Shown in pieces: positions 1-64,000 of a stretch of DNA of 64,000 bases. Every line of letters starts with the position of its first letter. Position 1 is the stretch's first letter. The position numbers and the translations under genes were made by a program. This DNA comes from Lishizhenia tianjinensis (GTDB taxonomy: Bacteria > Bacteroidota > Bacteroidia > Flavobacteriales_D > Crocinitomicaceae): NCBI RefSeq assembly GCF_900116425.1, contig NZ_FPAS01000001.1:1-64000 (forward strand), read 5' to 3'. The notes under the pieces were generated by a model. It was not told where the DNA came from. It saw nothing but the letters and a program-made list of their open reading frames with translations, and did not search any database.

Positions 1-118
1 AACTCACCTCAAGATGAGATATCTTTAAAGGGTCGTGGAAGACTACCACGTTGATAGGCTACAGGTGTAAAGACAGTGATGTCAAAGCCGAGTAGTACTA
101 ATTACCCATAGACTTATA
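1..118 (+). rRNA. rrl: 23S ribosomal RNA, 3' end (partial)
   Basis: The first ~118 bases match the conserved 3' tail of bacterial 23S rRNA: the sequence around 92-104 (agtagtactaattaccca) is the usual end-helix strand corresponding to the GGTACTAATGA region of E. coli 23S. The gene begins upstream of the window, so only the 3' end is present. A 5S gene follows about 60 bases later on the same strand, as expected for an rRNA operon. The exact 3' end is estimated. Confidence 0.93.
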
Positions 119-178
119 GTTTTGCTTTATTACTCTTCAATCGCCCAATATTCAATCAACGAAAATATTAATGATTTT

Positions 179-288
<110 letters not shown>

Positions 289-295
289 TTTTTAG

Positions 296-328
296 AAAGC
301 CTTGTTCCAAACGGAATGAGGCTTTTTT
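296..328 (+). terminator. Rho-independent terminator of the rRNA operon
   Basis: Inverted repeat aaagcct-t-gttcc / ggaat-g-aggcttt around an AAAC loop, ending in a run of six T. It sits 8 nt after the 5S gene and ends the rRNA transcript. Confidence 0.9.
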
Positions 329-435
329 AGTTTATAGCCATTGGTGAAAAGTGATCAGTCATAAGTACACGAGATGGTGTTCATCGTCTCACGCCATACA
401 TTCGTGCGATAGCCTTACTAGAAGAATCAATCTCG

Positions 436-480
436 AATCTCAAATTTCCAATTTCCAACCTCCAATTTCAAATTCCTCAA
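436..480. repeat. Low-complexity CAATTTCC-type imperfect tandem tract
   Basis: Four to five imperfect copies of a roughly 8-10 base unit (caaatttcc / caatttcc / caacctcc / caatttc / aaattcctc) in a row. A related aattcaaaa tract lies at 654-676, so the two tracts bracket the structured element at 500-650. Noncoding and degenerate; copy-number slippage is the likely origin. Confidence 0.6.
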
Positions 481-499
481 AACTCTTGCTCAATACTGT

Positions 500-650
500 C
501 TTCTGTTAGGGATAGTAGTGGCACCCCGGATGGGAGCAGCTGTGTGGAAGAGGGAAAACGGAAAGTGACTATAAGAAACTTATTGTTTGACCATAGTCCA
601 CTAAGCTGAACACAACGGAGTAGAACGGATAGCCCGCCCGAACAGCCAGC
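500..650 (+). ncRNA. Candidate structured RNA element, long copy (A)
   Basis: The outer ends pair as CTGTTAGGG (503-511) with CCCGAACAG (637-645), eight pairs and one A-G mismatch. Just inside the stem the 5' side reads ATAGTAGTGGCA and the 3' side GAACGGATAGCC. An inner stem gactat (567-572) / atagtc (593-598) is also visible. The same arrangement, with different stem bases but similar inner motifs, occurs on the minus strand at 13870-13948. Both copies lie just 3' of a gene in the sense direction. I recall similar elements being frequent in flavobacterial intergenic regions; the Rfam family Flavo-1 is a candidate identity that I cannot confirm here. Confidence 0.5.
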
Positions 651-915
651 TTTAATTCAAAATTCAAAATTTAAAAGTGTTGGTGGCTAGGAGTGTATGC
701 TTTTGTCCTAGTACTTAATGATGAGTTTAGAGAGGATATTCACTATTCATGGTTAGATTACTATTTCTTTTTACCAAAGAAATGTGTGGATTATTTAGCA
801 TATATAGAGAATTAAACGGGAATAGACATGTTAAGAGTTTGTAATTAATGATCATGTAGCGTTTATTTTAAGCACGATAATTGCTGCTTTTGGAAAGAAC
901 TATAAAATCTAAAAT

Positions 916-1311
916 ATGAAGTTTACAAAGTTTTGTTTAGCACTGAGTTTGTGCTTAATGGTGTTTGGTATTCAAGCACAAGAAAATCCGGAAGTGCCTA
1001 CAACAACACCAGATGAAGTGGCAACTTTTGTGGGAGGTCAAAAGGCAATGATGACCTATTTGATAGATCATGTTAGGTATCCGGATAGTGCAAAGCAGGA
1101 AGGGATTTCTGGAAAAGTTTACCTGAGGTTTGTCGTGGAAAAAGACGGTTCTATAAGTTCTGTAGAAGTACTTAAAGGAGTAAATGAGCTACTGGATGCG
1201 CAAGCCAAAAAGGCGATAGAAGAAATGCCTGCATGGACGCCAGCTGTGGCAGATGGTCTGAAAGTGAGGAGTTATGTAACGCTTCCCATTAATTTTGAAT
1301 TAGCAAAATAA
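916..1311 (+). CDS. Periplasmic TonB C-terminal domain protein
   Basis: 131 aa with a signal peptide (hydrophobic residues 5-20, ending IQAQ) and then one TonB C-terminal domain (about residues 40-129): the VGGQKAMMTYLIDHVRYPDSA start, GKVYLRFVVEKDGSIS core and the closing YVTLPINFEL strand are all typical of Bacteroidota 'energy transducer TonB' proteins. Unlike true TonB it has no membrane anchor, no proline-rich spanner and no link to ExbBD here, so it is probably a free periplasmic protein that binds an outer-membrane or envelope partner. It stands alone, with a shared bidirectional terminator behind it. Family assignment is secure; the function is not. Confidence 0.88.
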   Translation: MKFTKFCLALSLCLMVFGIQAQENPEVPTTTPDEVATFVGGQKAMMTYLIDHVRYPDSAKQEGISGKVYLRFVVEKDGSISSVEVLKGVNELLDAQAKKAIEEMPAWTPAVADGLKVRSYVTLPINFELAK

Positions 1312-1342
1312 AAAAAAGCGCCGAGTTATCTCGGCGCTTTTT
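1312..1342. terminator. Bidirectional terminator between convergent genes
   Basis: Perfect 8-bp stem gcgccgag (1318-1325) / ctcggcgc (1330-1337) with TTAT loop, A7 on the left and T5 on the right, so it can stop transcription from the TonB-domain gene (plus) and from the DUF779 gene (minus). Confidence 0.92.
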
Positions 1343-1351
1343 CTTTGAGTT

Positions 1352-1738
1352 TTAATCGTCTTCCTTGTAAAAGAGAGGTGTTAGATTGCTCTCTTCCTCG
1401 GGTGTAAACATGCGAGACTTAATGATAAATCTTTTCCCGAGCGGAATTTCCAATGAAAAACTGGAACCTCTCCCATCTGTTACATCCAAGCTTAGCTGGG
1501 TGTGTTTCCAGTATTCAAATTGATCTTTACTCATCCAGAATTCAGTTTCCTCAATTTTACCTAAACCAATATCTGAGTAACCAATAATGAAATCTCCTTT
1601 TGCAAAACACATAGGGGAAGACCCATCACAACATCCTCCACTTTGATGAAAGAACAAATCTCCATGGAGTGTTTTGAGTTCGGCTATCAAATCTTTGGCA
1701 GCTGGGGTAACTGTTATTCTTGGTGTTTGTTTATTCAT
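1352..1738 (-). CDS. DUF779 domain-containing protein
   Basis: 128 aa, cytosolic, covering the whole DUF779 family (compact domain with the conserved FHQSGGCCDGSSPMC segment at about 30-44 and the IGLG and FWMSKDQFEYW motifs). DUF779 genes lie next to NAD-dependent aldehyde dehydrogenases in many bacteria, as here, where the dehydrogenase is 37 bp upstream on the same strand. The paired cysteines and the genomic pairing suggest a helper role in aldehyde oxidation, but no activity is known to me. Expected to be co-transcribed with the dehydrogenase, ending at the terminator at 1312-1342. Confidence 0.9.
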   Translation of the reverse strand: MNKQTPRITVTPAAKDLIAELKTLHGDLFFHQSGGCCDGSSPMCFAKGDFIIGYSDIGLGKIEETEFWMSKDQFEYWKHTQLSLDVTDGRGSSFSLEIPLGKRFIIKSRMFTPEEESNLTPLFYKEDD

Positions 1739-1775
1739 AAACTCTTCTTTTCTATCTGAGGAAATTGAAAAGGGG

Positions 1776-3302
1776 TTAAAAGAATCCTAGTTTTTCTTTA
1801 TCGTAAGAGATTAACATGTTTTTTGTTTGACGGTAATGGTCTAACATCATCTTGTGTGTTTCTCTTCCGAATCCTGATTTTTTATAGCCTCCAAATGGCG
1901 CATGTGCTGGGTAAGCGTGGTAACAGTTTACCCATACTCTTCCAGCTTGTATAGCTCTTGGTACTTGATACAACTCGTGGGCATCTCTTGTCCATACTCC
2001 CGCACCTAATCCATACAAGGTATCGTTCGCTATTTCTATGGCTTCTTCTACTGTTTTAAAAGTGGTAACACAACTTACTGGTCCAAAAATTTCTTCTTGG
2101 AATACACGCATTTTATTATGACCTTTTAATAAAGTAGGTTGAATGTAATAACCGTTTTCTAAACCGCTATTCAATTCCATTTTTCCACCTCCACAAAGCA
2201 CTTCTGCACCTTCTTCCTTACCAATCTCTATGTAGTTCAAAATCTTTTGGTATTGATCGTTAGAAGCTTGTGCCCCCATCATACTGTCTTTAGACAAAGG
2301 GTTAATTACTTTTATGGCCTTGGTACGTTCTATTACTTTTTCCATGAATTTATCATAGATATCTTCTTGGACGAGTATGCGAGATGGACATGTACAAACT
2401 TCTCCTTGGTTAAGCGCGAACATTACTGCTCCTTCAACGGCTTTATCGAAGAAGGCATCGTCTTTATCGGCCACAGAGCTAAAGAAAATGTTGGGTGATT
2501 TACCTCCTAATTCCATGGTTACAGGAATTAAGTTTTCTGAGGCATATTGCATAATTAATCGACCTGTAGTCGTTTCTCCGGTAAAGGCTACTTTGGAGAT
2601 ACGAGGAGATGTAGCCAAGGGTTTACCCGCTTCAGGACCAAAGCCAGCAACGATATTCAATACACCCGGTGGAAGGATGTCTCCGATAAGTTCCATCATA
2701 CACATGATACTTGTTGGAGTTTGTTCAGCAGGTTTTACAACCACACAGTTACCAGCCGCTAAGGCAGGAGCAATTTTCCATGTAGCCATAAGTAAAGGAA
2801 AGTTCCAAGGAATGATTTGTCCAACTATACCTATAGGTTCGTGTAAATTAATGCTCACTGTATGCTCATCATGTTCTGATATAGTACTTTCATCTGAACG
2901 AATAACGCCTGCAAAGTATCTGAAGTGATCTATACACAAAGGTAAATCGGCGGCCATAGTTTCGCGCAGGGCTTTACCGTTGTCTATAGTCTCTATGGTT
3001 GCAAGGTATTCCAAATTATCTTCTAATACTTGTGCAATTTTAAGTAACAAGTTAGAACGCGTAGCAGCTGCACTTTTACTCCATGTTACAAAGGCTTTTT
3101 CGGCTGCGTCTAGTGCTAAATCTATGTCTTCTTTCGTAGATCTAGCAGCTTGGGTAAATGCTTTTCCATTAATGGGAGAGATATTATCAAAATAGATTCC
3201 ATTGGTCGGAGCTGTCCACGCTCCATTAATGTAATTGTCGTATTTTTGCTTGAAATTAACTTCTAATCCTTCGAAAGGAAAAGTTTGAGTTAGTGTTTCC
3301 AT
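1776..3302 (-). CDS. NAD-dependent aldehyde dehydrogenase (ExaC/AldB/AcoD type)
   Basis: 508 aa, full-length aldehyde dehydrogenase oxidising aldehydes (probably acetaldehyde or similar small aldehydes) to acids with NAD(P)+. Visible landmarks: PWNFP at 165-169 (catalytic Asn167), the Glu264 general base in MELGGKSPN, and the nucleophile Cys303 in FALNQGEVC. The sequence close to the nucleophile (CTCPSR) and the DUF779 neighbour fit the ExaC/AldB/AcoD subgroup. Forms a two-gene operon with the DUF779 gene. The divergent AraC-type gene at 3458 shares its upstream region and is the probable regulator. The substrate is inferred, not shown. Confidence 0.95.
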
Positions 3303-3407
3303 ATGTATATAGTTTTAGTGTTTTCTCAAAGCTCCTTACTATTTATTTATTCTTGCTGGACATAATTTTCAATTCATAGCATTTTATTCCCGATTTAAAT
3401 TTTACAA

Positions 3408-3439
3408 CTTGTTAAAGGAGAGCTTTTTCGGTATATTTG
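3408..3439 (+). promoter_or_regulatory. Bacteroidota-type promoter of the AraC-family regulator
   Basis: A -33-like CTTG (3408-3411), 20 bp spacer, then an exact -7 box TATATTTG (3432-3439, consensus TAnnTTTG). The predicted transcript starts about 5 nt later, giving a leader of roughly 12-15 nt before the GTG start at 3458. It lies in the 155-bp divergent region shared with the aldehyde dehydrogenase, so a regulator bound here could act on both genes. Confidence 0.6.
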
Positions 3440-3457
3440 GTAGGGTAAGCCATACAT

Positions 3458-4363
3458 GTGAAACAGTTCATAACCCCATACCAACTCACGGAAATCGATA
3501 AGTTAAATTCTCTTGTTGAACACCGTTCTAAGTTCAGTGCGAACTTCTGTGAATTGAATTTATTCGAGACGCGAGAAAAAGCAAAAAATTTTAATTTGAA
3601 GTTTAATGGACTCACTATAACCTCTATGTTAAGAGGGAAGAAAGTGATGCACATGTCAAAGGATCATCATTTCGATTATTTACCTGGGGAAACTGTAATA
3701 ATCCCTTCTGATACCTTAATTCAAATTGATTTCCCGGAAGCCAAGATGGATAATCCAACACAGTGTACAGCTTTGGCCATTGATAATAGCTATATTTCAA
3801 GACAGCTAGAACTTATCAATGATAATATAAAACCAGATTTGGCTGCCGAAGAATGGAACTTCAATTTCAATGAAGTCTTGCTGAAAAACAACGAAGAATT
3901 AGCTCAATTAAGCAATAAACTCCTGCAGGTATTTACGGGAAACGATCCTTTTAGAGATTATAATGTTGATTTTGTAGTGCGTGAATTATTATTAAACGTG
4001 ATTCGTGTACAGAATTTACACCACTATAAAAATAGTTTTGCCAACCTGAATTCACCCGTTTATATGGTGATTCAATTTATTATGGCTAAGGTAAATCAAA
4101 ATATTACCATTGATGATTTATGTAAAGTTGCTTGTATGTCGAAATCTAATCTATACAGGATATTCGTAGAAGAAGTGGGAATACCTCCCGGGCAGCTTAT
4201 ACTTGATGAAAAAATTAACTACGCCAAAAAATTACTCACAAATAAGGAGATTAGTGTAAAAGAGGTGGCTTACGCTTCTGGTTTTAATGATCCCAATTAT
4301 TTCTGTAGAGCTTTTAAAAAATATGAAGGATTAAGTCCGAATCAATATAGAAAGAAGCACTAA
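3458..4363 (+). CDS. AraC-family transcriptional regulator (AraC_N type)
   Basis: 301 aa cytosolic DNA-binding protein. The N-terminal ~190 residues resemble the AraC_N effector domain (LRGKKVMHMSKDHHFDYLPGETVIIP, then the long helical part); the C-terminal ~100 residues form the two-helix-turn-helix AraC domain (NITIDDLCKVACMSKSNLYRIF; second HTH ISVKEVAYASGFNDPNYFCRAFKK, ending GLSPNQYRKKH). The start is GTG; no in-frame ATG is close. E. coli YqhC, which also has an AraC_N domain, switches on an aldehyde reductase in response to aldehydes; given the divergent aldehyde dehydrogenase, a similar aldehyde-sensing role is a reasonable inference. Its last codons overlap the convergent gene at 4360 by 4 bp. 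Confidence 0.92.
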   Translation: MKQFITPYQLTEIDKLNSLVEHRSKFSANFCELNLFETREKAKNFNLKFNGLTITSMLRGKKVMHMSKDHHFDYLPGETVIIPSDTLIQIDFPEAKMDNPTQCTALAIDNSYISRQLELINDNIKPDLAAEEWNFNFNEVLLKNNEELAQLSNKLLQVFTGNDPFRDYNVDFVVRELLLNVIRVQNLHHYKNSFANLNSPVYMVIQFIMAKVNQNITIDDLCKVACMSKSNLYRIFVEEVGIPPGQLILDEKINYAKKLLTNKEISVKEVAYASGFNDPNYFCRAFKKYEGLSPNQYRKKH

Positions 4364-4869
4364 GGAATTTGGTAATTGACCATACGGTGTAAAAAGTTTT
4401 GTTCAGTAACGAGAATTTCGTTTCCATTATCATCTACAAACTTGGCATCTTTAACTACTACATCAACCACATAGGTATTATCGCATTCACTTATCGGTCT
4501 GTCTATACGCATATTAACTGTGCCCGAAGTGGCTGTCCATATATTCACCGCTGTTAAATCTGGATCTAAACCATCTGTACATAAATTTCCATTGAACGTA
4601 GATTTATTATAGCTCGTGATTTGAGATAGTATTTCTGGATGATTAGCGAGATCAAAACTCTTGTAGCTTTGCGTAAGGGCAAATGAATTGATATCTACTT
4701 CTACATGAACGATGGCGTTTTGGAGTATGTCTTCACCAAACAGATCATATACGATGAAATTTCCGCACCCCTTGTAATTAACCCCTTCAGGATTTACGAT
4801 TTCACAATCGGGTTCTTTAATGCATGATGCAAAAGGAATAAGTAAGGCAAGTAACAAGAGATATTTCAT
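4360..4869 (-). CDS. Hypothetical lipoprotein
   Basis: 169 aa. A short signal peptide ends in a lipobox (PFASC, Cys16), so the mature protein is a lipid-anchored envelope protein of about 153 residues. The rest looks like beta-rich secreted domain with several Cys (Cys22, Cys35, later Cys) and no motif I recognise. Stands alone; its stop codon overlaps the stop of the convergent AraC-type gene (shared bases 4360-4363), so the two 3' ends have no room for separate terminators. Function unknown. Confidence 0.8.
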   Translation of the reverse strand: MKYLLLLALLIPFASCIKEPDCEIVNPEGVNYKGCGNFIVYDLFGEDILQNAIVHVEVDINSFALTQSYKSFDLANHPEILSQITSYNKSTFNGNLCTDGLDPDLTAVNIWTATSGTVNMRIDRPISECDNTYVVDVVVKDAKFVDDNGNEILVTEQNFLHRMVNYQIP

Positions 4870-4958
4870 GGTTTACGCGTTTTGTATAGTATGACGTTCA
4901 ACTAAGGCAAAGTGTTGGTGCTTTTAAAATATTTTTTCAATATTAATTACTTCAACAG

Positions 4959-6482
4959 TTAGAGTTGAAATCCAAAGCCGAATTGATGTATGATGTTGTC
5001 TTTATAAAGCACACCATATTTAAGCATGAGGGAATTTCCTACCTTCAAATTTAAACCTACCTCAGGAAAAAGATTCCAAGATGTTCTGTCTGTGTTTTTC
5101 ATCCATTCGGACTCGTAAAAATCTCCATCACTGTAGTATTTATCTACCATTTCATAGGTTGGGAAATAACCACCGCCCAAGCCAATTGTACCCCATAATG
5201 GATAGACTATTTTAAAGGTCATACCATAAGAAAAACAGATGTTTGCCGGTGCATATTCAAAGGTTCTTTTCGTATCGAAAGAGCTATCAGTATTCCCTGA
5301 ATCATCAATTTCATAGAGTACATCAAAGCCTTTAAAAATATTGGCGTTCATTTTAAAGGTCCAATAATACCCCAGTCTGTTTGTGTTAAGTTGTCCGTAT
5401 GTTAGTCCAATTGGACTCAAAGAGTCGTAACTATACATCAGAAATTCTGCTCCTCTTTGATTCAACCGTCTGTTACATTTTTGCAGTTGTTTCTTAACCT
5501 CAGGGGCGTACTTGCCATAGGGATATCTCGAGTCCAACACTTGGTAATAATTCTTAGCGGTTGAGTAGTTTTTTCTATCAAAAGCTTCATTGGCCCATTT
5601 GAAATAGGAATTTTGAATAATGTGATTTACTCTAGTGATATATTTTCCATTGGGGAAGTTTCTTGCATAGGACTCGTAGTCTGTAATGGAGTTTGAATTC
5701 GAAGCCTTTTTATAGGCATCTTCATCTAGTTGATTATTTAATAAAGATTGAACTTCTGTTCTGTATTTTCCTTTTGGAAATTGGTACAAGTAATCTCTAT
5801 AGGCCTGTGCCGTAGCTTTATTTTTGGCAGTCTGATAGGCGTCTTGATCTAAATTTCCCCTCTTACTTTTTGCTTCTTGGGCATAAATTCCATAGGGATA
5901 CTTAGACAAGTAACGTTCATAACTTGCTGTTGAATTTCCTTGTTGAGCATAGAGATAGGCTATTTTATCATTGAGCTTAGTGAGTTTGTTTTCAACTTCA
6001 GATTTATGCAAAGCTTTAGGGTATTGTGCCAAATAGTTTTTGTATTGAGCAGCCAAGTTTTCGTGACTACTAATACTCGAACCCAAATTGTTTTCTACAC
6101 GCATAAGTGCGGTATAGGTGCTGTTTTCTGAATTTACTTTTTGGTTAACATTCAGCTCTAGTTTTTTTATTTCTTGGAATTCAACCAAATTTTGATCAGG
6201 GTTTAAGCCATAGTAAACAGCAATTTCATTCTTTGCTTCTTGCCAATTTTCTATTTGCACCAAAGATTTAATATACATGGGTTGTATACGTATGTTGGTA
6301 CTTCCTAAGAGACTTTTAGTTTCTTTTAAAAGTCGCGCTGATTCGTGGAAATTTTGACTTTCATATGCTGCTCGTGCTTTTTTATAGGTTTGAAAAGCCT
6401 GTTGTTCATTGTTTTGAGCATACAAAAGTGAAGGGAGGGTAATTAGAATCAGAAAAAGTAAAGGTTTACAAAAAGTTCTCAT
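4959..6482 (-). CDS. Secreted repeat protein with C-terminal outer-membrane-like domain
   Basis: 507 aa. Signal peptide (1-22, cleavage after LLYAQ). Residues ~25-100 look like TPR-type helices. From about 130 to 320 there are five copies of a ~35-40 residue unit with the signature Y.xYLxxYPxGxYxxEA (YERYLSKYPYGIYAQEA, YRDYLYQFPKGKYRTEV, YESYARNFPNGKYITRV, YYQVLDSRYPYGKYAPEV). The last ~160 residues alternate Gly/aromatic beta strands, as in small outer-membrane beta barrels, ending in FGFGFQL. It follows the gene at 6489 by 6 bp and is surely in the same transcript. Likely an envelope scaffold; function not known. Confidence 0.8.
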   Translation of the reverse strand: MRTFCKPLLFLILITLPSLLYAQNNEQQAFQTYKKARAAYESQNFHESARLLKETKSLLGSTNIRIQPMYIKSLVQIENWQEAKNEIAVYYGLNPDQNLVEFQEIKKLELNVNQKVNSENSTYTALMRVENNLGSSISSHENLAAQYKNYLAQYPKALHKSEVENKLTKLNDKIAYLYAQQGNSTASYERYLSKYPYGIYAQEAKSKRGNLDQDAYQTAKNKATAQAYRDYLYQFPKGKYRTEVQSLLNNQLDEDAYKKASNSNSITDYESYARNFPNGKYITRVNHIIQNSYFKWANEAFDRKNYSTAKNYYQVLDSRYPYGKYAPEVKKQLQKCNRRLNQRGAEFLMYSYDSLSPIGLTYGQLNTNRLGYYWTFKMNANIFKGFDVLYEIDDSGNTDSSFDTKRTFEYAPANICFSYGMTFKIVYPLWGTIGLGGGYFPTYEMVDKYYSDGDFYESEWMKNTDRTSWNLFPEVGLNLKVGNSLMLKYGVLYKDNIIHQFGFGFQL

Positions 6483-6488
6483 GTTGCT

Positions 6489-8939
6489 TTAGTTTAGTAC
6501 GATTGTTTTAACATCCCAAAACTCTTTATTCCTATAAAAGGTATGGGTTTTAACGTCTATTAATTCTTCATGAACATATATGTACACGGTGGCCTTCGTT
6601 CCATTTCCACCAGAAAAATTTTGAACCCTGATATTATAAGTACCGTGTTTTCCATTAATAACGGATATGTTCTCAGGTCCATATCCGTCCGTGTCATCTA
6701 CATCTAAGGACATGGTTTGCGTAGATTTATTGTTGTAACTGCAAGAGGTTGAGTTGGGGTCAATTAAATACAAATCAATATCGCTTGAAGAGGTATTCCA
6801 AGTAAGGGTAACGCGAATGTCTGTAGGCTGACCCGTGTAATAAATTGAAAAGGGCTTGTAAAGCGTGAATCCATTCCCTTGTAATTCTAATTTAATATCG
6901 TTTTGACCACTAGAAAGTACCATGGCATTGGAAAAACGACCGTCACTACCTACATTTACTTGTTGTTTTACTCCATTCAGATTTAGAAAAACTTTATTTG
7001 AGTTCTTTCTAAAATATTGATTTATGTATCCCTTAATCGTTACAACATTTTTACTGTGCTCACTGTTTTCAGTGGGTGTTTCTATGGTGAAAGGGTTTAA
7101 GAGTGCTTTGTATTTTTCCCTTTGCTTGGCTATGGCGACAGATCTATTGCTGAGTAGCTGAGCTGTTTCAGCAGCCATATTTTTTCTTTTCACTTCTTGC
7201 ACGGTAGTACCATTTTCTGGAGTATTCCAAAAGTCCGTATTCTCTGTGGTGGTTGCATTTTCAGGAGTACTCCAGAAATCTTCTTCTGTCATTTTAGATT
7301 CTTCCTTCATTTTTTCGCGCTTTTTAAATTCGCGAATAATGGCTTGCATTTTTTCTTCGGGCCATACAACTCGGGTGACGTCAGCAGATGAACTCTTGTT
7401 TTCAAAATCTGTTTTAGTTAAGTCTTTATATATGCTACTAAACCAACTGTGACTTTGGAAATAATTGATATTATCACTGTACTCAAATGCATACTTTGGC
7501 CACGCTATATCTGTTCCGAATTGATCTTCGTATTCATTCATTTCTTCATAAACACCTTGTTCTCTAAAGAAAGTCCAATTGATTCCATTACAATAAGGAA
7601 AGAGTTCGTCCCAATTAGAACTAGCAGGTAAAGACCAGGAAACTTCTTGACCAGAAGTACCGATTATTTCTGGAATAATTTTGATTGTACCATCATCGGC
7701 AACATAATTATCTTTGTTTTTATAATATAAGATGTCGCATTCAATTTCTACATAAAGAGGCTTTAAAGCATTCCATTGATTCCATAAATCGGGATATTTT
7801 TTCAATTCTTTAATCAACACAACCGTATCACCTAACACCGATACCCATTGCGGATATCCAGATTTTAGAGCATTTGACCATTCCCAATAAAATCTAAATT
7901 GATGTGCAGGTTCTCCGGAGAGTGTCCATATTTTGTAATCCACTCTAAAATTACCCAAGAGGTGTGCGGCTTGCGTGGCGCTTCCATGTGAGTCGGCATT
8001 GTGATTGGTTCCCCAAATACTACCGCTATGTGATCGATTTGAAGCGGCTGATTTAGCAGCCGCATTTTGAACTTTAGCTTGCTTCTCTTTTTGAAGCTGT
8101 TGATCTATTTCTTTTATTTTTTCTTTAATCCCGGCATCATAAGGATCTTTCGAAAGTGCGTCTTGATAGCGTTTTTTAGCTTCTTCCAAATTCCCCTTTT
8201 CTAGAAGTTCATCAGCTTCTTTCTCTAACTTTTCTTTTTCTTCTTGGTTAGCATCCTTTTTTATCTCCTTCTTAAGCGCTTCAATTTTGGCCTTTACATC
8301 AGCATTAGAATAATCTAATTTCAAGGCTTCTTGGTAAAGTTTTAGAGCTTCTTCTTTATTTCCAGAACTGTAGGCGTTTCTAGCTTCAGCTATCTTTGCT
8401 TTTACCGCATTCTGCTTTTCCAATTCTTTGATTTGACTCTCTAGTTTGTAATTACGCGTACTGGCGTATTCAATTTTTAAGTTTTTCAGGGAAAGTTGAC
8501 TGAGTTTGTCTTTATAGTCTGCATCCACAAGTCCTAAGTCGCCAATAACGTGGTAGGTTTGCCCAAAACATCCTCCCAGCCAATCAATTACATTCCCCAT
8601 TTTGACCTTTCCCAAATTGTAAGAAGCGTTGTATACATCAGCACTTATATCCGTTAGTCCACATTCTATTTTTGAGAAAGCTTCGTTACCTAAATCTTGA
8701 ACAGTATACCTTTGACCATTATAGATGTAGGCAGAAGATCTTATCTGATCTATTTTCTTGGTAATGGTTACATTAATTTCACCATAACAATTGATAAACT
8801 TCCAAGCAAGGGGAAGGGAGATTTCATATCCGTTTTCGGGTGGGGTATAGGTAATAGTAGCCTTCTGAACTTCTTGACTAAAAAGAACAGATGAACTTAA
8901 AAATAAAGTAAAACTAAAGAGGAGTAACCTAAATGTCAT
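6489..8939 (-). CDS. Secreted TPR protein with C-terminal YfaP-like (DUF2135) domain
   Basis: 816 aa. Signal peptide to about residue 21 (VLFSQ). A Cys-containing N-terminal beta domain (25-150) is followed by a charged, helical TPR stretch (about 165-290: two units around YSSGNKEEALKLYQEALKLD and LEKGNLEEAKKRYQDALSKDP), a large central domain of unknown fold (about 310-560), a linker with the repeated motif FW(S/N)TPEN, an Ig-like strand region (620-710) and a C-terminal YfaP/DUF2135-type domain (VTLTWNTSSSDIDLYLIDP, then YGPENISV). First gene of a two-gene operon with the repeat protein at 4959. Predicted periplasmic or surface protein; precise role unknown. Confidence 0.82.
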   Translation of the reverse strand: MTFRLLLFSFTLFLSSSVLFSQEVQKATITYTPPENGYEISLPLAWKFINCYGEINVTITKKIDQIRSSAYIYNGQRYTVQDLGNEAFSKIECGLTDISADVYNASYNLGKVKMGNVIDWLGGCFGQTYHVIGDLGLVDADYKDKLSQLSLKNLKIEYASTRNYKLESQIKELEKQNAVKAKIAEARNAYSSGNKEEALKLYQEALKLDYSNADVKAKIEALKKEIKKDANQEEKEKLEKEADELLEKGNLEEAKKRYQDALSKDPYDAGIKEKIKEIDQQLQKEKQAKVQNAAAKSAASNRSHSGSIWGTNHNADSHGSATQAAHLLGNFRVDYKIWTLSGEPAHQFRFYWEWSNALKSGYPQWVSVLGDTVVLIKELKKYPDLWNQWNALKPLYVEIECDILYYKNKDNYVADDGTIKIIPEIIGTSGQEVSWSLPASSNWDELFPYCNGINWTFFREQGVYEEMNEYEDQFGTDIAWPKYAFEYSDNINYFQSHSWFSSIYKDLTKTDFENKSSSADVTRVVWPEEKMQAIIREFKKREKMKEESKMTEEDFWSTPENATTTENTDFWNTPENGTTVQEVKRKNMAAETAQLLSNRSVAIAKQREKYKALLNPFTIETPTENSEHSKNVVTIKGYINQYFRKNSNKVFLNLNGVKQQVNVGSDGRFSNAMVLSSGQNDIKLELQGNGFTLYKPFSIYYTGQPTDIRVTLTWNTSSSDIDLYLIDPNSTSCSYNNKSTQTMSLDVDDTDGYGPENISVINGKHGTYNIRVQNFSGGNGTKATVYIYVHEELIDVKTHTFYRNKEFWDVKTIVLN

Positions 8940-8989
8940 AGCGCAGCAGTAAGAACTAAAATTTCAATTTAAAGTTATTAAATTATCGC

Positions 8990-9433
8990 TTAGGATTCAA
9001 AAATCAATTTCATATAATACATGTCGTAGCCTTTTGCCCAGAAGTCGGGATGTTTACTGATCAATTTGAAATTATGTTTGAGGTAAAAAGGATAGACAAG
9101 TTGCGAGGTTCTAACGATACAACGACTGTAAATTCTTTGTTGGGCAATAAAATGCAAGCGGTGTTTAACCAATTCACTACCAATTCCTTTGCCTTGAAAT
9201 TCAGGATGTACAATATCCCAAGATAGAATAGCTGTATGTTCCTCTGGCTTGTAATTGATTCCACCTGCTGCAACCAAACCATTTTCAAATGTATAAACAA
9301 AGTAATTTTCTACTTCATTCTCCAGATAATGTTTAAGGTCTTCTTTTTCCTCGGGATGAAAATATTTGGGTGTATTTGCATCGAATAATTCGAGTAGAGG
9401 AGTAGTGTCTTTTACATGAAATTCGCGTATCAT
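8990..9433 (-). CDS. GNAT family N-acetyltransferase
   Basis: 147 aa if started at the ATG at 9433 (MIREFHV..., the usual first beta strand of GNAT proteins, 19 bp after the kinase gene stops). A longer form beginning at 9487 would overlap the upstream gene by 35 bp. The acetyl-CoA binding motif A is visible as VHPEFQGKGIGSELVKHRL (family pattern Q/RxxGxG/A), and YPFYLKHNFKLIS is the usual C-terminal strand-helix. Transfers acetyl from acetyl-CoA to an unknown amine. Translated downstream of the P-loop kinase gene at 9453, so the two may act on related small substrates, but this is only context. Confidence 0.85.
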   Translation of the reverse strand: MIREFHVKDTTPLLELFDANTPKYFHPEEKEDLKHYLENEVENYFVYTFENGLVAAGGINYKPEEHTAILSWDIVHPEFQGKGIGSELVKHRLHFIAQQRIYSRCIVRTSQLVYPFYLKHNFKLISKHPDFWAKGYDMYYMKLIFES

Positions 9434-9452
9434 TCCTGGTTTGCCGATGTGT

Positions 9453-9941
9453 TTAGCCTCGAAAAATAACACATTTTTTAAGTTCATCTGGCGTTAATTC
9501 CTCAAACCAAGTTTCCATAAAGTCAAATTCGGCCTTGTTAACTTTGAATTGATAAGTAGGACCTTTGTTGATGTTTCTAAACTTCACCCTTTGCCAACGT
9601 GTGGCTTTGTCTATATCCAGGTAGTGTAATTGGATTTTGAAGTTATGTAGTTTAGCAAACTTGATAAATTTTAGTCGGTGAGCTTTTTTTGAGAAACCTA
9701 GATCAAGGACGGCGTTAACTTCGTATTCTTCGAGTTGGATGATAAGCGACTGTATCATTTTTTCACCCCTTTCTATGCGCTCTAAAAACCATTCAAGTCC
9801 GTGAGAGGATGTTTTGTCTTCTAAGAAAAGAACTTTGTTCCATTCATCTATAGAAAACAAAACACCTCCAACTTCCTTTTTCAGCTTTTGAGCATAACTC
9901 GATTTTCCCGCTCCTGTATTTCCAATTATCAAATGCAACAT
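9453..9941 (-). CDS. P-loop ATPase / zeta-toxin-like small kinase
   Basis: 162 aa. A clear Walker A at residues 7-14 (GNTGAGKS) starts the protein, as in AAA_33/zeta-type P-loop kinases that phosphorylate small molecules. Asp32-Glu33 (FSIDEW) lies where this family has its catalytic Asp, and LDLGFSKKAHR plus DKATRWQRVKFRN give the later sensor/lid arginines. Cytosolic. First gene of a two-gene transcript with a GNAT enzyme. Homologues are often labelled 'ATP-binding protein'; some of them are antibiotic- or nucleotide-sugar kinases, but I cannot assign a substrate. Confidence 0.82.
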   Translation of the reverse strand: MLHLIIGNTGAGKSSYAQKLKKEVGGVLFSIDEWNKVLFLEDKTSSHGLEWFLERIERGEKMIQSLIIQLEEYEVNAVLDLGFSKKAHRLKFIKFAKLHNFKIQLHYLDIDKATRWQRVKFRNINKGPTYQFKVNKAEFDFMETWFEELTPDELKKCVIFRG

Positions 9942-10052
9942 AAGGAGGGATATAACAGTGAGTTTTGTTAATTTTTCTGGTTCAATTTAATATTAAAAAT
10001 TCAACTATACTAAGGAGAAAACACTTTAAAAACAGGGGGATATGCTCCTTTT

Positions 10053-10724
10053 TTAATTGTGTTCGAAAATAGAATTAGGAATATATCCACCTCTAATAAG
10101 TTCTTCTTCATTTTCGATGAGAATTATTTCTTGTTTATCCTTTAACAGAAGATGTTGATCGGCAAGAGGAAACACTTCTTGAAAATTATGGTCGGTAATA
10201 AGTATAACACACCTACTTTGCTTCATCCATGTTTTAACTTGTTGAACATGTAATGGGGAGAGTTGGGCAAAGGGTTCGTCTAGTAACAAGAGTTTACTTT
10301 CTCTATGTAGAAGTAAATACAATTCAAGTAGTCGAATTTCCCCACCAGAAAAGTTTTTGATTTTGTAATTTTCTTTAAGCGCGAACAAAGAACATTCTCT
10401 TACTAAATCATGAAGGTTAATGCTGTAGTCCAACAAAACCTGTTTCAGTGTTAAATGAGGTGGTATGAAGTTGTGTTGGGCAAGGTAACCGATTTCATTC
10501 GCATTCAGTTTTCTCCAATTTTCTCCCTTTTCTTGGATTTCAACCCTTGTACTGAAGGTTGTTTTAATTCCACAGATTAATTCCAATAAATAACTTTTAC
10601 CACTCCCATTTCTCCCGTAAAGGGCTATGATTTTTGCACCGTTAACCCCTAAGAAGAGCTCAACTTCATGCTTACTGTTTTCTATGCTGTAGGAAGAAGA
10701 TAAAAGGCGGAGTTTAGTTGACAT
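10053..10724 (-). CDS. ABC transporter ATP-binding protein
   Basis: 223 aa ATPase subunit. Walker A GRNGSGKS at about 38-45, Q-loop around YLAQHNF, signature NFSGGE (~124-129; a variant of LSGGQ), Walker B LLLLDEP, and the switch His in ITDHN. Supplies ATP energy to a membrane partner on the inner membrane. Its first codons overlap the end of the small membrane-protein gene upstream (10714-11055) by 11 bp, which suggests translational coupling and that the 113-aa protein is its partner. Exported substrate unknown. Confidence 0.9.
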   Translation of the reverse strand: MSTKLRLLSSSYSIENSKHEVELFLGVNGAKIIALYGRNGSGKSYLLELICGIKTTFSTRVEIQEKGENWRKLNANEIGYLAQHNFIPPHLTLKQVLLDYSINLHDLVRECSLFALKENYKIKNFSGGEIRLLELYLLLHRESKLLLLDEPFAQLSPLHVQQVKTWMKQSRCVILITDHNFQEVFPLADQHLLLKDKQEIILIENEEELIRGGYIPNSIFEHN

Positions 10725-11055
10725 ATATAAGGATGCTTAAGGGGAGTGTGAGCAACAAAAATTGTAAGAATGCTATTCCTAGGGTAAATATCCAAAGTCG
10801 CATACGTTTAATGTTTAGGTTGTGGTAATACAGGTAGTACTTTTTATTGCGTAGGTGGTAAACCCATGCGATCAACGAAAGACTTATGATTTTAAAAATT
10901 AGAAAGCTCGGGAATAGGATCAATGCATATTTGCCCATTCCTAATAACAATATCATACAAATGAGGTCGATGATGATTAAAGTTGGGAAAAGAGGTCGAT
11001 AAAATCTTAAATATAATTTCAAGTGCTTAGGCTTTGGATGAAAACGTAGGACCAA
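10714..11055 (-). CDS. Small membrane protein coupled to the ABC ATPase
   Basis: 113 aa, three hydrophobic segments (about 22-40, 43-65 and 88-110) separated by a very basic, Tyr-rich loop (YHLRNKKYYLYYHNLNIKRMR). There is no ATG near the start: the frame opens after a stop with TTG at 11055, preceded 14 nt upstream by an AAGGAG, so the start codon is uncertain. The overlap with the downstream ATPase gene suggests a minimal two-component ABC system, although 113 aa is short for a permease and a second membrane subunit could be encoded elsewhere. Confidence 0.65.
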   Translation of the reverse strand: MVLRFHPKPKHLKLYLRFYRPLFPTLIIIDLICMILLLGMGKYALILFPSFLIFKIISLSLIAWVYHLRNKKYYLYYHNLNIKRMRLWIFTLGIAFLQFLLLTLPLSILIYVN

Positions 11056-11093
11056 AGTTTTTCGTATAGCTCCTTCTTAAAAAAGATGTTAAG

Positions 11094-11618
11094 TTACTCC
11101 TCGGTTAACAAGGAATAACAAATGGAGTCAGAAAATTGCCCTTCATAAAAGTAATCTTGTTGATGTATACCTTCTTTTTGAAATCCTAGTTTTTCTAACA
11201 ATCGAATGGATGCCGTATTCCAAGCGGCTACACGCGCTTGTACGCGATGAAGCTTCATGTGTTCGAAACCTACCTGAAGCACCAAAGGCACAACACTGCT
11301 CATAATACCTTTGCGCTTGTATTCATCACTTTTTAAACTATAAAATAGTTCGGCATTCCTGTGGTCTTTGTTCCAAATATGATACCCCGTATGTCCTATA
11401 GTCATTCCTTGTTCATTCTGAACAACTCCAAGCGCTAGGGAATATCTATAGGTGGTCATGCCTTCTTTGTGCATGCGTTGTAGTTTTTCAAATTCGGCTT
11501 CAGAACTATAGCCAAAAAAGTTCATGATGTAAGCTTTATCTTGTTCTTTAAAAAGCGTATGTATGTCCTTTGGAAAGAGTAGTAATAGCTTGTAAGGTCC
11601 AGTAGTTTTTACAATCAT
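11094..11618 (-). CDS. GNAT acetyltransferase, RimJ/RimL type
   Basis: 174 aa. Pattern of the RimJ/RimL subgroup: IGHTGYHIWNKDHRNAELFYSL, then the acetyl-CoA loop region YKRKGIMSSVVPLVLQVGFEHM, the HRVQARVAAWNTASIRLLEKLGFQKEG block (the AxNxxSxxLLEKxGF signature) and a final YFYEGQFSDSICYSLL. Predicted to acetylate a protein N-terminus or small amine in the cytosol. Lies between the ABC pair and a terminator that ends the M13 peptidase gene; it probably has its own promoter. Confidence 0.88.
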   Translation of the reverse strand: MIVKTTGPYKLLLLFPKDIHTLFKEQDKAYIMNFFGYSSEAEFEKLQRMHKEGMTTYRYSLALGVVQNEQGMTIGHTGYHIWNKDHRNAELFYSLKSDEYKRKGIMSSVVPLVLQVGFEHMKLHRVQARVAAWNTASIRLLEKLGFQKEGIHQQDYFYEGQFSDSICYSLLTEE

Positions 11619-11644
11619 AGTAAGGGCTTTGAACTAAAAATACG

Positions 11645-11674
11645 AAAAAAGCCCAGCTCTTGCGAACTGGGCTT
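11645..11674 (-). terminator. Rho-independent terminator of the M13 peptidase gene
   Basis: Stem agcccag / ctgggct with loop ctcttgcgaa, read on the minus strand with a U-run given by the A6 at 11645-11650. It sits about 20 bp after the peptidase stop codon. Confidence 0.88.
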
Positions 11675-11693
11675 AATTTATAGGGTATTTTTT

Positions 11694-13742
11694 CTACCAG
11701 ATTTTACTAATCTTATCTGCTGAGTTACGCATAGCGTCTCCTTCAGCAACTTGGAAAGCTTCAAAGAATTCTGGACAGTTCATTAATGGTCCATTCACTC
11801 TATACATTCCTGGAGAGTGAGGGTCATTCTCTAATCTGTTTTTCAATTCTGCTTCCGTATAATTGATTTTCCACAATTGTGCGTAGGCAATGAAGAAACG
11901 TTGTGCAGGTGTAAAGCCTTTTATTTCTTCTCCTTCCTTAAATTCTTCAGTACGCGTGTATGCGTGGTAGGCCATGGTAATACCACCTAAGTCGGCAATG
12001 TTTTCTCCCATCGTTAAATCAGGGTTTACACAGTGACCTTCTATAGCACAGAATTGCTCAAAAGTATTACCCAACTTCTCAGTTCTTTTTTCGAAGGCTG
12101 ATCTATCTGCTTCTGACCACCAGTTTGTGAAAGATCCATCAGCAGCAAATTTAGATCCCATGTCGTCGAAACCATGCGTAAACTCATGACCGATAACCAT
12201 TCCTATAGTACCGTAGTTTACAGCATCTTCAGCTTCCATATCAAAGAAAGGCGGTTGCATAATTCCTGCAGGGAAAGCAATTTCATTCAAAAGAGGGTGG
12301 TAATACGCATTCACCATGTGAGCTGGCATACCCCATTCTTTTTTGTCAACAGGTTTGTTCAATTTAGCCATGTTCTCTTTGATCGAAAACTCCGTACAAG
12401 CATCCACGTTAGCGATGTAGTTGTCCTTGCTTAATTTCAATCCTGAAAAATCTTTCCACTCTTCTGGGAAACCTAATTTTCTACCAATAGAAGCAAGTTT
12501 TAATTGTGCCTGTTGCTTGGTTTCAGCACTCATCCAATCTAAGTTGTTGATACGCTCTTCGAATACAATTAAAAGGTTATCTACCATTTTGTTTACTCTT
12601 TCTTTAGCCGCTTCGCTAAAGTGTCTTTCAACAAATGCTTTTCCAAGTGCTTCACCTATGGCAATATCAGTAATTTCATTGATTGCTCGCTCTTCTATAG
12701 GTTTCATTTCTTGAGAACCCTTGATTGTTTTACCATAAAAATTAAAAGAAGCGTCTACAAAATCCTGACTCAAATGTGGAGCATAGTGATTTAAAACACA
12801 CCACTTCATGTACATTTTTATTTGTTCAAATGGTGCATCAGTTATCTGGTTTCCTAAAGTTTCAAAGAAACCTGGCTGACCAACAATGATAGGAGTTTCA
12901 ATGTCACCAAAACCTCTCGTATGCGTATACAATCTAAAATCGAAATTCTGGAAGTATTGTGCAACCTCAGCAAAATCTGTTGGGTTGTATGTATTCTCAG
13001 GAATTCTTAATTCTTTCGGCTCCATCATAGAGGCAGACATATTTTGCTCCCAAGCTACAACAGCACCTGCGAAATTATCTCTATCTCTTAAACCAGTAAT
13101 ACCAATTAAGTTTGTAATGTATCCCTTGTAATCAGAAAGAATGCTCTCTTTATCTTTATCTAAATAGTAGTTACGGTTTGGTAAACCTATTCCTCCCTGA
13201 GAAAGGTACAAAACGTGTTCATCAACCTTTTTTAAATCTTGACCTACACCGAAATTAAAAAATGCAGATATTCCTTTGTTGTGAAGTTGAGCAAGGATAG
13301 CAGGTAACTCATCCTTCGTTTTCATTTCAGTAATGTTGTAGATCAATTCTTCTACAGGACCAAGTGCATTTTTATTTCTTTGATCCATGTTGATGTAAGA
13401 AGCATAGTACGCTCCCAACAATTGTTGAATATCACCCTCTGGCGCATTTGCTTTTACAGCGTCATCCAAAATGGCTTTTAATTTCTTCTTGTTTTCCTGA
13501 TCTAACTCGTTAAAACTTCCCCATCTCGACTCACTCGCTGGTACTGGATTATTTTTCACCCATGTTCCGTTGGCGTATGTAAAGAAGTCTTCTGAAGCTT
13601 TTACAGATTTATCCATGTAAGATAAGTCAATCGTTTTTTGTCCGTCTGACGAACGCAATTCATTCTTGTCTTTACCTGTAAAAATCCCACAACTTGTAGC
13701 TACAAGTGCAGATACCGATAAAATTGAGATTTGCTTTATCAT
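11694..13742 (-). CDS. pepO: M13 family zinc metallopeptidase (PepO/neprilysin-like), lipoprotein
   Basis: 682 aa, normal for bacterial M13 peptidases. Signal peptide with lipobox (ALVATSC, Cys18), so the enzyme is lipid-anchored outside the cytoplasm. N-terminal M13_N lobe (about 40-430), then the catalytic lobe: zinc motif HEFTH at 519-523 (Glu520 catalytic), third ligand Glu580 in GENIADLGG, and the terminal NxxDF-like NCPEFFEAF, ending in the family's typical C-terminal Trp. Cleaves oligopeptides in the periplasm. Monocistronic: own promoter (13792-13823) and terminator (11645-11674). Confidence 0.96.
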   Translation of the reverse strand: MIKQISILSVSALVATSCGIFTGKDKNELRSSDGQKTIDLSYMDKSVKASEDFFTYANGTWVKNNPVPASESRWGSFNELDQENKKKLKAILDDAVKANAPEGDIQQLLGAYYASYINMDQRNKNALGPVEELIYNITEMKTKDELPAILAQLHNKGISAFFNFGVGQDLKKVDEHVLYLSQGGIGLPNRNYYLDKDKESILSDYKGYITNLIGITGLRDRDNFAGAVVAWEQNMSASMMEPKELRIPENTYNPTDFAEVAQYFQNFDFRLYTHTRGFGDIETPIIVGQPGFFETLGNQITDAPFEQIKMYMKWCVLNHYAPHLSQDFVDASFNFYGKTIKGSQEMKPIEERAINEITDIAIGEALGKAFVERHFSEAAKERVNKMVDNLLIVFEERINNLDWMSAETKQQAQLKLASIGRKLGFPEEWKDFSGLKLSKDNYIANVDACTEFSIKENMAKLNKPVDKKEWGMPAHMVNAYYHPLLNEIAFPAGIMQPPFFDMEAEDAVNYGTIGMVIGHEFTHGFDDMGSKFAADGSFTNWWSEADRSAFEKRTEKLGNTFEQFCAIEGHCVNPDLTMGENIADLGGITMAYHAYTRTEEFKEGEEIKGFTPAQRFFIAYAQLWKINYTEAELKNRLENDPHSPGMYRVNGPLMNCPEFFEAFQVAEGDAMRNSADKISKIW

Positions 13743-13791
13743 TGATTTTTTGTTTTGTAGTGCGTGTTTATTATAAGCTCGGAAAGATAAG

Positions 13792-13823
13792 GAAAAGCAT
13801 TGATTTATTAAAGGATATACAAA
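13792..13823 (-). promoter_or_regulatory. Bacteroidota-type promoter of the M13 peptidase gene
   Basis: On the minus strand: TTTG (13820-13823), 20-bp spacer, TATCTTTC (13792-13799), one mismatch to the -7 consensus TAnnTTTG. The predicted leader is about 45 nt before the ATG at 13742. Confidence 0.6.
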
Positions 13824-13869
13824 AGCTTCTCCATCTTGCTTTTTTAGGTGAGGAGTAGGAGGTTTTAAG

Positions 13870-13948
13870 AAGGGGGGCTTGACATTTCTGGATATCCACT
13901 CCTAGTCCCCAATTTCATTGTGGAGCTACCGTTGCTATCCAGGCCAGT
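13870..13948 (-). ncRNA. Candidate structured RNA element, short copy (B)
   Basis: On the minus strand the element opens with CTGGATA (13936-13942) and closes with TATCCAG (13888-13894), a perfect 7-bp stem. Inside the 5' arm it reads GGATAGCAACGGTA, differing from copy A (GGATAGTAGTGGCA near 510) only by transitions; the 3' arm has GTGGATATCC against CGGATAGCCC in A. It lies directly 3' of the ElaA-like gene in the sense direction. Shorter than A (about 60 versus 140 nt between stems). Confidence 0.45.
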
Positions 13949-13950
13949 TA

Positions 13951-14394
13951 TTAAGATCTTTTCATGGCAACATGAGGTATGTCGTCCTCCAAATACATTT
14001 CACTTACGGTAACAAAGCCGTGTTGTTGATAGTAGTTTTGTAAATGCTCTTGGGCTGATATTTTTACAGCAACCTTGCCATATTTTTGCCCTATGAAGTC
14101 CAATGCAGCACGCATTAATTCGTGACCAATGGCTTTACCTCTTTCACTTTCTGCTATAGCAACTCTACCTATGCTTACTTCCTTATAACTCACACCCGGG
14201 GCTAATATACGTGCTGTTCCTATGAGTTGTTTGGTCTCATTATGGATTACAAGATGATCGGCTAATAAGTCCTTGCCGTCTAGTTCTGGGTAAGGACAAT
14301 TTTGTTCAACCACAAAAATATTAATGCGCAAAGCAATTAAATCATGTAAGGCGAGGGGAGAGAGTTCCTCCCATTTTTTAATTTCTATTTTCAT
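13951..14394 (-). CDS. ElaA-like GNAT acetyltransferase
   Basis: 147 aa, full length for the ElaA family. The family hallmark FVVEQNCPYPELDGKD is at about 27-42, the acetyl-CoA motif is SIGRVAIAESERGKAIGHELM (with RGKAIG in place of the usual RGxGxG), and the C-terminal half has YGKVAVKISAQEHLQNYYQQHGF. Predicted cytosolic acetyltransferase of unknown substrate. It follows gap in the same direction but a terminator stands between them, so it probably has its own promoter or relies on read-through. Confidence 0.9.
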   Translation of the reverse strand: MKIEIKKWEELSPLALHDLIALRINIFVVEQNCPYPELDGKDLLADHLVIHNETKQLIGTARILAPGVSYKEVSIGRVAIAESERGKAIGHELMRAALDFIGQKYGKVAVKISAQEHLQNYYQQHGFVTVSEMYLEDDIPHVAMKRS

Positions 14395-14402
14395 AAAGAC
14401 AT

Positions 14403-14436
14403 AAAAAAACCGTTACCTCGAAAGATAACGGTTTTC
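14403..14436 (-). terminator. Rho-independent terminator of gap
   Basis: Stem aaccgtta (14408-14415) / taacggtt (14426-14433) with a 10-nt loop; the minus-strand U-run comes from the A-run at 14403-14409. Located about 20 bp after the GAPDH stop codon. Confidence 0.9.
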
Positions 14437-14454
14437 ACTAAAAAAATGAGTTTC

Positions 14455-15909
14455 CTAGTAGTATATTAATCTTCTTACTTTAGCGATGTATTTCGCTAAA
14501 CGAATAACTTGTTTTGTGTAACCGTACTCGTTATCGTACCATGTGTACAACACTACGTTTTTACCATCGTTAGAAGTAATTGTAGCTGGAGAATCGTATA
14601 CTGAACAACAAGTGTTTCCGATAATATCGTTAGATACTAATTCGTTATCCACAGAGTAGAAAATTTGGTTTACTAAGTCACCGTTCAATGCTGCGTGCTT
14701 AATTTTCTCGTTAATTTCTTCTGTAGTTGTTGCTTTAGACAAGTTCAAAGATAAGATAGCTAAAGATCCGTTTGGAGTTGGTACACGTACCGCGTTAGCT
14801 GTTAATTTATCTTCTAAAGAAGGAATAACTTTCGTTACTGCTTTACCTGCACCTGTAGAAGTAATTACCATGTTGATGGCAGCTGATCTACCTCTTCTTG
14901 GCTTCTTGTGCATGTTGTCCAATAAGTTTTGGTCATTCGTGTACGCGTGTACAGTTTCGATGTGACCTTTTTCGATTCCAAACTCGTCAGAAACTACTTT
15001 CAGGATAGGAGAAATAGCATTTGTAGTACAAGATGCTGCAGAATATACATTCTCGTTATCTAAATCTAAATCAGAGTGGTTAATTCCGTAAACGATGTTA
15101 GGAATTTCTTTACCTGGAGCCGTTAATAAAACTTTAGAGATTCCTTTCGCCTCTAAGTGTCTTGATAAAGCAGCTCTGTCAGTAAATACACCTGTGTTAT
15201 CTATCAATAAAGCGTTGTTGATTCCGTAAGCTGTGTAATCTACATCTTCAGGAGAATTAGCTTCAATCATTTGAACAATTTGTCCGTTGATGCTAATTGT
15301 TTTCTCTTCAACGTTTTCAATAACAGTACCGTCAAATGCACCGTGAACAGAATCGTTTCTTAATAAAGCAGCACGCTTTGTGATGTTTGTAGCATCTGCG
15401 TTACGTGTAACGATAGCTCTTAATCTTAACTGCTGACCTTTACCAGCTTGTTTGATTAATTCACGAGCAGCCAAACGTCCAATTCTACCGAATCCGTATA
15501 AAACTACGTCTCTTGGTTCAATTTTACCGTTGTTTTCACCGATGAAATCCGCTAACTTGTTTTTCAAGAAATCTGCTTTAGACGCGAAGTTGTCTTTTTC
15601 AGTTAACCACTCGCTTGCTAATTTCCCGATATCCAATTTTGATGGATTCAAGTTTAAGCTTAATAACTCTTCAGCCAACTCAGAAGTTGTGAACACATCG
15701 ATTGGTTTGTTCACTACCGTATCTGCGTAACGGTGAAGGTTTAGAATTTCTGCAATCGTTGTATTGATAAGGTGGTTTCTGAACAATACTAGTTCAATCC
15801 CTTGGTCGTACAACAACTGACCAGTTTTACTTTGTAATTTTACTGCAGCACGCTCTTTTCTTACGTGCTCGTTTAATTCATTTTCGTAGCCGATAGCAGC
15901 TTCCATCAT
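14455..15909 (-). CDS. gap: Glyceraldehyde-3-phosphate dehydrogenase, long form
   Basis: 484 aa, about 150 residues longer than classical GAPDH because of an N-terminal helical extension (1-125) seen in many Bacteroidota homologues. The NAD-binding start is VVLYGFGRIGRLAARELI (about 136-153), the catalytic Cys294 is in SAASCTTNAI, followed by the HAYTNDQ and RRGRSAAINMV(I)TSTGA segments, and it ends in the usual WYDNEYGY...V motif. Converts glyceraldehyde-3-phosphate to 1,3-bisphosphoglycerate (or the reverse) in the cytosol. Given the extension it may be the gluconeogenic or salt-activated paralogue; whether another gap gene exists cannot be seen here. Confidence 0.97.
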   Translation of the reverse strand: MMEAAIGYENELNEHVRKERAAVKLQSKTGQLLYDQGIELVLFRNHLINTTIAEILNLHRYADTVVNKPIDVFTTSELAEELLSLNLNPSKLDIGKLASEWLTEKDNFASKADFLKNKLADFIGENNGKIEPRDVVLYGFGRIGRLAARELIKQAGKGQQLRLRAIVTRNADATNITKRAALLRNDSVHGAFDGTVIENVEEKTISINGQIVQMIEANSPEDVDYTAYGINNALLIDNTGVFTDRAALSRHLEAKGISKVLLTAPGKEIPNIVYGINHSDLDLDNENVYSAASCTTNAISPILKVVSDEFGIEKGHIETVHAYTNDQNLLDNMHKKPRRGRSAAINMVITSTGAGKAVTKVIPSLEDKLTANAVRVPTPNGSLAILSLNLSKATTTEEINEKIKHAALNGDLVNQIFYSVDNELVSNDIIGNTCCSVYDSPATITSNDGKNVVLYTWYDNEYGYTKQVIRLAKYIAKVRRLIYY

Positions 15910-15931
15910 GATAAAAAATTATAGTGTATAT

Positions 15932-15961
15932 AAAAAAATAGGCCGCCAACAAGGCAGCCTA
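15932..15961 (-). terminator. Rho-independent terminator of rpoD
   Basis: Stem aggc-c-gcc / ggc-a-gcct (about 15940-15960) with loop AACAA; the A7 run at 15932-15938 gives the minus-strand U-tract. It sits just after the sigma-factor stop codon and before gap. Confidence 0.82.
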
Positions 15962-15966
15962 AAATG

Positions 15967-16833
15967 TTATCCTAAGTATGCTTTCAATAATTTGTTACGC
16001 GAAGTATGTCTCAACCTGCGAATAGCTTTCTCCTTAATTTGACGCACACGCTCTCTTGTTAAATTGAACTTAGATCCAATTTCTTCAAGTGTTAATCCGT
16101 GGTTCATACCAATTCCGAAGAACAAACGAATAATCTCTCTTTCCTTGTCTGTTAACGTAGAAAGTGAACGCTCGATTTCTCTTTGTAAAGACTCCGCCAT
16201 TAATTCAGAATCCGCTTTTGGAGAATCAGAGTTCGCCATTACGTCCATCAATGTACCACCATCTTCAGAAGAAGAAAGGGGAGCATCCATAGATACGTGT
16301 CTACCCGAAACGTTCAAAGATTCTTTTACTTTGTCTTCAGGAACTTCCAAAGCTTCTGCTAATTCCTCAGCTGAAGGTGGACGTTCGTATTCTTGCTCCA
16401 AACGAGAGAATGCTTTGTTAATCTTGTTTAACGAACCAACTTGGTTCAAAGGAAGACGAACAATTCTTGCTTGCTCTGCCAAAGCCTGAAGGATAGACTG
16501 ACGAATCCACCATACGGCGTAAGAGATAAATTTAAAACCTCTTGTTTCATCAAACTTCTGTGCAGCTTTAATTAATCCTAAGTTTCCTTCGTTAATTAAA
16601 TCTGGTAAAGTTAATCCTTGGTTTTGGTATTGCTTGGCTACAGAAACAACGAAACGTAAGTTCGCTCTAGTTAATTTCTCTAAAGCGGTTTGATCTCCTG
16701 CTTTAATTCTTCTCGCTAATTCTACCTCCTCTTCAGCAGTGATAAGCTCTTCTTTACCTATGTCTTGAAGGTACTTATCAAGTGATTGACTCTCACGGTT
16801 AGTGATCGACTTTGTTATCTTAAGTTGTCTCAT
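15967..16833 (-). CDS. rpoD: RNA polymerase primary sigma factor (short sigma-70)
   Basis: 288 aa. This is the housekeeping sigma factor of Bacteroidota, which lacks region 1.1 and the non-conserved insert of the E. coli protein. Region 1.2 is at about 17-50 ([20 protein letters not shown]), region 2 at 55-125 ([20 protein letters not shown], then [15 protein letters not shown] for -10 melting), region 3 at 140-210, and region 4.2 ends with [28 protein letters not shown]. It directs RNA polymerase to the TTG/TAnnTTTG promoters seen elsewhere in this window. Transcribed alone from the promoter at 16879. Confidence 0.98.
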
Positions 16834-16878
16834 GTATATTTATCCTCCTAGTCTGTTAAACACTTGTAAAAGTGGGTG

Positions 16879-16886
16879 CAAAGATA
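16879..16886 (-). promoter_or_regulatory. -7 promoter box of rpoD
   Basis: On the minus strand TATCTTTG followed by CA, an exact match to the Bacteroidota -7 consensus TAnnTTTG, about 45 nt before the ATG. The -33 position is only a T-rich run (about 16905-16915), so the upstream box is weak. The box lies inside a small GGGTG/CACCC inverted repeat (16874-16890). Confidence 0.55.
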
Positions 16887-16977
16887 CACCCTTCTTTTTG
16901 ATTAAAAAAATTTTTTGTTGACAAAAGATTGAATTTCAATTATCACAAAAAGCATGCCTTAACTCTCTGGTAATGGG

Positions 16978-18441
16978 CTATAAACCAAAACCAACGTAGT
17001 CTTTTTTACCGCTTGGTGAAACAACTTCTAAGAGCACTCCTCCTTTGGCATTTCTTAAAGCCTCAGTTAACATTTCAGTATCTGTAACTACCTGATTGTT
17101 AATCTTTGTAATTACCATACCTTCAGTTAAGCCCAAAGCTTTTAATTTTCCTGCGCCCAAAGAGTTGATCTTAACGCCATTTTCTATATTCAGTTCTTTC
17201 ATCTCTTTAGAGCTTAATTCACCGAACTGTGCACCTAATGCGGTGTTCCTTTCTACTTCACTTTTTGAAATAAGTTTCGTTTCTCCTGCATCATTTCTTA
17301 ATAACACTTCTTTGATGCTTTCGTTACCATCTGTATCTATGATAGTTAAGCTCACTTTGTCGCCCGGTCTTCTTTTTCCAATTTCTTCTTGGAGTTCAGA
17401 TGGACTATTAACGGCTTTACTTCCTACTTTAATAATGACATCACCTTCTTTCAATTTGGCTTTGTCTGCTCCAGACTTCTCAACAACTCCTGCAATGTAT
17501 ACACCGTTCAAACTCGCCAACGATTTTTCATCTTTTAATTCTTGTGTTATATCTGCAATTTGAACGCCTAAATACGCACGTTGTACAATTCCATAATCAA
17601 TGATGTCTTTCATTACCTTTTTTACCAAGTTGGCAGGAACGGCGAAAGCATAACCCGCGTAAGAACCGGTTTGTGAGGCAATGGCTGTATTAATTCCAAC
17701 CAATTCTCCCTGTGTATTTACCAAAGCACCACCCGAGTTACCAGGATTTACTGCGGCATCCGTTTGTATAAAAGATTCAATAGGAGCTTTACTTTTTCCT
17801 TCACGAGCGATAATGTTAATGTTACGTCCTTTTGCAGAAACTATCCCTGCTGTAACCGTAGACGTTAAATTAAAAGGGTTACCCACAGCCAATACCCATT
17901 CTCCAACTCTTACTTCGTCAGAATTTCCGAAGGTCATGGGTTGTAAATTTTCAGCATCAATTTTAATAACGGCTAAATCTGTAGATGGATCTGTACCTAC
18001 GATGGTAGCCTTATAGGTTCTATCATCATTTAAGGTTACTTCAATTTCTGTGGCATCATCTATAACGTGATTGTTGGTAATGATGTACCCATCTTCTGAC
18101 ATGATTACTCCAGAACCAGAGCCTTGCCCACGTTGCTCGTATTCTCTTTGACCTGTTCCTGGGCCATTGAAAAATTCGTAGAAAGGATCTCGAACTACCG
18201 TCGTTTTGGTAACGATGGTTTTCACGTGTACTACAGAGTGTAAACTTCTATCCGAAGCAGCTGTGAAATTCTCTGTAATTCCTGGGTTAAACTCAGGTAA
18301 ATTTACCGTATGAACGGGAAGGGTTGTTGTGGGTTGAGATTTATTTGTAAAAGGTGAGTTATCGTTCATCAATAAAAATGCTCCAAGTGGTAGCATTCCT
18401 CCGATTACACCTATCCCTAGATTTTTTATTGCTTTATTCAT
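16978..18441 (-). CDS. degP: Do/HtrA-family serine endopeptidase
   Basis: 487 aa periplasmic protease and chaperone for misfolded envelope proteins. N-terminal membrane segment or uncleaved signal (5-25), trypsin-like domain with His125 (ITNNHVID), Asp155 (STDLAVIKI) and Ser236 (PGNSGGAL), then two PDZ domains (about 290-380 and 400-485; ends SGKKDYVGFGL). DegP, DegQ and DegS-type names are all used for these; the two PDZ domains argue against DegS. Stands alone between rpoD and a divergent operon; probably stress-regulated, though I see no clear operator. Confidence 0.95.
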   Translation of the reverse strand: MNKAIKNLGIGVIGGMLPLGAFLLMNDNSPFTNKSQPTTTLPVHTVNLPEFNPGITENFTAASDRSLHSVVHVKTIVTKTTVVRDPFYEFFNGPGTGQREYEQRGQGSGSGVIMSEDGYIITNNHVIDDATEIEVTLNDDRTYKATIVGTDPSTDLAVIKIDAENLQPMTFGNSDEVRVGEWVLAVGNPFNLTSTVTAGIVSAKGRNINIIAREGKSKAPIESFIQTDAAVNPGNSGGALVNTQGELVGINTAIASQTGSYAGYAFAVPANLVKKVMKDIIDYGIVQRAYLGVQIADITQELKDEKSLASLNGVYIAGVVEKSGADKAKLKEGDVIIKVGSKAVNSPSELQEEIGKRRPGDKVSLTIIDTDGNESIKEVLLRNDAGETKLISKSEVERNTALGAQFGELSSKEMKELNIENGVKINSLGAGKLKALGLTEGMVITKINNQVVTDTEMLTEALRNAKGGVLLEVVSPSGKKDYVGFGL

Positions 18442-18575
18442 TTTCTAATTATTTTGAAATTGGTCTACTAAATTAACGTTGCAACTTTCCTTTAGTGCTC
18501 TGGGCTGTGTTAAAGATTGTTAAGGGTGTTTCAATCGTTTTTTAGGATAGTTTTTAGGAAATCTTTTCGGCTTGA

Positions 18576-18605
18576 TTGTGTGTGATTTAAGAAATTCTAT
18601 TTTTG
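18576..18605 (+). promoter_or_regulatory. Bacteroidota-type promoter of the dapF-mltG operon
   Basis: TTG (18576-18578), 19-bp spacer, exact -7 box TATTTTTG (18598-18605). Because the first ATG is at 18614, a normal start site 4-8 nt after the box would give a transcript that begins at or a few bases before the start codon. No other -7 match as good is seen in the 170 bp between degP and this gene. Confidence 0.55.
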
Positions 18606-18613
18606 TACTATAA

Positions 18614-19228
18614 ATGGAAAAGAAGTACATACAATTTCTTATCGTTTTCTTACTTGGAAGTGGAATAGGAGCCTTGGTGATATACTTGGCTACAGGTTCT
18701 GTAAATCAAGAGGAAGAGACGCAAAAGTTGGTTAAGACAGTCTATAAACCCAAGGTGGTGAGGGATACTGTTTATCTTTCTAAAAAGGAAAAGTCAAGTT
18801 CTCAAGATGAGGACGAAACTTATCCTGAAGTTTTGGAAGAAAGAGATACCCTCGATACGGTGATAGATTCTTTGGTGTTGTGGGAAGATACCAACAATGT
18901 TTCCGATGATTTAATCGTGAGTGAGCAAATGAGCTCTTCGGTGAAAGTGAAATTGAGAAAGTTTCAGGAAAGTGATAGTGTGGATGTGGAAGATATCTTT
19001 AATGTGAAATCTGAACACTATGCCAGTGAAATGACAGTACAGTTCTGGACCAGTCCCTTACAACTCACCGGTTACGAATTATCAAGAAATACCTTAAAAC
19101 TATTTGGTTTTGACCCCAGACAAGCAGTACTTTTGCAAGCGAAAGAAGGAAATCGTTTGCAATTAGTTATTGACACGATGAGCTTCGAGTTAAGAAAGAC
19201 AGACAAGTTTATCTCACTGGAGTTATGA
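18614..19228 (+). CDS. Hypothetical membrane-anchored protein, first gene of the dapF operon
   Basis: 204 aa. One N-terminal membrane anchor (8-27), an acidic low-complexity linker rich in Glu/Asp/Ser/Thr (about 30-100), and a folded C-terminal domain (about 110-204; VKVKLRKFQESDSVDVEDIFNV, then FWTSPLQLTGYELSRNTLKLFGF). Most of the chain should be periplasmic. Its TGA stop overlaps the ATG of dapF (ATGATGA at 19225), so translation is coupled. I do not recognise the family; its place at the head of a dapF-mltG operon suggests an envelope role. Confidence 0.8.
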   Translation: MEKKYIQFLIVFLLGSGIGALVIYLATGSVNQEEETQKLVKTVYKPKVVRDTVYLSKKEKSSSQDEDETYPEVLEERDTLDTVIDSLVLWEDTNNVSDDLIVSEQMSSSVKVKLRKFQESDSVDVEDIFNVKSEHYASEMTVQFWTSPLQLTGYELSRNTLKLFGFDPRQAVLLQAKEGNRLQLVIDTMSFELRKTDKFISLEL

Positions 19229-20001
19229 TGAAATTCAATTTTTACAAATACCAAGGTACTGGAAATGATTTTGTGATGTTAGATAATTCTAACGGTGCTT
19301 TTAATGCCCTCACAAATGAACAAATTCAACAAATTTCTCATCGAAAGTTTGGAATAGGGTGTGACGGAGTAATTTTGGTTATGCCACACGCAGAACATGA
19401 TTTTGAAATGCGTTATTACAACGCCGATGGTTCACGTAGCTTTTGTGGAAATGGTGCGAGAGCCGCTGTTCGTTTTGCCGAGTTTTTAGGTTTGGCAAAG
19501 GATGAATGTTCCTTCTTAGCAATAGACGGAGTACATACAGCAAAAATTTTCCCCAACGAAATTGCCCTGGCCATGTCGCCCGTAAATGAGGTGAGTGAAA
19601 TTGAAGGGAACTATGTATGTAATACAGGTAGTCCGCACTACATTAAATTTACAGAAGACGCTATAGACGCCGTTGATATCGTTGCCTACGGGAAAGAGAT
19701 TCGTTACAATGAAACCTATAAACAAGACGGTATAAATGTAAACGTTGCCAATGCATCTACCTTAGAAATGTTGACCTATGAAAGAGGGGTAGAAGATGAA
19801 ACCCTTTCTTGTGGTACAGGAGCAACAGCAGTAGCTTTGGCCTACGCAAAGAAATTTGAGATTGAAGGAAAAGTGGCCTTGAACCTCCAGGTAAAGGGTG
19901 GTTTACTTCAAGTGGCTTTCGAAAGACAGGGAGACGCATACAGCAACATTCAATTGATAGGTCCGGCCGTTGAGGTCTTCCGTGGAGAATATGAACTATA
20001 G
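19225..20001 (+). CDS. dapF: Diaminopimelate epimerase
   Basis: 258 aa. Interconverts LL- and meso-diaminopimelate in the lysine and peptidoglycan precursor pathway, in the cytosol. The two catalytic cysteines are present: Cys74 in SFCGNGARA and Cys196 in LSCGTGATAVA. The FYKYQGTGNDFVMLD start is also standard. Two ATGs are in tandem (19225 and 19228), the first overlapping the upstream stop. Its own 3' end overlaps the next gene by 11 bp. Its position with mltG links precursor synthesis to glycan-strand termination. Confidence 0.97.
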   Translation: MMKFNFYKYQGTGNDFVMLDNSNGAFNALTNEQIQQISHRKFGIGCDGVILVMPHAEHDFEMRYYNADGSRSFCGNGARAAVRFAEFLGLAKDECSFLAIDGVHTAKIFPNEIALAMSPVNEVSEIEGNYVCNTGSPHYIKFTEDAIDAVDIVAYGKEIRYNETYKQDGINVNVANASTLEMLTYERGVEDETLSCGTGATAVALAYAKKFEIEGKVALNLQVKGGLLQVAFERQGDAYSNIQLIGPAVEVFRGEYEL

Positions 20002-20497
20002 TTTCCGTCCCCAAAACATAGAGGAATTAAAGAGTCAAGAACTTCTTAAAAAAGGAAGCTTTCTCTGGATTTTTCATGCCGATAAAATTCCACCACATAT
20101 AGGTATTTCAACTGAAAATCAGTTCTACAGCATTAAGTCGAGAGGAAGAGATTTTGGTATTGCGACCTCCTATGTTTTTGCCTTAATAGAACGTAAAAAA
20201 GTAGGATCTCTCTTTGTTCAAATAAAGGATTTAAAGCTCAAGGAGGTAGAAGATATCTTCCAAAAATATTCCTCAATTCCTGAAGGGAGTTCTTGCTTAG
20301 CGCCTATAAATAAAGTAATTGATCCCAATAATAATTTTTCATCTGTGGGAGAATTATTAAATTCATTGACAGAAAAAAAAGAGCTCTTAAAGGTCTACGG
20401 TATTCATTTGCCGGAAGATTATGAAGGTATTCCCGCTTATGGGAGACGTGAGATAGAGGAGCGTATTAAATTTTTACGCAATGTTAAAGGGAGATAA
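19991..20497 (+). CDS. Hypothetical protein of the dapF-mltG operon
   Basis: 168 aa from the ATG at 19991, which overlaps the end of dapF by 11 bp; an in-frame ATG at 19970 would give seven more residues but a deeper overlap. No signal peptide or membrane segment. Sequence is mixed alpha/beta with IFHADKIPPHIGISTENQFYSIKSRGRDFG near the start and a charged C-terminal helix (GRREIEERIKFLRNVKG). It looks like a conserved small cytosolic protein; I cannot assign a family. Its last codons overlap the GNAT gene at 20481 by 17 bp. Confidence 0.75.
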   Translation: MNYSFRPQNIEELKSQELLKKGSFLWIFHADKIPPHIGISTENQFYSIKSRGRDFGIATSYVFALIERKKVGSLFVQIKDLKLKEVEDIFQKYSSIPEGSSCLAPINKVIDPNNNFSSVGELLNSLTEKKELLKVYGIHLPEDYEGIPAYGRREIEERIKFLRNVKGR

Positions 20498-21011
20498 AAT
20501 TTACCTCAGAAGAGTAGAAACCTACGATGCTACCACCATTTTATTTTGGGAGAACAATCCGTCTAATTGGCGGGTTTCAAATACAGAAATTCCATTTTCT
20601 CTCCACGAAATAGAGGCGTTTATTGACAATGCACAAGCCTTTAGAACCACCGGTCAGCTTCGTTTAATGATCATAGAAAATCAAACAAATAAATCCATAG
20701 GCTGTTTAGACTTTTTTGAAATGAACTTCAAAGAACTGCGCGCAGGTGTTGGGATTTTGATAAATGATCACGCTGATAGAGGAAAAGGATTTGCACAAGA
20801 GAGTTTGAGTATCGCCGAGGAATATGTCAAAAAGGTTTTTAATTTTAGACAGCTTTTCTGCAACATACAGGCAGATAATACCGATAGCATTGCCCTTTTT
20901 GAAAAATTAGGGTATCAAAAACAAGGAGTTAAAAAAGATTGGTACAAAATAGACGGTAGTTATATAGACGAATATTTTTACCAAAAGAGATTTGAGTTGA
21001 ATGAAGAATAA
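20481..21011 (+). CDS. GNAT acetyltransferase, RimJ/RimL or SpeG-like
   Basis: 176 aa. The GNAT fold is seen in IYLRRVETYDATTILFWENNP (strand 1/helix 1), GVGILINDHADRGKGFAQESLSIAEEYV (acetyl-CoA motif RGKGFA), and LFCNIQADNTDSIALFEKLGYQKQGVKKDW (AxNxxSIxLFEKxGY). Resembles the RimJ/RimL and spermidine-acetyltransferase group. Translationally coupled on both sides (overlaps of 17 and 11 bp). In related bacteria I recall a GNAT gene between dapF and mltG, so it may modify a cell-wall precursor or an envelope protein, but that is inference. Confidence 0.9.
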   Translation: MLKGDKIYLRRVETYDATTILFWENNPSNWRVSNTEIPFSLHEIEAFIDNAQAFRTTGQLRLMIIENQTNKSIGCLDFFEMNFKELRAGVGILINDHADRGKGFAQESLSIAEEYVKKVFNFRQLFCNIQADNTDSIALFEKLGYQKQGVKKDWYKIDGSYIDEYFYQKRFELNEE

Positions 21012-22065
21012 AAAGACTTGGCTAATAGTTCTTGTAGTAATAGGACTAAGTGCTTTTCTATTGAGAGGAAAAATTGCCCTTTTCTTTGCAAGTGAACGTC
21101 ACACCATTAATCAAGAAACCCTTACCTTTTACATAGATGCTCCCATGAAATTGGAGAGTTTGGCGGATTCTTTATTTGATAAAGGCTGTTTGAAGCGCAA
21201 AGGAGATTTGATTCTTGTAGGAGAATACAAAGGATTAGATGAAGACAATATAGCTTTGGGTAAATATGAAATCCAACCTGGGATGAACCTTAAGACCTTG
21301 TTGAATGGTTTTACCTTAAACAGCAATGGAAATGGTAACGGTGAGTTAGAGGTAGATGTTACTTTCAATAACTGCTTAGATGTATATGAGTTAGCTGGGA
21401 AAGTGGCTCAATCTTGTATGGTAGATAGTACTGAGCTGATCGAATATTTATTGTCGGATGAGACTTTGAACCACTATGGATTTACAGAAGAGACGGTGGG
21501 AACGCTGTTCTTACCCAATACCTACAGAATGTTCTGGGATGTAACTCCAGAAAGTTTCATACAACGCATGGCTAAAGAATACAAGAGATTCTGGAACCCG
21601 CACAGAGTGGCTCGGGTGAAGCAGATAGGTTTAGAAACACAATCGGAAGTTGTAACCATAGCCAGTATTGTATACGCAGAACAAAATAGAAAGCCAGAAG
21701 AATGGCCGAGAATTGCAGGTTTGTATTTAAATCGTGTGCGTAGAGGTATGTTATTGCAAAGTGATCCAACTTCACTTTTTTGCTTGCCTCCAGGAGAAAG
21801 AAAACAAAGACGCGTACTTAGAAAACATACGCAGTTAGATTGTCCATACAATACTTATAAATATCCTGGTGTACCACCCGGCCCTATTTTAATTCCACCC
21901 TCAAAAGTTATTGAAGCGGTGCTAAATGCCGAAGAACATAATTATATCTTTATGTGTGCAAAACCAGAATACAGTGGCTTGCACAATTTTTCTACCACCA
22001 ATGCCCAACATGAGCGTTATGCTGCTGTTTACAGACGTTGGTTAAACGAACAAGGAATACGATAG
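21001..22065 (+). CDS. mltG: Endolytic murein transglycosylase MltG
   Basis: 354 aa inner-membrane enzyme that cuts nascent peptidoglycan strands and so sets their length. Membrane anchor at 7-27; a LysM-like part (about 40-105); catalytic YceG domain after that. The conserved catalytic Glu227 is in ASIVYAEQ, followed by RIAGLYLNRVRRGMLLQSDPT, and the YNTYKYPGVPPGPI motif is intact. Overlaps the GNAT gene by 11 bp. Functionally tied to dapF in the same operon. Confidence 0.96.
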   Translation: MKNKKTWLIVLVVIGLSAFLLRGKIALFFASERHTINQETLTFYIDAPMKLESLADSLFDKGCLKRKGDLILVGEYKGLDEDNIALGKYEIQPGMNLKTLLNGFTLNSNGNGNGELEVDVTFNNCLDVYELAGKVAQSCMVDSTELIEYLLSDETLNHYGFTEETVGTLFLPNTYRMFWDVTPESFIQRMAKEYKRFWNPHRVARVKQIGLETQSEVVTIASIVYAEQNRKPEEWPRIAGLYLNRVRRGMLLQSDPTSLFCLPPGERKQRRVLRKHTQLDCPYNTYKYPGVPPGPILIPPSKVIEAVLNAEEHNYIFMCAKPEYSGLHNFSTTNAQHERYAAVYRRWLNEQGIR

Positions 22066-22069
22066 AACG

Positions 22070-23056
22070 ATGAAAGAGAACAGAAGAAGTTTTTTTAAAT
22101 GGAGTTTGGCGCTGGGAGCAATTGGTTTAACTGCTCCTGCTAAAGCAATGAATAATTTGGGGAGTTTGGGTAAAGTAACCCGCAAACCTATTATCATTTC
22201 TACGTGGCAGCACGGTATGGACGCCAATAAAAAAGCATGGGAAGTTCTTGGAAACAAAGGTTCAGCTTTAGATGCGGTAGAACAAGGCGCGCGTGAAGTA
22301 GAATCGCAAGTTGAAAATAAATCTGTAGGTATAGGTGGCTTGCCTGATGAATTAGGAAAAGTTACCCTTGATGCCTGTATCATGGATCACAACCATAAGT
22401 GCGGCTCTGTAGCCTTTTTGCAAGACATAGAACATCCCATTTCTGTGGCTAGAAAAGTGATGGAAGATACTCCTCACGTTATGTTGGTAGGAGAGGGAGC
22501 TCAAAAATTTGCCCTGGAAAAAGGTTTTGAAAAGAAGAATTTACTTTCTAAAAGTAGCAAGGAAGATTATAAAAAATGGAAGGCTTCGCAAGAGCGCAAG
22601 AAGCCAGAGGTGAATCACGAAAATCATGATACCATAGGTTTGTTAGCCATGGATGAAGCTGGAAATATTTCTGGTGCATGTACAACCTCTGGTTGGGCTT
22701 ATAAACTACACGGTAGAGTGGGAGATTCGCCGATTATTGGTGCCGGACTTTACGTGGATAATGAAATTGGAGGAGCGGTTGCAACAGGACTAGGTGAAGC
22801 TGTCATTCGCGTTTCAGGATCACATTTGGTGGTAGAGCTCATGCGACAAGGAAAATCTCCGCAAGAAGCGTGTCAACTGGCTGTAGAACGCATCATCGCC
22901 AAGCACGATGATCTTACGGGCTTACAAGTTGGATTCTTGGCCTTAAACAAAAAGGGAGAAGTAGGAGCTTATTCCGTGTACAATGGATTTAACTATGGTT
23001 TAAAATCTAAAGATCAAGACGAACTAATTGACGCTCCTTTTAATAGAAAATGGTAA
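22070..23056 (+). CDS. N(4)-(beta-N-acetylglucosaminyl)-L-asparaginase family (glycosylasparaginase)
   Basis: 328 aa Ntn-hydrolase precursor that self-cleaves before a nucleophilic Thr. The cleavage site HDTIG puts the nucleophile at Thr188, giving alpha (up to Asp187) and beta chains; the substrate pocket motifs GRVGDSPIIGAGLYVDNEIGGA and ATGLGEAV follow. Splits the GlcNAc-Asn bond of glycoprotein remnants. The N-terminus carries a twin-arginine motif (NRRSFFKW) and a hydrophobic stretch, so export by Tat to the periplasm is likely. Starts 4 bp after mltG and overlaps the beta-mannosidase gene by 7 bp; together they fit N-glycan breakdown. Confidence 0.93.
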   Translation: MKENRRSFFKWSLALGAIGLTAPAKAMNNLGSLGKVTRKPIIISTWQHGMDANKKAWEVLGNKGSALDAVEQGAREVESQVENKSVGIGGLPDELGKVTLDACIMDHNHKCGSVAFLQDIEHPISVARKVMEDTPHVMLVGEGAQKFALEKGFEKKNLLSKSSKEDYKKWKASQERKKPEVNHENHDTIGLLAMDEAGNISGACTTSGWAYKLHGRVGDSPIIGAGLYVDNEIGGAVATGLGEAVIRVSGSHLVVELMRQGKSPQEACQLAVERIIAKHDDLTGLQVGFLALNKKGEVGAYSVYNGFNYGLKSKDQDELIDAPFNRKW

Positions 23057-25455
23057 GAAATATTCTACTGCTTTTGTGTTTACTTCCCTTGTGTTTAAAA
23101 GCGCAGAAGGTAGATACCTTAGTTTGGAATTATCAGAATTTAGAACCCTTTTCACAAGGTAGCCTCCAGTATCAAGTTTTAAAGAAATTTAATAAATTTC
23201 TACCCTACCATCTCGATCAGTCTTTAAGGTATACTTCAATTGAAAATGAGCTTGCTGTACTCGAAACTACTTATAATCATACAGGCGGAAAGGCATTTTT
23301 AAGTTGTGCTAAAATCGCCACCTTTTGTGAGCTTAAAGTCAACGGTAAAACCGTCTTACACACCAATAATTATTTTCATCCCTGGGAGATAGAACTTACT
23401 GACTATCTAAAACAAGGTGAGAATCAAATTGAAGCACACTTCATTCCGGCTGCTAAAATGGAATTGGAAGAGAAGTATGATTACCTGCATCCGGCCCCCA
23501 ATGATGAAGGTGAAATCGAAATCGCGTCTTTGGTTAGAAAACCTCAACATATGTTTGGGTGGGACTTTGCCCCAAGAATGAATTTGATAGGTTTTATGGC
23601 TCCCGTGGTGATATCTACCCAGACAGAGCTTTTTAAAAACCCTTATGTCAAAACCCTTTCTATAACTGCTAATTCTGCAATAATAGAACGTTCTATAGAA
23701 CTAATGGCATCGAATGATACCGAAATTGTTTGGAGGATAGAGGATGAGGTGAGAAGTCTAAAGTCTGAAAACGGTGTGTTAAAATGGAAAGACACGTTGT
23801 TCAACCCCGTTTTATGGCAAGCCGGTGAAATTAATGAGCTCTATGAAGAGCAGTGGAGTTTTACTGCCGATAGCGTTAGAAGTACAAAGAAGGTGAGGTA
23901 TGGAGTCCGAAAAGTAGCGTTGATTCAAACGCCAGACAGTTTGGGAACTCCTTTTTATTTCAAGCTCAATAATGAATTTGTTTTTTGCAAAGGTTCTAAT
24001 GTCGTGCCTTTGGATGTTTTCCCTGAAAAGGTTACTCCTGAAAAAATCAGAAACCTTGTGTTGGATGCCAAAGAAGCGAATATGAATATGCTCCGTGTTT
24101 GGGGTGGAGGAGATTATTTACCCGAGTATTTCTATACTTTATGTGATAGTTTAGGTATTATGGTTTGGCAAGATTTTATGTTCGCTTGTGCCATGTATCC
24201 CAGTGATTCTTCATTTCTAAAAAGTGTGCAAGACGAAGCTGTTTATCAAGTAAAGCGTTTGCGTCAACATCCTTCCGTTGTCTATTTTAATGGAAATAAT
24301 GAAGTGGATGTAGCCTGGAAAAATTGGGGTTTTCAAGGTCTAGAAAAATACAATTTAACGGCGTCAGCTCAAAGAGAAATTGAAGCAGGCTACACTAAAA
24401 TATTTAAGGGTATTTTAAAGGATGTCGTACATCAGCACTCGAATATACCTTATGAACACACTTCTCCTTTAAGCAATTGGGGTTCTCCTGAAAATTTCAA
24501 CCATGGAAGCATGCATTACTGGGGTGTTTGGCATGGGAATGATTCACTACAAGAGTTTTGGAAACAAATCGGAAGGTTTAATGCAGAGTTTGGTTTTCAA
24601 AGTTTTCCTTCTGTTTATGCTTTAAACCAAATTGAATCAAACTCACCCTTGTCACTAGATAATCCAAATCTTCAAAAGCGACAAAAAAGTTATATCGGCA
24701 GTGCTAAAATTGAAGACTTTATCCAACGAGAATACGGTGGATTTACAGATTTTTCTGACTTTGTGTACAAGAGTCAGTTGGTACAGACCAAAGGAGTAGG
24801 TGGAGCGCTAATTGCACATCGTTTAGCATCCCCAGCTTGTGGAGGTTCCTTGTTTTGGCAATTGAATGATTGTTGGGAAGCACCTACCTGGTCGGCTATT
24901 GATTATTACGGTGAGCGCAAGGCCTTGTATTATAAAGCAAAAGTAGTGTTTGCTCCTCAAACAATTGTAAGAGACCCTAGTCATCCGTCAGATTTTTATT
25001 TTTTACAAGACGATATTCCGCCAGTAAATCAAGTCTTGGAATTGAACTATTATTCTTTTGATGGAAAGTTGTTACACCGAAAAGATTACCCCCTACTTTC
25101 AAGTAGGAAACAAGAGATATTAGTAGAGGAGGGTGTGGGAGATTTTCTTGTGATTTCTCTAGGAGAAAAGAATTTTGAATTTATAGTAAGGGATAAAGAA
25201 CCAAATGAATCGGATAATGCATCGCTTGAAATCATTTCTTTAAACTTTGACGATGAAATAGGAACGGGAAAACTTACTTTTAAAGTAAAATCTTTTGTTG
25301 CGCATTTACAGTTTTACAGTGAAAAATATCCTCTTATTTTTGCGGAAAATTTTAAACATTTCTTACCCGGAGAGTATACCCTTAGTTTTGAAATCAGAAC
25401 AGCAGTGGATGCTTTGGATAAGGAGACAATTAAATTTCATTACATCCAACCATAA
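23050..25455 (+). CDS. Glycoside hydrolase family 2 beta-mannosidase
   Basis: 801 aa with a signal peptide (ending LKAQ, residue 19), so periplasmic or outer-membrane associated. Domain order: N-terminal sugar-binding jelly roll (about 25-190), Ig-like domain (190-290), TIM barrel (about 300-620) and C-terminal beta domains. The acid/base Glu418 is in FNGNNEV and the nucleophile Glu513 in NAEFGFQS, both as in GH2 beta-mannosidases; LRVWGGGDYLPEYFY is another subfamily mark. Removes terminal beta-mannose, for example from the N-glycan core. This complements the glycosylasparaginase just upstream. Confidence 0.94.
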   Translation: MVRNILLLLCLLPLCLKAQKVDTLVWNYQNLEPFSQGSLQYQVLKKFNKFLPYHLDQSLRYTSIENELAVLETTYNHTGGKAFLSCAKIATFCELKVNGKTVLHTNNYFHPWEIELTDYLKQGENQIEAHFIPAAKMELEEKYDYLHPAPNDEGEIEIASLVRKPQHMFGWDFAPRMNLIGFMAPVVISTQTELFKNPYVKTLSITANSAIIERSIELMASNDTEIVWRIEDEVRSLKSENGVLKWKDTLFNPVLWQAGEINELYEEQWSFTADSVRSTKKVRYGVRKVALIQTPDSLGTPFYFKLNNEFVFCKGSNVVPLDVFPEKVTPEKIRNLVLDAKEANMNMLRVWGGGDYLPEYFYTLCDSLGIMVWQDFMFACAMYPSDSSFLKSVQDEAVYQVKRLRQHPSVVYFNGNNEVDVAWKNWGFQGLEKYNLTASAQREIEAGYTKIFKGILKDVVHQHSNIPYEHTSPLSNWGSPENFNHGSMHYWGVWHGNDSLQEFWKQIGRFNAEFGFQSFPSVYALNQIESNSPLSLDNPNLQKRQKSYIGSAKIEDFIQREYGGFTDFSDFVYKSQLVQTKGVGGALIAHRLASPACGGSLFWQLNDCWEAPTWSAIDYYGERKALYYKAKVVFAPQTIVRDPSHPSDFYFLQDDIPPVNQVLELNYYSFDGKLLHRKDYPLLSSRKQEILVEEGVGDFLVISLGEKNFEFIVRDKEPNESDNASLEIISLNFDDEIGTGKLTFKVKSFVAHLQFYSEKYPLIFAENFKHFLPGEYTLSFEIRTAVDALDKETIKFHYIQP

Positions 25456-25916
25456 TGTTTAGTAAAGAAGAGTTACGCGAGAGAAAAACCCAGTTTTGGG
25501 AAGGTTTGAAAAAGAAGATGCAAAACCGCAAGTCGGCCAATGGAAGACGTGCGAATTGGATCAATTATAAAACTGGACTTAAATTCTTCTTTGTGCGTTT
25601 GGATGTAAATAGCAAACGTGCCATTTTCGCATTAGACTTACAACCCAAGGATGAAGGAATTAAAGAAATTTTCTGGGAGCAATTACAGGAGTTGAAAGTG
25701 GTGTTGGAAGCCGAGATGGGTGCTGGTATTTGGGACGAAGATGTGGAAATAAAATACGGACACAGTGTAAGTAGAATTTACTGGGAATTGCCCGATGTAA
25801 ATATGTTTAAAGAAGAAGACACAGATAAAATCTATGCCTTCTTTCAAGAAAAATTAATTGCTTTCGATCGTTTCTATACAGATTACGATGAAATCTTGCT
25901 TACGCTAGCGCAATAA
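25455..25916 (+). CDS. DUF4268 domain-containing protein
   Basis: 153 aa, covering the whole DUF4268 family: RRANWINYKTGLKFFFVRLDVNSKRAIFALDLQ, then the acidic LPDVNMFKEEDTDKIYAFFQEKL segment. Cytosolic, no membrane segment. Its ATG overlaps the stop of the beta-mannosidase gene by one base, so it is the last gene of the eight-gene operon. Related domains occur at the C-terminus of restriction/DNA-binding proteins, but the standalone form has no assigned role that I know. Confidence 0.88.
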   Translation: MFSKEELRERKTQFWEGLKKKMQNRKSANGRRANWINYKTGLKFFFVRLDVNSKRAIFALDLQPKDEGIKEIFWEQLQELKVVLEAEMGAGIWDEDVEIKYGHSVSRIYWELPDVNMFKEEDTDKIYAFFQEKLIAFDRFYTDYDEILLTLAQ

Positions 25917-25931
25917 GCAGTTTTTTTTAAA

Positions 25932-27575
25932 TCAAGTTTGGATAACACCAACATTGTATGGCTTTTCAGCTACTTTATTGTTGGCCATTTCTATACCCAT
26001 ACTTACTACTTTTCGCGTTTCTGTAGGATCGATAATAGCATCAACCCATAAACGTGAAGCAGCATAGTAAGGAGAGATTTGCTCGTCGTATCTATTCTTA
26101 ATAGTGTCGTAAAGTTCCTTTTCTCTTTCTGGAGTAATTTCTTCTCCTTTTGCTTTTAGAGAAGCTACTTCAATTTGTAACAATGTTTTCGCTGCCGCAG
26201 CTCCACTCATTACCGCAATTTCAGCCGTAGGCCAAGCCACAATTAAACGAGGGTCATAGGCTTTTCCACACATGGCGTAGTTACCTGCTCCGTATGAGTT
26301 CCCCATGATAATTGAGAATTTAGGAACAACACTGTTGGCCATTGCGTTCACTAATTTGGCACCGTCTTTAATGATTCCACCGTGCTCACTCTTAGATCCT
26401 ACCATAAAACCAGTAACATCTGTTAAGAAGACTAATGGGATATTTTTCTGGTTACAGTTCATGATGAAACGCGCACCTTTGTCGGCAGAATCTGAATAGA
26501 TTACCCCTCCAAATTGCAATTCACCTTTACCGTTTTTCACCAATTCTCTTTGGTTGGCAACAATTCCAACACTCCATCCATCAATGCGTGCGTAGGCCGT
26601 TACCAAAGATTTTCCGAATCCTTTCTTATATTCTGTAAACTCTGAGTCATCAACTATAGCTTTGATGATATCTCTAACATCGTAAGGTTTGCTTCTTTCT
26701 ACAGGTAAAATGCCGTAAAGATCTTTGGCTGGAACTTTGGGTGCGATGGCTTCTTTTCTATCAAAACCTGCATTTTCCTTTGCACCAACTTTGTCCATGA
26801 TTTCGCGTATGGTATCCAAACACTCTTCATCAGATTCACTTTGGTAATCACACACACCTGATATTTCTGTATGCGTATGTGCTCCTCCTAAGGTTTCGTT
26901 ATCTATAGATTCTCCAATAGCAGCCTTTACAAGGTAAGAACCTGCTAAGAAAATGGTTCCTGTTTTGTTTACGATCAAACTTTCGTCTGACATGATAGGC
27001 AAATAAGCTCCACCCGCAACACAGCTTCCCATAACGGCAGCAATCTGAACAATACCCATAGAACTCATTACAGCGTTATTTCTGAAAATTCTACCAAAGT
27101 GCTCTTTGTCTGGGAAAATTTCATCCTGCATGGGCAAGAATACACCTGCAGAGTCTACCAAATAAATGATAGGAAGGTTGTTTTCCATAGCAATTTCTTG
27201 TGCTCTTAAATTCTTCTTACCAGTAATTGGGAACCAAGCTCCTGCTTTTACCGTGGCGTCATTCGCAACAACTATACATTGTTTACCCGCTACATAACCA
27301 ATAACGATTACTACACCTCCAGACGGACATCCTCCGTATTCTTCGTACATTCCTTTACCAGCAAATGCACCTATTTCAACGCGTTCAGTGTCTTTGTCTA
27401 ATAAATAGTCTATACGTTCTCGCGCAGTTAGTTTACCTTTTGCGTGGTGTTTTTCTATTTTCTTTTTTCCACCTCCTAGGTATACTTGGTCTAATTCTCT
27501 TTGTAGTTGTGATATTTTGAGACGCATAGCGTCCTCATTCTTGTTAAAGTCTAATTCTTTCTTTGAAATACCCAT
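25932..27575 (-). CDS. Acyl-CoA carboxylase beta subunit (methylcrotonyl-CoA carboxylase-like)
   Basis: 547 aa carboxyltransferase that moves CO2 from carboxybiotin to an acyl-CoA. Both crotonase-fold halves are present; landmarks are KLTARERIDYLLD, the acyl-CoA oxyanion region GSCVAGGAYLP and the second-half MGNSYGAGNYAMCG. The stretch DSAGVFLPMQDEIFPDKEHFGRIFRN is characteristic of the 3-methylcrotonyl-CoA carboxylase group, so leucine breakdown is the likely pathway; propionyl-CoA carboxylase is an alternative. The biotin-carrying alpha subunit is not adjacent and must be elsewhere. Convergent with the DUF4268 gene, with only 15 bp between them. Confidence 0.94.
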   Translation of the reverse strand: MGISKKELDFNKNEDAMRLKISQLQRELDQVYLGGGKKKIEKHHAKGKLTARERIDYLLDKDTERVEIGAFAGKGMYEEYGGCPSGGVVIVIGYVAGKQCIVVANDATVKAGAWFPITGKKNLRAQEIAMENNLPIIYLVDSAGVFLPMQDEIFPDKEHFGRIFRNNAVMSSMGIVQIAAVMGSCVAGGAYLPIMSDESLIVNKTGTIFLAGSYLVKAAIGESIDNETLGGAHTHTEISGVCDYQSESDEECLDTIREIMDKVGAKENAGFDRKEAIAPKVPAKDLYGILPVERSKPYDVRDIIKAIVDDSEFTEYKKGFGKSLVTAYARIDGWSVGIVANQRELVKNGKGELQFGGVIYSDSADKGARFIMNCNQKNIPLVFLTDVTGFMVGSKSEHGGIIKDGAKLVNAMANSVVPKFSIIMGNSYGAGNYAMCGKAYDPRLIVAWPTAEIAVMSGAAAAKTLLQIEVASLKAKGEEITPEREKELYDTIKNRYDEQISPYYAASRLWVDAIIDPTETRKVVSMGIEMANNKVAEKPYNVGVIQT

Positions 27576-27906
27576 GAATATTCAATTTGAGCTTAAAAAT
27601 AGAAGGAATTCTTGAACCTTCTTGCCCTTCTTGGTTGATTTCGTGAAATTCCTTCTAAAAGTGTCGTGATTTAACTTACCAACCACCATGAAATCTGATG
27701 TAAATATTATGTATGTAGTGTTATATATTAAGTTTCCTTGTTCAACCTTGTAGATCTTGTGAAACTATCCAAACGTAGCTCTTCAAGAGAAAAAAATAAA
27801 AGTGTTAATTTTTCAATATTTCTGACTGTATCGTGTTAAAAATGTATTATTCAAACCTTATATTCGTTGTCTGAACCTTACAACAAAGCCCTCAAAATTT
27901 TTATTT
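27576..27906. other. Divergent intergenic region
   Basis: 331 bp between the acyl-CoA carboxylase gene (minus) and the secreted-protein gene at 27907 (plus). No gene is seen. It holds an 11-bp inverted repeat (27600-27657) close to the carboxylase start and, near the other end, TATATTCG at about 27861-27868, a two-mismatch -7 box that is not strong enough to call. Confidence 0.5.
27600..27657. repeat. 11-bp inverted repeat upstream of the acyl-CoA carboxylase gene
   Basis: Perfect arms tagaaggaatt (27600-27610) and aattccttcta (27647-27657) with a 36-bp spacer, about 25 bp upstream of the carboxylase ATG. It could be an operator with two half-sites or an mRNA leader stem; there is no U-run, so it is not a terminator. 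Confidence 0.5.
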
Positions 27907-28293
27907 ATGAAGCTTTTTTTAATTGCACTTTTGGGTGTGTTTAGTTTTTCTTTAACCACTGAAATCAAAGTCCATAGCGAGTTTGTAAAGCACTATTCAA
28001 CCCAAGAGTTGAATACTTTGAAATCCATGCCGGCAGAAGATATTGCTGTGATGAATTACAGTATCACACATGGTTTGTCTTCAACCTTTGAAATGAAAAA
28101 AGTAGGGGTTACACCAGATTTTATCATGGAATCATCCGCTTTTGAGGCTGCAAAGTCTTATGTAGAATTGGGCTTAAGAATCAAAGCCAATAAAACGCAA
28201 TACATCCAATTAAAAGGAAGTAACTTGTGGGTGAGTCTTTCATCTTTTGAGCGATTAAAAATAGAATATCAATCTAAAAATCGTAAGAAGTAA
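27907..28293 (+). CDS. Small secreted hypothetical protein
   Basis: 128 aa with an N-terminal signal peptide (about 1-17). The mature part is a short alpha/beta domain (STQELNTLKSMPAEDIAVMNYSITHGLSST, then IQLKGSNLWVSLSSFERLKIEYQ) with a basic tail. Its stop codon overlaps the ATG of the T9SS adhesin gene (TAATG at 28291-28295), so the two proteins are made together. Probably a periplasmic partner of that large exported protein; family unknown. Confidence 0.75.
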   Translation: MKLFLIALLGVFSFSLTTEIKVHSEFVKHYSTQELNTLKSMPAEDIAVMNYSITHGLSSTFEMKKVGVTPDFIMESSAFEAAKSYVELGLRIKANKTQYIQLKGSNLWVSLSSFERLKIEYQSKNRKK

Positions 28294-30677
28294 TGAAGAG
28301 TTTATTTAGTTTACTGGCGATATTGAGTTCTGCATTGACTTTTGGTCAGTTTACCATGACAGGACCAGATAATGATGAAAATAATCCTTTGGATTGCGCA
28401 TCTATAGGTGGGAATCCGACGAATTTCACCTACGATGGTTCGGGTAGTTATCCGGCCAATGCCAATGAAGTTTTAACCTTATGTCCGGATCTATCGCAAG
28501 GGTCTAAAGTTAGGGTGGCCTTTTCTGTAAATGCAGGTTTTACCTTTGATATTGATGGGAGTGATCAACTCAGGATTTATGATGGGGCGGACCTAACAGC
28601 GCCTTTATTGGGTACTTATAATTCTGTTACACATCCCAATGGAATGACTGTGGAAGCAACATGGAATAATCCTTCTGGATGTTTAACCTTAGAATTTATT
28701 TCTGATGGAGCCAATCAAGGAACGGGGTGGACCGCGAATATTACTTGTGGAAATCCTCCTCAGCCTTTTGAAAACCATATAGAGGCTTTTATTAATGATG
28801 GAACAGTAGATGAATTAAATCCATCAGATACAGGATATGTTGACGTTTGTTTGGGAGATTCAATTCTTTTTGTAGCCAAACCAAGTTTCCCCTATTCGCT
28901 TGAAAACAATGGAACGGGTTATTCTCAATCAAATGCTAGCGTTAATTTTGATTGGACGATTTCAGGAGTTGGTCAATTTCAAGGAGATTCTTTGTGGTTT
29001 ACTCCTCCTGCGAGAACGGGGTATTTTGTTGAATTAAGAACTACAGATGATTTTCCAACTACAGAGGTAATGAGTTGTAAAATTCGAGTTTCTCAATTGC
29101 CAAATTTTGCTGGAGCCGGAACACTAGAGGATACCGTTTGTTTGGGAGAAATTACAGAACTTGTTGGTGGAACTACAACCACAGATACTGCTGGGGTAGA
29201 AGTTCCAGGAGGTACTTTTGTGATTGGTGGAACCTACGCAGGATTAACAGTTTTGCCCGATGGTGTTGGAGCTTCCTATTCTACAACCATTCCGATATCT
29301 GGATTTGGTCCAGGTGTTACTGTTCAGTCTGCCTCTGATATTGATTCCCTAATTTTGGCTATGGAGCATAGTTATTTGGGAGATTTAGAAGTAGAATTAG
29401 AATGTCCGAATGGAACCTCCATTGTCATTTTTAATGGAAATACCGGAGGGGGTGGAGGAACCTTCTTAGGTGATGATACAGATATAGATGGGGGAGCACC
29501 TGGTCCTGAAATTTGGACCTATGCTTTTTCTGACACCTATGCCAATTGGAGTGACTTACTTACGGAAAATGCGAACGGTAATACCATACAAAATTCTGGA
29601 GGGTTTAACGCTATGAATCCGAATGGTGTATACGAGCCTCAAGATCCTTTTAGCGGTTTTGTTGGTTGTCCGTTGGATGGACCATGGACCATAACAGTTA
29701 CCGATAACCTTGGAATCGATGATGGATATATTTTCTCTTGGGGATTGTTTTTTAATCAGGATTTATTTCCAGAAACAGAGGGCTACCAGAACGTTATTGT
29801 TGAAGATTGGTGGACAGATGACCCAGCTATAGTGGGGGGACAAGAGGATACGGTTTTAATGGTAAACCCGAGTAGTGAGGGAGAATATAACTTTACATTT
29901 AATGTTATAGATGACTTTGGATGTGAGTACGACACCACGGTAAGCTTTTTTGTGGCACCCGGACCTGAAATTTTTGGGGATACCATAGCATGTGATTTAG
30001 GTTTAACGGTAACGGGCACTAATTCTTATGCCGGAGGAGTTTGGAGCGCTCAAGACACGGCAATTCACTTTTCACCGAGTGAAAATGTTCAAAATCCTTA
30101 TATAGGCACAAGTACACCAGGTACTTATGAGGTGACCTACACAGACCTACAATGTAATAGAGAAATCAGCGCTCAAATTTATTATCCTGGATATCCTTGG
30201 ACCAATTTGAATGATACTGTATTATGTGAAGGAGTGACAACTGAACTTTGGCCGGATACCAATATGTACAATCAAAACTATTTATGGGATGATGGAACCC
30301 CAACGCGAAATAGAACTGTTACCGGTGCGGGTATTTACACCGTTACCGTTTCGAATGAATGTCATGAGTTTTCTGCGTCTATGGAGATAGGGGAAAAAGT
30401 TTGTGGATTAACCATTCCGAATGTCATAACTCCAAATGGAGACAATAAAAATGACCGATTCATCATTCAATTTAGTGGAGTGAAGGATTACGAAATAATT
30501 ATTACCAACCGATGGGGTAACGTGGTTTATGAGAGTATAGACCCCTATGATGCTTGGGATGGAACAAACAAAGGCGGTGCGGAAGTATCAACAGGTACGT
30601 ATTTCTATCAAATAGTTGCCGTATTGGAGTCTGGTGACGAATTGGTTGAGCAGGGATTTGTTCAACTGGTTCGCTAG
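28293..30677 (+). CDS. T9SS-exported surface protein with P-domain and type B sorting domain
   Basis: 794 aa. Signal peptide (1-18); a CUB-like beta domain (about 20-150, opened by a MTGPDNDENNPLDCAS segment); an Ig-like region; a proprotein-convertase P-domain (about 310-490; LEVELECPNGTSIVIFNGNTGGGGGTF, then WTITVTDNLGIDDGYIFSWGLFF); further Ig/PKD-like modules with Cys pairs; and a C-terminal gliding-motility-associated domain (about 705-794; IPNVITPNGDNKNDRF, ITNRWGNVVYES, STGTYFYQIV). The last domain is the type B signal for export and surface attachment by the type IX secretion system. Likely an adhesin or a matrix protein. Confidence 0.93.
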   Translation: MKSLFSLLAILSSALTFGQFTMTGPDNDENNPLDCASIGGNPTNFTYDGSGSYPANANEVLTLCPDLSQGSKVRVAFSVNAGFTFDIDGSDQLRIYDGADLTAPLLGTYNSVTHPNGMTVEATWNNPSGCLTLEFISDGANQGTGWTANITCGNPPQPFENHIEAFINDGTVDELNPSDTGYVDVCLGDSILFVAKPSFPYSLENNGTGYSQSNASVNFDWTISGVGQFQGDSLWFTPPARTGYFVELRTTDDFPTTEVMSCKIRVSQLPNFAGAGTLEDTVCLGEITELVGGTTTTDTAGVEVPGGTFVIGGTYAGLTVLPDGVGASYSTTIPISGFGPGVTVQSASDIDSLILAMEHSYLGDLEVELECPNGTSIVIFNGNTGGGGGTFLGDDTDIDGGAPGPEIWTYAFSDTYANWSDLLTENANGNTIQNSGGFNAMNPNGVYEPQDPFSGFVGCPLDGPWTITVTDNLGIDDGYIFSWGLFFNQDLFPETEGYQNVIVEDWWTDDPAIVGGQEDTVLMVNPSSEGEYNFTFNVIDDFGCEYDTTVSFFVAPGPEIFGDTIACDLGLTVTGTNSYAGGVWSAQDTAIHFSPSENVQNPYIGTSTPGTYEVTYTDLQCNREISAQIYYPGYPWTNLNDTVLCEGVTTELWPDTNMYNQNYLWDDGTPTRNRTVTGAGIYTVTVSNECHEFSASMEIGEKVCGLTIPNVITPNGDNKNDRFIIQFSGVKDYEIIITNRWGNVVYESIDPYDAWDGTNKGGAEVSTGTYFYQIVAVLESGDELVEQGFVQLVR

Positions 30678-30693
30678 ATGAATAAGAACTTTG

Positions 30694-30724
30694 AAAGGCT
30701 ATCTGAAAAGGTAGCCTTCTTTTG
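30694..30724 (+). terminator. Rho-independent terminator of the T9SS adhesin operon
   Basis: Stem aaggcta (30695-30701) / tagcctt (30712-30718) followed by CTTTT, 17 bp after the stop codon. Confidence 0.85.
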
Positions 30725-30726
30725 TG

Positions 30727-31407
30727 CTAGTTAGTGAAGGTACTGAATTTATCACTGATGAATAAACGCTGTTCTTTGTCAGCATAAATTTCTAAAACCT
30801 TGTGATGTGCATGCAATTCTGGTAAATGATAGAGCCATTTACCTTTCCCTAATACCGCTACCTTTTCGCCTTCTTCCAACAAACCTTCTACATATCTTAA
30901 GGTTTTATTGTTGCCAAAAAACGTTGTGCTTTTTTCACCATGTTTATTTAAAAAGGCTTCCAAGGTAGGTGTGCTATCGTTAAAAATACCTGATTTAAAC
31001 TGGTGTTCTTTGTTAATGGCAGTGTTATTCCCTCTTGATCTAACCAAAGCAATACCCTCTGCATTTTTAAGGAGGAAATCTGAAATTAACTTTTCTTCAA
31101 TAATGGTGTGCCATTCTGTTGATGTGTGTTCGTCGCCATCTGCATCTTTATGGGTGCTTTCGCGTTCTTCTTGTACAATAACATGATAGCCCGCACATTC
31201 TTGTTGGGTTAACGGACTAATTAGCGCTTTGTCTTTGAGTATTACCTGACCAACAATTTTTCCAATTTGTCCATCTTTGAAAGTTGTAAAGGATGATATA
31301 GGAGTTTGTTTTAACGCCCTTTTGGTGCGGGCTTCTTCATTAAAAAAGAAAGAAAAGAGGGAAATTAGTAGGATGATAACGATCAAGGCAGCTATGATTC
31401 CAAACAT
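30727..31407 (-). CDS. GIDE/BAM-domain membrane protein
   Basis: 226 aa. One N-terminal membrane segment (2-22), then a soluble domain that follows the pattern of GIDE (beside-a-membrane) domains: GQIGKIVGQVILKDKALISPLTQQECAGYHVIVQEE, an HTS-TEWHT segment (pattern PLT..xCxxYxxxVxE....W), the F.L.N.EGIALV strand and the GEKVAVLGKGKWLY strand near the end. In human MUL1 the same domain sits between two membrane helices and ends in a RING; here there is no RING and only one helix. Cytosolic or periplasmic side is not clear. Function unknown; stands alone. Confidence 0.8.
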   Translation of the reverse strand: MFGIIAALIVIILLISLFSFFFNEEARTKRALKQTPISSFTTFKDGQIGKIVGQVILKDKALISPLTQQECAGYHVIVQEERESTHKDADGDEHTSTEWHTIIEEKLISDFLLKNAEGIALVRSRGNNTAINKEHQFKSGIFNDSTPTLEAFLNKHGEKSTTFFGNNKTLRYVEGLLEEGEKVAVLGKGKWLYHLPELHAHHKVLEIYADKEQRLFISDKFSTFTN

Positions 31408-31477
31408 ATTGAGTAGTGTAACTATTGATTATAGTTCTAAAATAATAAATCTTCCAAAGCCACTGTAAGTTAGGGTC

Positions 31478-31509
31478 AAAAAAAAAGCGGTAACCGAAGT
31501 CACCGCTCT
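31478..31509 (-). terminator. Rho-independent terminator of the PLP enzyme gene
   Basis: Stem agcggt / accgct (about 31486-31507) around aaccgaagtc, with a nine-A run at 31478-31486 giving the minus-strand U-tract. It lies just after the stop codon at 31514. Confidence 0.85.
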
Positions 31510-31513
31510 ATGT

Positions 31514-33367
31514 TTACATTTTTGAAACGAAATCTTTAAAGACTTCTTTATGTTTTTCTAAATCCATGTGAGCTGAAAGTGCTACACGGGCGATGTAATC
31601 CTTATCGGCCTCTTTGGTTGTACCCTGTGTAGAAGTCGCAGGAATAGTCCAGTAACACCCTTTCAACTGTCCGTAACTCACACAATATTTACTTTCATTT
31701 GGTATTTCGTTAATCATCATGTTGATCAACAAATTGTTCATCTCACGTTTGTACATTTCCCTTTCTTGGTCTGTATTTCCTTTTGTAGGAAGATCCAAAG
31801 AGAATACGGATGGAGTAAATCCTTCAGCGGCTAATTCTTCGGAAACAAAGTTGATTTTAGCTTCGGGTAATGTTTCTTCTATGAAGTTGACAAAAGCACG
31901 TGTATTGGTGAATGCATCTGCGATACGCTGGTTCATAGAAGGGATTTGCTCGGCTAATATTTCGTATTGAAGTGCTGTTGCCTCATTATCACATAAGGTC
32001 AAATGCTTTTCAATTTTAGTCATCAATGCTTCTGCTTTTTTATTCGCAACCAAGTATCCTGCAGTACATTTACCACCACTTGGGAATTTAGATCCACTTA
32101 CATAGGCGATGGCTTGAACAGAGGCTAAAATATTGTCTTCTCCTAAGAAATGGAAGTTAGGACAAAAAGTTTGATCGAGAATAAAGACAGGTGCAATGGC
32201 TTGATCTCCATTTGGAGTTTTACGCTCCTTGCTCAAAGCATCTCTTAAATCTGTCAACACAGGAACCTCAACCCTTGGGTTGGTAGGTATTTCGGCAATA
32301 ATGAAGGGAACGGCATCCATTTCTGCTATGGTAGTTAAGACCCTATCCACACTGTTGACCATGTCATTTCCACCATCAACAGGTAAATCCATAACTTCAA
32401 CTCTATCCAAACAAGCCGCAACTCGTCGCGCCTGATCGTTGGTACCTCCGTAACAGTTAGGGGGCACAACTATTTTAATCTCTTTACCTGGATGGTTTTC
32501 TAAAGCATGGTCAATTAAGCCCATTACAATAGCGTATTGCGTTGATAACCCACTCGAAGCTACAAGTGCTTCAGAAGATGTATTGGTAATGGTTTTTATT
32601 GAAGCGCGTAAACTGGCTTTATTCGCAAGTACATCACTTTGTTTTTGTGGTGCATCTTTTTCTACCAATTCTTGTAATACAGCAAAGGTATTAGCTGGTG
32701 TCATGGCTACTGTTTCTCTTCTTCTTACGTGTTGAATTTCTGAGATGTAGGCTTTATTATCTTCTCCCAATACGGAAAGTATGCTACCATAAGGGGCGTG
32801 TATGCTTAAGAAAAAATCGATGTTTGCATTGTTGCTTAATTCGCCTACTTTATTTTGGGTTGATATGTAAACGGTACTTCCTTCAAAAGATTCTAGCTCC
32901 TCTTCCGTATTGATTTGCATTACCTCGAAGTTGTATCCGTAAACATCTCTTAGAGAGTCAAAGTCAAACGCAGTTGGTAATTCATTTGTATACACAACAC
33001 GTGTGTTTTTTCCTGTGAATAAGTTCTTTCTCAATACTGCCATCAATGGAATGGTAATAGATTGAAAGCTTATTACACTGTCAGCCGAAAGTCCGTTGAT
33101 CTGAGCAATCGTCCATTCTAAAACTGAGGAAAGTGGGTGTCCTAAACGTATGTAATCGTAAGCTGTTGGCAATTCTTCTAATGCTGATGTCTGGGCATTA
33201 TTCTCCTTCACCAAAGTTTCAAATTGCTCTAAAAATTGAGTTTTTGCTTGAGATTCGTCGTAAATATCTAATCGGTGAGTTGTAAGTTTTAACCAGTCTG
33301 TTGGTACTTGCTCGATTAGTGTTGAAATGTAATTGATCAATTTATTGTTCTCCATAATTTTCTCCAT
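31514..33367 (-). CDS. Long Cys/Met-metabolism-type PLP-dependent enzyme
   Basis: 617 aa from the ATG at 33367 (a further ATG at 33355 is also possible; the TTG-started extension upstream is unlikely). The C-terminal two-thirds match the cystathionine gamma-synthase fold: TSSEALVASSGLSTQYAIVMGLIDHAL, the VVPPNCYGGTNDQARR segment, FIIAEIPTNPRVEV, ILDQTFCPN (Asp binding the PLP ring), and the Schiff-base Lys in YVSGSKFPSGGK (codon 32087-32089). About 230 extra N-terminal residues form a domain I do not recognise. The family normally acts on cysteine, homocysteine or methionine derivatives at about 390 aa. Monocistronic with its own terminator. Confidence 0.88.
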   Translation of the reverse strand: MEKIMENNKLINYISTLIEQVPTDWLKLTTHRLDIYDESQAKTQFLEQFETLVKENNAQTSALEELPTAYDYIRLGHPLSSVLEWTIAQINGLSADSVISFQSITIPLMAVLRKNLFTGKNTRVVYTNELPTAFDFDSLRDVYGYNFEVMQINTEEELESFEGSTVYISTQNKVGELSNNANIDFFLSIHAPYGSILSVLGEDNKAYISEIQHVRRRETVAMTPANTFAVLQELVEKDAPQKQSDVLANKASLRASIKTITNTSSEALVASSGLSTQYAIVMGLIDHALENHPGKEIKIVVPPNCYGGTNDQARRVAACLDRVEVMDLPVDGGNDMVNSVDRVLTTIAEMDAVPFIIAEIPTNPRVEVPVLTDLRDALSKERKTPNGDQAIAPVFILDQTFCPNFHFLGEDNILASVQAIAYVSGSKFPSGGKCTAGYLVANKKAEALMTKIEKHLTLCDNEATALQYEILAEQIPSMNQRIADAFTNTRAFVNFIEETLPEAKINFVSEELAAEGFTPSVFSLDLPTKGNTDQEREMYKREMNNLLINMMINEIPNESKYCVSYGQLKGCYWTIPATSTQGTTKEADKDYIARVALSAHMDLEKHKEVFKDFVSKM

Positions 33368-33478
33368 CAGATTGGGCGCCAAGATAGCAGAATAAGATGG
33401 AAATTAAAAGTTTTTGGAGTCTGCGTGAAGGGATAAATTCCTCAAATGTTAGCACCTTACACTTCTGGTTGACTTCTC

Positions 33479-34273
33479 TTATTTCCCGAGCTTTAAAATT
33501 CGAAAAGCACCTTGAATAACCAATATGAAAACCAAAGAACCTATAATTAAATCGGGTAGACCATTTTCTAAATAAAGCACTAAGATACCGGCAAGTATTA
33601 CTCCAAGGTTTATAATAACATCATTAGAGGTGAAAATCATACTCGCTTGCATGTGGGCGTCTTCCTTATTTTTCGATTTCTGTAATATGTAGAGACAAGC
33701 AGCGTTGGCAATTAATGCAAAAATGGAAACGATAATCATGGTAGTAAAATTTGGCAGTTCTTCAGCCCCGATAAATCGGCGTATTACCTCTGTAAATCCT
33801 ACAATTGCTAATATGATCTGAAAATACCCTGCTGTTTTTGCAATCCGTTTTTTGCGAATTAAGCTTCCTCCAACGGCAAATAAACTTATACCATAAACAA
33901 AGCTATCAGCGAGCATATCCAGACTATCGGCTACCAATCCCATAGATTTGGAAAATAAACCTGTAGTCATTTCAAGGATGAAAAACACGAAGTTTATCCA
34001 TAAGACAGCCCAAAGCATTTTTCTTTGATTTCTTGCGCTATCAAAATTTTGCCGAGTGCTGGTTGTGGATGAGATTTTTTCAGCTCCTAATCGAAGTGTT
34101 TTTAGTGCATTATCAATTTCTTCTAGCTCAGCGGTATGATAAATGTCCAAAGTTCTTTGCGGTATATCAAATTCGAGGAAGTCTATACTTTGGAATGGGG
34201 AGAGCTTCATTCGAATCAAGTTTTCCTCGGAGGGACAATCCATTTTTTTTATTTGATACCTCGTTTTGAGCAT
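33479..34273 (-). CDS. CDF-type cation transporter with an N-terminal metal-binding-like domain
   Basis: 264 aa. Residues 1-65 resemble a small HMA-like ferredoxin fold, with MDCPSEE as the loop motif (a single Cys instead of CxxC). Six membrane helices follow: the CDF metal site in helix 2 is ADSLDMLADS and in helix 5 TSNDVIINL, i.e. D/N plus D ligands. The usual long cytosolic C-terminal dimer domain is absent. Expected to export a divalent metal (Zn, Co, Cd or Fe type) in exchange for protons. The VIT transporter gene lies 76 bp upstream in the same direction. Confidence 0.9.
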   Translation of the reverse strand: MLKTRYQIKKMDCPSEENLIRMKLSPFQSIDFLEFDIPQRTLDIYHTAELEEIDNALKTLRLGAEKISSTTSTRQNFDSARNQRKMLWAVLWINFVFFILEMTTGLFSKSMGLVADSLDMLADSFVYGISLFAVGGSLIRKKRIAKTAGYFQIILAIVGFTEVIRRFIGAEELPNFTTMIIVSIFALIANAACLYILQKSKNKEDAHMQASMIFTSNDVIINLGVILAGILVLYLENGLPDLIIGSLVFILVIQGAFRILKLGK

Positions 34274-34290
34274 GATTTTTAAATATTGAG

Positions 34291-34298
34291 CAAAGTTA
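34291..34298 (-). promoter_or_regulatory. -7 promoter box of the CDF transporter gene
   Basis: On the minus strand TAACTTTG followed by C, exact match to TAnnTTTG, ~18 nt before the ATG at 34273. No clear TTG at the -33 position. Confidence 0.45.
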
Positions 34299-34349
34299 GC
34301 CTACTTGTACATTAAACTCGGTAGCTAAAGTTACGGATGGAGGATAGGA

Positions 34350-35057
34350 TTAGATATCCACTCCAAATAAAGATCCCACGTAGGCAGAAACTACCATAGC
34401 TATTGTTCCCCAAATGGTAATTCGTAGAACAGGTTTTAGCATAGGTGCGCCTCCTGTTTTGGCGGATATGGCTCCTAATAGCATCAAAAATAGTATAGTA
34501 AAAATGTAAAGGCCGTATTCCATAACATCCAAGGGAACAAAGAAAACGACGAGCAAGGGAAGTAAACCACCAACTGTAAAAGAAGCTCCAGAGGCGAGTG
34601 CGGCTTGTAAGGGTTTGGCTTTTGATATTTCATTGATTCCGAGTTCATCTCGAATATGTGTTCCTAAGGCATCTGCTCGGGTTAATTCTATAGCAACTTG
34701 CAAGGCTGTTGCTTTGGATAGTCCACGCTTTTCATAGATTTGAGCGAGTACTTGTAATTCCTCTATTGGGGTGTCTTTTAACTCTTGTTTTTCACGTTCT
34801 ATATCTGCATTTTCTGTATCTGTTTGTGAGCTAACAGATACGTATTCTCCTGCTGCCATGGATAGAGCACCGGCTACTAAACCTGCTACGGTAGCTAGTA
34901 ATATTGGTTCGCGTGTGTGACTGGCAGCAGCGACACCTATGGCAAGACTAGATACTGAGATAATTCCATCGTTGGCACCCAGAACGGCCGCTCTTAACCA
35001 ATTACTTCTGTTGATATAATGGTTGTCTAAGTAATTGTCGATGTTTACTTTTTCCAT
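34350..35057 (-). CDS. VIT-family transporter (VIT1/CCC1-like)
   Basis: 235 aa inner-membrane protein of the VIT1/CCC1 family, which moves Fe2+ or Mn2+ out of the cytoplasm. The family mark is the first helix RAAVLGANDGIISVSSLAIGVAAAS, then AAGEYVSVSSQTDTENADI at the end of helix 2, a charged metal-binding loop (REKQELKDTPIEELQVLAQIYEKRGL) and three more helices (LQAALASGASFTVGGLLPLL and after). Five membrane segments in total, normal length, no ferritin-like extension. The CDF gene follows in the same direction, so the two form a metal-export pair. Confidence 0.94.
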   Translation of the reverse strand: MEKVNIDNYLDNHYINRSNWLRAAVLGANDGIISVSSLAIGVAAASHTREPILLATVAGLVAGALSMAAGEYVSVSSQTDTENADIEREKQELKDTPIEELQVLAQIYEKRGLSKATALQVAIELTRADALGTHIRDELGINEISKAKPLQAALASGASFTVGGLLPLLVVFFVPLDVMEYGLYIFTILFLMLLGAISAKTGGAPMLKPVLRITIWGTIAMVVSAYVGSLFGVDI

Positions 35058-35696
35058 GGTGAAAATGCTTAAAGATTACTTTTCTAAAATACATTTTTTT
35101 ACCGTGAAAGGGAAGAGGTAGAATTATTTTTAAATTCTAGAGAACAATTCAGGTGTAAAGGTTGTTTATGATATAGGGAGTATGGTAGACAGGGAAAAAA
35201 TTTAAGAATCCTATGTTGTTAGAAGAAAGGAAATTCAAATCGTTATTTCTTTTTTAAGTAATTATCAATTTTATCATTCATCGCAGAATGACTATTTCTT
35301 TTTTCTGAGGTTTGTTTAGTTGTAAAGTATAGAACCTAAAATTTTTTCCTTATCAATTCTGTCGTACCGTTTTATATTTCATTTCAATTTTCTAAGATTT
35401 AACGGGCCAGATTTAAAAGGAAGTTTTGCAGTGAATTTGTTAATCCAAATGGTTTTCTGTTAAATTAAATCTTTCGTTAAATCAAATATTAACAGAAATG
35501 TACAACCCTTTGTTTTAATTATTGGTTTTTTTCTCCCCTTTTTTCTAGGGGAAATTTCCTATTGGACTAGTAATTTACAAGAAAAAAATGATATAAGCAC
35601 TATGGAATCAGTATTTTGTAATTAAAGCGTTTTTAGTTGAAAATTTCATTTTTTCGTAATCAAATCAAATATAGAGGGTTTAGGTTTAGTTTATAT
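35058..35696. other. 640-bp gene-free, AT-rich region
   Basis: Lies upstream of the VIT gene and downstream of the beta-CASP gene (both minus strand). I see no protein gene, RNA gene or clear terminator. The one clear structure is a 10-bp inverted repeat at 35454-35498. The AT-richness and T-runs may mark decayed sequence. The plus-strand frame 35637-35891 runs antisense to the beta-CASP gene and is not supported. Confidence 0.5.
35454..35498. repeat. 10-bp inverted repeat in the gene-free region
   Basis: Perfect arms tttctgttaa (35454-35463) and ttaacagaaa (35489-35498), spacer 25 bp. Between them gttaaat appears in each half with ttaaat-type sub-repeats. No U-run follows. Possible operator or remnant of a small mobile element end pair. 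Confidence 0.45.
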
Positions 35697-37094
35697 CTAA
35701 GTGACATCTATAAAAAACTCTTTTATCTCATAAAGTTCGGGTATGTAGCAGTTCCAATTGTAAGTATCAGTAAGTCGCACTCTAAAGGTATCAGCGGCAT
35801 GGGCCTCACCATGAATGATAAAAACTTGTTCCGGTGTATTGGATATTTCACTCATCCAGTCAATGAGTTCAGCTTGGTCGGCATGGGCTGAGAGTGTTTG
35901 TATTTCAAAAACTTCAGCTTTCACCTCGTAGTATTTACCGTAAATTTTGAGCGATAGACAGCCATTTAAAAGTTTTTTTCCGCGTGTACCATCCGCCTGA
36001 AAACCTGCTACTAGTACAGAGGTTTCGGGTAAACCTACGTATTGTTGTAAGTAGGTGAGAACCCTTCCTCCCGTCATCATTCCACTTCCAGCAATAACAA
36101 TTTTCGGACGTTTATCATCTATAACTTCCCAAGTTTCTCTGTATTCCTGAACTATGGTAAATGCATCACACATCGCCGCACATTCTTCTGAGGATAGTTT
36201 GTGCCAAGATTTATGGTTGTGAAAGACTTTGAGTACATTGGCCCCCATAGGACTATCCATAATCAACGGGATTTCTGGAATTAGGCCTTTCTTTTTAAGT
36301 TGCCATAAAATGTACATGAGTGTTTGCGTCCGTTCTACAGCAAAGCTCGGAATTATCAATGTACCACCTTTTTGAACGGTATGGTTTACGATTTTCTCTA
36401 TCTTTTCGTAAAGGTTTTCCTTGGGGTGTATGCGGTCACCATAGGTACTTTCAATAAAAAGTATATCTGCTTTTTGAGGTTTCTTATAAGGGCGCATCAA
36501 CAAGTCTTCTTTTCTTCCTATATCTCCAGAAAAAACAAAACGTTTTCCGTAGACATTCATTTCTATGAAAGTAGCGCCTATTATATGTCCGTTGTATTGA
36601 AAGCGGATTTCGATTTGGTCAAAAAGTGTAATCCACTCTCCTTCTGGTAATGCCTTGAAATGATGTATGGCCTTCTCAGCGTCTGTTAAATCGTAGAGTG
36701 GAACGGATGGGTTATGCTTTGAATATCCTTCTTTGTTGGCTCTATCGGCCTCCTCTTCTTGAATTTTGGCACTGTCGCGTAAAATTATTTCAGCAATGTC
36801 TAATGTTGGAGCGGTTCCGTAAATCGCATTTTTATACCCCATTTTTATCAACCTTGGCAAATAGCCGGTGTGGTCCATATGACCATGTGTAAGTACAACA
36901 GCGTCAATTTCTGCAACATTTACTGGTAGATAATCCCAATTGAGTTGCCGAAGTTTTTTAAGACCTTGAAACAAACCACAATCCACCATAATTTTTTTGT
37001 CTCTCACCTCGATGAGATATTTAGAACCTGTTACTGTACCGGCTGCACCTAAAAAGTGTAGGGATATTTTATCGCTTGCATTCATAGTAGACAT
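35697..37094 (-). CDS. MBL-fold beta-CASP nuclease (RNA-specificity domain)
   Basis: 465 aa. The metallo-beta-lactamase core has motif 2 HGHMDHTGYLP at about 70-80, and Asp in FVFSGDIGRKEDLL; the beta-CASP insert follows (VERTQTLMYILWQL ... IPLIMDSPMG) with the late motifs IVIAGSGMMTGGRVLTYL, SAHADQAELIDW (motif B/C) and IHGEAHAADTFR. Such proteins act as RNA 5'-exo/endo-nucleases like CPSF73, RNase J or archaeal aCPSF. Zinc-dependent, cytosolic. Third gene of a tight operon (9-bp gap) with the ATP-cone nuclease and a small helical protein. Confidence 0.93.
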   Translation of the reverse strand: MSTMNASDKISLHFLGAAGTVTGSKYLIEVRDKKIMVDCGLFQGLKKLRQLNWDYLPVNVAEIDAVVLTHGHMDHTGYLPRLIKMGYKNAIYGTAPTLDIAEIILRDSAKIQEEEADRANKEGYSKHNPSVPLYDLTDAEKAIHHFKALPEGEWITLFDQIEIRFQYNGHIIGATFIEMNVYGKRFVFSGDIGRKEDLLMRPYKKPQKADILFIESTYGDRIHPKENLYEKIEKIVNHTVQKGGTLIIPSFAVERTQTLMYILWQLKKKGLIPEIPLIMDSPMGANVLKVFHNHKSWHKLSSEECAAMCDAFTIVQEYRETWEVIDDKRPKIVIAGSGMMTGGRVLTYLQQYVGLPETSVLVAGFQADGTRGKKLLNGCLSLKIYGKYYEVKAEVFEIQTLSAHADQAELIDWMSEISNTPEQVFIIHGEAHAADTFRVRLTDTYNWNCYIPELYEIKEFFIDVT

Positions 37095-37103
37095 TTTATG
37101 TTA

Positions 37104-37946
37104 TTACAAGTTACACAATTGTTTGGCTTCTGATAATATGTTCGCATGCCTTTGGGGATGAATTTCGATTTTTGTAAGAATTTCTCTTTTTTTAAGAAGC
37201 TCTCGGCATAGAATTATCATCTCTTTGAGAAGGGCTTGTTTTTCATTTAGGGTTAAAGTCGTTAGGCAAGTAATTGGATGAAGGCCAGCTACGTCTATGC
37301 GTTCTTTAAGAGATCCTTTACTGGGATAGTTCCAAGCTACCAAATTCAAGTCCATACAATTACTATAACTTATAGCGTCTTTACTGAAACGCGTATTGGT
37401 AAATATCCAACCTTGTAAGGATTTGTTTTGATAGGACGCGTCCTTTTTCCATTGTAGGCGAATATCGTAAAAGCGAGATTGAATGTAAAGGGGGACTTTT
37501 ACATCACTTTGACGCGCTTGATCGCTGTGAAATTTGCATTCCACTAGAAGGTAAAAATTGTTTTTAATTGCAATAACATCAACCTCATGTTGCACACAAT
37601 TTCCTTTTAGTATTTGGTCGGTCTTAGTGGTGAATCCTTGATAGATTAAGGTTTGTTCAACAATGCGTTCGAAGGGAAAACCAGAAGGGCCTAAGTCTAA
37701 AAGTGCTTTTTTTAAATTGTAGCGTGCAGCAGTAGCGCGCTTAAATTGTTTCAAACGCGAAAAGGCAATTTTATGTATTTCTTGGGTAGAGATATAGGGG
37801 TAGAGCGCTAATTTGACTTCTTCCAGCACATGAGCAATCATTTCAGCTGTAGCACCAGAATTTTTTAAAGAAAGTTTTAGTTTCTCTTCGTTGAAAAGGG
37901 CTTTTTTTCCATTCATTTTTAGAATGGGGATAGGATTTAGTTCCAT
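37104..37946 (-). CDS. ATP-cone fused to PD-(D/E)xK (Mrr-like) nuclease
   Basis: 280 aa, cytosolic. Residues ~5-95 form an ATP-cone (LKMNGKKALFNEEKLKLSLKNSGAT, then YISTQEIHKIAFSRLKQF and AARYNLKKAL), the nucleotide-sensing module known from ribonucleotide reductases and NrdR. Residues ~95-215 form a restriction-endonuclease-like domain: FERIVEQTLIYQGF, then catalytic Asp123 (HEVDVIA), Glu136 and Lys138 (LLVECKFH), and Gln/Arg-rich QSRFYDIRLQW. Middle gene of the small-protein / nuclease / beta-CASP operon, with gaps of 7 and 9 bp. Suggests nucleotide-gated cleavage of DNA (or RNA); the exact role is unknown. Confidence 0.88.
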   Translation of the reverse strand: MELNPIPILKMNGKKALFNEEKLKLSLKNSGATAEMIAHVLEEVKLALYPYISTQEIHKIAFSRLKQFKRATAARYNLKKALLDLGPSGFPFERIVEQTLIYQGFTTKTDQILKGNCVQHEVDVIAIKNNFYLLVECKFHSDQARQSDVKVPLYIQSRFYDIRLQWKKDASYQNKSLQGWIFTNTRFSKDAISYSNCMDLNLVAWNYPSKGSLKERIDVAGLHPITCLTTLTLNEKQALLKEMIILCRELLKKREILTKIEIHPQRHANILSEAKQLCNL

Positions 37947-37953
37947 AGCGGCA

Positions 37954-38166
37954 TTAGTTGTCGGGATGCGTCTGTATGTGATGTTCTAAAAGTAGTTTAA
38001 GGCTCTCTAGATAATCTGAAAAATTTTGAGTGTCTATCTTATCTGATACAGGAGCCTTCAGGGTAACAGGAGTTTCATTCAAATGTTGGTAGAGTTCAGG
38101 GTATTCCTGTTCTATTTTCAAAGTAAGGGCACTTATTTCTGTAAGTAATTTTTGCAATCTTTTCAT
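37954..38166 (-). CDS. Small helical hypothetical protein, first gene of the ATP-cone nuclease operon
   Basis: 70 aa from the ATG at 38166; a longer frame from 38211 would add 15 residues but without support. The sequence is almost wholly helical (LTEISALTLKIEQEYPELYQHLNET, then FSDYLESLKLLLEHHIQTHP), probably a two-helix hairpin or coiled coil. The stop is 7 bp before the ATP-cone nuclease gene. Small partners at the head of nuclease operons are often regulators or adaptors; nothing in the sequence proves it. Confidence 0.65.
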   Translation of the reverse strand: MKRLQKLLTEISALTLKIEQEYPELYQHLNETPVTLKAPVSDKIDTQNFSDYLESLKLLLEHHIQTHPDN

Positions 38167-38306
38167 GAACAAGGATTTAATAATGTGTTTTATCGTCATT
38201 AAAAGATACAAAATAAATCACTGATTAACTACAGGTTAGGGTAGAATTGTAGGGTGTCGCATTAAAAAAGTTAAGATGCTCTAAAACTTAGACAGATTTG
38301 TGAATC

Positions 38307-38540
38307 TTAGTTGATTGTTTTATGCTTATTTGTCCAAAAAACAGCTTGTAGTAATTGTCCGGCGCCTAAAGCTAAAAGGAGGAGGAGGGTAACCGTATCT
38401 CCATAAAATGTACATGCTGTCAAAGGGAAGAAGATCATACTGGATAAGTTAAAATACCACACTTTTCCAAACCACAGAGTAGAAAGTAATTCTTGTTTTT
38501 TATTGATAATGAACAAAATAGGTGGGTTGGTTGTTTTCAA
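38307..38540 (-). CDS. Possible small membrane protein
   Basis: 77 aa if started at the TTG at 38540; there is no ATG before residue 35, so the start is doubtful. Two hydrophobic segments (about 30-47 and 50-69) followed by a basic tail (TNKHKTIN), a plausible two-helix membrane protein. It runs divergently from the small lipoprotein gene at 38557, and 140 bp separate its stop from the ATP-cone operon. I do not recognise it. Confidence 0.4.
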   Translation of the reverse strand: MKTTNPPILFIINKKQELLSTLWFGKVWYFNLSSMIFFPLTACTFYGDTVTLLLLLALGAGQLLQAVFWTNKHKTIN

Positions 38541-38556
38541 TCAAAAATTCACTATC

Positions 38557-38781
38557 ATGAAAAATGTATCTCTACTACTCGTTTTCTTTGGCTTATGGAG
38601 TATAAGCTCTTGCTCAAAAGATTATACCTGTTCATGCACGTACAACTATGCGAACGGTTCACCAACCGATACTACAGAACATACTGTTTCTGATATAACG
38701 GAAAGCTATGCGCGGGAGAGGTGTCAAGAAGACAATTATAACTCCACCGAAGTTAGTGTTTACTGTGATTTGCTAGAGTAG
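38557..38781 (+). CDS. Small hypothetical lipoprotein
   Basis: 74 aa from the ATG at 38557, the first start that leaves a normal signal peptide (MKNVSLLLVFFGLWSISSC). The lipobox SISSC puts the lipidated Cys at residue 19. The mature part (55 aa) is Cys-rich (YTCSCTYNY, later Cys in ERCQED and VYCDLLE), suggesting a disulphide-bonded domain. Ends just before the terminator at 38784. Function unknown. Confidence 0.75.
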   Translation: MKNVSLLLVFFGLWSISSCSKDYTCSCTYNYANGSPTDTTEHTVSDITESYARERCQEDNYNSTEVSVYCDLLE

Positions 38782-38783
38782 TT

Positions 38784-38816
38784 TACTTCGGGTTCTTATC
38801 TAAATAAGACGAAGTG
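38784..38816. terminator. Terminator-like hairpin between convergent genes
   Basis: Stem acttcg-...-cttat / ataag-a-cgaagt (38785-38815) with CTAA loop, followed on the plus strand by GTATTTT. Placed between the small lipoprotein gene (plus) and the APC permease gene (minus), so it probably serves the plus-strand gene. Confidence 0.6.
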
Positions 38817-38820
38817 TATT

Positions 38821-40116
38821 TTAATTGCTTGTTTTATTTCCGCGAGCTTCAAAGGTCTTGTATATGGATTCTAAAAGGATACAAAAAACAACAATACCTA
38901 TGGCGATAATCACTCCCGTTAAATTACTTTGCGCTTGTTGACTGATAAGTACGATCAAAGCAATTCCGCATAACAGAGCTCCTATTAAGGGAAGGAATTT
39001 GTTGGCTTTTATTTCTTTTGCCAAACGATATCCAGTGAGGTTTACGATGCCAAAAATGATAAGGAAACCTACACTTCCTGCAGTGGATATACTTTCAAGT
39101 TTTAAAACATTTACCAATACTAGGGTTGCAATAGAAGTAATAAGTAATCCTAGAGGTTGGTTCCATACCTTTGATAAGAAGTGATGCGGTAGTTCATCAT
39201 CTTGTGCAATTTCAAAATTCACCCTACTACCTCCATAAAGTGAGGCATTAATAGCAGAGAAAGTTGAAATTAAGGCAGCTACTGTAATGATGCTAAAACC
39301 AATCTTACCCAACATGGGTTCTGCTGCTTTGGCCAAGACGTAATCTTCGGCGTTGGCGATTTCTCCGAAAGGAAGTGAGCCAACAGTAACAAACGCTATA
39401 ATAACGTAAAGCAGGATGACAAAGATGACTGAAATGTAGTAAGCGCGAGAAATGTTCTTCTCTGGATTTTTAATATCTGGAGCAGCATTAGCAATTAGTT
39501 CAAAGCCTTCATAGGCTACAAAAATTACCATTCCGCCTGCGAAGAGTTTTATTGGAGTTTCCCAATGCTCCGGTGATAATTGAACAAGGTTTACATTGCC
39601 TATTAAACCATAGGCTCCGATTCCTACAAAGGCCAAAAGGATGAGTAGTTTTATGACCACCGCATAGGCTTCTATTTTACCAACCACTGCAATGCTGTAA
39701 TAATTAATGGCAGTAGCCAAGAGTATGATAGCACTCGCATAGATGTGAAAATCATAGGTAGGATTAGAGGTCAATTTTAAAAGATTGGGAGCGTAAGATC
39801 CAAAGGCCGATGCATACAAAGAAAGCATGATAATGTAGCTCAACCATAGTAAATTATTCATGGCCCCGCTGAATACTGTTTTACCAAATCCTTGATTGAT
39901 AAATTTTACTGTTCCTCCACGATCTGGATAAGCTTGCGATAATTTTACATAGCTATAGGAAGTGATAAGTGCTAAGAAACCTGCTAATAAAAAGGCAATG
40001 GGCGTTCCTCCTTGGGCTAGGGCAACAGCAAGTCCTAAAACAGCAAAAATTCCGCCGCCAACCATACCGCCTATACCTATAGAAATGGCCTCGCGTAATC
40101 CTATTTTATTGTCCAT
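38821..40116 (-). CDS. APC-superfamily amino-acid/polyamine permease
   Basis: 431 aa with twelve predicted membrane helices, normal for the family. The first helix reads REAISIGIGGMVGGGIFAVLGLAVA (the GxGGxxGxGIF substrate-binding loop of APC transporters) and helix 6 has GGMVIFVAYEGFELIAN, the second unwound helix. Moves an amino acid or similar solute across the inner membrane, driven by proton or sodium symport or by exchange; the substrate cannot be read off. Monocistronic. Confidence 0.92.
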   Translation of the reverse strand: MDNKIGLREAISIGIGGMVGGGIFAVLGLAVALAQGGTPIAFLLAGFLALITSYSYVKLSQAYPDRGGTVKFINQGFGKTVFSGAMNNLLWLSYIIMLSLYASAFGSYAPNLLKLTSNPTYDFHIYASAIILLATAINYYSIAVVGKIEAYAVVIKLLILLAFVGIGAYGLIGNVNLVQLSPEHWETPIKLFAGGMVIFVAYEGFELIANAAPDIKNPEKNISRAYYISVIFVILLYVIIAFVTVGSLPFGEIANAEDYVLAKAAEPMLGKIGFSIITVAALISTFSAINASLYGGSRVNFEIAQDDELPHHFLSKVWNQPLGLLITSIATLVLVNVLKLESISTAGSVGFLIIFGIVNLTGYRLAKEIKANKFLPLIGALLCGIALIVLISQQAQSNLTGVIIAIGIVVFCILLESIYKTFEARGNKTSN

Positions 40117-40197
40117 AAGTGATTGTATTTTTTATAATGGAAGCATTGGTTATCCTTCCATCTAAAAATAACAATTAATAGAACAAATGGAGATGTT

Positions 40198-40545
40198 TTA
40201 TGGACAGGCGTCTATACTAAAGTTCTTTCCGTAAAGAACGAGTTTTAAGCTTTCCTCTCCATCAGCTGTAATTATACCTTGTTCTTCCGTGGTTGCAATG
40301 CGTGATTTAAAATAGATAGTTGTGCCTTCTAATTGCATATCCTCTGGTATATTTAAAAGCTCTATCACATTTTTATGGCCCTGCCATTTTACGGCTTTGT
40401 GGTAATGCTTATGGAGTGATACAGCCAAACCTCCACCGGATGATCTAATTTTACCGATGACAGTGCCCTGCATGCATGAAGTATCAATTTTTCTACAAGA
40501 AATAAATGTGAAAGCAAAGAAGCAAAGGAGGAAGATGTTTTTCAT
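40198..40545 (-). CDS. Small hypothetical lipoprotein
   Basis: 115 aa. Signal peptide with lipobox (FTFISC, Cys17). The mature domain is about 98 residues and beta-rich (GTVIGKIRSSGGGLAVSLHKH; TTIYFKSRIATTEEQGIIT), closed by a Cys near the C-terminus (DACP). Similar small lipoproteins are common in this phylum. Not linked in an operon. Function unknown. Confidence 0.75.
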   Translation of the reverse strand: MKNIFLLCFFAFTFISCRKIDTSCMQGTVIGKIRSSGGGLAVSLHKHYHKAVKWQGHKNVIELLNIPEDMQLEGTTIYFKSRIATTEEQGIITADGEESLKLVLYGKNFSIDACP

Positions 40546-40592
40546 AATTAGCGCTTTATTGGTTAATGAAGCTCAAAGGAAAAAGGTTGCAT

Positions 40593-40623
40593 AAAAAAAA
40601 CTCAACCCGAAGGCTGAGTTTTC
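40593..40623 (-). terminator. Rho-independent terminator of the subtilisin-like protease gene
   Basis: Stem aactca-a-cc / gg-c-tgagtt around CGAA, with an A8 run at 40593-40600 giving the minus-strand U-tract; about 20 bp beyond the protease stop codon. Confidence 0.88.
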
Positions 40624-40642
40624 TATTGTAATAAGATTTTTC

Positions 40643-41863
40643 CTAGTGTACTCCAATAGGGTCCGTATCTGGTAAATCTGGAGTTACATTTACATAACCT
40701 CCTACAGAAACATTTCCTAACAATAACAATCCTGTTAAGTGAGGTGCTGCCATAGAAGTTCCTGATATTGTATTGTATCCGCCATTTTTCCAGGTTGAGT
40801 TGATGTTTACACCTGGTTCTATGTAATCTACAGGAGAACCGTAGTTACTAAAGCTCGCCCAACCATCTGTTGAAGTCATGGCACTTACCGTATAAATATT
40901 CGCTCCATTCACACGGGCAGGAGAATGGTTGTTGGCATCGTCAGATTCATTACCTGCAGCCAGAACGAATTTACAAGTACTAGAAGCTGAAATAACCGCA
41001 GCGTCTAAAGAAGTGGAAATTCCTCCTCCCAAACTCATGTTGGCTACGTCGTTGGCTCCAGCATTACTGGCTACGTAATTTACTCCTGCAATCACACCGC
41101 TTAAAGATCCACTTCCTCTTCTGTCTAATACACGTACAGAAACTACTGAGGTTCCAGGAGCTACGCCAATAACACCAAAGTTGTTGTCCAGGGCTGCCAC
41201 CGTTCCGGCAACATGGGTTCCGTGACCATTCTGATCGTCTGGTGTAGAATTCCCTCCTAAGAAGGTTTCGGATAAACTTGTGTTTACATTTAAATCTGGG
41301 TGATCTAAATCAACACCCGAATCTATAATCCAAGCGGTAAAAGCTGAGCTAGAACCACCACCGTTTACTCTTGAAATTCCCCAAGGTGTAGTTTGTGGGG
41401 GAGGCGTATCACCACCCTTGTTTCCACCACCTCCAACGCCATCGGGTTTACCCAATGAAACGATTCTGTCGGGTTCTATATTGATTACGCGAGGGTCGTT
41501 TTTCAATTTTTCAACTTCTTCTTCGCTCAAGACAGCTGAGTAGCCAAGTATGGTTTTATCGTAAATGCTCTGCGCTTCTAAATCTCTTTGGGTAATACTT
41601 TTGTGTAAGTGTTGAAGCTCTTCTTTGTAAAGGTTTTGTCTTTCATGATAAGTTAAACTCACATTGTTTTTTGGCGTGGCAACACTGCTTTGCGCATAGC
41701 GAACGATGTAGGTGTTGGGTATAATCTCTCCAAATTTTGTAGGGGCTTCCACATTTTCAATTTCCTCTCTTTGTGCTTGCTGCTCTGTAACTTCCTTTTT
41801 ACAACTCACTGCCAAAAGGGTAATGGCCGAAAATCCTACGGAATAAATTAATTTTCTTTTCAT
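40643..41863 (-). CDS. S8 family (subtilisin-like) serine peptidase, lipoprotein
   Basis: 406 aa. Lipobox LLAVSC (Cys21) anchors it in the envelope. An inhibitor-I9-type propeptide (about 48-135; IPNTYIVRYAQSS ... LSEEEVEKLKNDPRVINIEPDRIV) precedes the catalytic domain with Asp181 (IIDSGVDLDHPDL), His214 (NGHGTHVAGTVA) and Ser370 (SGTSMAAPHLTG), plus the Asn oxyanion segment AAGNESDDANN. A GGGGNKGG linker joins the two. Digests extracellular or periplasmic protein after removal of its propeptide. Single gene. Confidence 0.95.
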   Translation of the reverse strand: MKRKLIYSVGFSAITLLAVSCKKEVTEQQAQREEIENVEAPTKFGEIIPNTYIVRYAQSSVATPKNNVSLTYHERQNLYKEELQHLHKSITQRDLEAQSIYDKTILGYSAVLSEEEVEKLKNDPRVINIEPDRIVSLGKPDGVGGGGNKGGDTPPPQTTPWGISRVNGGGSSSAFTAWIIDSGVDLDHPDLNVNTSLSETFLGGNSTPDDQNGHGTHVAGTVAALDNNFGVIGVAPGTSVVSVRVLDRRGSGSLSGVIAGVNYVASNAGANDVANMSLGGGISTSLDAAVISASSTCKFVLAAGNESDDANNHSPARVNGANIYTVSAMTSTDGWASFSNYGSPVDYIEPGVNINSTWKNGGYNTISGTSMAAPHLTGLLLLGNVSVGGYVNVTPDLPDTDPIGVH

Positions 41864-42041
41864 CGTCTTTGGGTTTTTGTTTCCCTACAAGTTACGAAAA
41901 AAAAGGTGAAAAAAATTGCATGAAAACGACCTTCAATTGCCCGTGAGTTTTTATTGGTGGATCGGTGGTGATTATTTGTTTTGAATTAAAAAACTAGGTG
42001 TATAATGTAGGGTAATCAATTTTATAAGTGCTAGCAAATGA

Positions 42042-42755
42042 TTAATGTGACTTTAAAAATTGGTCCATTTTATTTTTTAATTCGTTATAGTTTTCAATTA
42101 CTTTGGTTTTTTCATAGGTTACATTCAGAAAGCCAAATTCCAAATCAGCATAAAGGATGTAATGGTCATATTCTTCTATTAGTTGAATGATATGATCGGG
42201 ATATTTTAAATAAATAGATCCCAAAATCCATGTGGGATATTCGTCTGCCGACCCTTTTTCTAAAAGGAGTAAATCAATAAACTGTCGAACTAAGCTTTCA
42301 TCATATTCACTGAGGATGTAAGCATTGAATAGGGTTAGGGTAGGTGCATATTTGAATTCATGAAAATTTAAGGCTTTTTGCTTTTGAAGGGAGTCACCAT
42401 TTAAAAGTAGTGGGTAGTGAATCGCTTCAAGCTGGAAGATAGAATCGATGAGGTGATATTTTTCAATCACTGGAAGGTCTAATATATCTTGTATGCTGTT
42501 TTTATGAATAAATCCACCTTCGTCACATGCTTTTAATACCCAAAACCAATCTGAGGTGTCAGTGGGATAATAAACAAAAAAATCCTTCGCATAAAGGGTG
42601 TCTACTATCTTTGAATTTGAACTTTGTGTAGAACGCATGTAGGTGAATCCAGCGCTATCTTTAAGGAGACCAAAATTCGATTCAAAATCATTTTGCGCGG
42701 TGCTTAAAATGCTGAGAAAGACGAAGAGTATAGCAAGGAATAATTTGTTTAGCAT
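42042..42755 (-). CDS. Secreted hypothetical protein with possible SH3-like domain
   Basis: 237 aa, signal peptide (1-20, cleaved after TAQ). Residues ~30-85 (GFTYMRSTQSSNSKIVDTLYAKDFFVYYP ... WVLKACDEGGFIHKNSIQ) have the pattern of a bacterial SH3-type domain (VRxxPsxxSxVvgxl...GWV). The rest is helical. Eleven bp after the YdeI-like gene in the same direction, so likely co-transcribed. Family otherwise unknown. Confidence 0.75.
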   Translation of the reverse strand: MLNKLFLAILFVFLSILSTAQNDFESNFGLLKDSAGFTYMRSTQSSNSKIVDTLYAKDFFVYYPTDTSDWFWVLKACDEGGFIHKNSIQDILDLPVIEKYHLIDSIFQLEAIHYPLLLNGDSLQKQKALNFHEFKYAPTLTLFNAYILSEYDESLVRQFIDLLLLEKGSADEYPTWILGSIYLKYPDHIIQLIEEYDHYILYADLEFGFLNVTYEKTKVIENYNELKNKMDQFLKSH

Positions 42756-42765
42756 ACTTTGCTTT

Positions 42766-43344
42766 TTATTGAAACGGTTTCGGCATACTTTGTTGTCCGG
42801 CAGCTTCTGCTATGACTTGTATACGTTTCATTTTGGTTTCTTCTCTTTTGGCCAAAACAATCCAGGATAATAGAATTTTTTTAGAGGATTTGCTCAAGCT
42901 TTCAAAGTAGTCACTTGCACCTTCATACTTGTTAAATTCCACGACAAGTTTATCAGGAACCAGCAAAGCTTCAACACTATCGAGCAGGGTCCAAGAACCA
43001 TTTTCTTTCGCGCGCTCTATCACTTGCCATCCGGCTTTTTCCATGCGGTTTTCAGCTTCGAGTTGTAGTATTTTGTCTTTGTTGACTTTAGACCACGTAC
43101 TGTTCGCCTTACGCTTAGAAAAATATTGATGATAGGTGTCTGTGTCAATTTTTACCTTTTTGCTATCTATCCATCCAAAACACAAGGCTTCGTCAACCGC
43201 CTCACTCCAAGTTAAACTCGGTTTCCCAGATTTAACGGTATGAAAAACGAGCCAAACCGCTTCTGTATTTTCATGGTTTTTAACCAACCATTCCCTCCAT
43301 GCTTTTGGGGAATTCGGGTGAAATATGTTTATTTTTTCAGACAT
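42766..43344 (-). CDS. YdeI/OmpD-associated family protein
   Basis: 192 aa. Full-length YdeI-like family: WREWLVKNHENTEAVWLVFHTVKSGKPSLTWSEAVDEALCFGWIDSKK at the start (the EALCFGWID motif is diagnostic), YFSKRKANSTWSKVN in the middle, and the C-terminal OmdA domain (FESLSKSSKKILLSWIVLAKREETKMKRI). Cytosolic; members are associated with bacteriocin or peptide resistance in E. coli, while their mechanism is unclear. First of two or more genes running toward 42042. Confidence 0.9.
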   Translation of the reverse strand: MSEKINIFHPNSPKAWREWLVKNHENTEAVWLVFHTVKSGKPSLTWSEAVDEALCFGWIDSKKVKIDTDTYHQYFSKRKANSTWSKVNKDKILQLEAENRMEKAGWQVIERAKENGSWTLLDSVEALLVPDKLVVEFNKYEGASDYFESLSKSSKKILLSWIVLAKREETKMKRIQVIAEAAGQQSMPKPFQ

Positions 43345-43351
43345 TGAGTAG

Positions 43352-44161
43352 TTAATAATATGTGTATTTAAAAGTGGTTTTGGTTGACTCCACTTTATTT
43401 TTAGTATTCCTTTTGTATTGTCTACTCAAAGGTAAACCTGATTGCGAATAATTGGTCTTTTGATATCGGATAACTTTTCCATTAAGATTCATTAGGCTTA
43501 ATTCATTTGTTCTTAAAAAACCAGTTTCCCAGTAAATGAAACGTTGAATTTCTTCTCCTTGAAATGAAGATTCATTATAACTTATACGAACAGAATCTAT
43601 GCGATTGTTACTGCGGTATTCTATCCATTGTTTAATGCTATCCTCCCTTTTTACATTTTTATAAAAAGTGTAAGTTCTTTGAGTTTCGGAAACAATAGAG
43701 TCTATAACTTCATATTCTTTTTTAGGATACAATTTTAATGTGTAATTGGCTGCTTGATCGGTTATAGGAGAAAAATCTTTGAAGGCGTAATTTTCTCATT
43801 GTTCATTATATTCTTCTTGTCGCACTCGAATTATTTTATTTGGAGAAGATTTGTCGTACCAAAGCATCATAATTATTCTTCCTAAATGATCATAAATCGA
43901 ATGTATTTTAAATTCAATAATTGAATCTCCGAAGCTATAGGTATTAGCTTCAATTTCTTTTCCTTCTTCGTTATAAACCCAGTAAAAAGCATTGGGGTAA
44001 TCGTTGAAAAACGCCATGGAATCTTCTGTGTCGAATTCAATACATTTGTTTACGTTATTGATTTTAAGTACGGAATCCGCGATCTGTGGACCGAAGTATT
44101 GACACCAAAGGTTACTTGTGATCAAGGTGATTATTAGAAAAGTGGAGGCGTACTTTTTCAT
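43352..44161 (-). pseudogene. Secreted hypothetical protein gene interrupted by one in-frame TGA
   Basis: One reading frame of 270 codons spans the whole interval, broken only by TGA at 43796-43798 (context QEEYNEQ-stop-ENYAFKDFSPI). After the stop the same frame runs without a further stop for 147 codons to TAA-type termination at 43352. The first half has a signal peptide (1-20, LWCQ) and both halves share a repetitive beta style (YDHLGRIIMMLWYDK; GLPLSRQYKRNTKNK) like YD/toast-rack secreted proteins. Nothing in the second half offers a good start (first candidate a TTG at 43732). I read this as a single gene with a recent nonsense change, for example CGA to TGA, rather than two genes. A sequencing error is also possible. 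Confidence 0.7.
43796..44161 (-). CDS. N-terminal half of the interrupted gene, may still be translated
   Basis: 121 aa with its own ATG and signal peptide, ending at the in-frame TGA. This is the only part likely to be produced if the stop is real. See the pseudogene entry covering 43352-44161 for the full frame. The product would lack the C-terminal half, so probably does not fold fully. Confidence 0.5.
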   Translation of the reverse strand: MKKYASTFLIITLITSNLWCQYFGPQIADSVLKINNVNKCIEFDTEDSMAFFNDYPNAFYWVYNEEGKEIEANTYSFGDSIIEFKIHSIYDHLGRIIMMLWYDKSSPNKIIRVRQEEYNEQ

Positions 44162-44178
44162 CTAATTAATTATTCCAA

Positions 44179-44805
44179 TTAATCTTTATAAGGATCCATA
44201 ATTCCATTCGGTTTATAACCTTGCTTGGTGCCAAATTGTTCCTTGTTTATGGATGCGTGAATTGCATTCGAATATAAATATTTACCTCCTCCTAGAGCCA
44301 ATTTGTAGCGCAATTGAACCGGTTCTGTACCATTAAATTTTGGGACATCAAATTCCCAATATTGGTTGTTGTCTAGAAATACTTTATGGTAACTGTTGCC
44401 ACAACCACTGCTAGGTAAATATTCTATTTTTTTCCATTCACCATTATAAAGTACTTCTGCAACACAGGATATTCTGCTATCTGAGGCAGAAAGTTTAAGT
44501 ATAGAATCAGATAAGTTGACGATATAAAATTTATAGCCTTCATATTGCTTATAAACCGTGGTAGTTTTGGTAGTGTCGAGGTATAAATAAACTCCTTCAC
44601 CCCTTAGGTTTAAAGTGTCCGAATAAACCTTGGGCGTATTACTTGATCCTCCAAACCCGCCGAAAGCCGTTGAGTCTATTATACTTGATTTAACATACAT
44701 ATTACCTCGCAGTTTATATTTTACATTGAACGAAGTTGAGTCTTGACCATAAGAGTAAGACATTACAAAACAAGTAACTAGTAAAAGGAAATGAAATTTT
44801 CTCAT
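44179..44805 (-). CDS. Secreted hypothetical protein
   Basis: 208 aa, signal peptide 1-20 (cleaved after SYGQ). Beta-rich mature part: LRGEGVYLYLDTTKTTTVYKQYEGYKFYIVNLSDSILKLSASDSRISCVAEVLYNGEWKKIEYLPSSGCGNSYHKVFL, a pattern of an Ig-like or fibronectin-like domain with one likely disulphide. In series with the genes on either side (17-18 bp gaps). No family that I recognise. Confidence 0.75.
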   Translation of the reverse strand: MRKFHFLLLVTCFVMSYSYGQDSTSFNVKYKLRGNMYVKSSIIDSTAFGGFGGSSNTPKVYSDTLNLRGEGVYLYLDTTKTTTVYKQYEGYKFYIVNLSDSILKLSASDSRISCVAEVLYNGEWKKIEYLPSSGCGNSYHKVFLDNNQYWEFDVPKFNGTEPVQLRYKLALGGGKYLYSNAIHASINKEQFGTKQGYKPNGIMDPYKD

Positions 44806-44823
44806 GTATTTAGGGATTGATGA

Positions 44824-45873
44824 TTAATGTATTAATTCAAAACATTCTTTGTTTGGGATGCACACGAATGAATTTAATCCATTTTTAATTTCAATTTTTG
44901 TGCTATTAACTCCTTGAAAATACAAAAAATTATTCTCAATTCTATAGGGAAGATTATCTGGCATCAACATATCATATTTGTATATGCGTTCTTTTGAACT
45001 GGATATAAAAATAAGTTTACTTTGTCCCTTTTTAGAAATGGAATCACCAATTCCAATTTTAGAAAAATCTGTAACAACGGAATAAGAAATTTTCTCTTCT
45101 ACGCCCTGTATCTGACCTAGGTAGGTAATTTCATGTTCGATATATAGAGAGTGATAATTGCGTTTTTTATTGACAAATCGAGAATCTACAAATTTCGAAT
45201 AGTCGTTTACAATTTGGTCTTGGGGTGAAAAGAATACCTCATTATGCTGCGTGATGTTATTTAGATAGTAACTTAGGTTTGGGGCTACTTCATAACTCTG
45301 GTTCCATGGATGTTCACCTTTCTCTAAACTTACGACTTTTTCACGTTCAATTCTATTAAAATCTTCGTTGTAGAATTCGGTTATTTGCTCTGTATAATAG
45401 CCTTCTTCATAGAATGAGTTGATATAACTGGTATGTCTTTCAAAAGCAAAAGTTTTGCCGTCTTCATCGAAATAATGCATATACCCAATTGAACCATCAC
45501 CACTTTGTAGATAAGGTACTTGCTTTGCACAAAGAAACTGTCCCGAATTATCCCTAAAAAGACTATAGGTGGTGTTTGTGCATGTGTCGAGTAAATCTTG
45601 ACTTAGTAAGCGAATGATATGCTCAGAGGGTTCATCTAAAAGCCAAGATTCAATAAGTAATTCATTGTTCGCAATAAGTGTATCTATACTTCTTTTTTGA
45701 TACTTCAAACGTTCTAAAATATCAGCTACTGGTAAACGAGAAGAGGAAGGATAAATCGTGTCATTTTCAATATCCTGAGCTAGATCACCGGTGAATGTTT
45801 TAGGTGTTGGATTTTGCTGACAAGCAAAAAGCGTTAAAAGGAGCATGAATAGCAAGAGGTGTTTAGGATACAT
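44824..45873 (-). CDS. Hypothetical lipoprotein
   Basis: 349 aa. Signal peptide with lipobox (LTLFAC, Cys18), so lipid-anchored in the envelope. The mature protein has an N-terminal helical segment (PVADILERLKYQKRSIDTLIANNELLIESWL) and a long beta-rich part with mixed Tyr/Phe strands. Cys91, Cys108 and two close to the C-terminus (VCIPNKECF) may form disulphides. First gene of a likely three- or four-gene transcript toward 43352. Unknown family. Confidence 0.75.
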   Translation of the reverse strand: MYPKHLLLFMLLLTLFACQQNPTPKTFTGDLAQDIENDTIYPSSSRLPVADILERLKYQKRSIDTLIANNELLIESWLLDEPSEHIIRLLSQDLLDTCTNTTYSLFRDNSGQFLCAKQVPYLQSGDGSIGYMHYFDEDGKTFAFERHTSYINSFYEEGYYTEQITEFYNEDFNRIEREKVVSLEKGEHPWNQSYEVAPNLSYYLNNITQHNEVFFSPQDQIVNDYSKFVDSRFVNKKRNYHSLYIEHEITYLGQIQGVEEKISYSVVTDFSKIGIGDSISKKGQSKLIFISSSKERIYKYDMLMPDNLPYRIENNFLYFQGVNSTKIEIKNGLNSFVCIPNKECFELIH

Positions 45874-45900
45874 GTCGAATCTGTTTTTAGTAGTGAAGTA

Positions 45901-46269
45901 TCATACAAATGCTTTAAATCCGCCATAGATCATTCTACGTGCATCAAAAATCAAATCTTTTTCATCCATCAAAGGAGCCACAAGCTCTGTCATTCTGGGG
46001 TCCATAGGTACAGAAGTGTTTGCTTTATCTCGAATTTCTTTAGAAGGAAAAACAACCCAACCAAATACGGGGATTTCATTAGGACTGCAGTTAAGAGTAT
46101 CTATAAATGAAATAACTCCATCCAATGCCATATCATCACCTACAAATTCTTGATAAGATAATGCACCGTGTTCGAGCCATATTTCCGAAACTTGTTCGGC
46201 TATTTTTTGGTAGGTGTCTAAATGCTTTTTGGGAAGGCTAAATACAAATCCGTCGATGTAATTTTTCAT
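45901..46269 (-). CDS. DUF1428 domain-containing protein (YbaA-like)
   Basis: 122 aa. Matches the YbaA/DUF1428 ferredoxin-like family over its length: YIDGFVFSLPKKHLDTYQKIAEQVSEIWLEHGALSYQEFVGDD, WVVFPSKEIRDKAN, and the closing RMIYGGFKAFV motif. Small cytosolic protein, probably dimeric. Role in the cell is not known to me. It starts 18 bp after the secreted protein gene at 46288 in the same direction. Confidence 0.92.
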   Translation of the reverse strand: MKNYIDGFVFSLPKKHLDTYQKIAEQVSEIWLEHGALSYQEFVGDDMALDGVISFIDTLNCSPNEIPVFGWVVFPSKEIRDKANTSVPMDPRMTELVAPLMDEKDLIFDARRMIYGGFKAFV

Positions 46270-46287
46270 GAATAGAAAGATAAAATT

Positions 46288-46875
46288 TTATTCTAATAAC
46301 GTGTAAAAAGCTTCTTCGCGTATGGCTAATTTATAGGCCTCCAAAAAGCTAAGATGTTGATTTTTTTCTTGGATTACCAATGCTCTTTTTATTAAACTTC
46401 GAATGTTCTCATAAGAGATTGAAAATCCGTTATCCGCGAAAGTAACGTTTAAGGTTATATCGTAAAAATATTCCCGAAAGTTCGTAGAATCTGGAGTGAG
46501 TGCTTCAATTGCTGTATCCATTTGCTGTTTTAATTTTTCTTTATCATAGACATCTAGGTAATACGTCATTTTCAAAGAGTCTAAGTCCATACCTTGAAAA
46601 TAATACAGCTTATTTAAAGTATTTGCTGCTTTTAAAGGCTCCTGAAGACTATCGTAAATTATAAATCGAAGCAATGCTATATTTTGATAGGCATCTGTGT
46701 AAGTAAGGCCACAAAAACCATAATTTGAATGTTCTGCTTTTTCCAGAATTTCAAGAGCTTTTTTTAACTTTCCTTGTTCAATTTTATTGGCAGCTTTATC
46801 AATCAAACGGAAACCTCTTTGGGCAACTGATAAAAGGGGAAGTGTAAGTAATAGGAAGAAAATTACTGGTTTCAT
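46288..46875 (-). CDS. Secreted hypothetical protein
   Basis: 195 aa, signal peptide 1-18 (cleaved after SVAQ). The mature part is helical, with AANKIEQGKLKKALEILEKAEHSNYGFCGLTYTDAYQNIALLRF resembling TPR helices, then QQMDTAIEALTPDSTNFREYFYDITLN. Likely a small periplasmic TPR-type protein. Same direction and close spacing as the DUF1428 gene. Specific role unknown. Confidence 0.72.
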   Translation of the reverse strand: MKPVIFFLLLTLPLLSVAQRGFRLIDKAANKIEQGKLKKALEILEKAEHSNYGFCGLTYTDAYQNIALLRFIIYDSLQEPLKAANTLNKLYYFQGMDLDSLKMTYYLDVYDKEKLKQQMDTAIEALTPDSTNFREYFYDITLNVTFADNGFSISYENIRSLIKRALVIQEKNQHLSFLEAYKLAIREEAFYTLLE

Positions 46876-46924
46876 TAGAGCGTTTAATTAAGGATGTAGC
46901 TGTGTTTAAATTTCCATAAAATAA

Positions 46925-47626
46925 TCAGGTATGTTCCAAAATGTAGAGGGCCTTTGAAATTCGTTGGGCTAAATCATTATTTTCCTTTTCCATTTTAAAA
47001 AAGGCATTTTCAAGGTCTTCTTTTTTAGAATTTATCCAGTTTTTAAGGTCCACAACTACTTCTCCAGAAAAGTCTGAATTTTCACCTTCTTTATCTACCA
47101 TATCGGGATAATAACTTTCTATAAATGTCAAGAAATTGAGGAGCCCAAATTTATCCGGTTGAAGGTCCCAAAGTGCTAACATTTCAGAGATTTGTTTGAG
47201 AACTTTATGAAGTTCAATCAGTAGTTCAAAATCTAGAAGTTCAGTATGTTTGATCGCGTATTCCCACCATACTTTCAAAAATTCCACAACGGCTTTTTGT
47301 TCATTTTGTGGCCAAGTTTTCCAATGGCCATATTCAAGTTTTCCAAGCACTACAAAAAGGTCTACGCTAAGTTCATTGCATGCACTCAGGTCTAAAATTC
47401 TGGGGAGGAAATGTTTAAAGTCATTTACATTTCCCCAAGTGGTCATTGCCTTAAAAGCATATTTGGAAAGTTCTTTGTCCTTCAAATCTCTTAATGGAAG
47501 GGAGTGAATATGATAATGATCCTCTTTACCAACGCAGCAAGGACAGCCATCGATTTCAGAAGGAAGAGGGTAAGAGCTAAAAGTAGTGTAAACTTCGTCG
47601 AGGGTATCTTTAAGGTGAGTAGACAT
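46925..47626 (-). CDS. Conserved hypothetical protein with CxCC motif
   Basis: 233 aa, cytosolic. Near the N-terminus it has a CPCC motif (residues 28-31, EIDGCPCCVGKE) and then HIHSLPLRDLKDKELSKYAFKAMTTWGNVNDFKHFLPRILDLSA, a pattern I recall from a widespread conserved hypothetical family in which 'LSxYAFKAxTTWGDVxDFRHFLPRLLEL' is the hallmark. The rest is helical. The CPCC may bind zinc. Placed among accessory genes; no function can be assigned, though an immunity-type role has to be considered. Confidence 0.75.
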   Translation of the reverse strand: MSTHLKDTLDEVYTTFSSYPLPSEIDGCPCCVGKEDHYHIHSLPLRDLKDKELSKYAFKAMTTWGNVNDFKHFLPRILDLSACNELSVDLFVVLGKLEYGHWKTWPQNEQKAVVEFLKVWWEYAIKHTELLDFELLIELHKVLKQISEMLALWDLQPDKFGLLNFLTFIESYYPDMVDKEGENSDFSGEVVVDLKNWINSKKEDLENAFFKMEKENNDLAQRISKALYILEHT

Positions 47627-47658
47627 AACTTAAAAAGGTTAATTTTTAGTGAATACTT

Positions 47659-48237
47659 CTATGAATTTTCTAAAAATCCTTTTGGGAACATACCCAATTC
47701 TACGGTGCTTTTGTGAGAGATGATTTTTGCTGGAGCTCCTGCTATAGCAACGTTGTCTCCTACACTTTTGGTCACAACGCTGTTGGCACCTATAGAAACA
47801 TTGTTACCTATAGTGATGTTACCAAATAATTTTGCTCCCGGACCTATATACACATTATCACCTATAACCGGTGCTCCATGATAGGTACCTATGCTTACCC
47901 CTGGATGTATTCTACAATTTTTTCCTATCGTCGCATTTTTAGTGATAATCAGTGTTCCATAATGGGGAAAACATAAGCCTGGACCAATGGTGTTGATCGG
48001 TATGGAAAAGCCTAAACGTATACCCAACCTAACATTTAGAATTTGAAGTATTTTACATTGAATTTTACGTAAGGGGTTACGCGATTTACAATTCGTCAGG
48101 TATTCTATTTTTCTTAACCTTCTTTGAAAGCGAATGACGGGATTTTTAATATGCGTAGATAGACTGTAGGTAGTCATTTGATAATGACGTAAATCTTCCT
48201 TTAAATAATGGATGTAATCTTTTCTAGATTGTATCAT
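47659..48237 (-). CDS. Serine O-acetyltransferase-like hexapeptide protein
   Basis: 192 aa from the ATG at 48237 (an upstream TTG at 48264 would add nine residues). N-terminal helical domain (IQSRKDYIHYLKEDLRHY), then the left-handed beta helix of hexapeptide repeats: INTIGPGLCFPHYGTLIITKNATIGKNCRIHPGVSIG, with the catalytic-type His in HPGVSIGTYHG, and NVYIGPGAKLFGNITIGNNVSIGANSVVTKS. Transfers acetyl from acetyl-CoA to serine or to a sugar. EPS-cluster CysE relatives share this form; a cysteine-biosynthesis CysE is not excluded. Confidence 0.88.
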   Translation of the reverse strand: MIQSRKDYIHYLKEDLRHYQMTTYSLSTHIKNPVIRFQRRLRKIEYLTNCKSRNPLRKIQCKILQILNVRLGIRLGFSIPINTIGPGLCFPHYGTLIITKNATIGKNCRIHPGVSIGTYHGAPVIGDNVYIGPGAKLFGNITIGNNVSIGANSVVTKSVGDNVAIAGAPAKIISHKSTVELGMFPKGFLENS

Positions 48238-48329
48238 ACTTGAAATACAGTTGTTGGTCTTCAAATACCCCGAAGTATAGCGCTTTGAGGTAAGACGAAG
48301 ATAAAGATTTTTATTTTTTTTCTGGACAA

Positions 48330-48362
48330 TAAAAAAGGGGAGCGTGTTTTAGCCTTCCCCTT
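48330..48362 (-). terminator. Rho-independent terminator of the UlaG-like metallo-hydrolase gene
   Basis: Stem aagggga / ttcccctt (about 48336-48362) with a loop of about 12 nt, and an A-run at 48330-48336 as the minus-strand U-tract; follows the stop codon at 48371. Confidence 0.75.
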
Positions 48363-48370
48363 AATCATGA

Positions 48371-49627
48371 TTATATAAATCTATAAAAGATTTCCCATTT
48401 TTTTCTCCAGAGAAATTTTAATGTTCTTAAAGTCTGGGGAATAGATTTCGTTGATAAAAAGCCTGTTGATAGCATATTTTGGAAAAAGAAATATTTAGAG
48501 GTCGCTGCTGGATGATCTTTGTCTAAAAACATCCCCGAAACCTGTAAAGTTCCTGTTCCCCATTCAAAGTTGAAAGTAAACCAACATACTTGACTGCACA
48601 TGGTGTACCTCGCTTTTTCTCGTGTTGTTTCCTCCCAAGTTCCCTTTTTAGGATCGATAAATATAGCTCTGTCTAAATCATGTAAATAGATACCAAAAGG
48701 TTCTACCATTTTACGGAAAGGAGCTTTAATTTTTTGTTGAAAAATTGCCATGTTGGCCTCAACTGCTGCTGTAACTTCTTCAAATGTTTTTGAAGCTGGA
48801 GTAGGGTCAATTTTACAGTTTTCTAAATCCCTCATGTAGCGTTCAACGGCATACTCAGAATTGAATGCAGGTTGCTTGGTATTTACTTTGTCATGCGGAT
48901 ACATAAATTGTATCTTCTCCAATCCCATTTTCAAGATGTCTTCCGGTGTATTTACCCATTCGTTCATGCGTTTGTTTTCTTCGTTACAGAAGTATACAAA
49001 GCTGGCAAAAGGAACGATGTAAGTAGGTGAGAAGATCTCATTTTGTAATAGAATATCTTCCTTTTTCTTTTGCGTGGCTCCAATTTCATCGGCGTTATTT
49101 CCTACCCAATTTGCAAATGAAAACTGCGTGAATAGGTAGTCTATTTTTCCAACTTGTTTGGCGATATATTTATATTGGTTTGCTGTAAATACACAATCGT
49201 TTAAGTTTAAAATTGTAGTACCCTCGGCTTTTACCGCTAAGAAAGAATCCATAGAACCTGCAGAACCACAATACAAATCAATGCCTTCAACTTGTGTCCA
49301 TTTGTAAATAGGAAGCTCTATTACCTCTGCGAAACCGAGCTTTTCAAAAGCCTCTTTTAAACGAGTAGAAGCGTGTTTTTGATAAAGAATTTTAATTCTC
49401 TTCTTATCTGCTTCATCTATACCTTTTAAGGTAGGGAAATTAAAGTGATCTGGATGTTCATGGGTTACAAAAATGTAATCGATCTCAGAATAATCTACCT
49501 CTATATCTCCAGCCAATAAGGCCCAGCTATCGTTAAATGTTTTTCCTTTCGTCCACGGGTCCAAGAATATTTTTTTATTGTTTGCTTTAACGATAAAACC
49601 GGCGTGTGATATAAATTCAATTTCCAT
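48371..49627 (-). CDS. UlaG-like MBL-fold metallo-hydrolase
   Basis: 418 aa from the ATG at 49627 (an upstream TTG frame is not needed). The N-terminal 220 residues form an MBL domain: FISHAGFIVKANNKKIFLDPW, motif 2 THEHPDHF (Zn ligands), Asp in the NLNDCVF strand and His in the MYPHDKVN region. The C-terminal ~190 residues are a second domain (about 240-418) I do not recognise, with FRKMVEPFGIYLHDLDRAIFIDP and CSQVCWFTFNFEWGTGTLQ. UlaG- and NAPE-PLD-type relatives hydrolyse lactones, phosphodiesters or sugar-nucleotide-linked compounds. A terminator follows it, so it is not in one operon with the acetyltransferase. Substrate unknown. Confidence 0.82.
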   Translation of the reverse strand: MEIEFISHAGFIVKANNKKIFLDPWTKGKTFNDSWALLAGDIEVDYSEIDYIFVTHEHPDHFNFPTLKGIDEADKKRIKILYQKHASTRLKEAFEKLGFAEVIELPIYKWTQVEGIDLYCGSAGSMDSFLAVKAEGTTILNLNDCVFTANQYKYIAKQVGKIDYLFTQFSFANWVGNNADEIGATQKKKEDILLQNEIFSPTYIVPFASFVYFCNEENKRMNEWVNTPEDILKMGLEKIQFMYPHDKVNTKQPAFNSEYAVERYMRDLENCKIDPTPASKTFEEVTAAVEANMAIFQQKIKAPFRKMVEPFGIYLHDLDRAIFIDPKKGTWEETTREKARYTMCSQVCWFTFNFEWGTGTLQVSGMFLDKDHPAATSKYFFFQNMLSTGFLSTKSIPQTLRTLKFLWRKKWEIFYRFI

Positions 49628-49849
49628 AAAAGATGCTTTATTTCGCGAAATAAAAACACTCAGATGGTTGAGATATAAAACCAAATGAATCTACTATTTC
49701 GCTAAAATTTCATTGATTGCCTGCAAAAATAGAATTGGTTTTGGAACTGCCTACAGGTAAAGGAATAAATTGATAAAAATCAAAGTGAGGGGAACTGCCT
49801 TTTTATCAGAGTGGTTTTGTAAAGTGAAATCTATGTATTCCGTCACGTA

Positions 49850-50377
49850 TTAGTGCATTAAAAATACAACTTGTGTGAGCTGTTCGTCTTTGAATGCCGC
49901 AGTACATACAATATTTAAAGATCTATCTTTGGTTGCACACATGGCTGGAAAAGGACAAATGAACTCTATGTTTTCAATGCCTGCGATATCCGCGCTAACT
50001 GTTTCTTTAAAGATGTTAACCTCTCCCAAGGTTAATGTACCTGTAAAACTTGTTGTAGGAAATTTTTCATCACCATCTGTGTTGAAATTTATACCTAATC
50101 CAGTAATTTTATTTTTGTTGGTGAAGAAAACAATACCTGAGGTTTCGTAGAAATAAGCTTTTTCTCCATTGGCGTGTTCTTTAATTTCCGTAGCATCTCC
50201 AAGTTCTTTTGTCACTTCTTTTATCGTTGTTTTACTTGTAAGATTTAAACCTTTTATTGTCAGTGAAGGACTGGAAGTGTAGTCGATATTTAATGAGTCG
50301 ATTTGTGCAAATGCCGTATTCATGCAAAAGATGAATACTCCGACAAGAAAGTGAAAAGTTAGTTTTGATGTTTTCAT
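49850..50377 (-). CDS. Secreted hypothetical protein
   Basis: 175 aa from the ATG at 50377; the GTG at 50410 would add 11 residues in front of the signal peptide and is unlikely. Signal peptide (1-24, cleaved after AFAQ). The mature domain contains LTSKTTIKEVTKELGDATEIKEHANGEKAYFYETSGIVFFTNKNKITGLGINFNTDGDEKFPTTSFTGTL, a repeated beta-hairpin style of bacterial secreted 'DUF' proteins. No motif recognised. Single gene. Confidence 0.72.
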   Translation of the reverse strand: MKTSKLTFHFLVGVFIFCMNTAFAQIDSLNIDYTSSPSLTIKGLNLTSKTTIKEVTKELGDATEIKEHANGEKAYFYETSGIVFFTNKNKITGLGINFNTDGDEKFPTTSFTGTLTLGEVNIFKETVSADIAGIENIEFICPFPAMCATKDRSLNIVCTAAFKDEQLTQVVFLMH

Positions 50378-50420
50378 GCTGTAATTTTTATCTGTTTTCA
50401 GTAATATCACGAAAAATAAG

Positions 50421-50445
50421 AAAAAGCCCCAAATGGAGCTTAAAT
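50421..50445 (-). terminator. Weak terminator-like hairpin
   Basis: aagc-c-cc / gg-a-gctt with AAAT loop and an A-run on the 5' side (minus-strand U-tract), between the T9SS protein gene at 50471 and the gene at 49850. Short stem, moderate support. Confidence 0.45.
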
Positions 50446-50470
50446 CTATAATTATTGGTTCTTTTTTAAA

Positions 50471-51388
50471 TCAATTTCTGATCACCATTTTCTTTGTGTA
50501 TACCTTCCCTTCTTTTTCTACATGCAGGAGGTAAATGCCATTTTCTAAGGTAGATACCTTTAAGGTGTTGTTTGTGCTGCGTAATACAACTTGACCTTTC
50601 AGGTCTGTAATTGTTGAGCGAACATTAACAAAATCTGAAGGAAGTTGTATTTCACCATTAATTACGGGGTTAATCAGATTTAAATCAATATCAAATGTTT
50701 CAATACCTATTGTGTTATAAGGGTAGATACAATCACTTCCAGTATTGGCCGTATAGCTGATGTCATCATCTTCAAAACAACTAAAGCTGTAAAATGGACT
50801 TTCATCTGGCATGAAGCAAAATGTCATACGAGGAAAAACAAAACTGTATTGTTGAGAGGTGGTTTCAAAATGTCCAAATCTTGAATTTACTACACCATTT
50901 ATTCTAAAACTATTGTTGTCATCGGCACTAAGGGTATACTGTAGGTAGTCTTGACCAGATAAAGTCACGGTTGTACTATCTACAACACTAATGTTACTGG
51001 TAATGGCACAAGTTGTTTCTGATGGGTTGGCCATGGTATTGTAGGTGGTATTTTGGTTCAGGTTGAAAATGTAAATGGGATGAAAATCACTTTCGTAGTA
51101 CATGTGCACAGTATCATTGGCGTAATATACATAGTTCGTATCCAATACTTCTGAGAATAGTTCGACAGTCTCACCAAATTGATTCATTCCAAAGTTATAC
51201 TGCGTGGTTTCATATCCTTTACATGCTTCTCCCATTATAACTGTATCCATTACTTCTTGTACGATAATATATCCCCCATAGGGAAAACTGTGAAATGTAT
51301 AGGTCCATTTAGCGTTATCGCTTACCCAAGTTTGTTGGGCAAAACTTATACTCGTTAGGAGTAATAATAAAAAAGTAAGTGATTTCAT
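50471..51388 (-). CDS. T9SS type A sorting-domain secreted protein
   Basis: 305 aa. Signal peptide to about residue 17 (SFAQ). Mature part is beta-rich (WVSDNAKWTYTFHSFPYGGYIIVQEVMDTVIMGEACKGYE), with a C-terminal type A sorting domain (about 235-305; LNLINPVINGEIQLPSDFVNVRSTITDLKGQVVLRS ... LENGIYLLHVEKEGKVYTKKMVIRN), which sends it through the type IX secretion system and is removed on the surface. Cargo function unknown. It has a small inverted repeat upstream (51405-51422). Confidence 0.9.
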   Translation of the reverse strand: MKSLTFLLLLLTSISFAQQTWVSDNAKWTYTFHSFPYGGYIIVQEVMDTVIMGEACKGYETTQYNFGMNQFGETVELFSEVLDTNYVYYANDTVHMYYESDFHPIYIFNLNQNTTYNTMANPSETTCAITSNISVVDSTTVTLSGQDYLQYTLSADDNNSFRINGVVNSRFGHFETTSQQYSFVFPRMTFCFMPDESPFYSFSCFEDDDISYTANTGSDCIYPYNTIGIETFDIDLNLINPVINGEIQLPSDFVNVRSTITDLKGQVVLRSTNNTLKVSTLENGIYLLHVEKEGKVYTKKMVIRN

Positions 51389-51404
51389 GATGTGGTGTAT
51401 TTAA

Positions 51405-51422
51405 GTTATCATTGAAGATAAC
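51405..51422. repeat. Short palindrome upstream of the T9SS protein gene
   Basis: gttatc (51405-51410) / gataac (51417-51422) around a 6-nt spacer, 17 bp before the ATG at 51388. Operator-sized, but short enough to occur by chance. Confidence 0.3.
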
Positions 51423-51475
51423 GAGATTAATGAAAAAATAGTTTGAGCGAACTCAATTTATTTACTCAAAGGGAT

Positions 51476-52174
51476 TTAATATGTCCGTTTGTTAATACTG
51501 TTATTTCTTAAATTGGGGGAAATACTAATTCTAATACGAAAAGTATTTTCTTCTTCTGCTAAGAGAAAGTAAGGATAAATTGTGATTAACCGGTCTAAGG
51601 CATTGTCTAATGAATCACAGCTGTATGCATAGGATTTCGTTTGATCACAAGTTTTTAAGGAGTAGACTCCATTTGAAGCTTCAAAAATGAAATGGAAGGA
51701 ATAGGTGTTGTTATAATTACACAAGCCATTCTTACAACTGTCCATTGCATAGCTAATTAAAGGGTAGATATAAGCGCTAAGGTGATTTTTTAATGCAGCT
51801 TGGTTTTCGAATATAAGGGTGTCTTTGGGGACCCCCATTGATTCATAAAGCTCTTGATAACGGCTCTGGATTAAGTTTTTAGAAGGTAGAAGATGAAGGA
51901 CGAGCGTATCTCCTTTATGCTTTCTAAAATCAATTTTCCTTGTAAATTCTTTGTAGTTTTTAGTATGGATATTCAATTTTTTTCCTCTCGCTTTTTCAAT
52001 TATCAAAGAATTGGTAAGGCTGTCTATGCTATGTTTTTTTTGATTGACAAAAGTGATTTCTGATATTTGAATTTGTTCCAAGGTATGGGCATCTTGGAGC
52101 TTTATAACACATGAAGACTGTGCTGAGCTCCAATGCGTAAGGAACAGGAGGCTAATGAGAAATATTCTAACCAT
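51476..52174 (-). CDS. Secreted hypothetical protein
   Basis: 232 aa, signal peptide 1-18 (cleaved after SSAQ). The first ~80 residues resemble a carboxypeptidase-like regulatory beta domain (VIKLQDAHTLEQIQISEITFVNQKKHSIDSLT). The rest is mixed with Cys (DSCKNGLCNYNN) and a final repetitive strand region. Follows the gene at 52183 by 8 bp, so in the same transcript. Function unknown. Confidence 0.7.
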   Translation of the reverse strand: MVRIFLISLLFLTHWSSAQSSCVIKLQDAHTLEQIQISEITFVNQKKHSIDSLTNSLIIEKARGKKLNIHTKNYKEFTRKIDFRKHKGDTLVLHLLPSKNLIQSRYQELYESMGVPKDTLIFENQAALKNHLSAYIYPLISYAMDSCKNGLCNYNNTYSFHFIFEASNGVYSLKTCDQTKSYAYSCDSLDNALDRLITIYPYFLLAEEENTFRIRISISPNLRNNSINKRTY

Positions 52175-52182
52175 AGTATTGC

Positions 52183-52692
52183 TTATGCTTCAGAATTTAA
52201 ATCTAAGTTGATGATTTTATTTACGATATCAAAGCGTTCATTGCAATGGTGATAGGTAAATGTGAGTTGTTGTTTCTTGAATACGATTTCATATAATTCA
52301 CCGCTATCTAAATCGGCTATGAATAGATCGTTTACTTTTTTGTACAAAGGATGTTTTTGACTTTTCCTCTTAAATATTGACTTACAGATTCTGAAATTTC
52401 CACTAGTAGTGTTAGAGATTTTTGTAGATAAGGTTAATATTTCTTGTAAGTTCTGATACTTTGAGGAGAGCAGTAAATTTCCGCTAGAAAAGGTAGCTTT
52501 TTTCACCTCTATGCTCCAAGTATTTGTTGTTTCTATACGTCCCTCTATATGAAAAGATGAAGCGTTGTAGACTCCTTTAAGTTGACCATTTTTTTCCGTT
52601 ATATAGTTTTCCCACTCCCTACAGAGTTCTTCATTTTTAAGGTAAAATGGAGATGTTTTTTCGTCAGCGGTGGCGTTGGATTTGAGGGGCAT
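52183..52692 (-). CDS. Hypothetical protein
   Basis: 169 aa, no signal peptide. Sequence is mostly beta with a CREWENYITEKNGQL helix near the start and FRICKSIFKRKSQKHPLYKKVNDLFIADLDSGELYEIVFKKQQLTFTYHH in the second half; no family is recognised. It lies between a MORN-type protein (12 bp upstream) and the secreted protein at 51476 (8 bp downstream), so all three form an operon. It happens to be in the same frame as the MORN gene, but each has its own start and stop. Confidence 0.68.
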   Translation of the reverse strand: MPLKSNATADEKTSPFYLKNEELCREWENYITEKNGQLKGVYNASSFHIEGRIETTNTWSIEVKKATFSSGNLLLSSKYQNLQEILTLSTKISNTTSGNFRICKSIFKRKSQKHPLYKKVNDLFIADLDSGELYEIVFKKQQLTFTYHHCNERFDIVNKIINLDLNSEA

Positions 52693-52704
52693 AATAATCT
52701 TATG

Positions 52705-54237
52705 TTAATGGATAGCGCTTAATGAAATTCTTTTTGAGCAAATCTCTTTGGAACAATGCGCTGTATATTGTTGAATGATTACGGAATAATTTAAATAGCC
52801 ATCATCCAGTGCAGTTGGCGTAATTCCCCAATCATAATTTGGGTTGTTTTTAATAATGTTTTGATAGACTTCAGGAACCTTAATAGCTATGGTCCATTCA
52901 CCTGTAATATGGTCGTTTTTAAACTGACCTGATTCAGTTAATATACCCGATGTATTCCATCGTTCAAAAATTCCATTTAATTGATAATTTTCATAGTTAT
53001 AATGTAAATGTTTTTGTCCCGATGAATACCAAGTTTGTTGTTCTCCTTCTAACATTCCCATGTGGTAATGTCGACGTGATTTTTTTTGGCCGTTAGAGAA
53101 GTAGCTCTCCCAAATACCCGAGCGTAATCCGTTTTTAAAGCTACCCTTTATTAAGGTTTTTCCCAGTTCATTTTGAAGTAGAAATTTTCCATGCGGCAGA
53201 TGGTCTTTAAAACTAAGCTCAATTTTTTGATTTCCATTTTGGTGAAGAACTTGCCATTTTCCCTGTTGTAAACCACATACTAATTCACCATGTACAATGT
53301 CCCCATTTATCAAAACACTATTGATTTCACCTGTGTAGTTTGGGTAGTTTTTGGTTATATGCTCTCTGATGATTTCTATTTCAAACAATGCATCGAAATC
53401 ATCGCGATGTTCTTTATAATCTGGACGTGTGGGGGCTTGATGATTCGAGTGTGGCTCAGTTTGTAAATTTTCACTCAGATAATGATGTTCTTCAATGATT
53501 TCGCTCCAGGAGATATGAGGTTGTGAAGTGAATTGAGTTGTTACAAAGGATTGCTGAAGTTCAATTCTAATTTCTGGGTAGTACAACCAGAAGATTTCAT
53601 TTTCATTTTTGTCCAACAAAGCGATTCCTATAGGAAAAGCCTTTAAACGCCCAGTTGCTTTGTCATAATGGTAGTCTTCCTTAATTTTTATAAAATAAAT
53701 TCGAGAGGACAGTTTATCTGCATCTATTTCATCGTAAAGAATAGAGTTATTTTCGAAATGAGGAGAAGAAAAGGCTGTAATTTTTTGCTCTTTAAGAGCT
53801 TGCGTGATGACGTGTATGAAACTCTTTTCTTTCAGGTAAATTGTATCGCTTTGGATTGTATTGTTTTCTAGTACAAGGTTTTGAATACTACAAGAGCCTT
53901 TCGTGAAGTGTCTGTTTTCAATATCCTTTAAATCTAGGGTTCTATATGCACGTATGGACCATGTGTTTCGCCTATCGAATAAATAGCAATAATTCATTTC
54001 CAAATAAGGGAGATTCCATTTTGAATTACCTTTCTGAAGTAAGTTTGTTGTTGCAGAATCTAGGTTCAGCTTGTTTGAATACAGTAGTGAATTTGTTTTC
54101 TCATAAAGGTGATGGCTGAGATATAGTTTGTCTTTGGTTTGATGGATAAACCCAGTATTAATGATGCTCCCGTCAAACTGACCAAGTAAAGGGAGGGAGA
54201 ATACTAAAAGGAAAATGGAGCCAATTAATTTTGACAT
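52705..54237 (-). CDS. MORN-repeat secreted protein (YwqK-like repeats)
   Basis: 510 aa, signal peptide to about residue 19. From about 310 to 460 there are at least six MORN-type units of ~23 residues: GKWQVLHQNGNQKIE, HGKFLLQNELGKTLIKGSF, SGIWESYFSNGQKKSRRHY, EGEQQTWYSSGQKHLHYNY, NGIFERWNTSGILTESGQF, TGEWTI. The N-terminal ~300 residues have no recognised domain. Similar proteins are often called YwqK-family; the repeats probably bind a surface or partner. First gene of a three-gene transcript with 52183 and 51476. Confidence 0.82.
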   Translation of the reverse strand: MSKLIGSIFLLVFSLPLLGQFDGSIINTGFIHQTKDKLYLSHHLYEKTNSLLYSNKLNLDSATTNLLQKGNSKWNLPYLEMNYCYLFDRRNTWSIRAYRTLDLKDIENRHFTKGSCSIQNLVLENNTIQSDTIYLKEKSFIHVITQALKEQKITAFSSPHFENNSILYDEIDADKLSSRIYFIKIKEDYHYDKATGRLKAFPIGIALLDKNENEIFWLYYPEIRIELQQSFVTTQFTSQPHISWSEIIEEHHYLSENLQTEPHSNHQAPTRPDYKEHRDDFDALFEIEIIREHITKNYPNYTGEINSVLINGDIVHGELVCGLQQGKWQVLHQNGNQKIELSFKDHLPHGKFLLQNELGKTLIKGSFKNGLRSGIWESYFSNGQKKSRRHYHMGMLEGEQQTWYSSGQKHLHYNYENYQLNGIFERWNTSGILTESGQFKNDHITGEWTIAIKVPEVYQNIIKNNPNYDWGITPTALDDGYLNYSVIIQQYTAHCSKEICSKRISLSAIH

Positions 54238-54259
54238 AATAAATTGATGTTTGACTTTT

Positions 54260-54916
54260 TTAATTATCCAACAGTTGTTCCTTCTGCCTACGTCCTTTCT
54301 TCGTCGTAAAAAGTTTCATCGTAAACCCAAAGAAAATTCCGGAAATTGGCCAAATCACAGCACCCTTGGCCAAACTTGCCCATGTAATTCCTGTTCCATC
54401 CAACAAGGGCCAAATCACTTGCATAGTTACATACATAAATGCAGCCCATTTTAAGCCCGTTATCCACCAATTCTTATTATCAAAAGGATTGGTGACTTTC
54501 GAGAATTCTAAATTTTCATAGCGTTTCGCTTGTTTTTCATACCATTTTGCTTTCAAGGATTTTCTAAACCATCCCCAAATTGGAAAGGTGAGGGCAAGTA
54601 TTAAAAGACTAAATACATTGTTCACGCAAGGAATGATTTCTCCGCAATTATTACAGTATAGTCCAAACCAGTTTTTAAAAGCCGTACCGTTTTGGGGTGA
54701 CCATGTTCTACCATCGTGGATGGTCTCACAATGCGGACATGGAACAAAACTTCTTTCTACTCTTGGTTTGTGAGAGGTTTTGTCAACCAAACTAACCTTA
54801 GGAATTTTTTGACCGAATAGAATTTCATTTATAACTAAGGCAGGGTTTATTATCCAATGTAACATCAATGGATTTTTCCAGGTGTAGACTTTGTATTTGT
54901 TGGTATCGAATTTCAT
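54260..54916 (-). CDS. Membrane protein with zinc-ribbon-like loop
   Basis: 218 aa from the ATG at 54916; the upstream TTG at 54976 is unlikely. Two pairs of cysteines (CPHC and CNNC, about 35 residues apart, residues ~61 and ~95) form a zinc-ribbon-like domain before three membrane segments (about 100-120, 155-175 and 185-205). Basic C-terminus (KKGRRQKEQLL). Fits a Bacteroidota membrane-protein family seen in many genomes; function unknown. Ends 22 bp before the MORN gene start. Confidence 0.72.
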   Translation of the reverse strand: MKFDTNKYKVYTWKNPLMLHWIINPALVINEILFGQKIPKVSLVDKTSHKPRVERSFVPCPHCETIHDGRTWSPQNGTAFKNWFGLYCNNCGEIIPCVNNVFSLLILALTFPIWGWFRKSLKAKWYEKQAKRYENLEFSKVTNPFDNKNWWITGLKWAAFMYVTMQVIWPLLDGTGITWASLAKGAVIWPISGIFFGFTMKLFTTKKGRRQKEQLLDN

Positions 54917-54989
54917 GGTGCTTTCGGTGATGTGTTTTGTAGAGGTTAATATACGCTTTGGCCACCAAAGCATCAAGGAATCTGTTCAT

Positions 54990-56138
54990 TTACTGACTAA
55001 AATCATCAGAAATTAACCAGAAATAGAACATGTAAAGCTGTAAGCCTGTAAATACAGGTAAGAGTGCATATTTCCATTTTATATTTCGCAACCAAAAGGC
55101 AAATACAAAGAAAAGAGGGAAGATTATGGAGATATACCTTGTCATTGCCGTACTCGAACCCGCGCTTAGCGGAAGCAAAATGTTGAACCATACAATGAGG
55201 TTAAAGCTTAAAGGAAGTCTTTTCCAGGCAAAACCAGCAATTATCATAAATAGAATGGCGTACCAAGAGTTAAACTGTGTCCCGAAATCTCCTTGTCTAA
55301 AAAGTCCGGCTAAGGGAAACATCATTTCTCTATACCAACCACCTTGTTGGGCGATGGAATAGGCGTTGGGATAACCGGTTCTTACATATTGATACAAAAC
55401 ATAAGCACCAAAACATAACAGGGGTAATGATAGAAAACTTAGTTTTTTTAAGGTGCTCCACGACCATATCTTTGGTTGTAATTTATAAGCTACCAGCAAT
55501 TGTTCTTTCTCGAATAGAAATAAAACAAGAGGAAGGAGCATTACCAAACCATTGGCTCTGAGGATAACCATGAAGGCGCAAAAAAGGGACAATACGAAAT
55601 ACTTCTTGCGCTGTATACATACAAAAGCGCCCATGAGTAAAAAAGCGAAAATAGCTTCTGTATACATCATAGAAAAGTAGTATTGAAAAGGCATACAAAT
55701 AAACAGTAGTGTAGCAAAAAATGCGTTTTTCGTATCCTGAAACCATTGTGTAGCCAACCAATAGAAGACCAAGAAACAAAGGGTAGAAAAAAGGATACTT
55801 ATGGAAAAAGAGGCGCTGTTAAAACTACATTGGAATAGAGTTGATACAGTTTTTACAAGAAGGGGGTAACCCGGCATAAATCCCCAACTGGATTGATGAA
55901 AAATTTCATTTTTATGCCACCCCAAGTCTTTTTTTGTATTTATCTCTGGATAGCCATTGTCATGTATGTTTTCATACCAAAAGCTATCGTTTCTTTTGAA
56001 CAACCTTATGATGTCATCAGAACTTTTTTCTACACTAAAATCATCTTTAACTTCAGCTAAAAAGAAAGCAAAGGCAATGTACAGAAGCTTAAAAGAGATA
56101 CTTAATAGAATGATTTTATAAATATGGGACTTGCTCAT
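54990..56138 (-). CDS. PIG-V-like mannosyltransferase (GT-C fold)
   Basis: 382 aa, about nine hydrophobic segments. The first periplasmic loop has RLFKRNDSFWYENIHDNGYPEIN, the acidic D-S-F-WY...GYP pattern of PIG-V/dolichol-mannose-using GT-C enzymes (D followed by WY and GYP), and FMPGYPLLVKTVS follows. Helix 6-7 carries MMYTEAIFAFLLMGAFVCIQRKKYF. A GT-C enzyme adds mannose or another sugar from a lipid-linked donor to an envelope polymer or protein. No GPI-type partner genes are nearby; substrate unknown. Followed by the zinc-ribbon membrane protein gene. Confidence 0.78.
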   Translation of the reverse strand: MSKSHIYKIILLSISFKLLYIAFAFFLAEVKDDFSVEKSSDDIIRLFKRNDSFWYENIHDNGYPEINTKKDLGWHKNEIFHQSSWGFMPGYPLLVKTVSTLFQCSFNSASFSISILFSTLCFLVFYWLATQWFQDTKNAFFATLLFICMPFQYYFSMMYTEAIFAFLLMGAFVCIQRKKYFVLSLFCAFMVILRANGLVMLLPLVLFLFEKEQLLVAYKLQPKIWSWSTLKKLSFLSLPLLCFGAYVLYQYVRTGYPNAYSIAQQGGWYREMMFPLAGLFRQGDFGTQFNSWYAILFMIIAGFAWKRLPLSFNLIVWFNILLPLSAGSSTAMTRYISIIFPLFFVFAFWLRNIKWKYALLPVFTGLQLYMFYFWLISDDFSQ

Positions 56139-56264
56139 AAAGTCGCGAAGCTTTTTTAATTTTTCGCAACTAAAATAGAGAAAGCATTATGATTAGATGG
56201 AGATTAAAGAGGAGAATTTTGAATAATGTTCAGAAAGAAAGATAATTTCTCCAGATCTACCACT

Positions 56265-56873
56265 TTACTCAAACAATTCATTGAGGTCATCTGAATATCC
56301 GTAGCCATGAATTACGAGTTTTGATGTTCCTAAGACTTCTACTTCAACTCTAATGTAAACATCGTTACTATTTTTAGCAAGGAGGTAAACGTGTCCACTG
56401 TTTATTATACTATACTCATAATTATCAGATTGAGAAGGAGGTCCCATTGTTCCCGGATTATAGTAATTCGTCATAATAATTTTATCTGATGAGAAATTTA
56501 AAGGGCCAGGTATTCCTGAATTAGGAAGGTAATAGGAGGCTTCATTGAAGCTGCTGTAGTTCCAAACAGTATCTTCGAAAGCATAGTGCCAAGAAGTGTC
56601 ATGAACAATTTCATAGGCTATTTGTATATCTCCTGTACCATTGATTTTAGTGTAAGCACTAGAACCACTGCTTCCAAGGGAGTTGTGTAAATCAAATTCT
56701 ATTACATTCGCTTTGTTGTTGAATACGTCTAAGGTGTAGTCCAAATCATATACGCCATTCATGTATTGCGCCTCCAGAGTATCAGACATTTTTACCTCAT
56801 GAATATTTTTATTGGTTTTTTCACAACTGTAAAACGTACCGAAGAGCAGGAGAATAAGGATGGTGGTTTTCAT
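56265..56873 (-). CDS. Hypothetical lipoprotein
   Basis: 202 aa. Short signal peptide with lipobox (GTFYSC, Cys17). Mature part is a beta-rich domain (MNGVYDLDYTLDVFNNKANVIEFDLHNSLGSSGSSAYTKING; YEYSIINSGHVYLLAKNSNDVYIRVEVEVLGTSKLVIHG) resembling the immunoglobulin-like lipoproteins common in the phylum. Single gene between two unrelated secreted-protein genes. Function unknown. Confidence 0.75.
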   Translation of the reverse strand: MKTTILILLLFGTFYSCEKTNKNIHEVKMSDTLEAQYMNGVYDLDYTLDVFNNKANVIEFDLHNSLGSSGSSAYTKINGTGDIQIAYEIVHDTSWHYAFEDTVWNYSSFNEASYYLPNSGIPGPLNFSSDKIIMTNYYNPGTMGPPSQSDNYEYSIINSGHVYLLAKNSNDVYIRVEVEVLGTSKLVIHGYGYSDDLNELFE

Positions 56874-56988
56874 GTTTTTTTGTTAAAAGTTACATCAATT
56901 TAATGTTTTTATCAGTTGATTCCTAAATAATTGGATTGAAATTGTTTGTTTCAGAATAAATTATGATTCTTAAACTTCAATCTCTCCT

Positions 56989-58131
56989 TTATTTTTTAAT
57001 GATTTTACGTGTAACTTGTTTATGATCAGTAAAGATGTGTAAATAGTAGGTACCTGATGGAAAAGTACTCAAGTCAAGTTCAATTTCCTGTTGGTCAGTC
57101 AACTCTGTACAAAGCGTACGTCCCAAATTATCCACAACCTGAATGGTTGAGTTGCCGGTTTCGTGCAGTCGAATGTGCACCTTGCTTTGCACGGGATTCG
57201 GGAATATATCAAGACTAAAAATTGTTTCATTTTCAGTTATTGCAGTAGGTGAGGTATAAGTTCGTACATCCTTTTCTAAATTAAACCAAATTCCAGGCGA
57301 AGATATCCATGCTTTCGTAATAGATTCTGTAACCTTACCCAAAGTATCTGTAGCATAATCTACTCGAACATAGTTATTCCAGCTGTTTAAACTCTGATTC
57401 CATTGCATTTGATTTTTATAAGATATATGGTCATTTGCATCGTAATGAAAAGAAGTTCGCATAAAGTTGGTCCAATCATTTGAATTGGTATTCCATGCGT
57501 AAGAAAATAAGGTGTCATATTGGAGTGAGGCCGTATAGCTATGTTCAACTTTAGTTGAATTCACCCAATTTACTGCGGTTGTATCCCATGTCTGTTCTTG
57601 CCTCTGAAGCAATTTACCATTTCCTAAAAATGTTTGCTGTATAAGGAGTTTATTCGTCCATTGCGCATTTGAACTATCCCAATTTAGTTGCTTTTCCTCA
57701 ATTAAATTACCGTTTAAATCATATTGGTATTCAAATTTCTTCATATTTACCCAAGCATTGTTTTGGTAATTTTCCAAGACCTTGGCAATAGTTTGGTTAT
57801 TTGTATTGTAGGTGAAGGTATACCGACTAGTGTAGTCCCAAGTACTGTTTACAGCATTCCATGATGTAATTTGTATAGTGTCTGGAGAGCCATTCAGGTT
57901 ATTGATGTAAGTGTTTTTTGAGGAATTGATCCATTGCGAATTCTGAAAGGATTGATGCAGTATTTCGGAAAGCTCATTCGTAGAGCTGTAGGTGTAGCTC
58001 ATTTTTAAGGCACCCGTCCAAGATGATCCATTCCAATTGAAAAGTGTTCTTGTTTCTATTTCTTGGGCGTTAACCTTTGATTGCATAAAACCTACAATCA
58101 TGAACAGCATTACTATTTTTTTTACGATCAT
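56989..58131 (-). CDS. T9SS type A secreted protein with W-rich repeats
   Basis: 380 aa. Signal peptide to about residue 22 (VNAQ). Residues ~28-300 contain about seven units of ~38 residues with the signature W(N/D)...W.N..(K/R)..Y.Y...(N/Y).....Q (TWDTTAVNWVNSTKVEHSYTASL; AWNTNSNDWTNFMRTSFHYD; QWNQSLNSWNNYVRVDYATD). The last ~75 residues are a type A sorting domain (LDIFPNPVQSKVHIRLHETGNSTIQVVDNLGRTLCTELTDQQ ... FPSGTYYLHIFTDHKQVTRKI), so export is by the type IX system. Repeats look beta-helical; adhesin-like surface cargo. Confidence 0.9.
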   Translation of the reverse strand: MIVKKIVMLFMIVGFMQSKVNAQEIETRTLFNWNGSSWTGALKMSYTYSSTNELSEILHQSFQNSQWINSSKNTYINNLNGSPDTIQITSWNAVNSTWDYTSRYTFTYNTNNQTIAKVLENYQNNAWVNMKKFEYQYDLNGNLIEEKQLNWDSSNAQWTNKLLIQQTFLGNGKLLQRQEQTWDTTAVNWVNSTKVEHSYTASLQYDTLFSYAWNTNSNDWTNFMRTSFHYDANDHISYKNQMQWNQSLNSWNNYVRVDYATDTLGKVTESITKAWISSPGIWFNLEKDVRTYTSPTAITENETIFSLDIFPNPVQSKVHIRLHETGNSTIQVVDNLGRTLCTELTDQQEIELDLSTFPSGTYYLHIFTDHKQVTRKIIKK

Positions 58132-58215
58132 TTTTATTTCAAGAATTGGTATTACTATCCAATAATAGTAATAAATAATCCAATATGAATTTGTAATCCT
58201 TTCTAATAATTTGAG

Positions 58216-58902
58216 TTACGCTTTGGCTTTTTTTATGCCGTATTTTACGAAGATCATCACCAATAATGGAATCATAATGACGCTAATTAAAAAGTAGAGG
58301 AGAGATGTCCAGTCCTCTAAATCTTGGGCATTTGTTAAAGCAAGCGTGACCTGGCCTAAAGGCCCTTTGGAGAATATGGTATTGTACATAAAGTTCCAAC
58401 CAAAGTGGAGACCTATAGGTAGAAACATAGATTTCGTTTTCGAAAAAGACCAGGCCCAAGCATAGCCCATTAAACCAGTGCTAACGAGTACTACGAGCAT
58501 GGCCATTACGTTGCCAAAAACGCCAAAAGAGAACCAATGGTATACCCCGAAAGCTAAGGCCGAAAGAAGTACGGCTTTGTTTTCTCCAATTTTATGGATA
58601 AGTATGTACAAAAGAACGCCTCTAAACAAAAGCTCTTCGGTGAAAACAGATTTAAAATCCCATAGGACAGAATGAAAAAAGGAAGTGGAAGAAAAGGAGG
58701 TGCTTAATTGCCAGGATGCACCTTTGAGGTAAGCTTCAAGGAGTAGTAAAACACCGCAAAGTATAGCGCTTACTAGAAAACCAAGTGTCCATTGTATGAT
58801 TCTCTTTACAAGGGGGGATAATCCCATAAAATTAAAATTCCCTTTATTGTAGAGGTAGTTCAAAAACCAAGAAAGAACTAAAATGACAAGGATTCCTAAC
58901 AT
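58216..58902 (-). CDS. CPBP intramembrane metalloprotease (CAAX-type)
   Basis: 228 aa, about six membrane helices. The CPBP catalytic motifs are visible: EELLFRG at about 90-96 (the glutamate pair), then helix-embedded FGVYHWFSFGVFGN and HFGWNFMYNT with the His residues. This family includes eukaryotic CAAX prenyl-protease Rce1 relatives and bacterial immunity or bacteriocin-processing proteases. Inner membrane. Single gene in the secretome cluster; target not known. Confidence 0.92.
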   Translation of the reverse strand: MLGILVILVLSWFLNYLYNKGNFNFMGLSPLVKRIIQWTLGFLVSAILCGVLLLLEAYLKGASWQLSTSFSSTSFFHSVLWDFKSVFTEELLFRGVLLYILIHKIGENKAVLLSALAFGVYHWFSFGVFGNVMAMLVVLVSTGLMGYAWAWSFSKTKSMFLPIGLHFGWNFMYNTIFSKGPLGQVTLALTNAQDLEDWTSLLYFLISVIMIPLLVMIFVKYGIKKAKA

Positions 58903-59017
58903 TAATACTCGACTTTTTTTATTATGATTTGAAGTAGTTTAAAAACGCTTTTTCTTCTGGACTTTTCAAATAAACTACTTGCTCAAAGCGATTCATGGAA
59001 AATGCTTTTGAAAAAAA

Positions 59018-60058
59018 TTACTGAAGTTCTACTATGGCTTGTTCAATAAGAGCGTCTGAGTCAGTGTCTGTTTCATCAAGAACCATAGGGATATCAGCTT
59101 CTATACCATTATCTGTAGGGTTACCCTGTGCATCCTCTAAATTAGAGGTGGATAAATTATATTTCCATCCATTTGAGAGAAAACCGTCTATTATTTCTCC
59201 TGTTCCACCACCAAATTTTTGTCCTATAGTTGTCACATTATCTAGAGCATACATCATGATAGTAAAAAGTGATCCAGAACTAAATGTGGTTCTGTCATGC
59301 AAAACTACAACTTTCTTAAGAAAGGTATTTTCACTTCCGGAAGGAGTAAGTTTCATTTGACTCGCTGAGAAGTCATCGAAATCGGGTCCGTTTTTTACAT
59401 GGTTTGTACCAAAAATGATTTCTTCTTGGGTGAAATATGAAGCCATACGGGCAGCTAAATTAATGTATCCACCAAGGTTGCCGCGAACATCAATTACGAT
59501 TCCTTTGGCGTCTTTTAAGTAATTCATCATTTGTTCTAATTCAGCCTCAGATACAGTCATGTCAAAACTTGATATACGAATGTATCCAAGAGTATTGTCT
59601 TGAGGTAAGAATCCATATTGTATATTGAAATATGAATCTGAAGAAGATATTGTTTGAACATTAGGGTTGGCCGCTTCTCCGTAATAATATTCTTGCGCAA
59701 TCAAAAAACTGTAAGCAGATGGATAACCAGAATAGAAATCATAACCGGCCCAATAATTATTGTCTAAATCCTCAATATTGGTGTGTCCTTCTTGCATACG
59801 ACTTGCAATAATTCCTAAATAATTGAAAAGCTCTTGCTCATTGAGCGCATCATTTATAAAGGGGCTAATTGAGTCTCTTAAACTTATTAGATCAATTTGT
59901 TTGACTTCTTGTAATCCAAATTTTTCTATGGCTATTTTGGTGTATTCGTTAAAAATGTCCATGTTCGATTGTCCCGGTTTAGGTTTCATTACAATTTTTT
60001 CACAAGAACTTATTGTGAAGAGAAGGGATAGCCCCATCAGTAATATTCGAGTATTCAT
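59018..60058 (-). CDS. S41 family peptidase, lipoprotein
   Basis: 346 aa. Signal peptide with lipobox TISSC (Cys19). After a helical domain (about 30-110), the S41 core shows GIVIDVRGNLGGYINLAARMASYF (the GNxGG strand) and the catalytic-Ser segment VVLHDRTTFSSGSLFTIMMYAL, then FGGGTGEI. No PDZ domain is obvious, so this is a tricorn- or interphotoreceptor-binding-like S41 rather than a classical CtpA. Cleaves peptides in the envelope. Its start is 7 bp after the upstream barrel protein gene, so they share a transcript. Confidence 0.9.
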   Translation of the reverse strand: MNTRILLMGLSLLFTISSCEKIVMKPKPGQSNMDIFNEYTKIAIEKFGLQEVKQIDLISLRDSISPFINDALNEQELFNYLGIIASRMQEGHTNIEDLDNNYWAGYDFYSGYPSAYSFLIAQEYYYGEAANPNVQTISSSDSYFNIQYGFLPQDNTLGYIRISSFDMTVSEAELEQMMNYLKDAKGIVIDVRGNLGGYINLAARMASYFTQEEIIFGTNHVKNGPDFDDFSASQMKLTPSGSENTFLKKVVVLHDRTTFSSGSLFTIMMYALDNVTTIGQKFGGGTGEIIDGFLSNGWKYNLSTSNLEDAQGNPTDNGIEADIPMVLDETDTDSDALIEQAIVELQ

Positions 60059-60065
60059 GGCTAAA

Positions 60066-60848
60066 CTATTTAATATGACGAATAAAGTTGTATTGTAAAC
60101 TTAAAGTATGAAAGGCGTCGGTTACGGGGTAACTTTTATGGTCATAAAAGCTACGTAACTTCCAAGAGTAAGCAAGACTTAATTTTTTCTTAAAATTGAA
60201 TCTGATATAGGTATTTAAAAGAAGTTGATTATGTACTGTTTTTGCAGTTAAGTAGCTGAGGTCATATGGGTTTCTTGTACTGGAGTCAAAAAAACTTACT
60301 TCTCCATTATCGATTACGTTTTGTGGTAGATTGGCAGTGAAACTAGGGGCTGTGTTCATGAAACTTAATATTCCATAATCTAAGCCTAGTTCTAAACTGC
60401 GGTTTTTCTTTAATGCATGTGAATAGCTCCAAGATAAAAGGATGTCTGAGGATAACCTGTAAAAATTAGAACTATTACCTAAGTTATTATTCGAGCGTGT
60501 AACAAAGTCTAATGCATTCCAAGTTAAACCGAAATAGTGTTTTCTAACTTTATGCAAATAGCCCAACTTGACGTTATAGCCTAAAGTCATTACCTCAGTA
60601 TTAGTAGAATTTGGGAAATCACTCTTAAAAACAAAAGCATTTGCGTTTAAGTAGATTTGGCTTTTGAGTGAAAGTCTTTGAAAGCCAAACTCTGGAAGAA
60701 TACTTTTTTTAACAAGATGAACATTTGAAAACCGCGTGTCTTGGAAGGTATTGTGTAGACTACCAATACCAAAATAAACTTTAGTTTCTTGGGCAATACT
60801 ATTACAATATATCATGGGTAATAGCAGTAGTATTAGGACACATTTCAT
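60066..60848 (-). CDS. Hypothetical outer-membrane beta-barrel-like protein
   Basis: 260 aa. Signal peptide to about residue 19 (SIAQ). The rest has a regular pattern of amphipathic strands with many aromatic residues (YFGLTWNALDFVTRSN; LELGLDYGILSFM; SLAYSWKLRSF) and ends in a short basic tail rather than a classical terminal Phe. A small outer-membrane barrel of unknown function. First gene of a two-gene unit with the S41 peptidase 7 bp downstream. Confidence 0.75.
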   Translation of the reverse strand: MKCVLILLLLPMIYCNSIAQETKVYFGIGSLHNTFQDTRFSNVHLVKKSILPEFGFQRLSLKSQIYLNANAFVFKSDFPNSTNTEVMTLGYNVKLGYLHKVRKHYFGLTWNALDFVTRSNNNLGNSSNFYRLSSDILLSWSYSHALKKNRSLELGLDYGILSFMNTAPSFTANLPQNVIDNGEVSFFDSSTRNPYDLSYLTAKTVHNQLLLNTYIRFNFKKKLSLAYSWKLRSFYDHKSYPVTDAFHTLSLQYNFIRHIK

Positions 60849-61128
60849 GATATTCTATAAATAAAGTGAATAGCTAGTTCAATAATTTGTTTGTACCAAT
60901 TTATGAACAAGGTAATTTAGTAATATAAATTTTCATAAACAATTTATTTTGAGGGTCGGTAAGGGGAGAGTAGAAATAATAGTTTAATTAGATCAGCCTC
61001 TAATAATATCCCCTAACTACCTAATTCTTAACTACTCCAAACAACTGTGTGATTATTTGAATTTTGTGCTGCTTAATTTGAGACTGAGGGCTTCATTTTT
61101 CGGTGAGTTTTACTTACTTTGTTGTCCC

Positions 61129-62007
61129 ATGTTTGTAAAGGATAATCATATCAAATCGGTAGAGCTTTATTTTGAAGAAAAGCTACGCGATATTTTTAGC
61201 GGAAGTGAAATTAAAACCATTTCTAAAAGCTTGATTGCACAACGTTTAGGTTTTGCTTTCGATGATTACCTCCTGCACAAAGATGGAACAGTGAGTGAAT
61301 CTGATTTGCTCTTTTTTAGAGGGGCCATAAAACGACTTCTTGCAGGAGAACCCTTTCAATACATTTTGGGTGAGACGTATTTCTACAATTTGGAATTGAA
61401 AGTGAAGCCAGGGGTACTTATACCTCGACCAGAAACCGAAGAGTTGGTGAATTGGATAGTAGAAGATATTCAGGCACAGAAAAAGGAATCAGAAACCATA
61501 ATCCTTGAAGATTGGTGTACAGGTTCGGGGTGTATAGCCTTAGCCTTGAAAAAAGCTTTGCCCAACGCTCAAGTTAAAGCCATAGATTATGACGATGCAG
61601 CTTTGACTGTTGCGCAAGAGAATGTCGTTTTTACTGGTTTGGAGGTAGTGGTTGAAAAACAAGATGCTTTGAACATTTCTCAAACAGCGCCGAAAGGTCT
61701 GGATGTGATTGTTTCCAATCCTCCCTACATTCCTAATGCCGACAAGAGCTTTATGGCCGATCACGTTTTAGATCATGAGCCAGGTATAGCCTTGTTTGTT
61801 GATGACAAAGATCCATTGGTTTTCTATAGAAACTTAGGGATGTATGGTATGGTTCACCTCAAAGAAGGAGGCAGTATTTATTTTGAATTGCATGAAAACT
61901 ACGCGGCTGCAACACAAAATTTGTTGCAAAGCATGGGCTATTTCATGGTAGAATTAAAGCAAGACATGCAGGGGAAAGACCGCATGCTCAAGGCTACAAA
62001 ATTTTAG
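61129..62007 (+). CDS. prmC: Release factor glutamine methyltransferase
   Basis: 292 aa from the ATG at 61129, the first start giving a normal N-terminus; a TTG frame from 61057 would add 24 atypical residues. Methylates the GGQ glutamine of release factors RF1/RF2. N-terminal helical domain (1-85), then the Rossmann domain with IPRPETEELVNWIV, WCTGSGCIALAL, and the catalytic NPPY (Asn197 in VSNPPYIPN). The ligase gene begins 3 bp after its stop, so the two are co-transcribed. Confidence 0.96.
   Translation: MFVKDNHIKSVELYFEEKLRDIFSGSEIKTISKSLIAQRLGFAFDDYLLHKDGTVSESDLLFFRGAIKRLLAGEPFQYILGETYFYNLELKVKPGVLIPRPETEELVNWIVEDIQAQKKESETIILEDWCTGSGCIALALKKALPNAQVKAIDYDDAALTVAQENVVFTGLEVVVEKQDALNISQTAPKGLDVIVSNPPYIPNADKSFMADHVLDHEPGIALFVDDKDPLVFYRNLGMYGMVHLKEGGSIYFELHENYAAATQNLLQSMGYFMVELKQDMQGKDRMLKATKF

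Positions 62008-64000
<1,993 letters not shown>

What the first reader, a model, noticed from the sequence alone, without database searches (positions are those of the whole stretch)
35697..38166. ATP-cone nuclease + beta-CASP nuclease + small helical protein operon
Three genes with 7- and 9-bp gaps encode a small helical protein, an ATP-cone fused to a PD-(D/E)xK nuclease (Asp123, Glu136, Lys138 all present), and a beta-CASP metallo-nuclease. ATP-cones read the ATP/dATP level. A nucleotide-gated nuclease paired with an RNA-type nuclease could be a phage-defence or nucleotide-stress system, or an RNA-processing unit. This is the most system-like unknown in the window.
Basis: partly seen in the sequence, partly recalled or inferred. 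Interest (0 to 1): 0.65.

Follow-up and report, generated by a model that had tools for sequence, protein, structure and literature searches.

The report
ATP-cone nuclease with RNase partner
Two neighbouring genes encode a nuclease with a likely built-in ATP sensor and an RNA-cutting enzyme; they travel together through many related bacteria, fairly often near stress or metal-transport genes, and probably break down nucleic acid when the cell's energy is low rather than fight viruses.

Summary
In detail: three minus-strand ORFs, 7- and 9-bp gaps, an ATP-cone joined to a PD-(D/E)xK nuclease whose D123, E136 and K138 are invariant in 83 of 83 homologues. The conserved unit is two genes, not three: none of 23 other matches of the 70-aa protein lies beside a nuclease gene. 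The nuclease/beta-CASP pair is strong: of 43 beta-CASP genes at least 50% identical to the window's, 42 lie directly downstream of the nuclease; of 17 less similar ones, none. The nuclease is an ATP-cone plus an AF1548-type nuclease. Flanking genes show no defence enrichment but hold universal stress proteins and cation ATPases more often than control loci, though the window's own flanks do not. Some relatives extend the operon with a nucleoside phosphorylase and PRPP synthetase; a like-annotated Bradyrhizobium operon is microoxia-induced. Best reading: a nucleotide-gated nucleic-acid-degrading pair of a low-energy stress response. Gating, its direction, substrates and role are inferred. Phage defence is not supported. 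New variant of a known kind.

The parts
37104..37946 (-). ATP-cone / PD-(D/E)xK / AF1548-type C-terminal domain nuclease, 280 aa
37701..37940 (-). ATP-cone domain (residues 3-82)
   Evidence: VIA-align Z 8.9, rmsd 2.0 over 72 residues to E. coli ribonucleotide reductase 8vhp_A, Z 8.8 to NrdR 9gex_B (modest Z, model pLDDT 64); Pfam 21.7 bits, below cut-off 25.8; K10, G13, K22, T54 align with the own genome's ribonucleotide reductase cone
37284..37691 (-). PD-(D/E)xK nuclease domain (residues 86-221); D123, E136, K138
   Evidence: AF1548 Z 15.3 over model residues 86-280; also Cdn1, Can2, FokI, N.BspD6I nuclease domains at Z 7.5-8.8; invariant active site 83/83
37107..37283 (-). AF1548-type C-terminal helical domain (residues 222-280)
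   Evidence: covered by the AF1548 match; RAD51 rows Z 8.4-8.7 over 58-59 residues (modest); PF22357 AF1548-like_C in two plasmid relatives, one above and one just below its cut-off
35697..37094 (-). beta-CASP/RMMBL metallo-RNase, 465 aa
   Evidence: TTHA0252 E 6.9e-66; catalytic motifs conserved in 47 homologues
35970..36329 (-). Beta-Casp domain (residues 256-375)
35739..35930 (-). RMMBL RNA-specificity domain (residues 389-452)
37954..38166 (-). small 70-aa protein upstream; local addition, not a conserved neighbour of the nuclease
   Evidence: 22 of 395 genomes incl. own; none of the 23 other matches within 8 kb of a nuclease gene

Best explanation
A two-gene nucleic-acid degradation unit of a low-energy or microoxic/metal stress response. 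The ATP-cone binds adenine nucleotide and holds the AF1548-like nuclease in check (or licenses it) according to ATP/dATP level; when ATP falls the nuclease acts, most likely on DNA or structured nucleic acid, while the co-expressed beta-CASP enzyme cuts RNA. In fuller versions of the operon (Pontibacter and Criblamydia plasmids, a few chromosomes) the products could feed a thymidine/AMP-phosphorylase-family enzyme and a PRPP synthetase; the window has only the two nucleases and its genome lacks that phosphorylase. Shown: architecture, conserved active sites, tight co-inheritance, more stress/cation-ATPase neighbours than at control loci, no defence enrichment. Inferred: nucleotide gating and its direction, substrates, and physiological role.
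For: 42 of 43 close beta-CASP genes sit directly downstream of the nuclease, 0 of 17 more distant ones do (the best 60 rows, own genome left out). Of 83 nuclease genes recovered in 84 loci, 46 have the partner in the stretch: 45 downstream on the same strand, 1 (L046) directly upstream with a beta-CASP from another branch. Distance matrices of 45 pairs correlate at r=0.92, best of 2000 permutations 0.18 (shared ancestry contributes). Active site invariant; ATP-cone fold. Context within about 9 kb: USP cluster in 18/84 loci vs 0/40 controls, P-type ATPase cluster 26/84 vs 1/40 (28); after thinning to 44 loci 6/44 vs 0/40 and 15/44 vs 1/40, p=0.017 and 1.5e-4. Phosphorylase + PRPP synthetase downstream of the pair on both plasmids and in L012, L053 (one gene between) and L055; in L010 a few genes upstream. 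In L051/L052 (two genomes of one unnamed family, f35) a cone-glucoamylase fusion follows the nuclease after one gene (17, 87; its cone scores 24.7-24.8, just below the 25.8 cut-off). Proteobacterial beta-CASP relatives: phosphorylase + PRPP synthetase in 7 of 8 plasmid records read. A like-annotated Bradyrhizobium operon, bll3117-bll3116-bll3115, is listed as raised in microoxia (PMC6515984) and lowered in a fixK2 mutant with a predicted box (PMC9104804) (passages only; 63, 64).
Against: No nucleotide-binding or nuclease assay exists. The window's own 18-kb neighbourhood holds no member of the USP or P-type ATPase clusters; its near flanks are a VIT-family transporter, a CDF transporter and an amino-acid permease. 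The phosphorylase is rare: 3 of 395 genomes, absent from the window's own, so the salvage link cannot be general. 37 of 83 nuclease genes are solo, beside varied genes. Enriched families were picked after inspection, without correction for multiple testing; Hsp20 and archaeal-type GAPDH are not significant after thinning. PMC6515984 does not mark bll3115-bll3117 as direct FixK2 targets or as raised in bacteroids. That bll3115 is an orthologue was judged by annotation and operon content, not by sequence.
Confidence: 0.45

Rival explanations
1. Phage defence: the ATP-cone senses phage-driven dATP/ATP change and unleashes the DNase and RNase as an abortive-infection pair.
For: Patchy distribution (73 of 395 genomes at E<=1e-3), presence on two plasmids, nuclease fold similar to Card1/Can2/Cdn1 effectors, one solo copy beside a Pycsar TM protein.
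Against: No PADLOC enrichment in flanks vs controls; no relatives in phage records and no close ones in viral contigs; context leans to stress and cation transport.
Confidence: 0.13
2. Housekeeping DNA/RNA maintenance: the AF1548-like nuclease repairs or trims DNA under dNTP control and the beta-CASP enzyme processes RNA independently; they are merely co-expressed.
For: AF1548 similarity and a helical C-terminal domain somewhat like RAD51's N-terminal domain; beta-CASP's best solved relatives include the RNase TTHA0252 and CPSF-type enzymes; stress genes are absent around the window's copy.
Against: Patchy presence, three copies in one genome (G254) and plasmid carriage do not look like housekeeping; tight pairing with a dedicated beta-CASP clade.
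Confidence: 0.17
3. Cargo of metal/copper resistance islands: the pair hitch-hikes on mobile stress islands and its own activity serves nucleic-acid damage caused by metal.
For: P-type ATPase cluster near 26 of 84 loci vs 1 of 40 controls; copper or heavy-metal ATPases close to several proteobacterial relatives.
Against: 58 of 84 loci have no such ATPase in the stretch, the window among them, though it has VIT-family and CDF transporters.
Confidence: 0.12
4. The ATP-cone is only an assembly or folding module and does not gate activity; the pair is a constitutive RNA/DNA degradosome.
For: The window's cone is below Pfam's cut-off.
Against: Cone residues K10 and K22 are kept in 98% and T54 in 94% (rest S) of 83 homologues, which suggests nucleotide binding is under selection.
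Confidence: 0.13

Closest known systems
AF1548 of Archaeoglobus fulgidus (PDB 1y88; Pfam PF22357 AF1548-like_C) and Mrr_cat nucleases
   Same: Nuclease plus C-terminal domain align over residues 95-277, E 3.4e-28; Z 15.3.
   Different: The solved chain (199 residues) aligns only to residues after the cone; no beta-CASP partner known to me (not searched).
beta-CASP RNases (TTHA0252, aCPSF1/FttA, CPSF73, Cas14 of type VII CRISPR)
   Same: Catalytic motifs and RMMBL domain.
   Different: Scores below the NCBIfam equivalog cut-offs for Cas14 (370.5 vs 800) and aCPSF1 (272 vs 580.2); a separate clade linked to the ATP-cone nuclease.
Proteobacterial MBL - thymidine phosphorylase family - PRPP synthetase operons (annotated alike: bll3117-bll3115 of Bradyrhizobium diazoefficiens)
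   Same: Proteobacterial plasmid beta-CASPs read here (about 42-44% identical) have the phosphorylase and PRPP synthetase in the same gene run in 7 of 8 records, as do the Pontibacter and Criblamydia operons.
   Different: No ATP-cone nuclease in the proteobacterial records read, and none among all plasmid records but the two named; the window lacks phosphorylase and PRPP synthetase beside the pair. bll3115 itself was not compared by sequence.
ATP-cone regulators (ribonucleotide reductase, NrdR)
   Same: Same fold and aligned K, G, K, T positions.
   Different: Here attached to a nuclease and, in L051/L052, a second cone-like domain to a glucoamylase.

Membership tests
beta-CASP metallo-RNase | MBL motif HxHxDH, motifs 3-4 and A-C, Beta-Casp and RMMBL domains | tested here: met
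   Pfam domains over cut-off; H70, H72, D74, H75, H170, D191, E215, H404, H428 kept in at least 97% of 47 homologues; motif names assigned from recall
Type VII CRISPR Cas14 | NCBIfam equivalog score of at least 800 | tested here: not met
   370.5 bits
ATP-cone | Pfam PF03477 curated score | tested here: not met
   21.7 vs 25.8 bits for the window protein; Criblamydia and Pontibacter homologues pass with 36.2 and 28.3
ATP-cone | beta-hairpin plus helices fold like ribonucleotide reductase/NrdR | tested here: met
   model residues 4-77 vs 8vhp_A Z 8.9, rmsd 2.0, 72 aligned; 9gex_B Z 8.8; Z is modest and model mean pLDDT 64, but many cone-bearing entries fill the list
ATP-cone | binds ATP/dATP and regulates activity | not testable with these tools
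   needs biochemistry
AF1548-like / Mrr-type PD-(D/E)xK nuclease | sequence and fold match with intact active site | tested here: met
   phmmer E 3.4e-28; Z 15.3; D123, E136, K138 in 83/83; Pfam Mrr_cat just below cut-off in the window
Anti-phage defence system | defence-island association or match to a known system | tested here: not met
   PADLOC scans of the proteins and of flanks vs controls
MBL - thymidine phosphorylase - PRPP synthetase operon | phosphorylase and PRPP synthetase beside the beta-CASP gene | tested here: not met
   no such gene follows the window's pair; own genome has no phosphorylase match at E<=1e-60; PRPP synthetase was not searched genome-wide
Conserved three-gene unit as proposed | small protein recurs beside the nuclease | tested here: not met
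   none of 23 other matches within 8 kb

The most novel reading that the evidence does not exclude
Some bacteria treat nucleic acid, and in some loci glucan, as an emergency fuel store: ATP-cones fitted to the depolymerising enzymes (this nuclease; a glucoamylase in one lineage) release them only when ATP is low, and the ribose is fermented through phosphorylase, PRPP synthetase, phosphoketolase and acetate kinase, as laid out in one gene run on the Criblamydia plasmid.
Probability: 0.18. Interest if true: 0.85.

Novelty: new variant of a known kind. Interest (0 to 1): 0.55.

Why it matters
ATP-cones are known mainly from control of deoxynucleotide synthesis (recall, and abstracts listed). A family of nucleases, and in one lineage a glucoamylase, carrying the same sensor would extend it to energy-gated breakdown of cell polymers. 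The pair gives a directly testable case: one purified enzyme, a few nucleotides, a nuclease assay. It also offers a role for a beta-CASP clade whose proteobacterial relatives sit beside metal ATPases, phosphoketolase and nucleoside phosphorylase.

Tried and rejected
Phage defence was tested by PADLOC scans of the proteins and of flanking genes (up to three each side) of 20 paired and 24 solo loci, thinned from 46 and 37 so that no two nucleases share 65% identity, against genes of 40 control stretches; rejected as the leading view. The control scan used 117 of 160 chosen genes: one in four left out, then three very long ones dropped to fit the limit. Control positions were picked by hand from long contigs of nuclease-bearing genomes before their contents were seen. 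Cas14 identity was rejected on score. The small protein as a neighbour was rejected. RNA-to-ribose salvage as the function of every copy was rejected because the phosphorylase is in only 3 of 395 genomes, one of them with an internal stop (G060) and away from the nuclease. L046's reversed pair was first read as proof of a second, independent pairing; the tree also allows one old pairing followed by rearrangement and loss in its three unpaired sister rows. Paper searches gave, in the listings shown, no description of this pair; some listings show only part of the papers counted (15 of 1,733; 12 of 27), and only the held open-access library is covered. A reading of passages of PMC5794259 for nucleotide-contact residues gave nothing usable. 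The structure came from five sequences only. Of 223 beta-CASP plasmid records, eleven were read: two with the nuclease, eight proteobacterial and one more of Bacteroidota (Aureibacter); Paraburkholderia and Aureibacter lack phosphorylase and PRPP synthetase. L115's nuclease was lost in ORF calling (the gene is and counted as paired); L190's and L206's beta-CASP were added by coordinates.
Full report
What is there. The minus strand of the window carries, in order of transcription, a 70-aa ORF (38166-37954), a 280-aa ATP-cone nuclease (37946-37104) and a 465-aa beta-CASP enzyme (37094-35697), with gaps of 7 and 9 bp.

The nuclease. Pfam sees the ATP-cone and Mrr_cat just below their cut-offs in the window protein; homologues on the Criblamydia and Pontibacter plasmids pass both, and also show the AF1548-like C-terminal domain, one above and one just below its cut-off. 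phmmer against solved structures gives one match, AF1548 (1y88), E 3.4e-28 over residues 95-277. An AlphaFold model from five sequences has mean pLDDT 64. VIA-align places the N-terminal 80 or so residues on ATP-cones of ribonucleotide reductase and NrdR (Z up to 8.9, modest but filling much of the list), residues 86-221 on PD-(D/E)xK nucleases and residues 86-280 on AF1548 (Z 15.3); the last 59 residues also resemble the RAD51 N-terminal domain (Z 8.4-8.7). E93, H120, E121, D123, E136 and K138 are invariant in 83 homologues, and the cone's K10 and K22 are kept in 98%; K10, G13, K22 and T54 align with the own genome's ribonucleotide reductase cone.

The beta-CASP enzyme has all expected domains, its catalytic motifs are kept in at least 97% of 47 homologues, and its nearest solved relatives by sequence are the RNase TTHA0252, then Cas14 and CPSF/Integrator enzymes.

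The pair. In a phylum-wide sample of 395 genomes the nuclease search matched 73, including the window's own genome and one partial match; leaving those and the secondary cone-only matches aside gives 76 full-length genes in 71 genomes. Of the best 60 beta-CASP matches outside the own genome (further rows were not used), 43 are at least 50% identical to the window's; 42 of these are directly downstream of a nuclease gene, and none of the other 17 is; 42 of the 76 nuclease genes are thus paired. Over 84 loci (window included), 83 nuclease genes were recovered; 46 have the partner, 45 downstream on the same strand and one (L046) with the order reversed. In the beta-CASP tree 48 nuclease-paired sequences and one unpaired form a clade of 49 rows (support 100/99); the L046 partner lies on a sister branch with three unpaired sequences. 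Either the two kinds of gene came together twice, or one old pairing was rearranged and partly lost. Nuclease and beta-CASP distances over 45 pairs correlate at 0.92 against a permutation maximum of 0.18; shared ancestry of the hosts contributes. The nuclease tree mixes paired and solo genes (12 changes, at least 6 forced), so the partner has been lost or gained repeatedly.

The small protein is not a conserved neighbour: 22 genomes including the own, none of the 23 other matches within 8 kb of a nuclease gene. Thirteen of the 21 other genomes do hold a nuclease somewhere, which may be lineage.

Neighbourhood. Against 40 control stretches from nuclease-bearing genomes, a universal-stress-protein cluster is near 18 of 84 loci (0 of 40 controls) and a P-type ATPase cluster near 26 (1 of 40); after thinning to 44 loci, 6 vs 0 (p=0.017) and 15 vs 1 (p=1.5e-4). 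These families were chosen after looking, without correction; Hsp20 and GAPDH are not significant after thinning. The window's own locus holds neither cluster. PADLOC matches at E<=1e-15 were 5 among 117 flank genes of paired loci, 12 among 141 of solo loci and 12 among 117 control genes: no defence enrichment. No relative was found in phage records, and no close one in viral contigs; two plasmids carry the pair.

Extended operons. On the Pontibacter plasmid the order is nuclease, beta-CASP, thymidine-phosphorylase-family protein, PRPP synthetase; the Criblamydia plasmid (another phylum) has the same four, flanked by phosphoketolase, alpha-glucan phosphorylase and acetate kinase. L012, L053 and L055 also have phosphorylase and PRPP synthetase downstream of the pair, L010 a few genes upstream, with archaeal-type GAPDH, class I aldolase or phosphofructokinase nearby in some loci. 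But only 3 of 395 genomes have this phosphorylase, and the window's genome does not. In L051 and L052 (two genomes of one unnamed family) a glutaredoxin-like gene and then a glucoamylase (PF10091, E about 3e-86 and 5e-86) with an N-terminal cone (24.8 and 24.7 bits, cut-off 25.8) follow the nuclease.

Proteobacterial relatives. Of 223 plasmid records with a beta-CASP match, eight proteobacterial ones were read; seven have phosphorylase and PRPP synthetase in the same gene run, several with copper or heavy-metal ATPases. Phosphoketolase is annotated in the Legionella record; the 'xylulose 5-phosphate 3-epimerase' of three others I take, from recall, to be of the same family. In Bradyrhizobium an operon annotated thymidine phosphorylase family - PRPP synthetase - MBL fold hydrolase (bll3117-bll3116-bll3115) is listed as raised in microoxia (PMC6515984, which does not mark it as a direct FixK2 target) and, for bll3115 and bll3117, lowered in a fixK2 mutant with a predicted FixK2 box (PMC9104804); I saw passages only. 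Its homology to this beta-CASP was not tested by sequence.

Reading. A nucleotide-gated nuclease working with a dedicated RNase in a low-energy or metal stress response fits best. That the cone binds nucleotide, which way it switches, what is cut, and that the window's copy serves stress, are inferences. Phage defence remains possible but has no positive support beyond patchiness, fold resemblance to effector nucleases and one Pycsar-like neighbour.

Novelty. Each domain is known; the architecture and pairing were not seen described in the paper listings, which cover only the held library. I file it as a new variant of a known kind.

Noticed in passing
L052:9817-11349 and L051:1241-2773: Glucoamylase (PF10091) with an N-terminal ATP-cone-like domain (just below cut-off), one gene downstream of the ATP-cone nuclease; second cone matches shortly after the nuclease also appear in G207 and G404.
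   Followed up: partly
L188 (Criblamydia sequanensis plasmid): Chlamydiota plasmid with the pair inside a run of fermentation genes (phosphoketolase, glucan phosphorylase, acetate kinase), suggesting transfer between phyla.
   Followed up: partly
L056:7986-8552: Pycsar effector TM-domain protein 5 bp downstream of a solo nuclease copy.
   Followed up: no
L043:9508-12135, L138:9476-12136: Genes of the P-type ATPase cluster overlapping the end of a solo nuclease by 14 bp in both.
   Followed up: no
window 37954-38166: Small protein family with scattered relatives in 21 other genomes, 13 of which also hold the nuclease elsewhere.
   Followed up: partly
window 38821-40116: Amino-acid permease upstream in the window; members of its cluster also occur near the nuclease in L011 and L050.
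   Followed up: no
G254: Three copies of the nuclease in one genome, two of them paired.
   Followed up: no
window 42042-60848: Long run in which the ORFs of 120 aa or more are all on the minus strand, GC about 34-37%; not examined.
   Followed up: no
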